Below are positions 1-48,612 of a stretch of DNA of 48,612 nt, one piece after another. The notes under the pieces were generated by a model. The model searched no databases and was not told where the DNA came from. It saw only the letters and a program-made list of their open reading frames with translations. The stretch covers positions 1 through 48,612 of the forward strand of contig JAFROL010000005.1 of NCBI GenBank assembly GCA_017429685.1, written 5' to 3'. A program made the translations under genes and the position numbers. Each line of letters starts with the position of its first letter. Position 1 is the stretch's first letter. Origin of the DNA: Bacteroidales bacterium (lineage in GTDB: Bacteria > Bacteroidota > Bacteroidia > Bacteroidales > P3).

Positions 1-158
1 AAAACGTATTTGTCTTGATTCATATGCAGGGATTATCCTGCAAAGATACAAATTCAAATCGTCGCGCACGAAAAATCTCTACAAATAACTAACTCACAAT
101 AATTTCAAAGAACTTTCACTGATTTTTAGTGGACAGCAATGTTCGGATATCTAAAAAT

Positions 159-185
159 AGTCGGGGCGGGTTGTCCGCCCCGACT
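159..185. repeat. GC-rich 11-bp hairpin (REP-like or terminator)
   Basis: AGTCGGGGCGG at 159-169 is the exact reverse complement of CCGCCCCGACT at 175-185, with a five-base loop. It lies about 190 bases downstream of the efflux operon's last stop codon on the minus strand. No T tract follows on either strand, so a REP-like element is as likely as an intrinsic terminator. Confidence 0.6.
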
Positions 186-290
186 GGGGTTATTAATCAA
201 GATTCAATTAAAGGTCACTTCTAAAACATTATTATTTTGAACACGAATTATGTCCCGCAGACATCGCAGAAATTGCAGAAATTTTCGAAC

Positions 291-375
291 TTTAACCTTA
301 ACTCTAACCTTAACCGGCTGCCGCATTACAGATTGCTGGAAACATTCTGAAGTTAAGGTTAACGTCAACGTTTAC
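291..375. repeat. TTAACC-type repeat with inverted arms
   Basis: TTAACCTTAACT at 292-303 is exactly inverted as AGTTAAGGTTAA at 351-362. The interior holds GGCTGCCGCAT, which also occurs in the composite repeat near 8849. The element ends a few bases from the stop codon of the last efflux permease, and it resembles the arms of the composite repeats found further right. Confidence 0.55.
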
Positions 376-377
376 AA

Positions 378-2756
378 TCATTCTTTTTTCAGTTCCGTTG
401 CGGGATTGGTGCGGACTGCTTTGAGCACTTGCGACAGGACGGCAAGAACCGAAAAGGCAAGCACGACAAGCACTGCGACAATAAAGACCCAGCCATAGTT
501 TTCGACGCGGTAGGGGAATTGTTGCATATAGCGACGAGCGGCCACAACCGCCAAGGGTATGCCTATGCAGCAAGCTATAGCCACCAACAGCATATATTGC
601 TGCACGTTGCGCCACACTTCACCTTGCATTTCGGCTCCGAAGACTTTGCGAATGGCTATCTGACGGGTATTCTCTTCTGCAAAGTAGGTGCTCATTGCCA
701 GAAGGCCCAGCAGGGAAATCAGCATCGCTATGAGGGCAAAGAGCTCGACGATACGTGTAGTCTTGAGCAAAGGAGCGAGTTGCTTTTTGCTTATCTCTTT
801 CAAGAAACCGTATGTCCAGATAGGCTCTTCGACCCCAAAGGCTTGCAGACGGTAGTCGCGGTAAGCCTGGAGTATGGCCTCGGAAAAGGACTCGTCTTCG
901 CCCGTGGTGCCAATGAGCAGACAGTTGGCCCAGATGAGTTCTTCGGTATTGGTGACGAGGACAGCTCCGGTGGAACCGTAATTGGCTTGGTTGGCAGCCG
1001 TCGTGGGGAAATCGTGGACAATGCCACCGATGAACTCAGGCTGGGTGCCGTTCATTTTTATTCGGCGGGGAAATACCGTAGAGGTGTCGGAGATCCCAGC
1101 TGCGCGGAAAGCACTTCGGCTCATCCAGAGCGAATGTACAAGGGGATGGCCGAAGTCTTCCTCGACCTCGAATCCAAGCAGTTGGAAATAAGTGGGGTCG
1201 CAAAGGATGAGGGGCATATCCACATTATGTTCTTCGTCCACCCTGATGCCCATTTGCATATTAATGTGTCCGGGGATGCCGCGTCCTACACCGACTTTAG
1301 TCACGAAAGGCAGTTGCTCCACTTTGTCCTTGAAGAGCTTCATCTGGTCGTAGTTCTGGGCCGAATATTCGATGTAGTAAAGGTTTTCGGTGGCCGAATG
1401 CGCAGGTCGTGACAGCATATAATGCATCTGAATCTCCATCAGAAGCGCCATGGCGATAAGGAATACCGAAAGGATGTTCTGAATTGCGATGAAGACTTTG
1501 CTCAACACCATTTTGTTGCGGCGACGCAGCGTGCCTTTGACGACATCGATGGGCTGACAGCCCGACGCAACAAGGGCAGGAAACAGCCCGTTAACGACCC
1601 CCAGCACCAGTACACCGGCAATGTACGCTATGATATATTGAAGTGTCATCATAAAGGAGAGTTTGACACCGGTGCCACCGTTGTCGGATAGCAGGTCTTC
1701 ATCATTGGAAACCAAGCTATTCACTATGGGAACCATGAGGTCGGCCAGAAGAAGTGCCACAGCAAAACAAACGGCGGTGAATGCCACCGATTCGCCGATG
1801 TACCTGCACAGTATATGGGTCTTGCTGGCCCCTATCAGACGGCGGGTGGCCATCTCCTTGGCCCTTTTTCCGGTAAGGGCCAAACTGAGATTCACATAGT
1901 TGAAAATGGCCGAGAGCAGCAGAAGAAACGCGACAATAGTCAGCAGCCGAAGCATCTGGACATTGCCACAGCGGAAGAGTCCGTTACTGTCCGTTTGGGA
2001 GAAAAAAGCCTCGTCCATTCGGAACGCACGCCACGACTCTACCTTGTCTGCTCCCCAGGGAGAATCATAGTTTTTGTGCAGAAGGGACTTGACTTTCGAC
2101 TGCACATCGTCCGGGTCCGCGTCTTCGCGGATGCGGAACCAGGTGGTGTAGTTGCCGATGCTGCCAAATTCTTTGCTCGCGCCAGCCTGCTCACTTCCCG
2201 AAATATTGGTAATCACCTCGAATGGCAAGAAGAAGGTGCGGTCGAAGTCGGCATATACACCCTTGATGGTGCGGTCTGATTCATCCAAATTCAAGACTTT
2301 GCCAACAAGGTTTTCTCCATCCTTCGCGAGCCTCTCTGCCAGCGACTTGCTGATGAGGACATCGCTTTCGCCGACAAAATCTTCTATATTCCCTTCTATT
2401 AACTTATACTGTGGAAACACCCTGAAGAAGTCGGCATCGGCCTCCATCCCAAAGGAGAGGAACACCTCATCCCCATTACGGATTATGGGTTGGTCCAGGA
2501 CACTCAAATGCGTGACGGCATCAACCTCCGGAATATTCGCCTCCAGTTCCTCCTTGTCCCAATATGTGAGACCCATAAAATCATCGTTGCCCAAAACGAA
2601 GGTTCGTTTCCAGTCGGGCGATTCGTGTGCCACCTGATACTGCTGCACCACGTAGCTGCCAATCAGAATCACGAACGCAAGGCTCACGGCCAGTCCCAAA
2701 GCCTGAATGGAGGCATAGAGTTTGTTGCGCGAGAGGAATTTGAGGTAACTTTTCAT
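378..2756 (-). CDS. FtsX/MacB-like ABC transporter permease (distal)
   Basis: Inner-membrane permease of an ABC exporter, 792 aa. The start is the ATG at 2756 (MKSYLKFLSRNKL), 11 bases after the ATPase stop; the longer open frame upstream overlaps the ATPase gene and is Arg/His-rich out-of-frame sequence. The layout is that of duplicated FtsX/MacB permeases: a helix at about residues 14-36, a MacB-type periplasmic domain, three helices, then another helix, a second periplasmic domain and three C-terminal helices. ENTRQIAIRKVFGAE before the seventh helix matches the FtsX cytoplasmic motif. It is the last gene of a tolC-macA-permease-ATPase-permease operon and probably works with the ATPase just upstream. 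The substrate (drug, peptide or lipid) cannot be read from the sequence. Confidence 0.88.
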   Translation of the reverse strand: MKSYLKFLSRNKLYASIQALGLAVSLAFVILIGSYVVQQYQVAHESPDWKRTFVLGNDDFMGLTYWDKEELEANIPEVDAVTHLSVLDQPIIRNGDEVFLSFGMEADADFFRVFPQYKLIEGNIEDFVGESDVLISKSLAERLAKDGENLVGKVLNLDESDRTIKGVYADFDRTFFLPFEVITNISGSEQAGASKEFGSIGNYTTWFRIREDADPDDVQSKVKSLLHKNYDSPWGADKVESWRAFRMDEAFFSQTDSNGLFRCGNVQMLRLLTIVAFLLLLSAIFNYVNLSLALTGKRAKEMATRRLIGASKTHILCRYIGESVAFTAVCFAVALLLADLMVPIVNSLVSNDEDLLSDNGGTGVKLSFMMTLQYIIAYIAGVLVLGVVNGLFPALVASGCQPIDVVKGTLRRRNKMVLSKVFIAIQNILSVFLIAMALLMEIQMHYMLSRPAHSATENLYYIEYSAQNYDQMKLFKDKVEQLPFVTKVGVGRGIPGHINMQMGIRVDEEHNVDMPLILCDPTYFQLLGFEVEEDFGHPLVHSLWMSRSAFRAAGISDTSTVFPRRIKMNGTQPEFIGGIVHDFPTTAANQANYGSTGAVLVTNTEELIWANCLLIGTTGEDESFSEAILQAYRDYRLQAFGVEEPIWTYGFLKEISKKQLAPLLKTTRIVELFALIAMLISLLGLLAMSTYFAEENTRQIAIRKVFGAEMQGEVWRNVQQYMLLVAIACCIGIPLAVVAARRYMQQFPYRVENYGWVFIVAVLVVLAFSVLAVLSQVLKAVRTNPATELKKE

Positions 2757-2767
2757 TCTGTTGCTTT

Positions 2768-3448
2768 CTACAGTTCGTTCTTCAAGTCGTTGACTATCTG
2801 GCCGTCGAAGAGGTCGATGGTGCGCTGGGCGATGGCGGCGTCTTTGGGGCTGTGGGTGACCATAACGATGGTGGTGCCTTCGGCGTTGAGTTCGGTGAGG
2901 AGGCTCATCACTTCGCGGCCGTTCTTGCTGTCGAGGTTGCCGGTGGGCTCGTCGGCAAGGATGAGCTTGGGACGGCACACACAGGCGCGGGCGATGGCCA
3001 CGCGCTGCTGCTGTCCGCCGCTGAGCTGCTGCGGGAAGTGCTGGGCACGGTGGCTGATATTCATACGCTTGAGTATCGCGGTGACGCGCTCTTTGCGCTC
3101 GCGGGCACCCATATTGAGGTATTTGAGTGGCAGCTCGACGTTCTCGTAGACGTTGAGTTCGTCGATGAGGTTGAAACTCTGGAATATGAAGCCGATGTTG
3201 CCCTTGCGGAAGCGGGTGCGGTCGCGCTCTTTGAGGCCGCCCACCTCGGTGTCGCCAAACCAGTAGTGGCCGGCGGTGGGATTGTCCAGCAGGCCCAGGA
3301 TGTTGAGCAGCGTCGACTTGCCGCAGCCCGAGGGTCCCATAATGGCGACAAACTCGCCGTCTTTGATTTCAAAACTTACGCCGTTGAGCGCGATGGTTTC
3401 AATTTCTTCCGTGCGGAAGATTTTCTGGAGGTTTTCTACTTTGAGCAT
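2768..3448 (-). CDS. ABC transporter ATPase, LolD/MacB type
   Basis: Cytoplasmic nucleotide-binding subunit, 226 aa, the usual length for LolD/MacB-type ATPases. It has Walker A GPSGCGKST (about residues 36-44), the Q-loop FIFQSFNLI, signature LSGGQQQRVAIARA, Walker B LILADEPTGNLD and an H-loop in VTHS. It lies between two FtsX-like permeases and downstream of a MacA-like adaptor and TolC-like porin, so it probably powers a tripartite MacAB-TolC-type exporter. One ATPase gene for two different permeases suggests a heterodimeric permease with a shared ATPase. Close family members include LolD (lipoprotein release) and FtsE, but the adaptor and porin favour export across the envelope. Confidence 0.93.
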   Translation of the reverse strand: MLKVENLQKIFRTEEIETIALNGVSFEIKDGEFVAIMGPSGCGKSTLLNILGLLDNPTAGHYWFGDTEVGGLKERDRTRFRKGNIGFIFQSFNLIDELNVYENVELPLKYLNMGARERKERVTAILKRMNISHRAQHFPQQLSGGQQQRVAIARACVCRPKLILADEPTGNLDSKNGREVMSLLTELNAEGTTIVMVTHSPKDAAIAQRTIDLFDGQIVNDLKNEL

Positions 3449-3450
3449 GA

Positions 3451-3494
3451 TTTATTAATTCGTTAATGTGTTAATTTGCTAATTCGTTAATTCA
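3451..3494. repeat. TTAATTCG/TTAATGTG low-complexity spacer
   Basis: This spacer between the permease stop and the ATPase start is almost entirely repeats of TTAATTCG and TTAATGTG. It uses the same words as the arms of the larger composite repeats at 7.2, 8.8, 9.5, 10.0 and 11.9 kb. Confidence 0.7.
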
Positions 3495-5909
3495 CTATTC
3501 ACTCTTTAGTACCTTTGCGGGATTGGATTTGACGGCACTCAGGCTCCGCAAAGTGACCACTGTTACGGTGACGGCCAATACTCCCAGCAGGGCTATGGCA
3601 AAGACCCAACAATACAGGGGGACACGATAGGCAAAGCCTTCCAAATAGCGATGCATAACAATGATACTGACGGGTAGGGCTATGACGAAGCTAACGATAA
3701 CAATCCATACAAACCGTGTGTTGAACATTGTAAGAATCTGCTGCACCGTAGCGCCGTGGACGCGGCGAATGCTGATTTCTTTCCGTCGGCGCTCGGTCTC
3801 GAACATCACAAGTCCAAAAACGCCCATCAGTGAGATGATGATGGCTAAGGCGGTGAACAGCGTGATTAATTGGGAGAGATTCTGTTCTTTTTGATATTGA
3901 CTTTGAAGCGTCTGGTCGAACAGTTGCACATCGAAATCGTCTGACGGGATGGAAGGGTCCAGTTCGTGCAGAGTATTCCTAATCTGCTCAATCAAGGCAG
4001 GGACATCAGCGCCAGGCACTGTGCGGACAAAGAGCGTCATACAGGGCCGCCACGGCTTTTTGCCGAAGACGTATAGCGCGAACGGCCCTACTTTGTCGCG
4101 CAGCGAGGAAAAATTGAAGTCGCTGCAGAACCCTGCAATCTCGGCAGGAGAATTGGTGTGGCCTTGGATCTGGTCGTCCAGGTGGATATCGTACATCTTT
4201 TGTGCGGTTTGGTTCAAGATGTACACTCCATTTTCGGACTGTTCGTCGGCAGGCAGGAAATTGCGGCCTTCAACGATGTCGATACCCATAAAATCCAGGA
4301 AATTCCACGATACGGGATAGCATTGCCAGTGGACATCTTCGTTTCGTAGTTTTCGGCCCCATCCCATCCGCTGGTCGATGACAAACGGACCGTCGCCCCA
4401 AGCCACATCCTTGATGGCCGGGTTGGCACGAAGCCGGATTTCGGCATCGGCGCGGTTAAAGCCGATCTTGGGGGATGTCATTGCTGTGAGCAGCTGCTCC
4501 TTGTCGAAGCCCAAATCCCTGCTGAGCATAAATTTGCGTTGTTGGTGTATGAATATGGCACATATAATCAGGACGATGGAAACAGTAAACTGCAGTCCTA
4601 TCAAGCCTGTACGAAACAGATTGCCTTTTCCCGCGGTGCCGAAGGTGCCTTTCAACGCAAAAGCGGGGTTGACAGCTGTGGCGACTATGGCCGGGTAAAG
4701 ACTTGCCGCTACCGAGACAAGCAGTGCCGAGCCTATGGTCAAAAGAACGATACCCCAATTCTGGTCGAACTGCAACGGAGCATCAATCAACGAGGCCAGG
4801 GAGGAACGACAGAAAAGCGTGACAATCAGCAAAGCAAATGCCAAAGCAATGACATTCATTACTACCGACTCGACCACCATGGACATTATCAGCTGGAAGC
4901 GGCTGCTTCCCAAAACCTTGCGTGTATTGATGCTTCGCAGGCGCAACGGCATCATTGCAAAGAAAAAGTTGATGTAGTTGATAAAGGCGATTATGAGGAC
5001 AGCCATTGCTATGGCAAGGAGGGTCATAGTGGTGGTGCGGTTGCCTGTTTTGCCTGGCACGTTGGCGTTTACGGCAAAATAGGCATCGGTGAGTTTCATC
5101 AGATGGAGTTTGAATTGCTCAACCATATTGTCAAACGTTTCTTTATCACTTTTGTCAAGTGACGACAGATCCAAGTTGTTGGAACGCGCCCAGACATCTT
5201 TCATTATAGGCAACGATGCGTCCTCAAAGTCCGTAGGGTCTGTACCTTCGTGCAGCTTCACGAAATAATGGTAGCTCCACTGACTAAAGTTTTCCAAACC
5301 ATCTTTTCCGATATTATAAAACATATCGAACGAGGCAAGGTCACTTTGTGACGGCACATCCTCGTAGATGGCCACAATGTAGGCATCATCAATGTGGAGT
5401 CCGCGCCAGTCTTCGCGCCGAAGCTTGGCGACATCGCCCACACCTACGCCGATGCGCTTGGCAGCCGACTCGGAGATGGCATAGGTGTTGCCGTCAATCC
5501 AGTTGTCCCAACTGCCAGCAACGAGTTTGAAACCAAAAACATCTTTTCCGCCATTGCTGAAGGCTCCGATTCTCACCTCAATATGCCGACCATCTTCCAT
5601 AACGATGTCGGCAGAAGGACAATTGTCGCCAATGTAGCCGCATCCGCCGCTCTCGACCTCGGGCGAAGAGGCTATGATTGCCTCTGAAATCGGACGGTTC
5701 ATCCAGCAGGAGTAGTTGTTGTCCGAAAACTGGTCTTTGACCATCATACAGTATATTCTGTCGCTGTCCTTTATCGATTTATTGTAAGTGAAGTCGTGGT
5801 GCACCTGGACAAGGATAACGTACAGCGCAGCGAAAGCCGCAGCCAGTCCAATGATGTTGAGAACAGAAGGAACCAGCGTTTTTTTATTGCTTTTAAAAAG
5901 TCTTGGCAT
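3495..5909 (-). CDS. FtsX/MacB-like ABC transporter permease (proximal)
   Basis: Inner-membrane permease of the same exporter, 804 aa, starting at MPRLFKSNKKTLV. Hydrophobic stretches give a helix near residues 14-36, a large periplasmic domain, three helices around residues 300-430, another helix with a second periplasmic domain, and three C-terminal helices. The FtsX motif RRKEISIRRVHGATVQQ precedes the penultimate helices. It is similar in layout to the 792-aa permease downstream but clearly diverged in sequence, so the two are ancient paralogues rather than a recent duplication. It sits 32 bases downstream of the MacA-like adaptor and upstream of the ATPase, in the same operon. Confidence 0.88.
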   Translation of the reverse strand: MPRLFKSNKKTLVPSVLNIIGLAAAFAALYVILVQVHHDFTYNKSIKDSDRIYCMMVKDQFSDNNYSCWMNRPISEAIIASSPEVESGGCGYIGDNCPSADIVMEDGRHIEVRIGAFSNGGKDVFGFKLVAGSWDNWIDGNTYAISESAAKRIGVGVGDVAKLRREDWRGLHIDDAYIVAIYEDVPSQSDLASFDMFYNIGKDGLENFSQWSYHYFVKLHEGTDPTDFEDASLPIMKDVWARSNNLDLSSLDKSDKETFDNMVEQFKLHLMKLTDAYFAVNANVPGKTGNRTTTMTLLAIAMAVLIIAFINYINFFFAMMPLRLRSINTRKVLGSSRFQLIMSMVVESVVMNVIALAFALLIVTLFCRSSLASLIDAPLQFDQNWGIVLLTIGSALLVSVAASLYPAIVATAVNPAFALKGTFGTAGKGNLFRTGLIGLQFTVSIVLIICAIFIHQQRKFMLSRDLGFDKEQLLTAMTSPKIGFNRADAEIRLRANPAIKDVAWGDGPFVIDQRMGWGRKLRNEDVHWQCYPVSWNFLDFMGIDIVEGRNFLPADEQSENGVYILNQTAQKMYDIHLDDQIQGHTNSPAEIAGFCSDFNFSSLRDKVGPFALYVFGKKPWRPCMTLFVRTVPGADVPALIEQIRNTLHELDPSIPSDDFDVQLFDQTLQSQYQKEQNLSQLITLFTALAIIISLMGVFGLVMFETERRRKEISIRRVHGATVQQILTMFNTRFVWIVIVSFVIALPVSIIVMHRYLEGFAYRVPLYCWVFAIALLGVLAVTVTVVTLRSLSAVKSNPAKVLKSE

Positions 5910-5941
5910 ATTTTTAATGTGTTAATATGTTTTCGTCTTTG

Positions 5942-7198
5942 TTAATCTATTATCAGCACCTCGCTTTCGCCGTAGTGGTCGTAGCTGCCGGTGAGGACTT
6001 TCTCGCCGGGGCGGAGGCCTTCGAGGACTTCGTAATACTGCGGGTTCTGGCGGCCGATGCTGATGGTGCGCTTTTCGGCACGGTGGGGGTCGGTGAGGAC
6101 GTAGATCCACTTGCCACCGGTGTGCTGGTAGAAGCTGCCGCGAGGGATGAGGAGGGCCTCTTCGCTCTGGCCCAGCTGCAGGTTGAGGTAGTAGGTCTGT
6201 CCGGCGCGGATGTTGTCGGGAATGGTGTCGCCGAAGAGGAAGTCAGCCTTGAACTTGCCGTCGCGCACGTCGGGATAGACCTTGCGAAGGCGGGCGCTGT
6301 AGTGCTGCTCCTGCCGGTCGAAGGTGGCGCGGAGGCCTGCGGTGACGCGGTCGATGTAGTGCTCGTCTATCTGGGCTTGAATCTTGTAGCTGTCGAGGTT
6401 GTTGATCTGGCCGATGGCGGCACCGGGGTTGATGTTCTGCCCCAGCACGACGTCGAGGAGGCCTATCTGTCCGTCGATGGGAGCCTTGACGCTGAGGTTC
6501 TCCTTGCGGCGGCGTATCATGGCCATATTGAGGCGCATATTGCTCAGATTGTCGCGCAGCTGCTGCAGCTCTTCGCTGCGGTACAGGCTGTCCTGCCGCT
6601 CACGCTCGCTGACCACCTCCAGTTTGTCGCAGGCCAGCTGATAGTCCTCTTGCGCTTTGAGGTATTCCTCGCGGGCGATGAGGTGCTCGTCCCAGAGCTG
6701 CTGGCTGCTCTCGTAGGCCCGTTTGGCGCGGCGCACTTCGACCTGTAGGGCCAGTCGTTCCTGACGGACGGAGAGTTTCTGCTGCTGCATACTGATAAGG
6801 GTGTTGCGGAGGATGTTTTCTTTCTCGGCCAACTCGGCTTCGGCGTTGAGTATTTGCAGGTCGAGGTTTTCGTTGCTCAGTATGAGTATAACGTCGCCAG
6901 CCTTCACCTTAGTGCCCTCCTCGGCCACAATCTGCTGGACGATGCCGCCCTCGGTGGGGCTCAGCTGCACAGATGTCATCGGCATAACGGTGCCGCTGAC
7001 GCGGATGTAGTCGTCGAAGTCGGCGCGGAGGACTGTGCTGACGGTGAGTGCGTCGCCGCTGATGCGCTGTGTGCTGCTGTGTGGCCGCACGATGAGGAAG
7101 AGGATAAAGGCGGCCAGCAGCGCCGCTCCCCAGTAGGGAATGGCTTTTCGTGTGAAGGCCCTGCGGAGGCCTTTTTTCTTTTCTATTTGTATGTCCAT
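5942..7198 (-). CDS. MacA/HlyD-like periplasmic adaptor subunit
   Basis: Membrane-fusion protein, 418 aa, bridging the inner-membrane ABC transporter and the TolC-like porin. A basic cytoplasmic N-terminus precedes one transmembrane helix (about residues 24-41, ALLAAFILFLIV). A biotinyl-lipoyl-like domain follows (GGIVQQIVAEEGTKVKAGD), then a long Glu/Gln-rich coiled coil (about 110-230), the second lipoyl half (SVKAPIDGQIGLLDVVLGQ) and a beta-barrel/MacA-like C-terminal part with GRQNPQYYEVLEGLRPGEKVL. It lies between the porin gene and the permeases. Family, order and length all fit MacA. A HlyD-type adaptor for another substrate cannot be excluded. Confidence 0.9.
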   Translation of the reverse strand: MDIQIEKKKGLRRAFTRKAIPYWGAALLAAFILFLIVRPHSSTQRISGDALTVSTVLRADFDDYIRVSGTVMPMTSVQLSPTEGGIVQQIVAEEGTKVKAGDVILILSNENLDLQILNAEAELAEKENILRNTLISMQQQKLSVRQERLALQVEVRRAKRAYESSQQLWDEHLIAREEYLKAQEDYQLACDKLEVVSERERQDSLYRSEELQQLRDNLSNMRLNMAMIRRRKENLSVKAPIDGQIGLLDVVLGQNINPGAAIGQINNLDSYKIQAQIDEHYIDRVTAGLRATFDRQEQHYSARLRKVYPDVRDGKFKADFLFGDTIPDNIRAGQTYYLNLQLGQSEEALLIPRGSFYQHTGGKWIYVLTDPHRAEKRTISIGRQNPQYYEVLEGLRPGEKVLTGSYDHYGESEVLIID

Positions 7199-7202
7199 AA
7201 TA

Positions 7203-7282
7203 TGTTAATTCGTTAATGTGTTAATTCGTTAATGTGTTAGTAGGCTGACGCGGTCGTTTTGTTAATTTGTTATTCCGTTATC
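7203..7282. repeat. Composite repeat: TTAAT arm plus GCTGACGCGG core
   Basis: Tandem GTTAATTCGTTAATGT words lead into TAGGCTGACGCGG, followed by more GTTAAT words. The core word GCTGACGCGG and the arms recur at 9.5, 10.0 and 11.9 kb. It separates the porin and adaptor genes. Confidence 0.7.
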
Positions 7283-7306
7283 TTGATATAACGACATATC
7301 GAATTT

Positions 7307-8662
7307 TTATATGAGTTCTCCAGTTAGATAATAATTGAGTTGGTGCTGTTTCAGCTGCAGTTGGAGCAGGGCGTTAATGTTGTCAGCTTCGGCGGTGAGG
7401 AACGACTGCGAGGCGGTCTGGTATTCGATGGCGTTGATAAGCCCCAGCGCGTACTGTCGCTGCGCGAGGAGGAAAGCCTGATGCTTCACTTCGGCCATCC
7501 GCGCGGCCTGGCGCGCGGCGGCTTGGGCTGTCGCCACCTCGTCGCGCGCTCGGCAGAGGGCGTTGTCGCGTTCGCGCTGAGCTTGTTCGAGACGCGCTTG
7601 CGCCCTTGACACTTCGTTCTTGCTCTTGTTGAGAGCCAGACTGCGCTGTCCCTTGCTGTAGATGGGGATGCTCAGCGTGAGCTGCACATACTCGCCGCCG
7701 TTGTTTTTCCATTGCTCGCGGAAAGGCAGAGGCTGATAGCCCTCCATATCGGGATAGGTGTAGTAGGTGGTGGACCAGCCCGCATTAAGCGACAGCGACG
7801 GCGACCAGGCGCTGCGGGCCTGCCGCAACTGCAGCTGGGCCTGACGGAGATGGGCCTTGGCAATTTGCACAGAAGGAAGGACAAAATGGTTTTCGTTTTC
7901 GTTTTCGTTATCGTTATCGTTATCGTTATCGTTATCGTTATCGTTTTTCGTTATCGTTTTCGTTATCGTTTTCGTTATCGACAGGCTGCTGTCGGCGGGC
8001 CAGCACATGGTCTCTTTGAGGGTGAGCAGTGCCTGCGCCAACTGTCCTTGGGCTTGCGTCAGCTGGAATTGGCGCTGGGCCTGTTCGGACTCCATTTGCA
8101 CCACGTCGGCGTGCCCCTTGCGTCCCAGTGCCTCTTCGCGCTGGGCCTTAAGGAGGGCACTGTCGGCAGTGGCTGCCTGCTGTCGCAGTACCTCGACGAG
8201 TCGGTCGTAGTAGACCACCTGGTAGTAGGCCTCCATCGTGGCCAGGCGCACCTTGTCGGCGGTCTGCTGCTCCTGGCTGAGCCCCATCTGCTGCTGCACT
8301 TTGGCCATACGCAGTCTGCTGATGGCTTGGAAACCGTCGAACAGCGTGATGCCCGCCGACAGCGAGTAGCCGTTGTGGAAAGTGGTGAAGTCGGTGTAGG
8401 TGTTGGTTTCGGGGTCCAGGTTGCGGCCGTATTGGTTGTAGGCATAGCTTTGTGCGCTGACGCTGGGCGTGAAGGCGCCAAGGAAGGCCTGCACCCTTTC
8501 GGCACGTTCGTCGCTGCGGTCGGCGGCGGAGAGGCGCATCTCGGTGGAGTGGCCTACGGCGTAGTCCATACAGGCCGAGAGGCTCATCGGTTGCCCGTGG
8601 AGTGCGCTGCAGCCGAGGGTGAGGCAAATCAGAAGGATCGGTATTGTTTTACGGCGGATCAT
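7307..8662 (-). CDS. TolC-family outer-membrane efflux protein
   Basis: Outer-membrane channel of the tripartite exporter, 451 aa. It begins with a signal peptide (about residues 1-24, ILLICLTLGCSALHG) and contains two TolC-type repeats rich in Ala, Gln and Glu with long coiled-coil helices (for example RVQAFLGAFTPSVSAQ and the C-terminal AEADNINALLQLQLKQHQLNYYLTGELI). It is the first gene of the efflux operon. Odd feature: a simple-sequence hexamer repeat at 7889-7980 encodes a K-T-I-T stretch followed by an N-D and N-E stretch at about residues 228-258, between the two TolC halves. The change of peptide register shows that a one-base indel happened inside the repeat. Confidence 0.9.
   Translation of the reverse strand: MIRRKTIPILLICLTLGCSALHGQPMSLSACMDYAVGHSTEMRLSAADRSDERAERVQAFLGAFTPSVSAQSYAYNQYGRNLDPETNTYTDFTTFHNGYSLSAGITLFDGFQAISRLRMAKVQQQMGLSQEQQTADKVRLATMEAYYQVVYYDRLVEVLRQQAATADSALLKAQREEALGRKGHADVVQMESEQAQRQFQLTQAQGQLAQALLTLKETMCWPADSSLSITKTITKTITKNDNDNDNDNDNDNENENENHFVLPSVQIAKAHLRQAQLQLRQARSAWSPSLSLNAGWSTTYYTYPDMEGYQPLPFREQWKNNGGEYVQLTLSIPIYSKGQRSLALNKSKNEVSRAQARLEQAQRERDNALCRARDEVATAQAAARQAARMAEVKHQAFLLAQRQYALGLINAIEYQTASQSFLTAEADNINALLQLQLKQHQLNYYLTGELI
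7889..7980. repeat. CGTTAT/CGTTTT hexamer microsatellite inside the TolC gene
   Basis: About 15 tandem copies of CGTTAT or CGTTTT (plus strand). The 6-base phase is broken once by a seven-base unit (CGTTTTT) near 7943-7949. On the coding strand the repeat reads ATA ACG AAA ACG before this point and AAC GAT after it, so the frame moved but stayed open. Confidence 0.92.
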
Positions 8663-8817
8663 TTGTTGTTTAAGGAATGCTTTGGTTAAAAAAATGATTA
8701 CATTTTAACCATAACAAGAACCGTGCCAAAAACAATACTGATTTGATTTCCAAAGATTTCAAGAAACCCAATTGGAACAAAAGTGTAAAATTTCTTTACA
8801 GAAGTGTAAAGAGAATG

Positions 8818-8936
8818 CGTTAATTCGTGAATTCGTTAATGTGTTAGTGGCTGCCGCATCAAAGGAGCAAAAAACGGAAAGCGGAGAGCCCTAACGCGGT
8901 AGCCAGCTTTCCGTTTTCCGTTCTCCGCTTTCCGTT
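8818..8936. repeat. Composite repeat with heptamer runs
   Basis: A TTAATTCG/TTAATGTG arm, then GTGGCTGCCGCATC, then ACGGAAAGCGGAGAGC, then CTAACGCGGTAGCCAGC, then CTTTCCGTTTTCCGTTCTCC. The last run is the reverse complement of the preceding one, so the element can fold on itself. It reaches the stop codon of the acetyltransferase gene. Bases 8663-8817 upstream of the porin start hold no gene. Confidence 0.75.
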
Positions 8937-9473
8937 CTATTGGTGTATCTCTCTGATTACGCGTGCCGGGGTGCCGGCAACGACACTGTTGTCGGGCACA
9001 TCCTTGGTCACCACCGACCCTGCAGCCACTATGGCGTTGCGACCTATAGTGACGCCGGCAAGTACGGTGACATTGGCTCCTAGCCAGGCGTTTTGCTTGA
9101 CGACGATGGGCTTGGTGAGCAGTGTGTGGCGCTGGGAAGGCTCCTCGGGATGGTACTCTGTGGCGAGGACGCAATGGGGACCAATAAAAACGTCGTCCTC
9201 GATGGTGATGCCGCCAAGGGCAAGCAGGGTGCATCCGAAATTGAGGAAACAGTCGCTGCCGAAGCTGACGCCAGGACCGTAGTTGATATGTATGGGTGTG
9301 AAGACGCGCATATCGGCCGGCACGGTGCGGCGCGTGATGTCGCTCAGGCAAGCGCGAACTTCGTCCTCGGTGCGATAGCCGCTGTTCATTTCGGCCACCA
9401 GACGCATAGTGCGCTGCACTTCGGCATAGACAGCATCGCTGCCGACATATTTGTTTTCGTTATCGTTTTCCAT
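8937..9473 (-). CDS. Maltose/galactoside O-acetyltransferase-like protein
   Basis: Left-handed beta-helix (hexapeptide repeat) acetyltransferase, 178 aa, in the size range of Maa/LacA/NodL. The N-terminal part resembles the Mac domain. The helix has repeats such as INYGPGVSFGSDCFLNFGCT, ITIEDDVFIGPHCVLAT and VTIGRNAIVAAGSVVTKDV, and ends in the typical VVAGTPARVIREI. The family catalytic His is probably the one in ATEYHPEEPSQRHTL. It likely uses acetyl-CoA to acetylate a sugar or sugar-like acceptor in the cytoplasm. The N-terminus MENDNENKY is encoded by the same GATAAC/GAAAAC words that build the TolC microsatellite. It lies alone between composite repeats, so context says little about the substrate. 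Confidence 0.88.
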   Translation of the reverse strand: MENDNENKYVGSDAVYAEVQRTMRLVAEMNSGYRTEDEVRACLSDITRRTVPADMRVFTPIHINYGPGVSFGSDCFLNFGCTLLALGGITIEDDVFIGPHCVLATEYHPEEPSQRHTLLTKPIVVKQNAWLGANVTVLAGVTIGRNAIVAAGSVVTKDVPDNSVVAGTPARVIREIHQ

Positions 9474-9474
9474 A

Positions 9475-9650
9475 ATGTTAATTCGTTAATTTGTTAACTT
9501 GTTAATTCGTTAATTTGTTAATCCTGTTGTTGACATATTAATATGAAGCAATGACCGCGTCAGCCTCGCTCTCCGTTTTCCGCTTTCCGTTTTCCGCTTA
9601 ATTTGCTGCGTCAGCCACTAACGCATTAACACATTAACGCATTAACACAT
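9475..9650. repeat. Composite repeat with inverted TTAAC arms
   Basis: The left arm is tandem GTTAATTCGTTAATTTG. The core has ATGACCGCGTCAGCCTCG, then CTCTCCGTTTTCCGCTTTCC runs, then TGCTGCGTCAGCC. The right arm is ACTAACGCATTAACACATT words, complementary to the left arm. It fills the gap between the acetyltransferase start and the MmcQ stop. Confidence 0.8.
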
Positions 9651-9992
9651 TCATCTCCTATATTTCTGTTTGACAATAAGGTATGAATTCAGCGTCAGCA
9701 CACGCATCTGGCGGTTGTCGGCCAACTCGGGATTGACGCCAATCCAGTGGCGTTCTGAGCCGTTGTAGGGCTTGCCGACGGCAGCGCAACGTTCCTTGAG
9801 TTCGGCAATGCGCTCGGGCTGGCACTTGAGGTTGACGACGGTGAAATTGTCGGCGTCGAAATAGGAGAACATATGCCCGGCGACATAGAACACCAAGACT
9901 CCACGGGCGGCCTTGAATGCGCCGAAGGGCATCCGCTCTTCGACGTCGTCGCCCAGCGACAGGCAATAGCTGCGATATTCTTCTATATTCAC
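9651..9992 (-). CDS. MmcQ/YjbR family protein
   Basis: Small cytoplasmic protein of 113 aa, the normal length for the MmcQ/YjbR (DUF419) family. Typical features are the N-terminal helix, GDDVEERMPFGAFKAARG and the C-terminal HWIGVNPELADNRQMRVLTLNSYLIVKQK. The start codon is GTG at 9992. The family has a fold resembling DNA-binding proteins, but its biochemical role is not established. It stands alone, bounded on both sides by composite repeats, so no operon partner is suggested. Confidence 0.85.
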   Translation of the reverse strand: MNIEEYRSYCLSLGDDVEERMPFGAFKAARGVLVFYVAGHMFSYFDADNFTVVNLKCQPERIAELKERCAAVGKPYNGSERHWIGVNPELADNRQMRVLTLNSYLIVKQKYRR

Positions 9993-10000
9993 GGTGATGG

Positions 10001-10289
10001 CAATTCGTTAATTTGTTAATGTGTTAATTCGTTAATCCCGTTGTTGAAAGCAATGACCGCGTCAGCCTCGCTCTCCGTTTTCCGCTTTCCGTTTAATTTG
10101 CCGCGCCAGCCTCGCTCTCCGTTTTCCGCTTTCCGTTTAATTTGCCGCGCCAGCCTCGCTCTCCGTTTTCCGCTTTCCGTTTAATTTGCCGCGCCAGCCT
10201 CGCTCTCCGTTTTCCGCTTTCCGTTTTCCGCTTAATTTGCCGCGTCAGCCACTAACGCATTAACACATTAACGAATTAACACATTCACT
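10001..10289. repeat. Largest composite repeat, with a 44-bp tandem array
   Basis: The left arm is TTAATTTG/TTAATGTG/TTAATTCG words (10004-10037). GACCGCGTCAGCCTCG follows, then three near-identical 44-bp units at 10071-10114, 10115-10158 and 10159-10202 and a variant fourth unit from 10203. Each unit starts CTCTCCGTTTTCCGCTTTCC and ends GCCGCGCCAGCCTCG. The right arm is ACTAACGCATTAACACATT words, inverted relative to the left. This fills the 300-base gap between MmcQ and porX; no gene is seen in it. Confidence 0.88.
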
Positions 10290-10292
10290 CAT

Positions 10293-11843
10293 TCATTTGT
10301 TTCTCAGCGTAATGAATGGAATAAGTATCTCCTCCATCGAGATGCCGCCGTGCTGGAAGGTGTTCATATAGTACTGCACGTACTGGTTGTAGTTGTTGGG
10401 ATAGGCGAAGAAGTCGCCGCAGTGGGCGAAGATGTAGGGCGAGGTGATGTAGCGCTTGGGGAGGAAAATGCGGCGCGGCTCCTTGACCTCGAAGACCTGC
10501 TTAGGATTGTAGTCGAGCAGGCGCCCTTGCTTGTAGCGCAGGTTGACGGATATGTCGCGGTCGCCCTTGACGCGCACGGGGTTGTCGATGCGCACCGAGC
10601 CGTGGTCGGTGGTGATGACGATGTTGACGTCGCGTTCGGCCAGGTACTTGATGACTTCGAGCAGCGGCGAATGTTCCATCCAGGAGAGTGTCACGGAGCG
10701 GTAGGCACGCTCGTCGCTGGCCAGCTCGCGGACGATGTTGCTGTCGGTACGGGCGTGCGAGAGCATATCTATAAAGTTGTATATTATAATATTCAGCTTG
10801 TTGTGCATCAGGTTGGGCAGGCTGTCGACAAGCTTCTTGCCGTGCTGCACGTTCAGCACCTTGTTGTAGCTGTGCTTGATGTTGATGCCGTGCCGCTTCA
10901 GGTTCTCGCCCATCAGTTCGCTTTCGAACTGGTTTTTGAAGCCTTCCTCGTCCTCGTTGACCCAATATTGGGGATACTTGCTTTCGATTTCGGCAGGCAT
11001 CAGGCCGGAAAACATACTGTTGCGGGCGAACTGCGTGGTGGTGGGAATGATGCTGTAGTATATCTCGTCGCGCTCCGTGCGCAGATATTGCTCAATGAGG
11101 GGCTGGATGTATTTCCACTGGTCGTAGCGGAAATTGTCGATGACGATCATAAAGGTCGGCCGGTCGTCCTGCAGCAGCGGGAAGAGGCGGTCGCGCACCA
11201 CGGTGGGCGACATCAGCGGCTTCTCGCTCGTGCCGTTAACCCAGTCGATATAGTTGCGCTCGTAGAAGCGGCTGAAAAGCTGGTTGGCTTCGGCCTTCTG
11301 CGAACGGAAGATGTCGTGGATGTTCTCGTCCTCCGTGTTGGCCAGCTCCAAATCCCAGTACACCAGCTTCTTGTACAGCTCCACCCACTCGTTGGCATCG
11401 AGACGGTCGGACAACTGCATACTGATGTCGCGAAACTGCTGCTGGTAGCTGAACGTCGACTTCTCGCTGACCAGGCGGCGCGCCTCGGTGTGCTTCTTGA
11501 CCGAAAGCAGTATCTGGTTGGGATTGACGGGCTTGATCAGGTAGTCCGAAATCTTGCCGCCAAGTGCCTCGTTCATAATATGTTCCTCTTCGCTCTTGGT
11601 GATCATAATCACCGGTACACGCGGATAGAGCCGCTTGATTTCGGCCAGCGTGTCGAGGCCGCTGATGCCAGGCATATTCTCGTCGAGGAACACCAGGTCG
11701 ATGTCGCCATCGGCCAGTTCGTCGAGGGCTTCGCTGCCCGAGGTTACAGGTATGACTATGTAGCCCTTGTCTTCAAGGAAAAGGATATGAGGTTTGAGGA
11801 GGTCGATCTCGTCGTCGGCCCAAAGAATTTTTATCTGGTCCAC
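10293..11843 (-). CDS. porX: PorX-type response regulator with PglZ domain
   Basis: Cytoplasmic regulator of type IX secretion, 516 aa, GTG start. Residues 1-125 form a receiver domain: acidic pair D10/D11, phospho-acceptor D54 in LVFLDENMPG, and the conserved Lys in DYLIKPVNP. From about residue 200 there is a PglZ/alkaline-phosphatase-like domain with metal-site candidates in VIDNFRYDQW, TTTQFARNSMFSG, ITTDHGSVRI and HCGDFF. This architecture is characteristic of PorX, which in studied Bacteroidota acts with the kinase PorY and an ECF sigma factor to control T9SS genes. The T9SS operon lies 14 kb to the right, and no PorY gene is present in the window. The gene is flanked by composite repeats on both sides. 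Confidence 0.93.
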   Translation of the reverse strand: MDQIKILWADDEIDLLKPHILFLEDKGYIVIPVTSGSEALDELADGDIDLVFLDENMPGISGLDTLAEIKRLYPRVPVIMITKSEEEHIMNEALGGKISDYLIKPVNPNQILLSVKKHTEARRLVSEKSTFSYQQQFRDISMQLSDRLDANEWVELYKKLVYWDLELANTEDENIHDIFRSQKAEANQLFSRFYERNYIDWVNGTSEKPLMSPTVVRDRLFPLLQDDRPTFMIVIDNFRYDQWKYIQPLIEQYLRTERDEIYYSIIPTTTQFARNSMFSGLMPAEIESKYPQYWVNEDEEGFKNQFESELMGENLKRHGINIKHSYNKVLNVQHGKKLVDSLPNLMHNKLNIIIYNFIDMLSHARTDSNIVRELASDERAYRSVTLSWMEHSPLLEVIKYLAERDVNIVITTDHGSVRIDNPVRVKGDRDISVNLRYKQGRLLDYNPKQVFEVKEPRRIFLPKRYITSPYIFAHCGDFFAYPNNYNQYVQYYMNTFQHGGISMEEILIPFITLRNK

Positions 11844-12029
11844 AGTATTGTTATTGCGTTAGTGTGTTATTGCGTTATTACGTTAGTGTGTCTTTGACAT
11901 TGCGTTATTGTGTTATTACGTTAGTATTTGCCGCGTCAGCCTCGCTTTCCGTTTTCCGCTTAATATGACGCGTCAGCCACTAACACGTTAACACATTAAC
12001 GAATTCACACATTCACATTAACGCATTTT
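11844..12029. repeat. Composite repeat between porX and mfd
   Basis: The left arm is GTTATTGCG/GTTAGTGTG words. The core is TTTGCCGCGTCAGCCTCG, then CTTTCCGTTTTCCGCTTAAT and GACGCGTCAGCC. The right arm is ACTAACACGTTAACACATT words ending in ATTCACACATTCACATT. It occupies the divergent intergenic region, so it lies over the porX promoter region. Confidence 0.8.
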
Positions 12030-12041
12030 ATTTTTTTTTCG

Positions 12042-12049
12042 TATATTTG
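12042..12049 (+). promoter_or_regulatory. Promoter -7 box for mfd
   Basis: TATATTTG fits the Bacteroidota consensus TAnnTTTG and lies 65 bases before the chosen mfd start. No clear TTTG box is seen 19-21 bases upstream because that region is a T tract. Confidence 0.5.
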
Positions 12050-12113
12050 GATTTTGTTAAAAGTAATTAATCTACTGCTTAGCGCACTGAACGAGAAAAG
12101 GATACACCAACAA

Positions 12114-15100
12114 ATGTTGTTGACTGAAAGATACAAAAACTCTAAACTGGCCGCTGAATTGTGCGCCAAACTGGCCGCGAGCCAGGCACGCATCCACATC
12201 AACGGTCTCACCGGCAGCCTGCCCGCCGTGGTCGGCGCCACTCTGGCACAAAGCCTGCCGCAAAGCAACCTCGTCTTCATCGTGGGCTCGAAAGAAGACG
12301 CCTACTACCTGCAAAACGACCTCGAAACACTGCTCTGCCCCCACCGCAAGGCCGACGACGACATTGACGCCACCGAATGCCCGGTGATGATTTTCCCCAC
12401 CACCTACCGACGCCCCTACCAGACCGACGAGACCGACAACGCCAACGTGCTGATGCGCTCGGAGGTGGTCAAGCAGCTCGGTGCCGGCCGCCGTATGGTA
12501 GTTGTATCCTACCCCGAAGCCCTGGCCGAAAAGGTCATATCATCCAAAACACTGACACGCAACACACTGCAAATCTTCAAGGGCAGCAAGCTCGATATGG
12601 ACTTCGTCATCGAAACGCTGCAGGAATACACATTCGAGCGCGTCGACTTCGTCGTCAATCCTGGTCAGTTCGCTGTGCGTGGCGGCATCATCGACGTCTT
12701 CTCCTACGCCAACGAAAAACCTTTCCGCATCGAGTTCTTTGACGACTGCGTCGATTCGCTGCGCAGCTTCGATCCCGTCACACAGCTCTCCATACGCCAT
12801 TTCGACCAGGTCAGCATCATCCCCGACCTCGAAAGCCGGCAGGGCGGCAGCCTCAAGATAGAAGAAAAAGTCAACCTGCTGCAGTATTTCGGCAGCGAGG
12901 ACATCGTCTGGACCTACGGCCTGATGTACATCAGCGAAACCATCGAGAAATGCTACGCCACCGCGGTAACGGAATACAAAAAGATTGCTGCCGACAAGCA
13001 GCAGGACATCATACGCCTGCACAACGCCAAGCCCGACGAGTTCTATTCCTCCGCCAATGAATTCCTCAAGGCCCTGCTCAACTGCAAGGTCATCGAGACC
13101 GGCAACTCGTCGTTCTTCTCCAAAGCCACCGTCGTCGACGCCCACAGTGACCCGCAGCCCTCGTTCAACAAGCAGTTCGAGCTCCTCAAGCAGTCGCTGT
13201 CGGACTACAACGAGCGCGGCTACACCCTCAGCATCAGCGCCAGCAGCGAACAGCAGCGCAAGCGCCTCGACAAAATCTTTGCCGAAAGCGGTATGTTCTC
13301 CGACACTATCACCTACCTCGACTATTCGCTGCGCAAGGGCTTCATCGACCACGACGAGCATCTGCTCTGCTACACCGACCACGAAATCTTCGAACGCTAC
13401 CATAAATACACCGTCCGCGACCTCAGCCAGAACCGCGAGGCCCTGACCCTCAAAGAGCTCTTCGAACTCAAGCCCGGCGACTACGTCACACACATCGACT
13501 ACGGCGTGGGACGCTTCTCGGGCCTCGAAAAAATCGAGACCGGAGGCAAGCAGCAGGAAGTCATTCGTCTGGTATACAAGAACAACGACACCCTCTACAT
13601 CAGCATCCACGGCCTGCACAAAATCAGCCGCTACGTGGGCAAAGAGGGCGTAGCCCCCACCCTAAACCGTCTGGGCAGCAACACCTGGCAGGTGCTCAAG
13701 CAGAAAACCAAGAAGCAGGTCAAGGACATAGCCCGCGACCTCATACAGCTTTACGCCAAACGCAAGGCCACACGCGGCTTCGCCTTCAGCGCCGACAGCT
13801 ACCTGCAGAACGAACTCGAAGCATCCTTTATGTATGAGGACACTCCCGACCAGCTCAAGGCCACTGTCGACGTCAAGCACGATATGGAGTCGTCCTCTCC
13901 TATGGACCGCCTGGTGTGCGGCGACGTGGGCTTCGGCAAGACCGAAGTGGCCATCCGCGCCGCCTTCAAGGCCGTGTGCGACAGCAAGCAGGTCGCCGTC
14001 CTCGTCCCATCCACCATACTCGCCTTCCAGCACTTCAACACCTTCACCGAACGACTCAAAGGGCTGCCCGTCAACATCGACTACCTCAACCGCTTCCGCA
14101 CCACCAAGGAGAAAAACCAGATAGCGCGCGACCTCGAAAGCGGCAAACTCGACATACTCATCGGCACACACGCCATCACCAACAGCAAGCTGAAATTCAA
14201 AGACCTCGGCCTCCTCATCGTCGACGAAGAGCAGAAATTCGGCGTCAGCGTCAAAGAAAAGCTCAAGCAGATGCGCACCAACGTCGACGTGCTGACCCTC
14301 ACCGCAACACCCATTCCGCGCACACTGCAGTTCTCACTGATGGGCGCCCGCGACCTCAGCGTCATCCAGACACCACCGCCCAACCGCCAACCCATCCAGA
14401 CCGAACTGTCGCCCTTCAACGAAGAGCTTATCCGCGACGCCATCAGCTTCGAGCTGTCGCGCGACGGACAAGTCTTCTTTATCTCCAACCGAGTCGAGAA
14501 CCTGCCCGAAATGGCAGGTCTCGTCAGCCGTCTCGTCCCCGACGCACGCGTGGCCATAGCACACGGACAAATGGAGGGCAAAGTGGTCGAAGACACAATG
14601 ATGCGCTTCATCGAAGGCGAAATCGACGTCCTCGTCTCAACAGCCATCATCGAAAACGGCCTCGACATCCCCAACGCCAACACGATGATTATCAACAATG
14701 CCCAGCAGTTCGGCCTCAGCGACCTGCACCAGATGCGCGGCCGCGTGGGGCGCAGCAACCGCAAAGCATTCTGCTATATGCTTGTCCCCTCCTTCAGCTC
14801 GCTGACCGACGACGCACAGAAGCGACTCCGCGCCATCGAAGAGTTCGCCTCCGTGGGCAGCGGTTTCAACATCGCTATGCGCGACCTCGACATCCGCGGT
14901 GCCGGCAACATACTCGGTGCCGAACAAAGCGGCTTCATCAGCGAGATAGGCTACGATATGTACCACAAAATCCTCAACGAAGCCATCGAAGAACTCAAAG
15001 AGACCGACTTCCGCGAACTATTCCAGCCAGACACCCAAGCGGAAAGCGGAAAGCGGAAAGCGGAAAACGGGAAAGTCGACACGTCAGCCTCGCTTTCCGC

Positions 15101-15608
15101 TTTCCGCTCTCCGCTTTCCGCTTTCGTCAAGGAGTGCACCATCGAGACCGACCTCGAAGTACTCATCCCCGACGACTACGTAAGCAACATCAGCGAGCGA
15201 CTGCAGCTCTACAAAGAGCTCAACGACATCGGTATCGACGACAAGACCGGCAGCAACGAAAACCTCGAAACCCAGCTCGACAACTACCGCGAGCGCCTCA
15301 TCGACCGCTTCGGACCCATCCCGCCAGCCACACAGGAGCTCATAAAAACCATCACCCTGCGGCGTATGGCCAAAAATTTCGGCATCGAAAAACTCGTCCT
15401 CAAGCAAAACAAGATGGTGCTCTATTTCCCCTCCAACCAGCAAAGCCCCTTCTACCAGTCGCCAAATTTCACGCGCCTCATATCCTACGCACAGGACCAT
15501 CCACGCAGCGTACATCTGCGCGAGACCACCGACCGTCTGACGCTCGTCTGCGACAACGTCGACTCCATCCACAGCGCCATCGACAAGCTCAACACCCTCA
15601 CCCAGTAA
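12114..15608 (+). CDS. mfd: Transcription-repair coupling factor Mfd
   Basis: Removes RNA polymerase stalled at DNA damage and recruits UvrA; cytoplasmic, DNA-bound. It is 1164 aa from the ATG at 12114 (MLLTERYKNSKLA). A TTG 60 bases upstream keeps the frame open but is too close to the -7 box to be the start. Order: UvrB-like N-terminal domains, the polymerase-interaction domain (GDYVTHIDYGVGRFSGLEKIE), helicase motif I (VCGDVGFGKTEVAIRAA), motif II (LLIVDEEQKFGV), motif III (TLTATPIPRTL), motif VI (QMRGRVGRS), the TRG-type region and a C-terminal domain. Oddity: a palindromic composite-repeat insert at 15037-15125 encodes about 30 extra residues in the linker before the C-terminal domain. 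Confidence 0.95.
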   Translation: MLLTERYKNSKLAAELCAKLAASQARIHINGLTGSLPAVVGATLAQSLPQSNLVFIVGSKEDAYYLQNDLETLLCPHRKADDDIDATECPVMIFPTTYRRPYQTDETDNANVLMRSEVVKQLGAGRRMVVVSYPEALAEKVISSKTLTRNTLQIFKGSKLDMDFVIETLQEYTFERVDFVVNPGQFAVRGGIIDVFSYANEKPFRIEFFDDCVDSLRSFDPVTQLSIRHFDQVSIIPDLESRQGGSLKIEEKVNLLQYFGSEDIVWTYGLMYISETIEKCYATAVTEYKKIAADKQQDIIRLHNAKPDEFYSSANEFLKALLNCKVIETGNSSFFSKATVVDAHSDPQPSFNKQFELLKQSLSDYNERGYTLSISASSEQQRKRLDKIFAESGMFSDTITYLDYSLRKGFIDHDEHLLCYTDHEIFERYHKYTVRDLSQNREALTLKELFELKPGDYVTHIDYGVGRFSGLEKIETGGKQQEVIRLVYKNNDTLYISIHGLHKISRYVGKEGVAPTLNRLGSNTWQVLKQKTKKQVKDIARDLIQLYAKRKATRGFAFSADSYLQNELEASFMYEDTPDQLKATVDVKHDMESSSPMDRLVCGDVGFGKTEVAIRAAFKAVCDSKQVAVLVPSTILAFQHFNTFTERLKGLPVNIDYLNRFRTTKEKNQIARDLESGKLDILIGTHAITNSKLKFKDLGLLIVDEEQKFGVSVKEKLKQMRTNVDVLTLTATPIPRTLQFSLMGARDLSVIQTPPPNRQPIQTELSPFNEELIRDAISFELSRDGQVFFISNRVENLPEMAGLVSRLVPDARVAIAHGQMEGKVVEDTMMRFIEGEIDVLVSTAIIENGLDIPNANTMIINNAQQFGLSDLHQMRGRVGRSNRKAFCYMLVPSFSSLTDDAQKRLRAIEEFASVGSGFNIAMRDLDIRGAGNILGAEQSGFISEIGYDMYHKILNEAIEELKETDFRELFQPDTQAESGKRKAENGKVDTSASLSAFRSPLSAFVKECTIETDLEVLIPDDYVSNISERLQLYKELNDIGIDDKTGSNENLETQLDNYRERLIDRFGPIPPATQELIKTITLRRMAKNFGIEKLVLKQNKMVLYFPSNQQSPFYQSPNFTRLISYAQDHPRSVHLRETTDRLTLVCDNVDSIHSAIDKLNTLTQ
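15037..15125. repeat. In-frame palindromic heptamer repeat inside mfd
   Basis: The left half is AAGCGGAAAGCGGAAAGCGG and similar units. The centre is GTCGACACGTCAGCCTCG and the right half is CTTTCCGCTTTCCGCTCTCC and similar units, so the two halves are inverted. It is read in frame as A-E-S-G-K-R-K-A-E and then S-A-F-R-S-P-L-S-A-F. Confidence 0.93.
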
Positions 15609-15637
15609 GAGCGGAAAGCGGAAAACGGAAAGCGGAA
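15609..15637. repeat. Heptamer repeat directly after the mfd stop
   Basis: GAGCGGAAAGCGGAAAACGG and following copies begin immediately after the TAA stop codon of mfd. They are the same heptamer run that is inserted inside the gene 480 bases earlier. Confidence 0.85.
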
Positions 15638-15675
15638 ATCCAAAATTCACAATTTTCCATTTTCAAAAAAATTCG

Positions 15676-15683
15676 TACATTTG
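15676..15683 (+). promoter_or_regulatory. Promoter -7 box for the acyl-CoA synthetase
   Basis: TACATTTG matches TAnnTTTG and lies 83 bases before the ATG at 15767. The upstream TTTG box is not evident. The gene is probably transcribed separately from mfd. Confidence 0.5.
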
Positions 15684-15766
15684 CATTCTGCGAAGAATAC
15701 GCAAAAATAACCAAGAGTAACACAATATATTTAAAATCATCTAAATAAGTAAACATAACCCAACCT

Positions 15767-17635
15767 ATGGAAATCGAAATTACACGACTGTTCGACCTGC
15801 TTGACCACCTCGTGGTCAACCATCCCAAGGACGACATCCTTGCCGGCAAAGTCAACGGCGAATGGGTGCGATACAGCTCGCACGACTATTATAAATACGC
15901 TCATTTTATGGCCTACGGACTGATGGAACTCGGCATTCAGCCCGGCGACCGCGTCGTCACCATCTCCAACAACTGCCCCGAGTGGAACTTTATGGATATG
16001 GCCCTGGCACTGATGGGCGCCATCCACGTGCCCGTCTATCCCACCCTCTCAACCGAAAACTACGTTCACATCTTCCGCCACAGCGAGGCCAAACTCATAC
16101 TCGTCAGCAGCAAACTTCTGCTCGGACGCATCAAACCCGCCGTACAGCAACTCGAAAACAAGCCCGACATCTACACCCTTGCCGCCATCGAAGGCGAGCA
16201 CCGCACGCTCGAAATCCTCAAGCTCGGCATCGCCAGCCGCGAAAAACACCTCGCCGAGCTCGAACAGCGCAAAGAGCAGACCAAGCCCGACGACTGGCTC
16301 ACGCTCATCTACACCAGCGGCACCACCGGCGACCCCAAAGGTGTGATGCTCAGCCACCGCAACATCTGTTCCAACTTCCTCGCCCACGCCAAAGTCAACC
16401 CGATGACCCCCGACTACCGCGTACTCTCGTTCCTGCCCCTCAACCACGTATTCGAGCGCTCAATGAACTACCACTTCCAATATCTGGGCGTCAGCATCTA
16501 CTATGCCGAATCGATGGGCACACTGCAGCGCGATATGCAAGACATCCAGTGCGGCGGTTTCTGCGCCGTGCCGCGCGTCCTCGAAATGTTCTACGACAAA
16601 CTCTACGCCGCAGGCAAAGACTTCCCCGCCATCAAAAAAGCCATCTACTTCCGCGCCTTCAAGCACGGTATGCGCTACGACAACGGCATCATCCGCAAAG
16701 TATCCATCTGGTACCAGATAATGCACCGCTTCTACGACCGGATGGTCTACCGCCACTGGCGCGAAAAATTCGGCGGCAAGCGGATGATCGTCATCAGCGG
16801 CGGCAGCAGCATACCCGAACGCCTCGTGCGCCTCTTCACCGCAGCAGGCATCAGCATCTACGAAGGCTACGGCCTCAGCGAGACATCGCCCGTCATCGCC
16901 GTCAACAACCCCGTCGACGGACTCGTCCGCTTCGGCACCGTAGGACCTATGCTCAGCGGCACAGAAATGATGATCGCCGACGACGGCGAAATCCTCACCC
17001 GCGGACCCCACGTGATGATGGGATACTACAAAGACCCCGAATACACCAGCCAGGTCATCGACAGCGACGGATGGTTCCACACTGGCGACATCGGCAAAAT
17101 CATCGGCGGACGATACCTCAAAATCACCGACCGCAAGAAAGACATCTTCAAACTCTCGGCAGGCAAATACGTCGCACCGCAAGTGCTCGAAAACAAACTG
17201 CGCGAATCCGAATACATCGACCAAGTGATGGTCATCGGCGAGCACCAGAAGATTGCCGCCGCAATCATTTCGCCCAACTTCAACACTCTCCACTATTGGG
17301 CCCTCAAGCACCACCTCCACTATCGCGACAACACGCAGCTCATCGCCCTGCCCGAAGTCAACAAAAAGATGCAGGAAGTCATCGACCAGTACAACAAAGA
17401 GTTTGCACCGCACGAGCAAATCAAGAAATTCCGTCTCGTCAGCGAAGAGTGGACCACCGCCAACGGACTCCTCTCGCCTACCCTAAAAGTGCGCCGCAAA
17501 CTACTGCAGGACAAATACAAAGACCTTATCGTCGACATCTTCGGCAAACAGGACGATACAAAATCAGGACTTTTCTCCTCGTTCCGCACCATCGACCTGC
17601 CTGCAATCAAGCTGCCCTTCCGCGACAACAATTAA
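15767..17635 (+). CDS. Long-chain fatty acid-CoA ligase (AMP-forming)
   Basis: Activates fatty acids to acyl-CoA through an acyl-adenylate; cytoplasmic or membrane-associated, 622 aa. The AMP-binding signature LIYTSGTTGDPKGVMLSH lies near residues 181-198. Other motifs are YGLSETSPV, GWFHTGDIG, ITDRKKDIFKLSAGKYVAP and the late catalytic Lys region near the C-terminus. Length and motif order match FadD-like long-chain synthetases rather than acetyl-CoA synthetase. The last 31 codons (KSGLFSSFRTIDLP) are mirrored by a decayed copy at 19363-19453, beyond a DUF4143 ATPase gene and a tandem array. The gene itself is intact. Confidence 0.93.
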   Translation: MEIEITRLFDLLDHLVVNHPKDDILAGKVNGEWVRYSSHDYYKYAHFMAYGLMELGIQPGDRVVTISNNCPEWNFMDMALALMGAIHVPVYPTLSTENYVHIFRHSEAKLILVSSKLLLGRIKPAVQQLENKPDIYTLAAIEGEHRTLEILKLGIASREKHLAELEQRKEQTKPDDWLTLIYTSGTTGDPKGVMLSHRNICSNFLAHAKVNPMTPDYRVLSFLPLNHVFERSMNYHFQYLGVSIYYAESMGTLQRDMQDIQCGGFCAVPRVLEMFYDKLYAAGKDFPAIKKAIYFRAFKHGMRYDNGIIRKVSIWYQIMHRFYDRMVYRHWREKFGGKRMIVISGGSSIPERLVRLFTAAGISIYEGYGLSETSPVIAVNNPVDGLVRFGTVGPMLSGTEMMIADDGEILTRGPHVMMGYYKDPEYTSQVIDSDGWFHTGDIGKIIGGRYLKITDRKKDIFKLSAGKYVAPQVLENKLRESEYIDQVMVIGEHQKIAAAIISPNFNTLHYWALKHHLHYRDNTQLIALPEVNKKMQEVIDQYNKEFAPHEQIKKFRLVSEEWTTANGLLSPTLKVRRKLLQDKYKDLIVDIFGKQDDTKSGLFSSFRTIDLPAIKLPFRDNN

Positions 17636-17658
17636 AACAGTCCGTTTCACATTCTGAA

Positions 17659-17696
17659 ATAAACGCCTGTATACAGATCTGTATACAGGCGTTTAT
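17659..17696. terminator. Perfect 38-bp palindrome between convergent genes
   Basis: The 19 bases from 17659 are the exact reverse complement of the 19 bases ending at 17696, with no loop; the centre is GTATACAGATCTGTATAC. It lies between the stop of the acyl-CoA synthetase and the stop of the convergent ATPase gene, as expected for a bidirectional terminator. It also marks the left edge of the ATPase-containing segment bounded by the duplicated synthetase 3' end. Confidence 0.75.
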
Positions 17697-17719
17697 GTTC
17701 CGGGCTCAAGCGTTTATCG

Positions 17720-19003
17720 TCAATTCTTAAGGCAGCCGATAGGCACCACCAGCACACCATCCTTACGCTGGTAGGCATAGGCCCCCGTGGCAGTCAGCAC
17801 CATCATAAATGACGGACTTTTCATTTTATCTGTGTCAATCTTGCTGACCAGTTTTTTCAAGTTTGATGCGCCCTCTTCTATGAGAGTTTCTCCGCCAAGT
17901 TTCACTTCCACAAGGCCATACCTGCCGTTGTTTAGATGAATAACGGCGTCGCACTCCAGGCCATTGTGGTCCCTGTAATGATAAACGCGACCATCTATAG
18001 CGTCAGCGTACACCCTCAAATCCCTAACCGCCATTGTTTCAAACAGAAGGCCGAAGGTGTTCAGGTCGTATATCAAGTCTTTTGGTCCAACCCCAAGCGC
18101 TGCCGTTGCTATTGACGGGTCAACAAAATACCTTGTATCCGATGTACGGATGGCCGTTTTGCTCCTCAGGTTTGGATTCCAAGCAGGCATATCCTCAATA
18201 ACAAATATCTTTCTCAGAGCCGAGAGATACAGCGAAATAGTGTTCTCGCTCAACGAGCCGCCGCCATTTGCCGACAGGTCGGCATACAGTGTACCGACGG
18301 ACACCTGACCGCCCTGGTGTCTTGAGTAGACACGCAGCAAACGCATAGCAAAGTCAGGATCGCGCTGCACATTGTCCACTCGAGAAATGTCACTTTCGCA
18401 GATGGCTTTGATGTAGTTGTTGGATACGCGCAAGGCCGTGGTTTTCTTCAGGTTGAGAGTTCCAGGCCATCCACCGCGGCACAAAATGTAAGCAATATCC
18501 TCCAGCGATGAGTCTGGTGCTACGGAAGACTTAACCTGTCCTGCGAAAAGGTCCACAAGACTTATTTTACCGTTCGACTCTCCAGACTCCCACAGGCTCA
18601 TCGGCCGCATTGTCAACCAGGCAAAACGCCCCGTACCGGTATGCGTTATCCTGCTTTTGTCCGCAGGAACTGCAGACCCCGTAAAGATAAACTGCCCCAC
18701 ATTTCCTCTTCTGTCGACCATATATCGAGCTGTGTCCCAAAGCTGTGGCGCCAATTGCCATTCGTCCACCAGTCTCGGAGTCTCGCCTGCAAGCAGCAAT
18801 TCGGGATCGTTCTCGGCAAGTGCAAGATACTCTTTCGACATCTTGGGGAAATCCATACGCAACACACTTTTGGCCTGCTGTTCTGCTGTAGTCGTTTTGC
18901 CGCACCACTTTGGACCTTGAATCAACACAGCACCCGCTGCCTCAAGTTGGTCGCTAAGCATACCATCGGCAATCCTGTTTCGATATGTTCTAATTTCGTC
19001 CAT
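17720..19003 (-). CDS. AAA-type ATPase with DUF4143 C-terminal domain
   Basis: P-loop ATPase of the AAA_14/DUF4143 group, 427 aa from the ATG at 19003 (MDEIRTYRNRIADGM). A start at 19036 would lie upstream of the likely transcription start. Walker A is GPKWCGKTTT (about residues 29-38), Walker B-like LVDEWQLAP. The C-terminal half carries the DUF4143 features YFVDPSIATAALG, LLFETMAVRDLRVYAD and a nuclease-like EVKLGGE. The role of the family is not established; members occur as variable accessory genes. It is bounded by a palindrome on one side and a 23-bp tandem array plus a duplicated gene end on the other. Confidence 0.88.
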   Translation of the reverse strand: MDEIRTYRNRIADGMLSDQLEAAGAVLIQGPKWCGKTTTAEQQAKSVLRMDFPKMSKEYLALAENDPELLLAGETPRLVDEWQLAPQLWDTARYMVDRRGNVGQFIFTGSAVPADKSRITHTGTGRFAWLTMRPMSLWESGESNGKISLVDLFAGQVKSSVAPDSSLEDIAYILCRGGWPGTLNLKKTTALRVSNNYIKAICESDISRVDNVQRDPDFAMRLLRVYSRHQGGQVSVGTLYADLSANGGGSLSENTISLYLSALRKIFVIEDMPAWNPNLRSKTAIRTSDTRYFVDPSIATAALGVGPKDLIYDLNTFGLLFETMAVRDLRVYADAIDGRVYHYRDHNGLECDAVIHLNNGRYGLVEVKLGGETLIEEGASNLKKLVSKIDTDKMKSPSFMMVLTATGAYAYQRKDGVLVVPIGCLKN

Positions 19004-19023
19004 AATTATCACGTTTTGCGCTG

Positions 19024-19031
19024 CAAAATTA
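19024..19031 (-). promoter_or_regulatory. Promoter -7 box for the DUF4143 ATPase
   Basis: CAAAATTA is TAATTTTG on the coding strand and fits TAnnTTTG. It is 21 bases upstream of the ATG at 19003, giving a very short leader. Confidence 0.45.
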
Positions 19032-19113
19032 CACACTATTTTTCAAATAGAAAAATATTATTTATAAAATAATGATAACATATTAATTATTAACATTTTA
19101 ATACATTTTCATA

Positions 19114-19363
19114 GTGGCATTTGGAGCATTTTTACCGTGGCATTTGGAGCATTTTCACCGTGGCATTTGGAGATTTTTCACCGTGGCATTTGGAGCATTT
19201 TTACCGTGACGTTTGGAGATTTTTCACCGTGGCATTTGGAGATTTTTCACCGTGGTATTTGGAGATTTTTTACCGTGGAATTTGGAGACTTTTCACCGTG
19301 GCATTTGGAGATTTTTCACCGTGGCATTTGGAGATTTTTTACCGTGGCGTTTGGAGTTTTTTA
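19114..19363. repeat. Eleven-unit 23-bp tandem array
   Basis: Units start at exactly 23-base steps: 19114, 19137, 19160, 19183, 19206, 19229, 19252, 19275, 19298, 19321 and 19344. Each begins GTGGCATTTGGAG or a close variant and ends in a T tract plus ACC. There are no spacers, so it is not CRISPR. Two plus-strand frames stay open through it, with a 23-residue peptide period, but the frames have no sensible start context. Confidence 0.95.
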
Positions 19364-19453
19364 GACAAACATAACAACACGAAATCTGGATTTTTCTCAC
19401 CGTTCCGCACCATCGGCCTACCCACAACGCAACAATACTTCGCAGGAAATTAA
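19363..19453 (+). pseudogene. Decayed copy of the acyl-CoA synthetase 3' end
   Basis: Translation gives D-K-H-N-N-TKSGFFSPFRTIGLP and ends in G-N-stop. The intact synthetase ends K-Q-D-D-TKSGLFSSFRTIDLP and then D-N-N-stop. About half of the last 31 residues match, and the bases CGTTCCGCACCATCG are identical in both copies. The orientation is the same. It directly follows the 23-bp array. It may be the end of a lost paralogue, or a duplicated gene end created by an insertion. Confidence 0.75.
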
Positions 19454-19517
19454 ACAACCATAACAAGCACATCGTCAAATTTTTAAACACAACAACAACC
19501 CATACGGGCAAAAAAAA

Positions 19518-19549
19518 TTTGTCCACTCGGCAAAAAAGTAGTACTTTTG
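19518..19549 (+). promoter_or_regulatory. tRNA-Gln promoter
   Basis: TTTG at 19518-19521, then 20 bases, then TACTTTTG at 19542-19549. This is a near-ideal Bacteroidota promoter, 26 bases upstream of the tRNA. Confidence 0.8.
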
Positions 19550-19574
19550 CAGCCGATTTGCGCATACAATGGAT

Positions 19575-19645
19575 TGTCCTATGGTGTAATGGTAGCACAT
19601 CAGATTTTGGTTCTGCTTGTCTAGGTTCGAATCCTGGTAGGACAA
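19575..19645 (+). tRNA. tRNA-Gln (anticodon TTG)
   Basis: The acceptor stem is TGTCCTA pairing with TAGGACA at 19638-19644. The D arm is GGTGTAATGGTAGCAC and the anticodon loop TTTTGGT has anticodon TTG. The T arm contains GGTTCGAATCC. The stem pair at position 27-43 is a mismatch, but the other arms are sound. CCA is not encoded. It decodes CAA and, by wobble, CAG. Confidence 0.95.
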
Positions 19646-19646
19646 C

Positions 19647-19678
19647 AAAACACTTCCCAAAACGGGAAGTGTTTTTTT
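19647..19678 (+). terminator. Intrinsic terminator after tRNA-Gln
   Basis: AACACTTCCC pairs with GGGAAGTGTT around a five-base loop, followed by a run of T residues. It directly follows the tRNA. Confidence 0.9.
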
Positions 19679-19715
19679 CGTCATAAGCCCATAGTTGTAT
19701 TTCCACTTTTTTTCG

Positions 19716-19723
19716 TATTTTTG
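19716..19723 (+). promoter_or_regulatory. Promoter -7 box for miaB
   Basis: TATTTTTG fits TAnnTTTG, with TTG 18 bases upstream at 19695-19697. The TTG start of miaB at 19760 is 37 bases downstream. Confidence 0.6.
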
Positions 19724-19759
19724 CATTTTGTATTTTTTTTATTAGGAAACAATAATACA

Positions 19760-21178
19760 TTGAAAAACAAGGTCTACATAGAAACTTATGGCTGTCAGAT
19801 GAATCTGGCCGACAGCGAAATTGTCGGCTCGATACTGAACAAGGCGGGCTATGCCATAACCCGCGACATCGATGAGGCCGACTTTATCCTTATCAACACC
19901 TGCGCCATCCGCGACAACGCCGAGCAGCGCATACGCAAACGCCTGCGCGAGCTCCGCGCGCTGCAACGCGCCCGCAGCACGCTGAAAATAGGCATACTTG
20001 GATGTATGGCCGAGCGGCTTCAGAAACAGCTTATGGAGGAGGAGGACAACGTGTCGTTCATCGTCGGGCCTGATGCCTATCGCAACCTGCCGCAGATGCT
20101 GGCCCGCACCCGCGAGGGCGAACGGCTGGCCGAAACGCTGCTGAGCGAAACGGAGACATACGCCGACATAGAGCCTGTGCGCTACGACACCAACGGCATA
20201 ACGGCCTACATCAGCATTATGCGCGGATGCCAGAACTACTGTGCCTACTGCGTGGTGCCCTACACCCGCGGACGCGAACGCAGCCGCGACCCGCAGACCA
20301 TTGTCGACGAGGCTCGCAGCCTGTTCGAGAAAGGCTATCGCGAAGTGACCCTGCTGGGCCAGAACGTCAACAGCTACCGATGGGAAGCGGAAAACGGAAA
20401 GCTGGAAGCGGAAAGCGGAGAGCGGAAAGCGGAAAGCGAAGCTGACGCGGCCAGTTCTAACATCTCACATCTCACATCTCACATCACTGTAGGCTTCCCC
20501 GACCTGATGGCTATGGTGGCCGAAGTGAGTCCCCTGTTGCGTGTGCGCTTCGCCACGTCGCACCCCAAGGACCTGAGCGACGAGCTGCTGCAGGTGATGG
20601 CTCGCTACGACAACATCTGCAAGTGCATCCACCTGCCCGTACAGTCGGGCAGCGAGCGGATGCTGAAACTTATGAACCGCCGCTACACGCCCGAATGGTA
20701 CCTGGACCGCATCGATGCCATACGCCGCTATCTGCCCACCTGCAGCATAACGACCGACGTCATTGCCGGATTCTGCACCGAGACCGAGGAGGACCATCAG
20801 GCCACGCTCGAGATGTTTCGCCGCGTGAGGTACGACTACGCCTATATGTTCAAATTCTCGATGCGCCCCAACACCTACGCCGCCAAGCACTTGCAGGACG
20901 ACGTGCCCGACGATGTCAAGACACGACGCCTTGAGGAAATCATTGCCCTTCAGGGCGAGATAGCACTGGAAAACAACCAAAAAGAGATCGGCAAGACCTT
21001 CGAGGTGCTGATCGAGGGCGTGTCGCACCGTTCGGACCAGCAGCTGTTTGGCCGCAACAGCCAGAACAAAGTCATCGTCTTCGAACGCGGCGACCTGAAG
21101 CCCGGACAGTATGCGCACGTGAAAGTGACACGCTGCACCTCGGCGACACTGATCGGCGAGGTTGTGGACAATAAATAA
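19760..21178 (+). CDS. miaB: tRNA-2-methylthio-N6-dimethylallyladenosine synthase MiaB
   Basis: Radical-SAM methylthiotransferase that adds the 2-methylthio group to i6A37 of tRNAs; cytoplasmic, 472 aa. The TTG at 19760 is chosen as start (L-K-N-K-VYIETYGCQMN, the usual MiaB N-terminus), 11 bases after AGGAAA; the earlier TTG overlaps the -7 box. Domains: N-terminal MTTase with YGCQMNLADSE and GCMAER, radical SAM with RGCQNYCAYCVVPYTRGRERS (three Cys for the 4Fe-4S cluster), and a C-terminal TRAM domain. Oddity: between LLGQNVNSY and the GFPDLMAMV helix there is an insert of about 35 residues encoded by a composite repeat at 20383-20487. Confidence 0.95.
   Translation: MKNKVYIETYGCQMNLADSEIVGSILNKAGYAITRDIDEADFILINTCAIRDNAEQRIRKRLRELRALQRARSTLKIGILGCMAERLQKQLMEEEDNVSFIVGPDAYRNLPQMLARTREGERLAETLLSETETYADIEPVRYDTNGITAYISIMRGCQNYCAYCVVPYTRGRERSRDPQTIVDEARSLFEKGYREVTLLGQNVNSYRWEAENGKLEAESGERKAESEADAASSNISHLTSHITVGFPDLMAMVAEVSPLLRVRFATSHPKDLSDELLQVMARYDNICKCIHLPVQSGSERMLKLMNRRYTPEWYLDRIDAIRRYLPTCSITTDVIAGFCTETEEDHQATLEMFRRVRYDYAYMFKFSMRPNTYAAKHLQDDVPDDVKTRRLEEIIALQGEIALENNQKEIGKTFEVLIEGVSHRSDQQLFGRNSQNKVIVFERGDLKPGQYAHVKVTRCTSATLIGEVVDNK
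20383..20487. repeat. In-frame composite repeat inside miaB
   Basis: Runs of AAGCGGAAAACGGAAAGC and AGCGGAGAGCGGAAAGCGG are followed by AAGCTGACGCGGCC, the conserved core word. A second motif, CATCTCACATCTCACATC, then follows. The translation reads A-E-S-G-E-R-K-A-E-S-E-A-D-A and then S-H-L-T-S-H-I. The reading frame is preserved. Confidence 0.93.
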
Positions 21179-21214
21179 CAAACATCTACGTTATATTCCG
21201 AAAACGGTTTCATT

Positions 21215-22102
21215 ATGGCCAATAACGACTTCTTCAAGAAATACCCTTGGGTGCTTCACGCACTGATAGCCATAGGCGCGTCGCTGCTTATTGTGGTTAT
21301 CGTATTCATCATACTCAAACATTACGGTCGCGTCGGACAGGAATACAAGACCCCGTACGTTGTCGGTTCGTATGTCGACGAACTGTCTGGCAACGACGAG
21401 CTTGAACTGCAGTACGTGGTCATCGACTCCATCTATCAGCAAGGCAAGCGCGGCGGATACATCCTGCGCCAGGACCCCGATTCGGGCTCGATGATCAAAA
21501 CCGGACGCAAGATATACCTGACCGTAACAGCTTACGTGCCCGACAACGCCATTGTGCCAGACTTGCGCTCACTGTCGGTGCGGCACGCCATCTCGCAACT
21601 CGAGAACGTAGGTTTGCACGGCGGAAAGCTTATTTTTGTCGACGACCCGCACCACGTGGTGCTCGAGCAGAAATACAAGGGGCGCACCGTCAACGAAGGA
21701 CGCCGTCTGGAGAAAGGCGCTATGGTCGACCTCGTGGTGGGACGCGGCAGCGCGACAGCACAGAGCATCGTGCCCTATCTGGTCGGTATGTCTCCGACCA
21801 AGGCACGCCGTAGCATCCTCTCGGCATCGCTCAACGTCGGCGCCGAGCACTACGACGGCATCACCGATATGAGCCGTGCCATCGTATACAAACAGTCGCC
21901 CGAATACAGCGGCCGTACCGGAGCCGAATACGGAAGCCGCGTGGAGCTGTGGTACTGCGACAAGTCGGTTGTGGCTATGGAAGAACTGGAGCGTATGAAA
22001 CAGCGGCAGATAGAGGACTCGATAAGAGCACTCTACGAACAAGGCGACGACGCGGCACCGTCGGCCGACCCATACGGACTGACCGGACTGGATGAATTTT
22101 GA
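21215..22102 (+). CDS. Membrane-anchored PASTA-domain protein
   Basis: Protein of 295 aa with a short cytoplasmic N-terminus, one transmembrane helix (about residues 13-35, LIAIGASLLIVVIVFIIL) and three PASTA repeats outside the cytoplasm: about 42-106, 107-177 (VPDLRSLSVRHAISQLENVGL) and 180-250 (VPYLVGMSPTKARRSILSASL). A charged tail follows. There is no kinase domain, so this is a stand-alone PASTA protein of the kind Bacteroidota often encode upstream of rluD-type genes. PASTA domains bind peptidoglycan or muropeptides in other proteins; the role here is unproven. It lies 36 bases after miaB and 15 before the T9SS cargo gene, probably in one operon. Confidence 0.88.
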   Translation: MANNDFFKKYPWVLHALIAIGASLLIVVIVFIILKHYGRVGQEYKTPYVVGSYVDELSGNDELELQYVVIDSIYQQGKRGGYILRQDPDSGSMIKTGRKIYLTVTAYVPDNAIVPDLRSLSVRHAISQLENVGLHGGKLIFVDDPHHVVLEQKYKGRTVNEGRRLEKGAMVDLVVGRGSATAQSIVPYLVGMSPTKARRSILSASLNVGAEHYDGITDMSRAIVYKQSPEYSGRTGAEYGSRVELWYCDKSVVAMEELERMKQRQIEDSIRALYEQGDDAAPSADPYGLTGLDEF

Positions 22103-22117
22103 TTAATTCGTGATATT

Positions 22118-24022
22118 TTGAAAATCAAGAGTCTTGCAATATTGCTAATGATGGGTCTCTGCACTGCGACCCACTGCCAGGAGGTGCTGGCACCGCTGTC
22201 GGCAGCGCTACGGCCTTCGGCGCCCAAAAGCACCGACACGCTGGTGCTGGAATTGCCTTTCTTCGACGATTTTGCCGAATACGAGGGGCTTCCCGACACC
22301 AAGAGGTGGCTCTCCGTCCAAGCCTATATCAACAAGGACTATGCGCCCGAAGCTCCCACCATCGGCACAGCAACCCTCGACGCACTCGACGCAGACGGCA
22401 ACCTCTACCCCCAAGCCTCGTCAAACCAATTTGGTGCCGACACCTTGGCCTCGCAGATTGTGCGGCTCGACTCGCTGACTGGAGCCTACCAGCGACGGCT
22501 GCAGCCGTCGGATTCCATCTACCTGAGCTTCTTCTACCTCCCCGGCGGATGGTACGGTGCACAATGGGAGCTGGTTGGCGACGCACCGTCGAACCAGGAT
22601 TCGCTATTCCTCGACTTCTACGATGCCGACGAGCAGCAATGGAACGTCGTCTGGGCCACAGCAGGGTACAACGCCGACACCACAGGCACCACAACGCACT
22701 GGCCCTGGCGTTTCGCAAGCGTCTGCATCAACGACCAGCGCTATTTCACAAACCGCTTCCAGTTCCGTTTCCGCAACTACGCCAGCCTCGACCCCAATCC
22801 CAAAAGCGGTATTGCCGGCAACTGCGACCAGTGGAGCATCGACTACGTCTACCTTAACCGGAACCGATCGGCAGCCGATTCGATGTCGCGCGATGTCGCC
22901 TTTGTCGACAAGGCACCGTCGATGCTGGCAAAATACCAGGCAATGCCGTCACGCCAATACCGCACATCCGAAATGGCGACAAACCTCAACATCCGCATCG
23001 CCAACCGATACAACCAGACCCTGGCCTCGAACTACTCATACAAGGTTATCGGCAATGCAGGCCAGCAGATTGCACAATACGACGGCGGATTCGAAAACAT
23101 CGTGCCCTTCTTCCCCAACGGCCGATACCAGGAGATGGGCGTGCACAGCAACCCGCCCGTCAATTTCGCCTTTCCCGAGTCGCCGGCACCAGCCACCTAC
23201 GACATCGTGCACGTGGTGCGCGAAGGCGTGGGCGGCGACCTCCACAACGGCAACGACACGATGAGGTTCCGTCAGGTCTTCGACGACTACTATGCCTACG
23301 ACGACGGTGTGGCCGAAAACGGCTACGGACTGACGTCGACAGGCAGCCATATGTGGCTTTCCTACAGGTTCGACCTCAACGAAAAAGACACGCTGACGGC
23401 CGTCGACCTCTGCTTCAACCGCACACGCAACGGCGAGAACGAAGATGTGCGCTTCCACCTGTGCGTGTGGGCGTGCAGCAACGGAATCCCGTCAACAATG
23501 ATATACAAGGACAGCGAGGCAATGACACCACAATTCAACGGCCGCAACGGATTCCACCGCTACGCGCTCACGCATCCCGTGGTTGTCAGCGACACCGTCT
23601 TCATCGGCTTCGAACAGTTGTCGAACGACTATATCAACCTGGGCTTCGACCGCAGCACCGACTCGCGCAGATACACCTACTACCGCACCGGCAACGAGTG
23701 GATGCAGAGCATCCTGAGCGGCTCGATAATGATGCGCCCGACCTTCGGTGCCTCGGCACTGGCAGACATCGCCACAAAGCCCGCCGACATCGAAGCTCTA
23801 ATATTTCCCAACCCCGCCAGCAACCGCGTCAACATCCGCACAAACAGCACTAACGGCACGCTGACGATAACACTCTACGATATCAGCGGACGCCAGATAT
23901 GGACACGACACGGCGCCGACGGTTTCGACACCGAAGGACTGACAGACGGAATCTACATCCTGCGCCTTACCGATCCCGAAACAGGCCGCCAAAGCAACAA
24001 CAAACTAATTATCAAACGATGA
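22118..24022 (+). CDS. T9SS cargo protein with type A sorting domain
   Basis: Secreted or surface protein of 634 aa with a TTG start and a signal peptide (LAILLMMGLCTATHC, about residues 5-20). The central part is beta-rich and contains aromatic and Asp-rich segments without a recognised catalytic motif. The C-terminal 80 residues form a T9SS type A sorting domain: IFPNPASNRVNI, LYDISGRQIW, TDGIYILRL and the final K-L-I-I-K-R. It should therefore leave the periplasm through the T9SS encoded 3-8 kb to the right. Its stop overlaps the start of the pseudouridine synthase gene (ATGA), showing translational coupling. The molecular function is not recognised. Confidence 0.88.
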   Translation: MKIKSLAILLMMGLCTATHCQEVLAPLSAALRPSAPKSTDTLVLELPFFDDFAEYEGLPDTKRWLSVQAYINKDYAPEAPTIGTATLDALDADGNLYPQASSNQFGADTLASQIVRLDSLTGAYQRRLQPSDSIYLSFFYLPGGWYGAQWELVGDAPSNQDSLFLDFYDADEQQWNVVWATAGYNADTTGTTTHWPWRFASVCINDQRYFTNRFQFRFRNYASLDPNPKSGIAGNCDQWSIDYVYLNRNRSAADSMSRDVAFVDKAPSMLAKYQAMPSRQYRTSEMATNLNIRIANRYNQTLASNYSYKVIGNAGQQIAQYDGGFENIVPFFPNGRYQEMGVHSNPPVNFAFPESPAPATYDIVHVVREGVGGDLHNGNDTMRFRQVFDDYYAYDDGVAENGYGLTSTGSHMWLSYRFDLNEKDTLTAVDLCFNRTRNGENEDVRFHLCVWACSNGIPSTMIYKDSEAMTPQFNGRNGFHRYALTHPVVVSDTVFIGFEQLSNDYINLGFDRSTDSRRYTYYRTGNEWMQSILSGSIMMRPTFGASALADIATKPADIEALIFPNPASNRVNIRTNSTNGTLTITLYDISGRQIWTRHGADGFDTEGLTDGIYILRLTDPETGRQSNNKLIIKR

Positions 24023-25107
24023 CCAAAACCACCCACGAAACAGAAGAGCCTCAGAAATCCACCCTCGACAACGAAGAGCAGGAACTCTACGAAAACTACC
24101 GTTTCACCGTCGACCGCGGCCAGGAGACAATGCGGATGGACAAATACCTGCAAATGCGCATCGAAGGCGTTTCGCGCACCAAAATCCAGGCAGCAGCCAA
24201 GGCGTCGTGCGTGCTGGTCAACGACAAGCCGGCCAAGTCGAACTACAAAATCAAACCCCTCGACGTCATCACCATCCTACTCCCCACCCCGCCGCGCGAA
24301 ATCGAAATCATTCCGCAAAACATACCCTTCAATATCGTCTACGAGGACGACGACGTGCTGGTGGTCGACAAAGAGGCCGGAATGGTCGTGCACCCAGGCT
24401 ACGGCAACTTCGACGGCACACTGCTGAACGCACTGGCCTACTACTACAACGGCAAGACAGGCAAAGACGGCAACCCCATCACCCCCTACCTTGTGCACCG
24501 CATAGACAAGGACACTTCGGGCCTGCTGCTGATAGCCAAGAACGAGGAAGCCCAGGTGGTGCTGGCCAAGCAGTTTTTCGACCACACCATCGAGCGCAAA
24601 TACAATGCCCTGGTGTGGGGCGACTTTGCCGACGACAGCGGCACCATCGACGGCAACCTGGCACGCTCGACCAAAGACCGCCGCGTGATGGCCGTATACG
24701 ACGACCCCGAGGTGGGAAAACACGCCGTGACACACTGGCACGTGCTGGAGCGCTTCGGCTACGTCACACTGGTGGAATGCGTGCTCGAAACCGGACGCAC
24801 ACACCAAATCAGGGCACACCTGAAGCACATAGGCCATCCGCTCTTCAACGACGCTATGTACGGTGGCGACCAAATACTGAAAGGCACCACATTCACGAAA
24901 TACAAGCAGTTTGTAACCAACTGCTTCCAGCTGCTGCCGCGTCAGGCGCTGCACGCCCTGATACTCGGTTTCGAGCACCCGACAACACACAAGCAGATGC
25001 ATTTCGAATCGCCACTGCCCGACGACATTGCCTCGGTTCTCGAAAAATGGCGCCGCTATGCCGTATCGGCACAAATAGACACCTCGCAGCCCGACGCTGA
25101 AAGCTGA
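24019..25107 (+). CDS. RluA/RluD-family pseudouridine synthase
   Basis: Isomerises uridine to pseudouridine in RNA, probably 23S rRNA; cytoplasmic, 362 aa. The start is the ATG at 24019, which overlaps the preceding TGA by four bases; the longer frame upstream is Arg-rich out-of-frame sequence. An S4 RNA-binding domain (about residues 35-95, MRMDKYLQMRIEGVSRTKIQ) precedes the catalytic domain. The latter has VYEDDDVLVVDKEAGMVVHPG, the catalytic Asp in VHRIDKDTSGLLLIAKN, and ETGRTHQIRAHLKHIGHP. The S4 domain and length point to RluD rather than RluA or RluB, but substrate specificity is not certain. Confidence 0.92.
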   Translation: MTKTTHETEEPQKSTLDNEEQELYENYRFTVDRGQETMRMDKYLQMRIEGVSRTKIQAAAKASCVLVNDKPAKSNYKIKPLDVITILLPTPPREIEIIPQNIPFNIVYEDDDVLVVDKEAGMVVHPGYGNFDGTLLNALAYYYNGKTGKDGNPITPYLVHRIDKDTSGLLLIAKNEEAQVVLAKQFFDHTIERKYNALVWGDFADDSGTIDGNLARSTKDRRVMAVYDDPEVGKHAVTHWHVLERFGYVTLVECVLETGRTHQIRAHLKHIGHPLFNDAMYGGDQILKGTTFTKYKQFVTNCFQLLPRQALHALILGFEHPTTHKQMHFESPLPDDIASVLEKWRRYAVSAQIDTSQPDAES

Positions 25108-25154
25108 CCAAACCCGATTTAAGCATTCCGGGGACCTCATCGCCCTCCTGCCAC

Positions 25155-25180
25155 GCACAGGCCACCTGTGCCGCCTTTTT
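25155..25180 (+). terminator. Hairpin terminator after the pseudouridine synthase
   Basis: GCACAGG and CCTGTGC form a seven-base-pair stem with a CCA loop, followed after four bases by five T residues. Confidence 0.55.
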
Positions 25181-25193
25181 GCACACCGTTTTT

Positions 25194-25250
25194 ATTCAGT
25201 TCTTATATCGTTCTTATATTGCAGATATAAGAACGATATAAGAACTGAGT
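25194..25250. terminator. Long inverted repeat between convergent operons
   Basis: The 23 bases at 25197-25219 are the exact reverse complement of 25225-25247, with spacer TGCAG. Flanking bases extend the pairing slightly. Each arm contains two copies of GTTCTTATAT, so the element is both inverted and directly repeated. It lies between the rluD-type gene and the gldO-like gene, where a bidirectional terminator would be expected. The stretch 25251-25449 beyond it holds no gene. Confidence 0.75.
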
Positions 25251-25449
25251 TCCTTCGATATGCCAAAAGGCGACGAAAACCTGTCCGAGCCACAAACAGC
25301 ACCTTGACCCGAAACCTCCAGATCAAGACCGCCGAAAAGCATTCAGACTCAATCGGTTTATATAAAATAAAGAAAAACAGGGAGCGTTTCGTGACGATCG
25401 AACGTGCCGCGCTGCGCAATATGACCCAATAGCCGCCCTTGATACCTGC

Positions 25450-26310
25450 CTAATATTCCCACATATCCTGGCTGATGTCGAGCAGTTCGGACTCGATGCG
25501 CTCCGACTCCCAGATGGCTTCCGTTCCGGTCAGGTAGTCGAGGATGGAGCGGTTGAATCGGTTGGAATAGCGCGTCACGTAGCTGTTGAACATTCGGTTG
25601 ATGAAAACATAGTCCCACGACGGCTGGTCGGCAATGTTCTGCTGCCACGTGGCTTCGTTGCGCACCATAAGCCTTCGCACCTGCGGCGACTGCATAGGGA
25701 TCCAAAACAATTCGGCGGTGCCGATATAGTCCAAATCGCCGTCGTGCTCCTTGTAGAGTTCCTTGGTGAGGCTAAGGCCGAGAATTCGTATGTTCTGCTC
25801 CGTGACCTGCTTGTCGATATACCACGACTCCTTGAGCCTGATCTGGAGCATCTCCTCCGAGTTGAACTCCTTTGGAACCAAGACGGTCTTGTACTCATAG
25901 TTCTCGTCGTCGTCGACAATCTCCAGAATAATGGTGTCGGCACGCGTGAAACGGTCTACAAACGCCGCGTTGTCGAGCGGAATCTTCATCTCGTCGTCCT
26001 CGTAGATGGGTATCTCGCCAGCCACAACGGCATCCCACACGACGTAAGCGAAATTGCGACGGCCCTCGACACCCCTGCGCTCGGTGGGATAATAGAAGAA
26101 ATGGTTGAATTTCTCGCGAATGTCGATGGTGCGCCAAATCATCTGCTCCCAAACAACATCGTTTTCGCGGACATAGGGATAAACGTAAGGCTCGCGCTCT
26201 TTGGCGATATGTCGCTGATAGAAATGCGGCACGGAGCCGTCCTCTACCGTCTGGGCGACGGCAGAGAATGCCAGCATCGACATAATCACAAAAGCCAAGC
26301 GTTTCAGCAT
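25450..26310 (-). CDS. GldN/GldO-like T9SS protein (second copy)
   Basis: Periplasmic T9SS core component, 286 aa, with a signal peptide (LAFVIMSMLAFSAVAQ). It is homologous to the GldN just upstream: shared segments include YPYVRENDVVWEQMIWRTID with EKFNHFFYYPTE, I-P-I-YEDDEM, SWYIDKQVTEQNIRILGLS, and the same ending D-M-W-E-Y. GldN/PorN forms rings with GldK/PorK under the outer membrane. Tandem gldN-gldO is known from Flavobacterium johnsoniae, where gldO partly substitutes for gldN; whether this copy is the true orthologue of GldO is inference. A hairpin with a T tract separates it from gldN, so it may be expressed at a lower level. Confidence 0.88.
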   Translation of the reverse strand: MLKRLAFVIMSMLAFSAVAQTVEDGSVPHFYQRHIAKEREPYVYPYVRENDVVWEQMIWRTIDIREKFNHFFYYPTERRGVEGRRNFAYVVWDAVVAGEIPIYEDDEMKIPLDNAAFVDRFTRADTIILEIVDDDENYEYKTVLVPKEFNSEEMLQIRLKESWYIDKQVTEQNIRILGLSLTKELYKEHDGDLDYIGTAELFWIPMQSPQVRRLMVRNEATWQQNIADQPSWDYVFINRMFNSYVTRYSNRFNRSILDYLTGTEAIWESERIESELLDISQDMWEY

Positions 26311-26323
26311 ACGTGTGTCAGGG

Positions 26324-26363
26324 AAAAAGAGAGAGCCAAGAGTCGCACAGACCCTTGACTCTC
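26324..26363 (-). terminator. Possible attenuator between gldN and the gldO-like gene
   Basis: On the minus strand GAGAGTCAAGGGTC pairs with GACTCTTGGCTCTC (12 of 14 Watson-Crick, the rest wobble) and is followed by a run of five T residues. It lies between the gldN stop and the gldO-like start, so part of the transcripts may end here. Confidence 0.55.
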
Positions 26364-26385
26364 ATATTTGAATACATATTATTTC

Positions 26386-27282
26386 TTAGTATTCCCACAT
26401 ATCCGACTCGATGTCGAAAATTTCAGCCTCGATGGCCTGCGACTCCAGAATGGCGTCGGTACCTGTGAGGTAGGCCGAAATGGGGCGATTCATAACATTG
26501 GTCTCGCGATAGCAGAAACTGTCGAAATAACGGTCAATGAAGATGTCGTCATACGAACGCTCGGCGTGCGAATTGTGCTCGTCGTATGCCAGAACCTTTA
26601 CAAGGGCGTTGCGGACGCGCATATCGTCCATCGGCACCCAGAACATCTCGACATTGTCGCAAACGCGCTCACCGTCGCGGTCCTTGCAATAGTTGTAGAC
26701 CAAGGTGAGACCCGTGATGCGGACCTTCTGACGGGTGTCCTGCTTGTCGATATACCAATACTCCTTGATGCGGGCGGAATAGACCTCTTCGGGCCTGAAC
26801 TCCTCGGTGATAAGGGTATCACGGCCTTCGGTCTCGTCACCCCATTCGTCGTACTCGGCGATGTGGAAAGTGTAGCTGCGGGTCAGCTGGCTCATCATCT
26901 CCTCGTAAGTGAAGGGTGTCGTAAGGTCATCCTCTTTGAAGACTTCGATATCGCCGTTTTTCAGGGCGTCCATAATAGCCGTTGTAAGGCTGACGCGGCC
27001 TTGGGTGTTCTTCGAAGCGTCGATGGGGAAATAGAAGAACTGATTGAATTTCTCGCGGAAATCGATAGTTCTCCACACAGCGTGTTCCCACACGACGTCG
27101 GACTCGCGCAGAAATGGATACGGCATAGCCACGCGGCCACTAACCTGGTCCTTCTTGTAGAAGTCGTTGAAATTATGGTCTTCTTCGGCATCGATGATGC
27201 TTTGGGCATTAGCCGTGAAGGCGCCAGCCATAAAGAAGAACAGTCCTAAGCAAAACAATACTTTCTTCATTGTATGATTCAT
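26386..27282 (-). CDS. gldN: T9SS component GldN/PorN
   Basis: Periplasmic protein of 298 aa with signal peptide (VLFCLGLFFFMAGAFTANAQ). Characteristic stretches are YPFLRESDVVWEHAVWRTIDFREKFNQFFY (residues about 54-84), EYWYIDKQDTRQKVRITGL and the C-terminal D-M-W-E-Y. It forms a ring complex with GldK near the outer membrane and is required for secretion. It follows gldM by only six bases, matching the conserved order gldK-gldL-gldM-gldN. A second, divergent copy follows downstream. Confidence 0.93.
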   Translation of the reverse strand: MNHTMKKVLFCLGLFFFMAGAFTANAQSIIDAEEDHNFNDFYKKDQVSGRVAMPYPFLRESDVVWEHAVWRTIDFREKFNQFFYFPIDASKNTQGRVSLTTAIMDALKNGDIEVFKEDDLTTPFTYEEMMSQLTRSYTFHIAEYDEWGDETEGRDTLITEEFRPEEVYSARIKEYWYIDKQDTRQKVRITGLTLVYNYCKDRDGERVCDNVEMFWVPMDDMRVRNALVKVLAYDEHNSHAERSYDDIFIDRYFDSFCYRETNVMNRPISAYLTGTDAILESQAIEAEIFDIESDMWEY

Positions 27283-27288
27283 TTTATG

Positions 27289-28956
27289 TTATTTCAAACG
27301 CAGAGTGCAGTCGAGCGAGTGTGTTGCTCCGTCGGGAGTCTTCACAGTCACGTCGGTGATGTAGATTTTTTGGCCTCTCTTGGCATTGTTGATACGGCTG
27401 ACCATTTCGGGAGTCAGACGGTTGCCGGTACCATTCAGGTCGAGGGCACCCGATCCCTGGACGTTGAAGACGAAGCTGTTGATCTTCAGGGCAGGAATCT
27501 GGAAATCGAAGTCTTCCATCGAAGCACGCAACACAGGGTTGGCTGTGATTTCAGCCTTCGACACCTGGTCACCGCTCTTGAAGCTACCGATACGCAGCGA
27601 CGGTTTCGGGATACGCTTGATGCGGATTTCCTTAGTACCCATATCTTTCGTCTGGCCGTCGATCTTGGCCATAACCTTAAGGCTCATCTTGCCGATCTTG
27701 GTGGGTTTGATGATATAGTTACCATCGCCGGCATCCTTGACGATAGTGGCATTGCCGGTGGTAATGGTCGGAGTGATATCCTTCGAAGCCACGCCAGGAA
27801 CACCAATCGTAGCAGGATTGTCGATACCGGCATACACGACGTTCATCTTGACAAGCTCGGTGACAGCCACAGGAGCGGCGACGAAGTAGCTCTCGTCGAA
27901 CGGATATTCCTCTTCGACACCGTCCTTCATCATATAAACCACACCGTGGACCTTGCGTTCGCCCGGAGCACCGGCACCAGCGGTATAGGTGATCGAACCG
28001 TCAGGACCGCTCTTGTATTCGGCACCATTGATGACGGCACGGAACTCACGTTTCGAGTCGTAAGCACCGACGTTGACCTTCATCTCATACTTGCCACCCT
28101 GAATGACATAACTCGATGTCGGACGGCAAATAGCGGCAACCTGGTCGAACTTGAAGTCTTCCTTGCCGATCATACCGAAAAGCTTCTTGATAGCGTCGTA
28201 TTCGGCATTCATCAGCTCCGATTTCATACGCGAGAGGCATACGATGTCGGCAACAGCGATGGCGCCGTCGAAGTTGTACTCTTCCCAGCTGACAAGACGG
28301 CCAGCGTGAGAGCTCCAGAACTCGCCTTCGACATTCATACCGAAATTCACATCGACAGTGTCGTGAGTGAGGTTGGTGTCGCGAAACACTTCAGCTACTT
28401 TTTCCTTGTAGTTGATAATGGCGTTTTTGATATCGATGGCCTTTCCGGTTCCTTCGTTGTAGAAGAAGTGAGTACCCATATCGGTATTGTCTTTCTTCTC
28501 GATGATGTCGAGGCCACCCAAATCGAGGGCCACCTTAGCACTGTCGAGCAGGAAATTTCCACTTCCGTCGACAAGGGGAATCTTACGTTTTGTCGTGGTT
28601 TGGTCAGAATTGTGGCGTACAACATCGGCCGACTTCTGCATATAGCACAGGAAACCGTAGCGGCCTTCGTCGATAAGGTTCTTTACCGAGTCCGAGTAGG
28701 CGCGAATGGTCTGAGCTGCCTCATAGTATTTCGCTGCCTTCGTGGAATCGAGAATCATAGCCTGATCGAACATATTGTAAGCCTCAACAATCTGCGTGTC
28801 AATATTTTTGTTTGACTCGTTCATAGCATCGCCCACGGTGACGAATCCGTTGAGAATCTCGACAGATACGTTCAGTGCCAGCAGGGCGGTGTACACGAGG
28901 TACATCATTGCAATCATTTTTTGCCTCGGGGTCTCCGGGCAATTTGTAGCACCCAT
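27289..28956 (-). CDS. gldM: T9SS motor protein GldM/PorM
   Basis: Inner-membrane motor subunit of 555 aa whose large periplasmic part reaches toward the GldK/GldN ring. The N-terminus CPETPRQKMIAMMYLVYTALLALNVS contains the single transmembrane helix (about residues 15-34). Four periplasmic domains follow, ending in TVKTPDGATHSLDCTLRLK. With GldL it converts the proton gradient into mechanical work for secretion. The length is typical for GldM. It sits 70 bases after gldL and six before gldN in the operon. Confidence 0.95.
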   Translation of the reverse strand: MGATNCPETPRQKMIAMMYLVYTALLALNVSVEILNGFVTVGDAMNESNKNIDTQIVEAYNMFDQAMILDSTKAAKYYEAAQTIRAYSDSVKNLIDEGRYGFLCYMQKSADVVRHNSDQTTTKRKIPLVDGSGNFLLDSAKVALDLGGLDIIEKKDNTDMGTHFFYNEGTGKAIDIKNAIINYKEKVAEVFRDTNLTHDTVDVNFGMNVEGEFWSSHAGRLVSWEEYNFDGAIAVADIVCLSRMKSELMNAEYDAIKKLFGMIGKEDFKFDQVAAICRPTSSYVIQGGKYEMKVNVGAYDSKREFRAVINGAEYKSGPDGSITYTAGAGAPGERKVHGVVYMMKDGVEEEYPFDESYFVAAPVAVTELVKMNVVYAGIDNPATIGVPGVASKDITPTITTGNATIVKDAGDGNYIIKPTKIGKMSLKVMAKIDGQTKDMGTKEIRIKRIPKPSLRIGSFKSGDQVSKAEITANPVLRASMEDFDFQIPALKINSFVFNVQGSGALDLNGTGNRLTPEMVSRINNAKRGQKIYITDVTVKTPDGATHSLDCTLRLK

Positions 28957-29026
28957 ATTCTATCTTTTTATTTGTTCTACCATAAATTGTTGAATTACAT
29001 TATGCGTTACTCTGTGACGCACTGAA

Positions 29027-29926
29027 TCAGATGCGGGTCTGCATAGCAGCAAGCATATTGCCGTAGACATTGTTGAGCTCGGCAACCTTGCGGGTCAGTG
29101 CATCAACCTGCTCTTTGTACTTCAACACACCTTCTGCAGATTCTGCAAAGTTGGCAACCATACTTTGCATACGTTCCTGGACCTCCTTGGTAGCCTCGAG
29201 CTGCATAGTGGAGTTCTGCATCTGGATTTCGTACATTGCATTGATAGAAGAAAGGCTCGATGCCATCTTCTTGAGTTCGTCGACATACGAGGAATCGCCG
29301 GTACGCAGAGTCTGGGCGGTTTCCTGATAGATCGTGGAGAGGCTGGTGACAGCGGCGGTGGCACCCTTGAGGCTCTCGGAATAAGACGATGACAGTTCGA
29401 AATCGTGGTTGATCGACTCCGTCGTGCGCTTGTAGGCCTCGGAGAGGTCGTTGGCAGCCTCGGCGGCGACATCCATATTGGTGACAAATTTGTCCGTAGC
29501 GGCCACAGCGGTGGTCATATTGTTAAGCGAATTGGCAGACTCGGCAAGGTTTTCCATACCGCGGCCAAGACGGTCGACAAGTTCGGGGCCGATTTTGGCT
29601 TCGGAAAGCATTCTGTCGAGTTCGTCGGTAATACCATTGCCTGAGGTCGATTTGCCGGTGGATACGACAGCTTCTTCGCCCTTCATACCTGCAAGTTCAG
29701 GATATACAAGACTCCAGTCCCATTCGATGTGCAGAGGTTCAAAAGCTGAGAGGAAAAAGATGACGGCCTCGGTACCCATACCGAGAATCAGCATAGGCAC
29801 AGCACCAGGCCAGTGGTTGATTTTGAACAGAGCTCCGATAATAACGGCCGATGCGCCCCATCCATACAGTTTGCTCATAAAGTTCTTGTAACCTTTACTC
29901 CGAACAAGGTTGTCAATTTTACTCAT
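29027..29926 (-). CDS. gldL: T9SS motor protein GldL/PorL
   Basis: Inner-membrane partner of GldM, 299 aa. Two N-terminal transmembrane helices are visible (ASAVIIGALFKINHW and VPMLILGMGTEAVIFFLSAF, about residues 25-62). The charged residues K35, H38 and E53 within or beside them are candidates for the proton path described for this family. The cytoplasmic remainder is long and coiled-coil-like (MAANFAES-type heptads near the C-terminus). It lies between gldK and gldM in the conserved order. Confidence 0.95.
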   Translation of the reverse strand: MSKIDNLVRSKGYKNFMSKLYGWGASAVIIGALFKINHWPGAVPMLILGMGTEAVIFFLSAFEPLHIEWDWSLVYPELAGMKGEEAVVSTGKSTSGNGITDELDRMLSEAKIGPELVDRLGRGMENLAESANSLNNMTTAVAATDKFVTNMDVAAEAANDLSEAYKRTTESINHDFELSSSYSESLKGATAAVTSLSTIYQETAQTLRTGDSSYVDELKKMASSLSSINAMYEIQMQNSTMQLEATKEVQERMQSMVANFAESAEGVLKYKEQVDALTRKVAELNNVYGNMLAAMQTRI

Positions 29927-29995
29927 AACTTTAGTTTTTAAATTATGTTTACTTATTTTTTAATGTATTTATTCTTTTGTCAATATATGTCGCTA

Positions 29996-31357
29996 TTATT
30001 TTGCGACATTGGAAGCCGATTTCAGGTTATCGCCCTTAACGCGGCCCAGATAAGGCTGAACGCAACGGAAACCGATATACGACTTGGCAGTATCCTGGTA
30101 TTCAAACGAACGGGTCTGAACCTGGATGAAGTATTTCTGGTCCTTCCACGAACCGCCACGGATGACTTTACGCTTCATTGCGGGAGCATCGTTGTCCTTG
30201 GCATTGTAATTGTAGTAGGGCGACAGGGCATTGGCAATAACGTAAGTAGGATTGTCATAAGCATCCAAGCACCACTCAGAAACATTACCCGACATATCGT
30301 ACAGACCGTAGTCGTTCGGGGCATAGTGGCCAACCATAAGGGTCTTAACGCCACCATCGTCGTCGTATGCGCCCTTCAGAGGCTCATAGTTTGCAAGGAA
30401 GCAGCCATTGGGATTGCGGACGTAAGGACCGCCCCACGGATAGCTCTCGCCGGCGATGCCGCCACGGGCTGCGAATTCCCACTCTGCTTCGGTAGGCAGA
30501 CGGAAATCGTTCATCTGAGTATAGTCGATAGACTCAAGATACTGGTTCAGATAGTTCGAACGCCATACACAGAAAGCCTTGGCCTGCACCCAGCTGATGC
30601 CGACGACAGGATAGTTGTCGTAGGCGGGCGACGTGAAATACTGGCGGGTGAAGTCCTCATTCATACTATATGTATAGTCGTGAACCCAGCACAGAGTATC
30701 AGGATAGACGTTTACCACTTCGCGTTTGATGAGCGACGAACGGTTGTTCAAACCCTTCGGACGCGGAGCGAACATAGTACCCTTGTATTCGTCTTTGACA
30801 GCCGTCGAGCTCTCTTTCTTGGCAGCCTCGGCATAGTCAATCCAATAATATTCATAGTTCAGCTTGGCGGGATCGATGGTGCGGCGACGATAGAAGCGGT
30901 CTTTCTCAGGCAGATAGAGGTCTTCCAGAGCTTCGCGTGTTTCCTGTTCGGTCCAGCGGATTTTCTCTTTCTTGTTGAGGATAGCAGGTTCCAGAGGCTC
31001 GCCATATTCGTCTTCCTCAATCAGATAGCCATCAATACCGGCTTCGCCAAGCATACGGCGTGCAACCGAATCGATGACCCAATTGACAAACTGACGATAC
31101 TCGTTGTTTGTAATCTCAGTCTCGTCCATAAAATACGAGCTCACCTGCATAGTGCGCGGCTGTGGGGGTGTGCCATAGGTGACATTCTGGGTACCAGCAC
31201 CCATACTGAAGTTGCCTTGGTTAATGAAAACCATACCTTTGAGGTCTATATCCTCAAAAATTGGACGGTTCTGAACTCCAACCAGCTCGCCCTTGTCCGA
31301 CGAGCCACAGCTCCACAATAATACTACTCCAGAGAGTAAGAGAAACAACTTTTTCAT
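29996..31357 (-). CDS. gldK: T9SS lipoprotein GldK/PorK
   Basis: Outer-membrane lipoprotein of 453 aa that forms the periplasmic ring with GldN. The signal peptide ends in a lipobox (VVLLWSC, Cys near residue 17). The rest is a formylglycine-generating-enzyme-like (SUMF1/FGE-sulfatase) fold: MVFINQGNFSMG, ITNNEYRQFVNWV, YPVVGISWVQAKAFCVWR, FRLPTEAEWEFAARGG, GLYDMSGNVSEWCLD and IRGGSW. In GldK this fold is structural, not catalytic. It follows porP/sprF by 96 bases. Confidence 0.95.
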   Translation of the reverse strand: MKKLFLLLSGVVLLWSCGSSDKGELVGVQNRPIFEDIDLKGMVFINQGNFSMGAGTQNVTYGTPPQPRTMQVSSYFMDETEITNNEYRQFVNWVIDSVARRMLGEAGIDGYLIEEDEYGEPLEPAILNKKEKIRWTEQETREALEDLYLPEKDRFYRRRTIDPAKLNYEYYWIDYAEAAKKESSTAVKDEYKGTMFAPRPKGLNNRSSLIKREVVNVYPDTLCWVHDYTYSMNEDFTRQYFTSPAYDNYPVVGISWVQAKAFCVWRSNYLNQYLESIDYTQMNDFRLPTEAEWEFAARGGIAGESYPWGGPYVRNPNGCFLANYEPLKGAYDDDGGVKTLMVGHYAPNDYGLYDMSGNVSEWCLDAYDNPTYVIANALSPYYNYNAKDNDAPAMKRKVIRGGSWKDQKYFIQVQTRSFEYQDTAKSYIGFRCVQPYLGRVKGDNLKSASNVAK

Positions 31358-31453
31358 ATTAATAATGATATTATAATTTCAAAAATAATACTTTTCCTGT
31401 TTTCTGTTCTTTTACGGATGATTTGTAAAAAAGTTTCGTTTGCCTATAAATTA

Positions 31454-32470
31454 TTACAACAAATAACGTGTGTTCTGATAGACCGACGGCAGCTTCGGAG
31501 GAATGACAATCTTGAAGCAATATCTTACATACGCTTCAATCGAACCGAAGCTGAAACCCGACTTATAGACACCCAGCTTACTGGTTGTCAAGTCATAGGC
31601 AAGTCCTATCTTCATTTTGTCCCAATTAACGCCTCCGAGGAAAGTGACAGCATCCTGAAGACGGTAGCTTACACCGCCCCAGAACAGGTTCTGATATTCA
31701 AGCAGGCAGGAGAGGTCGAACTGGAAGACAGAGAAGTTGGCAGTTCTCACCAAGGCTGACGGTTTCAGGCGGAACGAGGGGTTGGAAGGAATCACGTACT
31801 CATATCCGCCCAACAGGTAGAGGACTCTGCTGGTCTGAAAGTTAAGCTCGTCACTATGCGTGCCGAGAAGATTCTTCAACGAAAAACCCAAATAGTAAGA
31901 ACCAGGCACCTGATAGTAGACACCTAACGAAGCATCGATCAGGAAGTCGCTGACCTCATCGTTGTTGAGTACCGGGTCGGAAGTCGACGAAGGAATATCG
32001 TTGGGGTTGCCAGGCAAATCGTCATAGCCGAAAAGACCTTTGGCGCGCGTAATGCTGTAGAAATTGCCCTCGATTCCTGCCGAGAGGTTGCCAGGGCCCC
32101 AATAGATGCGGAATGCGTAGTCAAACGAGCCACTGATTGTCGAGTTGTAGCCAATCTTGTCGGCAAACAGCGTGAAGCCGAGACCTCCGTGCAGAATCTT
32201 GACAGGAGAGTCAAACGAGAACAGATAGTCGGTCGGCAACGAGCCCTTTTCTCCTCCAGGGACAGGGGAATCCAAACGGAGACCCAACCATTGCCCACGA
32301 TACATAATCGAACCGCACATAGAGCCAGAGCTGCCCGCATAGGCAGGGTTGACGGCGAGACGGTTGAACATATACTGCGAGAACTGGACCTCCTGTTGAG
32401 AATGACCAACGTATGAAAATCCCAATATCAAAAGCAAAATTGATATGTTTTTTTTGATTTCGATTTTCAT
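31454..32470 (-). CDS. T9SS outer-membrane protein PorP/SprF family
   Basis: Outer-membrane beta-barrel protein of 338 aa from the ATG at 32470 (MKIEIKKNISILLLI), which directly precedes the signal peptide; an upstream in-frame start would add 14 residues ahead of it. After cleavage near YVGHSQ the signature QEVQFSQYMFNRLAVNPAYAGS is seen, typical of the PorP/SprF family. The body has alternating beta strands. PorP is needed for T9SS in Porphyromonas, and SprF for delivery of SprB in Flavobacterium. Here it is the first gene of the T9SS operon, which favours a PorP-like general role. Confidence 0.93.
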   Translation of the reverse strand: MKIEIKKNISILLLILGFSYVGHSQQEVQFSQYMFNRLAVNPAYAGSSGSMCGSIMYRGQWLGLRLDSPVPGGEKGSLPTDYLFSFDSPVKILHGGLGFTLFADKIGYNSTISGSFDYAFRIYWGPGNLSAGIEGNFYSITRAKGLFGYDDLPGNPNDIPSSTSDPVLNNDEVSDFLIDASLGVYYQVPGSYYLGFSLKNLLGTHSDELNFQTSRVLYLLGGYEYVIPSNPSFRLKPSALVRTANFSVFQFDLSCLLEYQNLFWGGVSYRLQDAVTFLGGVNWDKMKIGLAYDLTTSKLGVYKSGFSFGSIEAYVRYCFKIVIPPKLPSVYQNTRYLL

Positions 32471-32571
32471 ATTGTTTAAGCAGTTAATATAATGTAATAA
32501 TTTTATTTCCAATATTATATGATTACAAATACTCTGCTTGGAAAAACCAAAACAAAGTACTTTTTGACTTG

Positions 32572-32579
32572 CAAAGATA
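32572..32579 (-). promoter_or_regulatory. Promoter -7 box for the T9SS operon
   Basis: CAAAGATA reads TATCTTTG on the coding strand and fits TAnnTTTG, 102 bases before the porP ATG. The surrounding gap (32471-32665) is AT-rich and contains no gene. Confidence 0.55.
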
Positions 32580-32665
32580 ACAAGAATTATTTATTTATAT
32601 GATTTTTTTTTAAAAAATTTACAAAATATAAATAAATACGTCTGATTTTCAACACAAAAGCGATA

Positions 32666-33379
32666 TTATTTTGTGGCAACTATCTTTATATCGGGAAACA
32701 GGGCCAGAAGTTCTTTCCTGACAAGCTCGGCTTTGACATACGACTGCGACAGTTCGAGCACAGCAACCACTCGGTTCTTGATGCCGTGATGGCGGTATGC
32801 GACCTGGTCCTGATAGAATATCGGCAGACGTTCGACCCGCTTCTTGGCCTCGTCGGTGGTTCGGCACTGGAAAAGTTCCAGATCGTATAGCTTGTTGGCA
32901 TCGTAAGGGGGATCTGAGTCAAGCAGCGAAAGATATTCCTTAAACTGCCCTTTCTCAAGCACATCGAACAGTTGCTCCTGTTTTTCCCATAATGGCAAAC
33001 AGCGAGGTGGCAGCACCTCGACCAATACAGAATGCGATTTGACGCCGATTTGACGTGCAGCCCGTGACGTCAAATCCAGCACATTGGACTTTGGGCAACG
33101 GTCGTTGACGCGCACGATGACCTGCTTGCCGTTACTGGGATTGGTTACGAGCAGCAGGGTGCCGAACTTCAGTGTCCGATGAGCGGCCGTGAAGCGGTCT
33201 TGCGTGAAAATCTCGCCGTTGCTGGTCTTGCGTCCGATGAATTTGTCGCTATAGTAAGTACCTCGCATAGTGTATGTTTTAGTCGTATCGGTCGACGAAA
33301 TGGTCTGCGCTGATATTGACGGTACCGACATCAGCGCCATCACGACAAAAAACACACTATGCAAATATATAGCTCTCAT
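32666..33379 (-). CDS. RlpA-like double-psi beta-barrel protein with SPOR-like C-terminus
   Basis: Exported cell-wall protein of 237 aa with a signal peptide (VFFVVMALMSVPSISAQ). The RlpA-type double-psi barrel spans about residues 38-122, with GTYYSDKFIGRKTSNGEIF, TAAHRTLKFGTLLLVTNPSNG and VRVNDRCPKSNVLDLTSRAA. RlpA proteins cleave denuded glycan strands at septa; the Asp in NDR is retained. The C-terminal part (about 160-237) resembles a SPOR domain, which would target the protein to denuded peptidoglycan. It starts four bases after the KdsC-like gene, so the two are co-transcribed. Confidence 0.85.
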   Translation of the reverse strand: MRAIYLHSVFFVVMALMSVPSISAQTISSTDTTKTYTMRGTYYSDKFIGRKTSNGEIFTQDRFTAAHRTLKFGTLLLVTNPSNGKQVIVRVNDRCPKSNVLDLTSRAARQIGVKSHSVLVEVLPPRCLPLWEKQEQLFDVLEKGQFKEYLSLLDSDPPYDANKLYDLELFQCRTTDEAKKRVERLPIFYQDQVAYRHHGIKNRVVAVLELSQSYVKAELVRKELLALFPDIKIVATK

Positions 33380-33383
33380 AACT

Positions 33384-33902
33384 TTACCAGTCTAGGGCAT
33401 CGTCGTTGAACCACTTGCCTTGAAGTCGCAACGTCTGCTCAATCACGTCGCGCACACATCCGCGTCCACCGCCGAGATGTGATATATAGTCTGAAATGCT
33501 TTTGATTTCTTCGGCGGCATCGGCAGGACAGGCCGCAACACCACAGTGGCGCATAATCTCAAAGTCCGGTATGTCGTCGCCCATACAAAGCACCTCGCTT
33601 TCTTTCAGTCCATTCTCTTCCAGAAAATTGCGATAAGTAACCATTTTGTTGCCACAACCCGTATAGATCTGTGTGACGCCGAGCGACTCCATCCTGTTGT
33701 TGATACTCAGCGAAGTGGCTCCTGAAATTAAGGCTATGACATACCCTTTCTTTACAGCGTACTGTATAGCATATCCATCTTTAATGTTTCCACACCTGAC
33801 GGTTTCGCGGTCGGCATACATCCACACGCTTCCGTCAGTCATCACACCGTCAAAATCGAACACAAACGCTTTGATTTCGTGCAGTTTTGATTTATAGTTC
33901 AT
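33384..33902 (-). CDS. kdsC: KdsC-like HAD phosphatase
   Basis: Small HAD-superfamily hydrolase of 172 aa, the length and motifs of 3-deoxy-D-manno-octulosonate 8-phosphate phosphatase. Motif I is FVFDFDGVMTDGSVW (nucleophile D16 and D18), motif II SGATS, the Lys region CGNKMVTYR, and motif III GDDIPDFEIM. KdsC makes free Kdo for the lipid A core in the cytoplasm. It lies between a polysaccharide-deacetylase-like gene and the rlpA-like gene, an envelope-building context. Related HAD proteins act on other sugar phosphates, so the exact substrate is inferred. Confidence 0.85.
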   Translation of the reverse strand: MNYKSKLHEIKAFVFDFDGVMTDGSVWMYADRETVRCGNIKDGYAIQYAVKKGYVIALISGATSLSINNRMESLGVTQIYTGCGNKMVTYRNFLEENGLKESEVLCMGDDIPDFEIMRHCGVAACPADAAEEIKSISDYISHLGGGRGCVRDVIEQTLRLQGKWFNDDALDW

Positions 33903-33947
33903 CTGTCGTTGTATATTTTTTGGCCGCCCAGGGCAGCCTTGCGTTAG

Positions 33948-35276
33948 TCAAACTTTTTTGCGAGCCTCGTTTGCATAGGTCAACACACGTTCGTAGACGC
34001 CTCGCCATCCTTTCCATCCGAAATCCTCGCACAGGCTCTGGTTGTGCCACAGCAAAGAGAGTGTGCCTCCAACAGCCTTAAGCTCGTCTGTCAATTCGCG
34101 ATAGACAGTCTCTGCCTCTTCGGTCGAAAGTTTCTGGTAGTAGTAGAACGTGGAGTCCATCGCCGCAAATGGATGCACGGTTAGCGCAGTCTCGCAGTCA
34201 CTCTCCAAATCAAAGAAAGGGTATGGTGTTCCAGTACCGGCGCGGAAGCCTGGTTCCTCGGCATAACCCATAGTGTAATCGTGCAGGATACCATTGTCTA
34301 TCAGCACGTCATACGACCTTGGCAGTTGCAGTCTGAGAAAATGGTAGCGGTTGCGGACTGTCTGCCGATGCAGGAGCGACGAGAGCCGTTCGCGCTCAAT
34401 CCCGACAAGTTCCGGATTGTCGAACGACGCATACGACCCGTGAAGACCGATTTTTGCATAGTCGCCCAAATGCTGCAGCAACTGGCGAAATTCGCTGTTC
34501 TGATAGGATATTGGCTTGTCATAGACGTTATAGTCGGCCATCAAAGGAAAAAAAGTCAGGCTGATACCAGGCAGACGGCTGTGGACATCAAGGATATAGT
34601 CAAAGCTGTCGAACGGGTCTGGGTCCTTGCCCAGGATAACCCTCCACCGCTTGCGCAGTTCTCCCCTATTCTGAATCGACATAAAGTCACGTCCCATACC
34701 TGTAAGTGTGCGCACAAGCCCTTTGTGTTTGTAGCAATAGGCTGCATCGATATCGACAGTGTCTTCCACGTCGAACCATCGCGACGGGACCACAAGCGAC
34801 GGATAGCGTTGCCTGAGCCTGTCGGCCAACATCATAGCCCATCGGTCGACCACAGCTTTACGCAAGAATCCTTCACGATAAGCCAGACTTGCGGCAGCGG
34901 GATAACGGCCGTGCTGGTCCGAAATATGCGGCAGATACTCCTCGTAACGCGACAGACAGAAAAAAACGGAGGCAAAAATATCGAAAGGAAAATCGCTCGC
35001 AGCATTGTGTACCGGGAAGAGTGCCGCCGTACCTTCATAATCGAAACAGCGAGGCGACTGGTCCTCGATGGTGGTATGGAACAGCAGGTCGCTCGACCGA
35101 ACAAAAAAAGCATCGCCAACCTTGTGAGGCCCATAGCAGAGACGCGGGCCGTCAAACGACTCAAAGCTATCCACATCCGTAGTAATCTCAAAATCCATTT
35201 TGAGCAGATGGCGGAACATAACATTCAAGGTGTAGCCCAGCCTATTCGTCATTCGGGGTATGTGTACGAGCAGCAT
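33948..35276 (-). CDS. Polysaccharide deacetylase-like protein (NodB-type with extra N-terminal domain)
   Basis: Protein of 442 aa with no signal peptide. The N-terminal half contains LCYGPH, TAALFPVHNAAS, DIFASVFFCLSRYEEYLP and RYPAAASLAYREGFL, a pattern known from Bacteroidota proteins annotated as polysaccharide deacetylase family. The C-terminal half has a NodB-like region with WFDVEDTVDIDAAYCYKHKG, IGLHGSYASFDN (His-containing motif) and SLLWHNQS. It may modify an envelope or capsular glycan, but catalytic residues cannot be assigned with confidence. It heads a minus-strand group with kdsC and the rlpA-like gene. Confidence 0.75.
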   Translation of the reverse strand: MLLVHIPRMTNRLGYTLNVMFRHLLKMDFEITTDVDSFESFDGPRLCYGPHKVGDAFFVRSSDLLFHTTIEDQSPRCFDYEGTAALFPVHNAASDFPFDIFASVFFCLSRYEEYLPHISDQHGRYPAAASLAYREGFLRKAVVDRWAMMLADRLRQRYPSLVVPSRWFDVEDTVDIDAAYCYKHKGLVRTLTGMGRDFMSIQNRGELRKRWRVILGKDPDPFDSFDYILDVHSRLPGISLTFFPLMADYNVYDKPISYQNSEFRQLLQHLGDYAKIGLHGSYASFDNPELVGIERERLSSLLHRQTVRNRYHFLRLQLPRSYDVLIDNGILHDYTMGYAEEPGFRAGTGTPYPFFDLESDCETALTVHPFAAMDSTFYYYQKLSTEEAETVYRELTDELKAVGGTLSLLWHNQSLCEDFGWKGWRGVYERVLTYANEARKKV

Positions 35277-35308
35277 AAAATAATTATTTTCGCGTCATTT
35301 TGAAAATG

Positions 35309-35316
35309 CAAAGATA
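35309..35316 (-). promoter_or_regulatory. Promoter -7 box for the deacetylase-kdsC-rlpA group
   Basis: CAAAGATA reads TATCTTTG on the minus strand, 33 bases before the ATG at 35276. The upstream TTTG box is unclear. Confidence 0.5.
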
Positions 35317-35520
35317 CAAACTTTTTTTGAAACAGAGCGAAAACATCTTTTAAAACATATAAAAAAAACATCTGTTCATCGTCTAAAAAGAAGTATCGCT
35401 TTTATGATTCTGCTCCGATCAGGAGTAAACGGCATCTAAAATCGAATAAAAAAAAACTGCAGCGTGTCAGATTTAGGTGAAAAAATGTGTATTATTATTA
35501 GAGAACATAATCGAACGAGT

Positions 35521-36816
35521 ATGAGAAATAGAATGATCTTTTTTCTGGCGACATCGCTTCTGGCGACGACAGCAATGCAGGCGCAGGATGTGATTTCCCT
35601 TCGCGGTCGAGTGACGGCGAAAGGCAAGGGTGTGCCCTATACAACGCTACAGCTGCAAGGCACATCCATCGGCGTTGCTTGCAACGACAATGGCGACTAT
35701 GAGATGAAACTGCCAGTCAACTGCAAAAGCGACACCATTATCATCCGTTCGATAGGACATCTCAGCCTCAAGACCACTGTCGATCATCTACAGAAAAACG
35801 GCAACATTCATCTCAAAGCGCAGGCGATTGAACTCAAGACTGTTATTGTGACTGACTACAGTTCCGCGCGTCACCTTTTAAATGAAGTCGTGGCTCACAT
35901 TGGACGCAACTATCACCAACGCACATCTTGGTCAACATTCTTCTACCGCGACTGGCGCACCGTAGACGGCGAGCTGTACCTTTTCGACGAGGCCGTGATG
36001 AGTGTGCGTCGATGCCCCTATTCGCGTTATGCCGACAAGCGGGGCTACCGACTCGACCCTGCCCAGCGCGAGATGGAGAGCAACCTCAAGACCCTGCTGC
36101 GCCACCGACTTGTGGTGTACGACCGCGAACTGCTCGAAAGCAAGATCGACAAGCCGCAAGGTTGCGACCAGATGCTTGCCTATGCCGACGACGAGGACTT
36201 TTTCGACCCCGTTGCCACACCGCAGGCCAGCTATGCCCTCGCAAGCCGGTTGCTCAAAGAGCACAGTTTCGAGTCGCTGAAAGAGTTCTCGGCTGACGGT
36301 GAACACTATTACCTTGTGCGTTCTGTCGGTCCTTGCCGCACCCCCAAGGACCGCGTCGGATACGAATATACTATCCGCAAGCGTGACCTGGCCATTGTGC
36401 GCCTCGTCACCACAAAGCAGCCCGTCCGCCACAAAGCGCCGCAAAACGCGTGGGTCAACGTCTACTTCTCCTCGATGTATGTCGAGGCCGACTCATCGGT
36501 GTGGACCTACGATGTTCGCGACGGACACTACACTTTGACACGCTACTACAACTCCAAGTCATACCATCTCGAGTCGAAAGGCCGCGGAAATGACGACAAG
36601 GTGCAGCGCTGGCGACAATGTCGCGACTGGGTCATCACCGACTTCTCGCTCACCTCCCCGGACTCAAAGGAGCAACCCTTAGCGGTAATTCCGCAGACAC
36701 TGGCCGGAGCCTTTGGCAGCAGCGACTACAGTTCCGACTTCTGGGGCCGCTACAACTACATACCCATCGACAAACTTCCCTTAAGCCTTCTAAATAAAAA
36801 ATTCAACAGACAATGA
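35521..36816 (+). CDS. Exported protein with carboxypeptidase-regulatory-like domain
   Basis: Protein of 431 aa starting at MRNRMIFFLATSLLATTAMQAQ, an evident signal peptide; earlier in-frame starts would put extra charged residues in front of it. Residues about 25-105 form a CarboxypepD_reg-like beta sandwich (VISLRGRVTAKGKGVPYTTL, GVACNDNGDYEMKLP, IIRSIGHLS) as found at the N-terminus of SusC-like receptors. The remaining 320 residues are not recognised and show no TonB-dependent barrel or sorting domain. Its stop overlaps the next start by four bases (ATGA), so the two proteins may act together at the cell envelope. Confidence 0.8.
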   Translation: MRNRMIFFLATSLLATTAMQAQDVISLRGRVTAKGKGVPYTTLQLQGTSIGVACNDNGDYEMKLPVNCKSDTIIIRSIGHLSLKTTVDHLQKNGNIHLKAQAIELKTVIVTDYSSARHLLNEVVAHIGRNYHQRTSWSTFFYRDWRTVDGELYLFDEAVMSVRRCPYSRYADKRGYRLDPAQREMESNLKTLLRHRLVVYDRELLESKIDKPQGCDQMLAYADDEDFFDPVATPQASYALASRLLKEHSFESLKEFSADGEHYYLVRSVGPCRTPKDRVGYEYTIRKRDLAIVRLVTTKQPVRHKAPQNAWVNVYFSSMYVEADSSVWTYDVRDGHYTLTRYYNSKSYHLESKGRGNDDKVQRWRQCRDWVITDFSLTSPDSKEQPLAVIPQTLAGAFGSSDYSSDFWGRYNYIPIDKLPLSLLNKKFNRQ

Positions 36817-37424
36817 AAAAAACAGTTTTAATTCTTTGGGCATTCTTTCTGCCACTACTGTCCGCGGCGCAGGACGACAGCGTCTGGGTTGAAGGCATCG
36901 TGACCGACGCCGTCACCGGAAAGCCCGAATCGGTCTGCGAAGTGCAGTTATTTCAGGAAAACGAAGTCAAAGCCATTGCCTTCTGCGACGAGGAGGGTCG
37001 CTACACCATCGGCTGGATGCTCGCAGGCACATACTCAATGTCGGTCATTTCAAAAGGCACCACGCTCTACTGCGCAGAGCTGTCCATTATGGAAGATGCC
37101 ATTCTGAATATCGCTCTGGTGCACGACTCTCTGCTGACACGCACACTTGCGCCCGTCGTAGTGGCAGAGAAAAAACACGGCCTCGGAGAACGTCTTATAA
37201 CAAGTCCCGACGACTATCGTCTGTGGGATTTCAACGGCAATCCAGAACTTTGGGGCAGCGGCCCCGCAAGTTACGCCAGTGGCAACAGCAAGGGTGCAAC
37301 TTATTTTAATAATCCAGGCAAACTTGCCGGTTGGAGACCCTGGTGGCTCGATGCTCCATTCACAAAGAAAGTCAAGGCTACAGGCAGCGACAATAACCGG
37401 AAGAAAGAGAAAGACACGGAATGA
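36813..37424 (+). CDS. Exported carboxypeptidase-regulatory-like protein
   Basis: Protein of 203 aa with signal peptide MKKTVLILWAFFLPLLSAAQ. A CarboxypepD_reg-like domain covers about residues 24-105 (VWVEGIVTDAVTGKPESVCEVQ, DEEGRYTIGWMLAGTYSMSV). The C-terminal part is rich in Gly, Trp and Lys and is not recognised; no sorting domain is seen. It overlaps the 431-aa protein upstream by four bases and is translationally coupled to it. Both share the same domain, so this may be a partner or a duplicated module. Confidence 0.8.
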   Translation: MKKTVLILWAFFLPLLSAAQDDSVWVEGIVTDAVTGKPESVCEVQLFQENEVKAIAFCDEEGRYTIGWMLAGTYSMSVISKGTTLYCAELSIMEDAILNIALVHDSLLTRTLAPVVVAEKKHGLGERLITSPDDYRLWDFNGNPELWGSGPASYASGNSKGATYFNNPGKLAGWRPWWLDAPFTKKVKATGSDNNRKKEKDTE

Positions 37425-37448
37425 CCTGTCGCGACAGGCAAGCCTGTC
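37425..37448. terminator. Alternative hairpins between convergent genes
   Basis: CCTGTCGCGACAGG at 37425-37438 is a perfect 14-bp palindrome. GACAGGC at 37433-37439 also pairs with GCCTGTC at 37442-37448, so the two hairpins exclude each other. They lie between convergent stops at 37424 and 37479. Confidence 0.5.
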
Positions 37449-37478
37449 TCCGTCTTGCAACTATGTTTCCTCTAAAAA

Positions 37479-38393
37479 TCAAATACCGACGTCAATAGCG
37501 ACGCTGTCGGAAGCGACACGCACCTTCGTTTCCACACCCAACGGAAGAGCCCTGTTTTCGGTGCCAATGTGTCCAAACAGACAATTGAAAGCCACCGGAT
37601 AGTCATATTCAGCCACTGCGTTAGCCACGATACGCTCCGCGCTGCAACCGAAGGGAACAGCATTGTCGTGCATATTGCTCATAGCGCCGACAAGAAGACC
37701 TTTCAGATGCGACAGTTTCCCTGCCCGTTTCAGAGCCATCATCATACGGTCGATATGGTACAGATACTCGTCAAGGTCTTCAATCAGAAGAATTTTGCCG
37801 TCGGTGTCGACATCCGATGGCGATGCAAGCAGACTGTATAGAATAGACAGGTTGCCCCCTACGACCTCGCCGCAGCAGTACCCCGGGCGGTTAGCGGCAT
37901 CGCTACTATTGGCGAATTCGTAGTGTCCGTGTCCTTCAAACAACGCCCCTCTAAGGCTTTCGACCGAAGGACTATGCCACTGCGACTCGTCAGCCGGTAT
38001 ATCGATAGGCATTGTGGCGTGCATCGTCGGCACAGCGCAATTCCTGGCGATATGACTGTGCAGAACGGTGATGTCGCTGTAGCCCACAATCCATTTCGGA
38101 CTTTCACAAAAGCGACTGAAATCCAGCCTATCCACAATGCGCACGGTACCATATCCGCCTCGAGCGCAAAAGATGGCCCTTATGGAAGCGTCATCCAGCA
38201 GCGACTGCATCAGTCCTACACGATGGGCATCGTCGCCTGCAAACTGGTTTTCAACAGAATACAAACCGTCTGGAATCTCAACCTCGAGTCCCCACGATTG
38301 CAGCAGCCGAACCGCAGGCTCTATTTCAGATTCCGTCACCTTGCGCGCCGGTGCTGCTATCGCCACCCTATCGCCTCGTTTCAATATATTCAT
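37479..38393 (-). CDS. LD-carboxypeptidase (peptidase S66)
   Basis: Serine peptidase of 304 aa that removes the terminal D-Ala from peptidoglycan tetrapeptides during recycling; no signal peptide, so cytoplasmic as for LdcA. Motifs: AIAAPARKVTESEIEPA, FCARGGYGTVRIVDRLD, the nucleophile elbow WIVGYSDITVLHSHI (Ser about 106), LLIEDLDEYLYHIDR (Glu) and NCLFGHIG (His). These match the Ser-Glu-His triad of family S66. It stands alone, convergent with the preceding pair. Confidence 0.9.
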   Translation of the reverse strand: MNILKRGDRVAIAAPARKVTESEIEPAVRLLQSWGLEVEIPDGLYSVENQFAGDDAHRVGLMQSLLDDASIRAIFCARGGYGTVRIVDRLDFSRFCESPKWIVGYSDITVLHSHIARNCAVPTMHATMPIDIPADESQWHSPSVESLRGALFEGHGHYEFANSSDAANRPGYCCGEVVGGNLSILYSLLASPSDVDTDGKILLIEDLDEYLYHIDRMMMALKRAGKLSHLKGLLVGAMSNMHDNAVPFGCSAERIVANAVAEYDYPVAFNCLFGHIGTENRALPLGVETKVRVASDSVAIDVGI

Positions 38394-38538
38394 ATACTAA
38401 TTTTTACTTCAATAACGCTTAAAAAAACAAAATATTGCATCATCACCAAACGGCTATATTACAACTTTTTACATCAGTCATAAAAGTTAAAATCGACAAA
38501 ACATCCAGTTTTTGTGACTCCGTTTGAAAAAAATAACG

Positions 38539-38546
38539 TAAATTTG
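38539..38546 (+). promoter_or_regulatory. Promoter -7 box for the DRTGG module
   Basis: TAAATTTG fits TAnnTTTG and lies 49 bases before the ATG at 38595. TTTG at 38511-38514 is 24 bases upstream, slightly too far for an ideal promoter. Confidence 0.5.
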
Positions 38547-38594
38547 CACCCTCAATTCAACAAAAATTATTCCATTATAAACTAAATAAGAAAA

Positions 38595-38936
38595 ATGACA
38601 CTCCGTGAAATAGTTAAGCTACTGGATGCAAAAGTATGCATCGGCGAGAACCGACTGGACGAAGAGGTTGAGTATGCCTTCGCCTCCGACCTGATGAGCG
38701 ACGTGCTGACACTTAAGGACACCCCGATGCTCATCACAGGCCTGTGCAATGTGCAGACCATCCGCACCTGCGATATGGCAACACTCGACATCATCGTAGT
38801 GGTACGCAACAAGAAAGTCACCGACGATATGATCGAAGAGGCCGAGGACAACGGTATGGTCATCCTCAGCTGTCCCTACTCTATGTTCAAAGCCTGCGGC
38901 CTGCTCTACGACGCCGGCATCAAACCGCTTTATTAA
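38595..38936 (+). CDS. DRTGG-domain protein
   Basis: Cytoplasmic protein of 113 aa consisting of one DRTGG domain: MTLREIVKLLDAKVCIGENRLDEEV, a variable FASDLMSDVL, PMLITGLCNVQTIRTCDMA and DNGMVILSCPYSMFKACGLLY. The domain is named from CBS-associated proteins and pyruvate kinase/Pta N-termini and is probably regulatory. It is followed by an RsbW-like ATPase and an [FeFe]-hydrogenase-like protein. The same three genes occur together near hydrogenase loci in anaerobic Firmicutes and Thermotogae, so a role in redox or hydrogen sensing is likely. Confidence 0.85.
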   Translation: MTLREIVKLLDAKVCIGENRLDEEVEYAFASDLMSDVLTLKDTPMLITGLCNVQTIRTCDMATLDIIVVVRNKKVTDDMIEEAEDNGMVILSCPYSMFKACGLLYDAGIKPLY

Positions 38937-38962
38937 TCACAATTAACCAATCACCCAACAAT

Positions 38963-39373
38963 ATGCATCAGGAATACACAGTAATAGAGGGCGATTTTGT
39001 CAATGCCGGCAAAGCTTCGAGCTCGGTCAAGAAGACCCTCAAGCAACTCAACGTCGAACCAGGCATAGTCAAACGCGTCGTCGTGGCGCTCTACGAGGCC
39101 GAAGTCAACGCCATAGCCCACGCCTATGGCGGCAAAGTGCTGGTCGACATCGACAGCGACAAAATACGTATGGTCGTCGCCGACAAGGGTCCCGGCATCC
39201 CCGACATAGCACTGGCAATGCAGGAGGGCTATTCCACCGCACGACCCGAGGTGCGCGATATGGGCTTCGGTGCCGGTATGGGCCTACCCAATATGCAGAA
39301 GAATGTCGACAAGCTCAACGTCACCAGCGAAGTGGGCGTCGGCACCACCGTCGAGATGGAAGTGAACTTTTAG
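38963..39373 (+). CDS. RsbW-like ATP-binding regulatory protein
   Basis: Small GHKL ATPase of 136 aa from the ATG at 38963, 26 bases after the DRTGG stop; longer frames upstream are out-of-frame readings of that gene. It has the N-box YEAEVNAIAHAYGGK, G1 box VVADKGPGIPD and G2 MGFGAGMGLPNM, as in anti-sigma factor / serine kinases of the RsbW and SpoIIAB type. It lacks a histidine-kinase dimerisation domain. It may phosphorylate or bind a partner and pass on the state of the Fe-S protein encoded next. Confidence 0.87.
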   Translation: MHQEYTVIEGDFVNAGKASSSVKKTLKQLNVEPGIVKRVVVALYEAEVNAIAHAYGGKVLVDIDSDKIRMVVADKGPGIPDIALAMQEGYSTARPEVRDMGFGAGMGLPNMQKNVDKLNVTSEVGVGTTVEMEVNF

Positions 39374-39437
39374 AAAAAGCAATTTCCCCATTCACCACTC
39401 TCTATTCACCAATCACTAATCACAATTCACTTTAATT
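39374..39437. repeat. ATTCAC/ATCAC low-complexity spacer
   Basis: The spacer before the hydrogenase-like gene is built from ATTCACC, AATCACTAATCAC and similar words. It contains no gene and its bias is unlike its neighbours. Confidence 0.5.
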
Positions 39438-40787
39438 ATGTTCGTACACGCGCTCAAAATCGACGACAAGAAATGCATCGGCTGTATGCGATGCCTTAAG
39501 GCCTGCCCCACCGAGGCCATACGCATCAGCGAGGGCACCGCACACATACAGGAACACCGCTGCATCGACTGCGGCAAGTGCCACGAGACCTGCCCCGTCA
39601 ACGCCATCTACATCAACGAGGACGACTTCCAGATGGTCCACGACTTTCCACACTCGGTGGCCCTGATTCCGGCCGTCTTTCTGGGCCAGTTCCCCGAGGA
39701 AATACGCGTGTCGCGAATCTATAACGCCCTCGAGGACTTGGGGTTCCGCCACGTCTTCGAGGTCGAATCGGCTGCCAACATATTTGCCGAAGCCAAAGAG
39801 CATTACGCTCGCGAGAACCCCGACATCCGACCGCTGATTTCCAGTTTCTGCCCCGCCATCGTAAGGCTGATACAGATCAAATATCCCTCGCTGACCGAGA
39901 ATATTATGCCCATCAAGGCACCCCTCGACCTTTCGGCAATCTATTGCCTGCAGGAGCTGCAGAACCGTGGCATTCCGCGCGAAGAGATAGGCCTCTTCTA
40001 TGTCACCCCCTGCGCCGCCAAGATTGCTGCCGTCAAGGCACCCATCGGCGAGAAGCGTTCCATCATCGACGGCGTGATCAATATGGACTCGCTCTTCAAC
40101 CGCACCTACCGCAAAATCAAGGAGCAAGGCAAGAACTACATCCCCAAGCCCAGCCGCACCATCAACCTCTCGAGCGACGCCATCCTCAGCACCCTCACCA
40201 ACGGCGAGCGGCGCATCTGTCTGGCCAAAAAGAGCTACTCCATCGACGGCATACAAAACGTGATGGACTTCCTCGACAAGCTGGAGAACGACGAGGTGGA
40301 AGATGTCGAATTCCTCGAGCTCCGCGCCTGCGACCAGAGCTGCGCCGGTGCCCTGCTGAGCTACGAGAACCGCTTCCTGTGCGGAGCACGTATGTATTCG
40401 CGTGCACGCAAAGCCGCCGAACGCGAGCGCAACGGCGAGGTGCCGCGCGACCGCGCAATGGACTCGATGAAGGACTACCTGCTCGAGAACAGCCGCGTCG
40501 AGGCACCGCAGCCGCGCTCGATGTTCGTGCTCGACAAGGACCGCGCCAAGGCCTTCGAAAAGATGGAGCGCATCAACCGGCTCAAGGCCCGCCTGCCGCA
40601 GATCGACTGCGGGCTGTGCGGCGCACCGACGTGCGAAAGCTTCGCCGGCGACGTGGTCATCAACCGCATCGGCCTGTCGCGATGCATCTTCTACCAGCGT
40701 CACTTGGAGCGCAACAACGACATCACGCGCCAGGAATGCATCGCCGCAATGAACGCCGTGTGGGGCAACGACCGGATGAAGGAATAA
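39438..40787 (+). CDS. [FeFe]-hydrogenase-like iron-sulfur protein, probably sensory
   Basis: Cytoplasmic protein of 449 aa. Residues about 5-60 hold two 4Fe-4S ferredoxin motifs (CIGCMRCLKACP and CIDCGKCHETCP). A Fe-hydrogenase large-subunit domain follows (about 70-345). Its L1 motif is SSFCPAIV instead of TSCCPxW, L2 is TPCAAKIAAVK instead of MPCxxKxxE, and L3 is RACDQSCAGA instead of ExMACxGGCxxGG. The four H-cluster cysteines remain, but the proton-transfer Cys is replaced by Phe. The C-terminus (about 390-425) carries CGLCGAPTCESFAGDVV, a 4Fe-4S motif of the RnfB/ACS type. It is the last gene of the DRTGG-ATPase-hydrogenase-like module. Catalytic hydrogen turnover is unlikely; sensing or electron transfer is inferred. 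Confidence 0.85.
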   Translation: MFVHALKIDDKKCIGCMRCLKACPTEAIRISEGTAHIQEHRCIDCGKCHETCPVNAIYINEDDFQMVHDFPHSVALIPAVFLGQFPEEIRVSRIYNALEDLGFRHVFEVESAANIFAEAKEHYARENPDIRPLISSFCPAIVRLIQIKYPSLTENIMPIKAPLDLSAIYCLQELQNRGIPREEIGLFYVTPCAAKIAAVKAPIGEKRSIIDGVINMDSLFNRTYRKIKEQGKNYIPKPSRTINLSSDAILSTLTNGERRICLAKKSYSIDGIQNVMDFLDKLENDEVEDVEFLELRACDQSCAGALLSYENRFLCGARMYSRARKAAERERNGEVPRDRAMDSMKDYLLENSRVEAPQPRSMFVLDKDRAKAFEKMERINRLKARLPQIDCGLCGAPTCESFAGDVVINRIGLSRCIFYQRHLERNNDITRQECIAAMNAVWGNDRMKE

Positions 40788-40853
40788 AGAACATCCCTAC
40801 AGGCCAGAACCGCTTTCCCAAAGACACTAATTATTAACTAATACTTCAATAAT

Positions 40854-41399
40854 ATGAAACGAATTGTCATTATCTTTATGTTTGCAGCCCTTTGCGCATC
40901 GGCACAAACACCGTCCGACAGTGCCAGTTTTTCAAAGCATTTCCTCGAGGCAAGGATGCAGTTGGGACCCGGCGACCACGTAACAGGCGAAGTTCAGTTT
41001 AACATAACCGCTGCCTTTGGTCTGCAGTACGCATACGTGCCCGAGCGTTGGGGATGGTATAGTTCACTGTCTTATGCCAACTTCCAGAAAAGCGACTTTA
41101 TCGGAGCCACAGGAGGCGCGGTTTACAGGCTTTGCGGCAAGGACTCAAAAATCGATTTCCAATTCTATTACGGACTGGCCTTGGCAGTGCCGCTGCATAG
41201 CGGATTCAACACGAAACTGGGACTCGATGCCGGCATACGTATCGCAAATGGCGCAAAGGCCGACCGAAGCAAGTTCTCTTGGATGAGCGCGACGCTTGGA
41301 CTGACAAACTTTTGGGACAAGCCGTTCGTCACTATGGGACTAAGCATAGATGTGGCGGCCGTCGTTGCCGGACTCACAATGCTTCGGATATATTTGTAG
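40854..41399 (+). CDS. Small outer-membrane beta-barrel protein
   Basis: Exported protein of 181 aa with signal peptide (IIFMFAALCASAQ). The mature part consists of alternating polar and hydrophobic strands with aromatic residues, such as FGLQYAYVPERWGWYSSLSY and FWDKPFVTMGLSIDVAAVVAGL, typical of an eight-stranded barrel of the OmpA-like or PorT-like size class. No specific family is recognised. It follows the hydrogenase-like gene at 67 bases and may be read through from it, but the functional link is unclear. Confidence 0.7.
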   Translation: MKRIVIIFMFAALCASAQTPSDSASFSKHFLEARMQLGPGDHVTGEVQFNITAAFGLQYAYVPERWGWYSSLSYANFQKSDFIGATGGAVYRLCGKDSKIDFQFYYGLALAVPLHSGFNTKLGLDAGIRIANGAKADRSKFSWMSATLGLTNFWDKPFVTMGLSIDVAAVVAGLTMLRIYL

Positions 41400-41436
41400 G
41401 CTATCCCTGTCATCCCGAATCAACGCTGATCTATGA

Positions 41437-41625
41437 AACCGGACCCTCAACCTCACGACTGTCAACGGCAACATCTTCGGCGGAGGCAATCAGGCGCCAG
41501 TCAGCCTTAACACATTCGTGCTCATTGCTGGCCGCACACAGGTGCTAGGCAATGTCTATGGTGGCGGCAATATGGGTACCATTGGCGGCAACACCAAGGT
41601 CGTCGTCAACGGCGATGCCGACTAG
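41437..41625 (+). pseudogene. Fragment of a GGGN-repeat surface protein
   Basis: An open frame of 62 codons with no suitable start reads T-L-N-L-T-T-V-NGNIFGGGNQAPVS, then VLGNVYGGGNMGTIGGNTKV and ends NGDAD-stop. Such glycine-rich GN(V/I)(Y/F)GGGN repeats occur in very large Bacteroidota surface proteins. The rest of the gene is missing. Its TAG at 41623-41625 overlaps the TAG of the convergent helicase gene within one CTAG. Confidence 0.65.
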
Positions 41626-43604
41626 TCCCCGTCCGCTCTGCGTTTTCCGCTCTCCGTTTTCCGCTCTTCGCTTTCCGCTTCCTGCGGCCAGGCGTCAATG
41701 AACTGCCCTCTTTCCTTGAAGTGCTCAAGCATTGCGCGGAAAAAGCGGTGGCGCGACAACGTCTCGCTATTGCCTATGATTATCAGTTTCATACGGGCGC
41801 GCGTGATGGCGACATTCATACGCCTCAGGTCGCCGAGGAAACCGATTTGTCCTTCCTCGTTGTCGCGCACCAAACTTATCAGTATCACGTCGCGTTCCTG
41901 CCCCTGGAAGCCGTCGACCGTGCGCACTGTCACCTGGCCGCGCAGACGGCGATAGAAACGCTGCATCTTCAGCAGGCGGCGTATCATCCGCACTTGGGCA
42001 CGGTAGGGCGAGATGATGCCAAAGTCGACCCCGTCGGCCACAACGCGCTCCAGCCCAAGCATATCGACATAGTCGCGCAGCGTGTGCACCACCAGGCGCG
42101 CTTCGTCGGCATTGGTCAGGCTGCCGCTCCGCGAACGGCGCTCGCCGCTTTCCGTTCTCACATCTCCGTTCTCCGCTTTCCGTTCCCCTCCACTGGTGTC
42201 GATGAAAGTCAGCGGCGTGTCCATCAGGTGCACCTGGCGGTCGGCCACTTCGGGCGCCGCCTTCAGCGCACCGTGGTAGAACCAGCGCGAAGGGAAATCC
42301 ATTATGTCGCGGTTCATTCGGTACTGCGTCGTCAGCAGGGTGACACATTCCGGCTTGGTCCTGACAACATATTGCATCAGCGTGTCCGACAAGCCTTTGC
42401 GTGCCGCCTCGATGCATTTGACCGTCGGCGGTAGCTGCTGGTGGTCGCCACTCAGCACCACACGGTCGGCCTTCAGTATGGCCGTCCAGCAGGCAGGCTC
42501 CAGTGCCTGCGCCGCCTCGTCGATAAAAAGGGTGCTGAAACGGCGGCGTTCCAGTATGTGGTATGCACTGCCTATCAGCGTGCAGCTGACCACGCGCGCC
42601 TGACGGAACAGGTCTTCATTGATCCTGATTTCCAGCTCGTCGGCACGCTTGCGCATCTGGCGCGCTTTCTCCTTCGACGGCGGCCGGTCGGCGTTGCGCA
42701 GTAGCTGGCGTATCTGCCACAGCTCGGGATAGTCGGGATGGTCGCCATAGCGCCGCTCGTAGCTGCATTCGAGCATCTCGTCGCTCATCTTCAGCGGATT
42801 GCCGATGCGCAGCACATTGACGCTGCGCTTCGAAAGCTGCTCGCTGATCCAGTCGACAGCGGCGTTCGACGGCGCGCAGACCAGCACCTGCTCCTCGCGC
42901 TGTAGGGTCTCGATGATGGCCTCGACCAGCGTGGTCGTCTTGCCGGTCCCCGGAGGACCGTGCACTATGGCCACATCCATCGCCGCAACCACCTGTCGCA
43001 CAGCACGGTTCTGCGTATCGTTTAGCCACGGAAACACCACCGGTGGCAGCTGGCGGAACCGGGGCCGCAAATTGCCAACCAAGGTTTCGCGCAGGCGCAC
43101 AAACTTTTCATTCTCAGAGCGCATAGCCGTCCGCAACGATTCGTGCATCACGCGGTACGATGTGCTGTCGATCGACACGCGGATGCCAAGCAGCGCACGC
43201 TCGGCCGTCTCCTGCAGCACCTTCAGCGCGTCGCGACCGGGCAGCTGCACCTGAATCACACCCTCTTTGTAACTGTCGACGAAACAGCTGTACTTCAGCT
43301 CCTTTACACCACTTTCGCCCTGCCCGTTCGACAGACAGAAAAACGCCACCGCGCTGCCGGGCTCGAAATCGTTCTCCAATTCGTCGCCTTCGGTATCGTA
43401 AGTCACGGTGACAATCAGATGGTTCAGAGCATCATAGCCCCATCCGCTGATGGCAATGGGGTACTTGCAGTCCGGCTCGTTGGCGCGGCCAGTGATGCAG
43501 CCCTCGCCCAACGAACGGGCGTAGGCCGCCGTCTCATAGTCCTGCTCCATCTGCAGCAGCTCGTCCAGCGCCGCCAACCGTGCTATGCTTGTCCTGTTTT
43601 CCAT
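41622..43604 (-). CDS. Superfamily I helicase, IGHMBP2/Dna2 type
   Basis: ATP-dependent helicase of the Upf1-like group, 660 aa from the ATG at 43604 (MENRTSIARLAALDELLQ); a GTG at 43670 would add 22 residues. It has a beta-barrel region (about 90-140), Walker A GPPGTGKTTTLVEAI, Walker B TLFIDEAAQALE, motif III LSGDHQQLPPTV, motif IV region TQYRMNRDIM, motif V TVDGFQGQERDVILISLV and motif VI NVAITRARMKLIIIG. It probably acts in DNA or RNA metabolism in the cytoplasm. Oddities: two composite-repeat inserts, one internal (SGERKAENGDVRTESGE) and one at the C-terminus (E-S-E-E-R-K-TESGKRRADGD). Confidence 0.92.
   Translation of the reverse strand: MENRTSIARLAALDELLQMEQDYETAAYARSLGEGCITGRANEPDCKYPIAISGWGYDALNHLIVTVTYDTEGDELENDFEPGSAVAFFCLSNGQGESGVKELKYSCFVDSYKEGVIQVQLPGRDALKVLQETAERALLGIRVSIDSTSYRVMHESLRTAMRSENEKFVRLRETLVGNLRPRFRQLPPVVFPWLNDTQNRAVRQVVAAMDVAIVHGPPGTGKTTTLVEAIIETLQREEQVLVCAPSNAAVDWISEQLSKRSVNVLRIGNPLKMSDEMLECSYERRYGDHPDYPELWQIRQLLRNADRPPSKEKARQMRKRADELEIRINEDLFRQARVVSCTLIGSAYHILERRRFSTLFIDEAAQALEPACWTAILKADRVVLSGDHQQLPPTVKCIEAARKGLSDTLMQYVVRTKPECVTLLTTQYRMNRDIMDFPSRWFYHGALKAAPEVADRQVHLMDTPLTFIDTSGGERKAENGDVRTESGERRSRSGSLTNADEARLVVHTLRDYVDMLGLERVVADGVDFGIISPYRAQVRMIRRLLKMQRFYRRLRGQVTVRTVDGFQGQERDVILISLVRDNEEGQIGFLGDLRRMNVAITRARMKLIIIGNSETLSRHRFFRAMLEHFKERGQFIDAWPQEAESEERKTESGKRRADGD
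41631..41682. repeat. Heptamer repeat encoding the helicase C-terminus
   Basis: CTCTGCGTTTTCCGCTCTCC and CGCTCTTCGCTTTCCGCTTC run to within a few bases of the stop codon and are read on the minus strand as E-S-E-E-R-K-T-E-S-G-K-R-R-A. This is the same heptamer as in the intergenic composite repeats. Confidence 0.85.
42141..42187. repeat. In-frame heptamer repeat inside the helicase gene
   Basis: CTCGCCGCTTTCCGTTCTCA and CTCCGTTCTCCGCTTTCCG are read on the coding strand as ERKAENG-D-V-R-TESGERR. It sits between the helicase core and the C-terminal RecA-like domain, in a loop. Confidence 0.85.
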
Positions 43605-43697
43605 CTTTTCGCGTTCGTCATCTTTCAACGGCAAGCACCTGTCCAACAACCTTTTTTGTGCCAAACCCACAACACCCGCGCCCGCCGTTCAGCCCTG

Positions 43698-43705
43698 CAA
43701 AATTA
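43698..43705 (-). promoter_or_regulatory. Promoter -7 box for the helicase gene
   Basis: CAAAATTA is TAATTTTG on the coding strand. It lies 94 bases before the chosen ATG. Confidence 0.45.
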
Positions 43706-43731
43706 CACAAAATAATCGTATCATCGACTTC
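43705..43731. repeat. 27-bp direct repeat, left copy
   Basis: The 27 bases (beginning ACACAAAATAATCG, ending ATCGACTTC) recur exactly at 45177-45203 in the same orientation. The two copies flank the DUF4143-type ATPase gene. Confidence 0.9.
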
Positions 43732-43758
43732 CGCCCACGATGATTTGTATTAAATATT

Positions 43759-43784
43759 GGTACGCAGGCGCCCCGCCTGCGAAA
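43759..43784. repeat. 26-bp hairpin element, left copy
   Basis: CGCAGGCG at 43763-43770 pairs with CGCCTGCG at 43774-43781 around a CCC loop. The whole 26-bp element occurs again, exactly inverted, at 47751-47776. Confidence 0.85.
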
Positions 43785-43882
43785 TAAATAAGCAGGGCAA
43801 CCCGCAAAGATGAAACACGCGTCGAAAATCATTCGCGTGCAAAAATTTTTCATCATTTCACGTTGAAATCGAAAATTTTATG

Positions 43883-43890
43883 TATTTTTG
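43883..43890 (+). promoter_or_regulatory. Promoter -7 box for the second ATPase
   Basis: TATTTTTG fits TAnnTTTG, with TTG about 17 bases upstream. The predicted start of transcription precedes three TTACTCA sites in the leader. Confidence 0.55.
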
Positions 43891-43907
43891 CAGCGCCATT
43901 CCGAAAA

Positions 43908-43937
43908 TTTACTCAATGGAATGAGTAAAATTACTCA
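43908..43937. promoter_or_regulatory. TTACTCA half-sites in the ATPase leader
   Basis: TTTACTCA at 43908-43915 and TGAGTAAA at 43922-43929 are an eight-base inverted pair with six bases between them. A third TTACTCA follows at 43931-43937. The set lies between the -7 box and the ATPase start codon, as for an operator or an attenuator. Confidence 0.45.
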
Positions 43938-43960
43938 ACAATAATTAAAGATGCGCAACT

Positions 43961-45148
43961 ATGTTCGAACGTGTTTATTGTAAGGTTATTAGAGAACGAT
44001 TGGATGAACCTCGGAGATTCATCCAGATTGTTACAGGGCCTCGTCAGGTTGGCAAAACGACGATGATAAAACAGGTATTATCGACCATAAAAATCCCGTG
44101 GATGATGTATTCGGCCGACGACGTACCCACCTCCCGCCGTGAATGGATTTCCGACTGCTGGGAGAATGCCCGGACTAAGCTTCGAAATGAACCAATAAAA
44201 AACATTGTGCTTGTTATCGACGAAGTTCAAAAGATCTCCGGATGGAGTGAGGTGGTGAAAAAAATGTGGGACGAGGATTCTTTCAACGACACACCCATCA
44301 AGGTACTGCTACTTGGCTCGTCACGTGTGATGTTAGAACGCGGATTGGCCGACTCGTTGGCAGGGCGTTTCGAGACCATCAAGGTGCCACACTGGTCATA
44401 CGGAGAGATGCGCGAAGCTTTTGACTTTACATTGGAACAGTATGTGTATTTCGGTGGTTACCCTGCAGCTGCTACATTGGTTTCCGATGAAGGCAGATGG
44501 GCCGAATACATACATTCAGCCATCATCGACGCCACTATCAACAAGGATGTGCTTGTCGATGCCGTGGTGAACAAACCTGCCCTGCTGCGCCAAACCTTCG
44601 AGCTGGCAGCAGCTTATTCGGGCGAAATACTGTCATTGACCAAAATGATTGGCAGGCTGCAAGATGCGGGAAACACGACGACGCTGTCATCCTATCTGCA
44701 TCTCCTCGACGAGAGTGGGTTGGTATGCGGGTTGCAGAAATATGCAGTCGACAATAGCCGTCGTAGAGCATCGGTCCCCAAATACCAGGTGTACAACAAT
44801 GCGCTTAAAAGCATTTTTTGCGAAGCAACATTCAAGGAGGCCCTAAACGACAGAAAGTTATGGGGGCGTTTGTTTGAATCCGCCATCGGTTGTCACGTGG
44901 TCAATTCCGCATTCGCCCACCGTCTGCAGCCGTTTTATTGGCGTGATGGAGACAGTGAAGTTGATTTTGTTTTGCGTTCTGGAAGCAAAGTAGCTGCAAT
45001 AGAAGTGAAGTCAAACCACGAGCGGTACAACCGCGGACTAGCACTTTTCCGTGAACGATTCTCGCCCCACGCAGCTTTTGTGGTTGGATATGAGGGCTAT
45101 CCGGCAGAAGATTTCCTTAAAACCAAACTCACAGTCCTGTTCGAATGA
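43961..45148 (+). CDS. AAA-type ATPase with DUF4143 C-terminal domain (second copy type)
   Basis: P-loop ATPase of 395 aa with Walker A GPRQVGKTTMIKQ (about residues 25-37), Walker B NIVLVIDEVQKI, a sensor-like LLLGSSRVMLERG and the DUF4143 half containing YQVYNNALKSIF, LWGRLFESAIGCHVV and the nuclease-like AAIEVKSNHERYNRGL. It is only distantly similar to the other DUF4143-type ATPase at 17.7 kb. The gene is flanked by 27-bp direct repeats, which suggests insertion or recombination as a cassette. Its function is not established. Confidence 0.9.
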   Translation: MFERVYCKVIRERLDEPRRFIQIVTGPRQVGKTTMIKQVLSTIKIPWMMYSADDVPTSRREWISDCWENARTKLRNEPIKNIVLVIDEVQKISGWSEVVKKMWDEDSFNDTPIKVLLLGSSRVMLERGLADSLAGRFETIKVPHWSYGEMREAFDFTLEQYVYFGGYPAAATLVSDEGRWAEYIHSAIIDATINKDVLVDAVVNKPALLRQTFELAAAYSGEILSLTKMIGRLQDAGNTTTLSSYLHLLDESGLVCGLQKYAVDNSRRRASVPKYQVYNNALKSIFCEATFKEALNDRKLWGRLFESAIGCHVVNSAFAHRLQPFYWRDGDSEVDFVLRSGSKVAAIEVKSNHERYNRGLALFRERFSPHAAFVVGYEGYPAEDFLKTKLTVLFE

Positions 45149-45176
45149 ACCGTAAAAAAAACACACTCGAAAGAAT

Positions 45177-45203
45177 ACACAAAATAATCGTATCATCGAC
45201 TTC
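45177..45203. repeat. 27-bp direct repeat, right copy
   Basis: Exact copy of 43705-43731, 28 bases after the stop of the DUF4143-type ATPase gene. Confidence 0.9.
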
Positions 45204-45281
45204 TGCCACCCTAAGTTCCATTAAGAAGCGCAACTTTTGAGGGCAAAAATTGACTACTCCGTTCCCCGTCCTCGTTTTTGT

Positions 45282-47525
45282 TTACCGTTTGACTAGTTTG
45301 ATGTCCGTGATTGTTTCCGAGTTGTCGCGATTCATTTTTATGCGGACCACATAGCTGCCAGACGCAACGTCTGAGATGTTGAAAGAAGAAGTGTTTTTGA
45401 AATATCTTACCAATCGTCCGGACATATCCAGAATTTCGACAGATGCCGATTCGAATGGAAGACCCCTAATTTGGACGATGCCATCGGTAGGGTTGGGGTA
45501 CAACGAGATGGCGGAATAGCTATTCACTTCGCTAATTCCGACTTGGGGGCAGGCGGTGATGGTGTCGCTCCAGGGACTGTGCGCCACGCGGTTGCCGTCG
45601 CAAAGGCCACGGACGCGGAACAGATGGCACTGGTCGTCGGGCAGGGTAACAGTTGCAGTGGTGTCGGGTATAAGCAATACGGCGGCGGCGTCCCAGCTGC
45701 CGCCTACGGGGATATATGCCAATTCATAGTCGGGGTGGGCAAACTGGCTGCTCCAGGAGAGGGTGACCGTATGACCAGCAGTCCCGTCGCTCCACAGCGA
45801 ATCCACAGTGGAGCAGGGTTTCGGACGGTGCATGTCTAATGCAGAGTCGTAGAAAAGCGTCATAACGGAGGCCTCCTGGTAGTTTCCGAGGAAGATACTG
45901 TCATAAACTCTTGGTTGATCGCCCATTTCACCTCGGAATATCCAACCGTGGTCGTTTACTGACATATTCTTACTTTCAACTAAAAAGTTATATTGTATTG
46001 GCGATGACCAAGTCACCTCCTTGGTATGCTTGTTAATTTTGCATAGTTCAGTCTTTTTTAAATCATATTTATAATCCACATCTAAAAGCAAATTGTCGCC
46101 GAGAATCGCCAGTGAGCTTGATTCATTTTTGTTAATAGTATCAACGAGGTAATAATCGATAGGAGAACCAGTAATGCGATTATAAGAGACTACTAAACAA
46201 TAACCACTTGCATTAATATTAGCAACTAATGGGAGTCCTATGCTGTGTGCACTGTCTATATAGAATCGAGTGGAGTTTACCCAAGATGGCTTATATAATA
46301 CATAAACATTTTCCTCATCCGTAGCGACACCTCCTAGAGCCATATAATTATTTGGAGTGGATGTAGTTTGTTCGTTATAAAGTTGTTGTACCCAAACAAT
46401 CTCTCCATCCAGATTCAGTTTCAGCAAACAGGGCATAGTTTCCCAGTCCTTTGTATTGTCAATCCTCAAGTAGTGGACAGAATCCAGAAATACTTTGATG
46501 GGAAAGGTATCAGGGTTGAAGTAAAAGTCCTCGTTATGAAAAATGCAATTGGCATAAATCCCGTCATCAACAATAGTCGTATTTTTGAATTCAATATATG
46601 CTCTAGCCCGTCCATCGGGATTCCATACCGATATACTGTCAATCAAGAATCTTGAGCTAATCATATTCCAGTCGCTGTCCATCATAAAGTACATTGACGT
46701 GGTAAATGTTTTCCCGTTCTGGGTCTTGATATTCAACGGGTATTTTCTGTTGGTATCGCCATCAACAATGATGTATGCTTTGTGTAGCGAATCCTCACCG
46801 AAGAAATCACTACAGGCGAAAATGTGGATATTGTCATCCTCGTCAACTAAAAAACTGCCATAAGATGACTTAAGATGACCGAATGGATTAGAATAAAAAG
46901 AAATATAGTCCCAATCGCAATAAGCATACAACTTAACACTATGATAGTCGAGTAGGTTCCCATCTGAATCAAAGGTGACAAAATAGGTAGCGAAATGATT
47001 TTTAGTGATTATATCGCTGGATGTAGTAAGAATTGTGTCAAAGAAATAGAACCATTCTGCTCCAGGTGCGAATCCCCAAGAAAAGTCAAACGCGATGGTT
47101 ATTCTGTCGTCTTTCACAACCATATTATTCCACAGAACACTTGGAGAATTAGCATTAGCTCCGCGAGCCGACTTGCACCAGAGGACAGTCCCCGATGTAT
47201 CAATTTTAGCCAGAAAAACACCAAAGGTAATTCCGGAAGAGTAGTATTCTGTAATTGAATCCATAGGGTTTATGTATGGACCGTTGTATATGCCACTATT
47301 CAACCGGGCATCCATACCGCACCTCCCGAAAATATAAGTATTACCTGCGCTGTCAACGTACGAATCTTTCACTTCGTCATATACCTTGCCACCGGAACCA
47401 GTTTGTCCATGGGCCCATTTCCCCCAGCAATAGCCCTGCTCTTGGGCGTGGACGGTAAGGACAGGCATAGCATAGCTTAGCAGTATGCCAACGAGTAATA
47501 TCTTTAATGTTCTATACGGTTTCAT
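45282..47525 (-). CDS. T9SS cargo protein with type A sorting domain (747 aa)
   Basis: Large secreted protein with signal peptide (ILLVGILLSYAMPVLTVHAQ). The body contains repeated beta-rich segments with Asp and Trp but no enzyme motif that can be named. Near the C-terminus there is a fibronectin III-like domain (about 600-670: TVTLSWSSQFAHPDYELAYI, RVRGLCDGNRVAHSPWSD). The last 80 residues are a sorting domain: ISLYPNPTDGIVQIRG, EILDMSGRLVR, ASGSYVVRI and the terminal K-L-V-K-R. Its middle part is visibly more AT-rich than the surrounding genes, a possible sign of transfer. It is encoded beside an orphan sorting-domain fragment. Confidence 0.88.
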   Translation of the reverse strand: MKPYRTLKILLVGILLSYAMPVLTVHAQEQGYCWGKWAHGQTGSGGKVYDEVKDSYVDSAGNTYIFGRCGMDARLNSGIYNGPYINPMDSITEYYSSGITFGVFLAKIDTSGTVLWCKSARGANANSPSVLWNNMVVKDDRITIAFDFSWGFAPGAEWFYFFDTILTTSSDIITKNHFATYFVTFDSDGNLLDYHSVKLYAYCDWDYISFYSNPFGHLKSSYGSFLVDEDDNIHIFACSDFFGEDSLHKAYIIVDGDTNRKYPLNIKTQNGKTFTTSMYFMMDSDWNMISSRFLIDSISVWNPDGRARAYIEFKNTTIVDDGIYANCIFHNEDFYFNPDTFPIKVFLDSVHYLRIDNTKDWETMPCLLKLNLDGEIVWVQQLYNEQTTSTPNNYMALGGVATDEENVYVLYKPSWVNSTRFYIDSAHSIGLPLVANINASGYCLVVSYNRITGSPIDYYLVDTINKNESSSLAILGDNLLLDVDYKYDLKKTELCKINKHTKEVTWSSPIQYNFLVESKNMSVNDHGWIFRGEMGDQPRVYDSIFLGNYQEASVMTLFYDSALDMHRPKPCSTVDSLWSDGTAGHTVTLSWSSQFAHPDYELAYIPVGGSWDAAAVLLIPDTTATVTLPDDQCHLFRVRGLCDGNRVAHSPWSDTITACPQVGISEVNSYSAISLYPNPTDGIVQIRGLPFESASVEILDMSGRLVRYFKNTSSFNISDVASGSYVVRIKMNRDNSETITDIKLVKR

Positions 47526-47539
47526 AATGATTTGTTTTT

Positions 47540-47655
47540 TTATTGTTTTATCAATTTCAGATACTCATAGTCGTTGTTTGTTGTCACCACCTTGACGATA
47601 TAGGTGCCTGAAGAGAGTGCGGAGATGTCGACGAGCGAATACGCTTCAATATGTC
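47540..47655 (-). pseudogene. Orphan T9SS sorting-domain fragment
   Basis: Translation of the minus strand from about 47655 gives Y-S-L-VDISALSSGTYIVKVV, then NNDYEYLKLIKQ and a TAA at 47540-47542. This is the end of a type A sorting domain. No start codon or cargo domain precedes it; the upstream sequence is AT-rich and non-coding. It lies just upstream of the intact 747-aa cargo gene. Confidence 0.8.
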
Positions 47656-47750
47656 TTTATTTTTCTATTATTCTCTTTGTTTATGCCATATATTGTTGTT
47701 TTTGGTTTGTCGGTGCAAAATTACGACTTTATTTTCATTCGGCAAAATGT

Positions 47751-47776
47751 TTTCGCAGGCGGGGCGCCTGCGTACC
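47751..47776. repeat. 26-bp hairpin element, right copy (inverted)
   Basis: It is the exact reverse complement of 43759-43784, 26 of 26 bases. Together the two copies bracket 4 kb that carries the DUF4143-type ATPase, the cargo gene and the orphan sorting-domain fragment. Confidence 0.85.
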
Positions 47777-47908
47777 GGATTTGCGCACGGTGCATACCAC
47801 TATTCTCCCCTGCCTTGCCATCGGAAGCGGGGTGGCGCATTGCTCTTCGCTGGGCGAAAAATTATGTTAATTTTTAACTTAATTCTATCAAAGTTCACTG
47901 GAGTGAAA

Positions 47909-47959
47909 TTTGGTAAAAGTTTGGTAGGAATTTGAGTGAACTTTGGTAGGTATTTGGTA
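47909..47959. repeat. Five TTTGGTA-type sites phased at 11 bp
   Basis: TTTGGTA starts at 47909, 47920, 47942 and 47953, and a variant TTTGAGT at 47931, giving steps of exactly 11 bases. AGTTCACT just upstream is inverted as AGTGAACT inside the array. This may be a protein-binding array or a slippage product. Confidence 0.75.
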
Positions 47960-48082
47960 CCTCGAAATCAACGAGTTGAAAAAACGCATAATTTGGCTGT
48001 TTTTAACAGTTTTTAAGTTAAAACAACCTCGAAAAATGTTAAATAAAACGATTAGAATCGGCCATTTCGACGAAGGATTGTC

Positions 48083-48430
48083 CTACTTGTACAGCACCAA
48101 TACGACTATTGAAGAGACCGACAACAGGATTTCGACGGCGAAGACAATATTACCCAACGTTTTCTTCTGTTTGCACAAATCGTCATATTTTTTTACAATC
48201 CTGCGCTTGAATAGCGGAACAACAACCACAAGTATCATCGAAAAAAGCAACGATAGGCCAAGCACCACGTCCGACGGAAAGGCAGCAGTAACCAAAGCAG
48301 CAGCCGCAATGATGACAACGTATACCATAATTCCGAACAAAACGGCGTGTTCAAGTGCCGGGCTTTCCCTGTCGGGTTTGCTATAGAGTTTGTAGCATCG
48401 GTAATACAAATATGTGACTGGCTCTATCAT
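48083..48430 (-). CDS. Small membrane protein, unknown
   Basis: Predicted protein of 115 aa with two adjacent transmembrane helices (about residues 31-51 and 54-73, VYVVIIAAAALVTAAFP and VVLGLSLLFSMILVVVVPLF) and a third near the C-terminus (about 92-113, IVFAVEILLSVSSIVVLVLY). A basic loop (KRRIVKKYDDLCKQKK) lies between them. No family is recognised. It has no clear operon partner and lies between the phased repeat and an IS30-type gene start. A competing plus-strand frame exists but is less convincing. Confidence 0.55.
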   Translation of the reverse strand: MIEPVTYLYYRCYKLYSKPDRESPALEHAVLFGIMVYVVIIAAAALVTAAFPSDVVLGLSLLFSMILVVVVPLFKRRIVKKYDDLCKQKKTLGNIVFAVEILLSVSSIVVLVLYK

Positions 48431-48515
48431 AATCAGGACTATAACCTTTTTTGCAATTTAAACGCGACGAAAGCCTAAATTCCAGTTACAAGTGCAACAC
48501 TGAGTAGAAAAAAAG

Positions 48516-48537
48516 AGCACCAAAAATTTGGTACTCT
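48516..48537. repeat. Inverted repeat near the IS30 start
   Basis: GAGCACCAAA pairs with TTTGGTACTC (9 of 10 bases). It contains TTTGGTAC, the same word as in the phased repeat at 47.9 kb. It could be part of the terminal repeat of the insertion sequence, but only one end is in the window. Confidence 0.4.
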
Positions 48538-48558
48538 CAGGTAAAGTGACTACTTTTG
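48528..48558 (+). promoter_or_regulatory. Promoter for the IS30-type transposase
   Basis: TTTG at 48528-48531, then 19 bases, then TACTTTTG at 48551-48558, an ideal Bacteroidota spacing, eight bases before the start codon. Confidence 0.65.
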
Positions 48559-48566
48559 TGTTGCAT

Positions 48567-48612
48567 ATGAAAAAATATAAACACCTTACCAAAGAGCAAA
48601 GATACACAATTT
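48567..48612 (+). CDS. IS30-family transposase, 5' end only
   Basis: The window ends after 15 codons: MKKYKHLTKEQRYTI. This matches the usual N-terminus of IS30-family transposases (K-x-KHLTxEQRYxI), which begins a helix-turn-helix domain. The rest of the gene, including the DDE motif, is outside the window. The left boundary of the element is not resolved. Confidence 0.7.
   Translation, partial: MKKYKHLTKEQRYTI

Follow-up and report, generated by a model that had tools for sequence, protein, structure and literature searches.

The window, a 48,612-nucleotide stretch from a genome (G000) of a gut bacterium in an uncultured Bacteroidales genus, carries composite repeats that form an open set of modules rather than a single element of fixed composition. 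These repeats are dispersed through the genome with a strong strand polarity, sit after stop codons and before start codons, are rare between divergent genes, occur in frame within genes mostly as stop-free words, and change their words while the core can stay. We put the chance at slightly better than even that slippage and template switching spread them as simple-sequence repeats that are non-autonomous and centred on a palindrome.

Words, cores and architecture in the window

The unit consists of a small palindrome (GCTGMCGCGKCAGC and variants) with arrays of short words on either side. The core named in the original prediction, GCTGACGCGGC, is better described as part of this palindrome. 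The window holds 15 heptamer runs of at least two units, 9 arm runs and 4 exact copies of GCTGACGCGGC, versus means of 0.015, 0.015 and 0.045, respectively, in 200 Markov-1 random sequences. Its repeat features are as follows.

3450..3497, plus strand: arm-type octamer array without a core, between two minus-strand genes
7198..7285, unstranded: HlyD-like/TolC-like gap; an arm array, then core variant GGCTGACGCGG, then an arm that keeps the direction of the first; heptamers absent
7889..7980, minus strand: in-frame hexamer array (GATAAC/GTTATC) within the TolC-like gene, shorter in L009 and L010
8818..8938, unstranded: arm, core variant GGCTGCCGC, heptamers, inverted heptamers
9476..9652, unstranded: full composite in the maa (hexapeptide acetyltransferase-like)/YjbR-like gap; arm, core, inverted heptamers, core, inverted arm
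10002..10293, unstranded: full composite 3' of the PorX-like gene; 44-bp unit (core and heptamers) repeated 3.9 times
11849..12027, unstranded: composite in the PorX-like/Mfd gap
15037..15125, plus strand: Mfd linker; in-frame heptamers, core variant, inverted heptamers; strong hairpin
15610..15638, plus strand: sense heptamers immediately 3' of the Mfd stop codon
20385..20490, plus strand: MiaB-like gene; in-frame heptamers, exact core, CTCACAT words
25180..25250, unstranded: hairpin of inverted 11-mers (GTTCTTATATC), a related family, between convergent genes
39390..39431, plus strand: ATTCACC/AATCACT words immediately 5' of a start codon (GTGAATA family reversed)
41632..41680, minus strand: in-frame heptamers at the C terminus of the AAA helicase gene
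42140..42186, minus strand: second in-frame heptamer array inside the same AAA helicase gene

PorX, maa, Mfd, MiaB and HlyD are presumed gene names, backed by Pfam domains where the genes were scanned, HlyD falling outside the scan.

Five gaps had been proposed to share one architecture. Those at 9.5 and 10.0 kb are indeed full composites (arm, core, heptamers, core, inverted arm), but the full architecture is not common to all five. The 7.2-kb gap reads arm, core, arm, with no heptamer run and with its second arm not inverted; the 8.8-kb gap holds an arm, heptamers and inverted heptamers and has no right arm; and the 11.9-kb gap reads as arm, core and heptamers followed by an inverted arm, with a variant second core that escaped the search pattern. 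The exact 11-mer core is found in two of the five (10239 and 11930), the remaining gaps holding variants, and GACG and CGTC stand head to head within cores. Different loci and different species have different words, whereas the core and the strand polarity can be retained.

Heptamer-core-heptamer stretches and 11-mer hairpins fold as DNA far better than shuffled sequences, the Mfd linker repeat reaching a z score of -8.4 and the 11-mer hairpin -10.8. Positions 8835-8938 gave z = -3.0, with 1 of 200 shuffles folding as well, and four arm-core-heptamer stretches folded no better than shuffles (z = -0.07, -0.17, -1.3 and 0.17).

AGCGGAA arrays are free of stop codons in all six frames, as originally claimed, and so are AACGGAA arrays; the TTAA arm words contain stops in all six. 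On inspection, AGCGGAA, GTTAATGT and GTGAATA lack GGG and hence the repeated G-tracts of G-quadruplexes, and GGG is present in other modules (TTAACTCCCC and GGGTTGA). The heptamer does lie in frame in three window genes (Mfd, MiaB-like and AAA helicase). By our own simple, non-standard gene caller and four word classes picked after inspection of the data, 22 of 574 called genes bear arrays, Mfd and MiaB among them, and called genes hold 8 of the 86 arm arrays. Most in-gene arrays are purine-rich heptamers read in sense (36 forward and 7 reverse), encoding SGKRKAE-type peptides. This preponderance of stop-free heptamers agrees with the earlier suggestion that in-frame copies owe their presence to a lack of stop codons, but no single fixed unit is involved. 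Some arrays lie inside conserved genes without disrupting the reading frame.

Dispersal, strand polarity and turnover

The repeats might have been peculiar to this locus or an artefact of assembly, as the original prediction allowed; instead, they occur genome-wide and in other assemblies, which makes an artefact unlikely. The heptamer pattern has 262 matches in G000 versus 0 for the reversed control, and 201, 137 and 115 matches in three relatives. The exact 11-mer core stays near the reversed-control level in most of 40 other genus genomes and is thus not a genus-wide feature. Some genomes are probably duplicates, G145 and G035 having all 12 heptamer match places in common. The tandem 7-nt unit is dispersed genome-wide, yet octamers and decamers occupy the same gaps.

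Polarity was examined in 822 kb of G000 (31% of the genome), in G142 stretches and in stretches of 20 genus genomes, all chosen at pattern matches, so that densities do not represent genome averages. In the 822 kb, CGCG[TC]CAGCCACTAAC occurs 24 times versus 0, and perfect palindromy is limited to 6 of the 18 cores. Arrays occupy 33 of the 36 flanks of these cores, with forward words (G-richer strand) on the left, reverse-type words on the right and none reversed, as judged by eye. Gaps containing both orientations follow the same order in 39 of 41 cases (plus then minus), 2 breaking the rule and none being simply minus then plus; among gaps with one orientation, 48 of 59 follow the rule and 11 break it. 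None of the four word classes is present in 413 of 513 gaps. A Tandem Repeats Finder (TRF) test used periods of 6 to 10 with no words chosen beforehand, on arrays outside genes, within 80 bp of a gene edge and with appreciable G-C skew. Arrays before starts were C-rich in the sense strand in 54 of 62 cases (G000), 18 of 21 (G142) and 14 of 18 (20 genus genomes), and those after stops were G-rich in 75 of 98, 27 of 37 and 19 of 28, respectively. Gap-wide base skew was rejected as the cause of this polarity: array-less gaps do not have it, so the skew belongs to the arrays.

Arrays are found in 15 of 52 convergent gaps longer than 60 bp versus 4 of 58 divergent ones, and 9 of 22 plus-strand 11-mer matches flanked by genes on both sides lie in convergent gaps. 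Neighboring arrays of like words in G000 are inverted in 52 cases and direct in 7, with 1 tie, and G142 shows only 14 inverted to 11 direct. All genomes pooled give 73 inverted, 18 direct and 2 ties against 16.4, 4.5 and 0.6 for shuffled units: the number of such neighbors exceeds the control, and the inverted-to-direct ratio does not. In most two-sided gaps, the words differ between the sides.

Array gaps diverge faster than other gaps between relatives. Orthologs were compared at no less than 70% identity and 75% coverage, leaving out 11 of 74 gaps that were under 20 bp in both genomes. With array strings compared as word classes rather than exact sequence, 3 of the 63 orthologous gaps carry the same string, 10 carry differing arrays in both genomes, 18 carry arrays in one genome only and 32 carry none. 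Of the array gaps, 13 of 18 in G000 and 13 of 26 in G142 have some array in the orthologous gap of the other genome, 3 of them with the same string. Median gap identity is 0.44 with arrays (n = 30) versus 0.71 without (n = 26; P = 0.005), among gaps of at least 15 bp in both genomes whose longer side measured 40 to 900 bp.

Individual sites illustrate this turnover. In place of the gap at 7198..7285, L009 has about 20 bp, and L010 has GTGACCA-type words over about 110 bp. Both filled and near-empty sites exist among relatives; no clear target duplication was seen by eye at such sites. In L010, the 9476..9652 composite is retained in slightly altered form, the 10002..10293 site is a gap of 120 bp that holds GTGACCA words but lacks the 44-bp repeat, and the 11849..12027 site has a different core and other words. 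The core is retained despite a change of words in the Mfd linker and at C23:30756, and C35:152469 shows a nested insertion separating arm and core. L009 is without two small repeat-flanked genes, which prompted the idea of a gene cassette; this was dropped, as lost adjacency relative to G142 affects 3 of 37 gap sides with arrays and 14 of the 90 others (P = 0.39).

Origin of the repeats

A typical unit has a small GC-rich palindrome, perfect or not, at its center. Short words, degenerate and 7 or 8 nt long here, run outward from it on each side, the G-richer strand 5' and the C-richer 3'. In the proposed mechanism, arms would grow and shrink by slippage, and the palindrome would permit nascent-strand fold-back or a template switch, such that one arm seeds the other. 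Common cores and words may then allow arms to be copied among loci through short-homology recombination, with selection presumably retaining stop-free words in genes, G-poor words before starts and few promoter copies. No copying event was seen, and it is slippage and template switching that we infer. The differing words on the two sides and the four non-folding stretches mean that simple arm-to-arm copying does not explain these, and hairpin copying alone does not predict the G-rich-first polarity. The differing words at the same site in a close relative suggest restless copying rather than ordinary gene control signals. We take the repeats to be mainly selfish or neutral, some copies possibly tuning mRNA 3' ends.

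Functional RNA elements under selection, namely, 3'-end structures (bidirectional terminators or mRNA stabilizers) and G-poor leaders, would account for the siting at stops and starts, the excess in convergent over divergent gaps, the strong heptamer-core-heptamer and 11-mer hairpins with their convergent placement, and a base skew specific to arrays. We nevertheless consider this rather unlikely: no terminator role is possible for the in-frame copies in the Mfd, MiaB-like and helicase genes, four tested composites fold no better than shuffles, words and presence vary among relatives, and the four word classes are missing from most gaps. We think it quite unlikely that the repeats are mobile palindromic elements (REP, MITE or CGTC-tagged REP) that a transposase moves in trans and whose arms have turned into tandem arrays. 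Head-to-head GACG/CGTC in cores recalls CGTC-tagged REP pairs, REPs are described downstream of genes and in some repair genes, with no known transposase for the CGTC type (PMC3733652, accessible portions), and filled and near-empty sites coexist; however, the 8- to 9-bp stem adjoining CGTC is absent and target duplication is not evident by eye. Mobilization of a RAYT or IS200 kind was also rejected. Of two Y1 transposase matches in the genome, L097 is barely above the cut-off and the well-scoring L096, to which alone the neighborhood result refers, sits among different hairpins of its own (a hexamer hairpin of AACGAA type lies about 0.7 kb away), with no heptamer, arm or core found nearby by eye.

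Ordinary long simple-sequence repeats, in which cores and inversions are incidental, are very unlikely in our judgment. Heptamer units are frequent in the long simple repeats of bacteria (PMC4679880 and PMC4692102, accessible portions) and the inverted-to-direct ratio is not above the shuffled control, but this reading is disfavored by the polarity around cores and across gaps, and multi-module strings recur at unrelated loci. A mutator by-product, with mismatch-repair loss letting simple repeats expand, is extremely improbable. MutS1 was not found above the cut-off in G000 or G141, and its absence from G000, a 96% complete assembly, may be an assembly gap; MutL is present in G000, and full MutS1 in the repeat-dense relatives G142 (115 heptamer matches) and G150 (201) largely refutes this cause. 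Loss of the hairpin nuclease SbcD was dismissed since SbcD is present. Phage carriage was likewise set aside: 46 viral stretches contain the heptamer pattern, but the patterns used picked up no arm array in any of them and no core within 100 bp.

Beyond the slippage and template-switching origin that we prefer, it is possible, though doubtful, that a replication or repair process writes G-rich-first inverted arrays outward from palindromes, with new words per species, and rewrites them faster than ordinary intergenic change. A polarity common to Bacteroidales, Xanthomonas and Nostoc would then represent a general, undescribed bacterial route to intergenic and in-frame DNA. The repeats alter conserved proteins in frame (Mfd and MiaB-like), which, together with the faster gap divergence, makes them a natural test bed for the birth and spread of simple repeats and palindromes.

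Comparison with known systems

A literature search, with most subscription journals outside its coverage, found no description of these repeats in Bacteroidales. The cited papers are compared here through their accessible portions. CGTC-tagged REPs, small palindromes found between tandem or convergent genes and for the most part paired head to head, resemble the present repeats in size, gene-downstream siting, occurrence in some repair genes and want of a known transposase (PMC3733652, which also names Rickettsia palindromic elements). They differ in carrying an 8- to 9-bp stem beside the tag, where word arrays flank the core here (PMC3733652). By definition, a CGTC-tagged REP has an unpaired CGTC at one end; ours sits mid-unit, head to head in the core, and is followed by AGC or AGCC and a word array rather than by a stem with A/T first pairs. 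The Rickettsia elements are presumably in-gene palindromic repeats as here, but with longer units than 7- to 8-nt words. PARCELs are likewise dyad-symmetric repeats carried in protein-coding genes, with longer protein-like or palindromic units (PMC2996958). The TAACTGA repeats of Beggiatoaceae, Cyanobacteria and five Bacteroidetes are, as here, short tandem words with TAAC near start codons, but they have a single word, are nearly always direct and show no pairing around a palindrome in the portions at hand (PMC4679880).

Nearest to the present repeats among known kinds are the heptamers of Xanthomonas and Nostoc (PMC4692102), a precedent, with the same strand rule and inverted pairs, for repeats that the original prediction could match to no named element. 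These tandem, mostly intergenic GGGAATC or GGGGA(C/T)T heptamers show their G-rich strand in sense after stop codons and in antisense ahead of starts and are few between divergent genes, all as here. Inverted arrays also pair convergently (70 and 75 cases in two Xanthomonas), and length and sequence vary among relatives, again as here (PMC4692102). Two Xanthomonas share 83% of sites (PMC4692102), to be set beside the 13 of 18 and 13 of 26 array gaps counted above. Unlike here, each group has essentially one word, with G4-capable G-tracts, and the accessible text describes no palindromic core or mixed-word composite (PMC4692102). The Xanthomonas and Nostoc strand rule is thus seen in an uncultured Bacteroidales genus with many different words, which points to a common cause rather than a sequence-specific function.

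Distribution of the repeats

The assembly that holds the window comprises 2.65 Mb in 52 contigs, the window being contig C7, and the PorX relatives of the window come from Bacteroidales assemblies, judged by title mostly of rumen and other gut samples. Repeat counts in the window are far above those of random sequences. The original observation of composite repeats in five gaps is sound, with corrections: octamer arms and core variants occur in all five (near 7.2, 8.8, 9.5, 10.0, and 11.9 kb), but heptamers in only four. A search of the genome and its relatives revealed that the CGGAAARCGGAAARCGGA pattern is dispersed in the window's genome, G000 (262 matches, 149 + 113; reversed control, 0). 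It is present in 11 of 19 genomes with PorX relatives, most densely in those of loci L018, L009, and L010 (201, 137, and 115 matches, respectively), and in 6 of 40 other genomes of the genus, with at most 12 matches each. The palindrome GCTGMCGCGKCAGC has 17 sites in G000 versus 0 to 2 in each of 120 family genomes. The exact 11-mer core has 27 sites in G000 versus 8 for its reversed control, but it stays near the reversed-control level in most other genus genomes. These genome-by-genome counts indicate that words and core of the G000 type are a mark of a few species, not of the genus. Different short arrays, a few as inverted pairs, occur in 20 other genus members.

Anatomy, polarity, and position

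We inspected 18 core sites by eye in 822 kb (31%) of G000. Forward words, read on the G-richer strand, lie to the left in 16 of 18 and reverse-type words to the right in 17 of 18; the remaining three flanks carry other sequence, and none is reversed. The flanking words include AAGCGGA, GAGAACT, AGCTGAG, and GTTAATGN. Six cores are perfect palindromes and 12 have a mismatched pair, while a second core type, ACGAACGNGTTCGT-like, accompanies GTGACCA words in the genome of L010 and at some G000 sites. Whole strings recur at some loci (heptamers, core, TTAAC arm, and then ATTGTCCC with TTAACTCCCC decamers), and the modules are therefore dispersed as units.

A simple script called 574 genes, and arrays of the four word classes were found in 100 of 513 gaps. 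Both orientations occur in 41 (39 plus-minus, one plus-minus-plus-minus, and one minus-plus-minus), and 48 of the 59 one-orientation gaps obey the polarity rule while 11 break it. TRF arrays, whose words were not preselected, obey it in 129 of 160 cases in G000, 45 of 58 in the relative's genome G142, and 33 of 46 in 20 genus genomes. Adjacent arrays with like words are inverted in 52 cases, direct in 7, and tied in 1 in G000, versus 14 inverted and 11 direct in G142. Pooled over all genomes, these neighbors (73 inverted, 18 direct) exceed the shuffled-unit control (16.4 and 4.5) in number and not in inverted-to-direct ratio, so we rest the polarity claim on core flanks, gap orientations, and TRF arrays. 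For gaps longer than 60 bp, arrays occur in 4 of 58 where the flanking genes diverge, in 15 of 52 where they converge, and in 47 of 152 and 29 of 149 in the two tandem classes. Two-sided tandem gaps frequently follow the order stop, heptamers, core, TTAAC words, start along the gene direction.

Turnover, intragenic copies, and folding

The comparison of G000 with G142 covered 91 orthologs (mean protein identity, 89%) and 63 orthologous gaps: 32 without arrays, 13 with arrays only in G142, 5 only in G000, 10 with different arrays in both, and 3 in which the two genomes share one array string. Median gap identity is 0.44 with arrays (n = 30) versus 0.71 without (n = 26; P = 0.005). Gap lengths contrast, as in 392 versus 2 bp or 21 versus 93 bp, and one gap has an insertion nested between arm and core. 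At L009, the pair of small genes that separates PorX from TolC in the window (positions 8663 to 10292) is absent, and what remains of the gap looks like two repeat units reduced to their outer halves.

Internal heptamer-family arrays occur in 22 of the 574 called genes. Pfam domains were assigned for seven window proteins, and the insert in Mfd occupies the linker ahead of the TRCF domain. The site has different sequence in L010, L019, and L021 and a short linker in L013, L015, L018, and L031, among others. L010 keeps a core variant and the right-hand heptamers with changed left words; L021 keeps a core variant with words changed on both sides. A TolC-like protein carries a hexamer array that is shorter in L009 and L010.

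Scored against shuffles as single-stranded DNA, folding is much stronger for the 11-mer hairpin (z = -10.8), the Mfd element (z = -8.4), the GTGACC element of L010 (z = -6.6), and L128:160-275 (z = -5.0), and moderately stronger for window positions 8835 to 8938 (z = -3.0). Four arm-core-heptamer stretches fold no better than shuffles; hairpins thus belong to the repeat family but are no rule.

Other repeats and known systems

Hairpins made of repeated and inverted copies of the 11-mer GTTCTTATATC form a second dispersed family, present at window positions 25180 to 25250 and at many G000 loci; its 46 matches in the 822 kb, on both strands, are all in gaps. A third family of GTACGGTATAT-like 11-mers has 28 matches. 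The window also holds a repeat of a different kind:

19106-19362, 11 tandem copies of a 23-bp unit

Another word family with a self-complementary heart, resembling CTAGACAAT or ACTAGTANN, forms arrays upstream of PorX in L014 and L019 and near 16.7 kb of G000:C50. The IS200-like (Y1) transposase gene of L096, near 130.4 kb of G000:C50, is surrounded by many copies of other hairpins, GTGTCTCCGACAC and CCTCGGAGAGG among them; together they look like a distinct REP-like system within this genome. In L025 and L026, what looks by eye like a reading frame for an IS200-like transposase lies downstream of PorX.

Mobilization by a transposase, loss of mismatch repair, loss of SbcD, phage carriage, and a gene cassette were each tested as causes and set aside. 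From anatomy and comparison we infer, as the favored mechanism, slippage with template switching; the main evidence is core-flank polarity, gap orientations, array turnover between G000 and G142, and TRF polarity together with gap identity. The heptamers of Xanthomonas and Nostoc, in regions that vary among relatives, share with the G000 repeats the strand rule, inverted pairs, scarcity between divergent genes, and intragenic copies, as portrayed in the sections of PMC4692102 consulted. Beyond that description, the G000 repeats have a palindromic core, mixed word families per gap, and frequent word change at one site. CGTC-tagged REPs, in the excerpted account of PMC3733652, pair up in a similar way, occupy similar positions, and likewise have copies inside repair genes, but the stem described there is absent from the G000 repeats.
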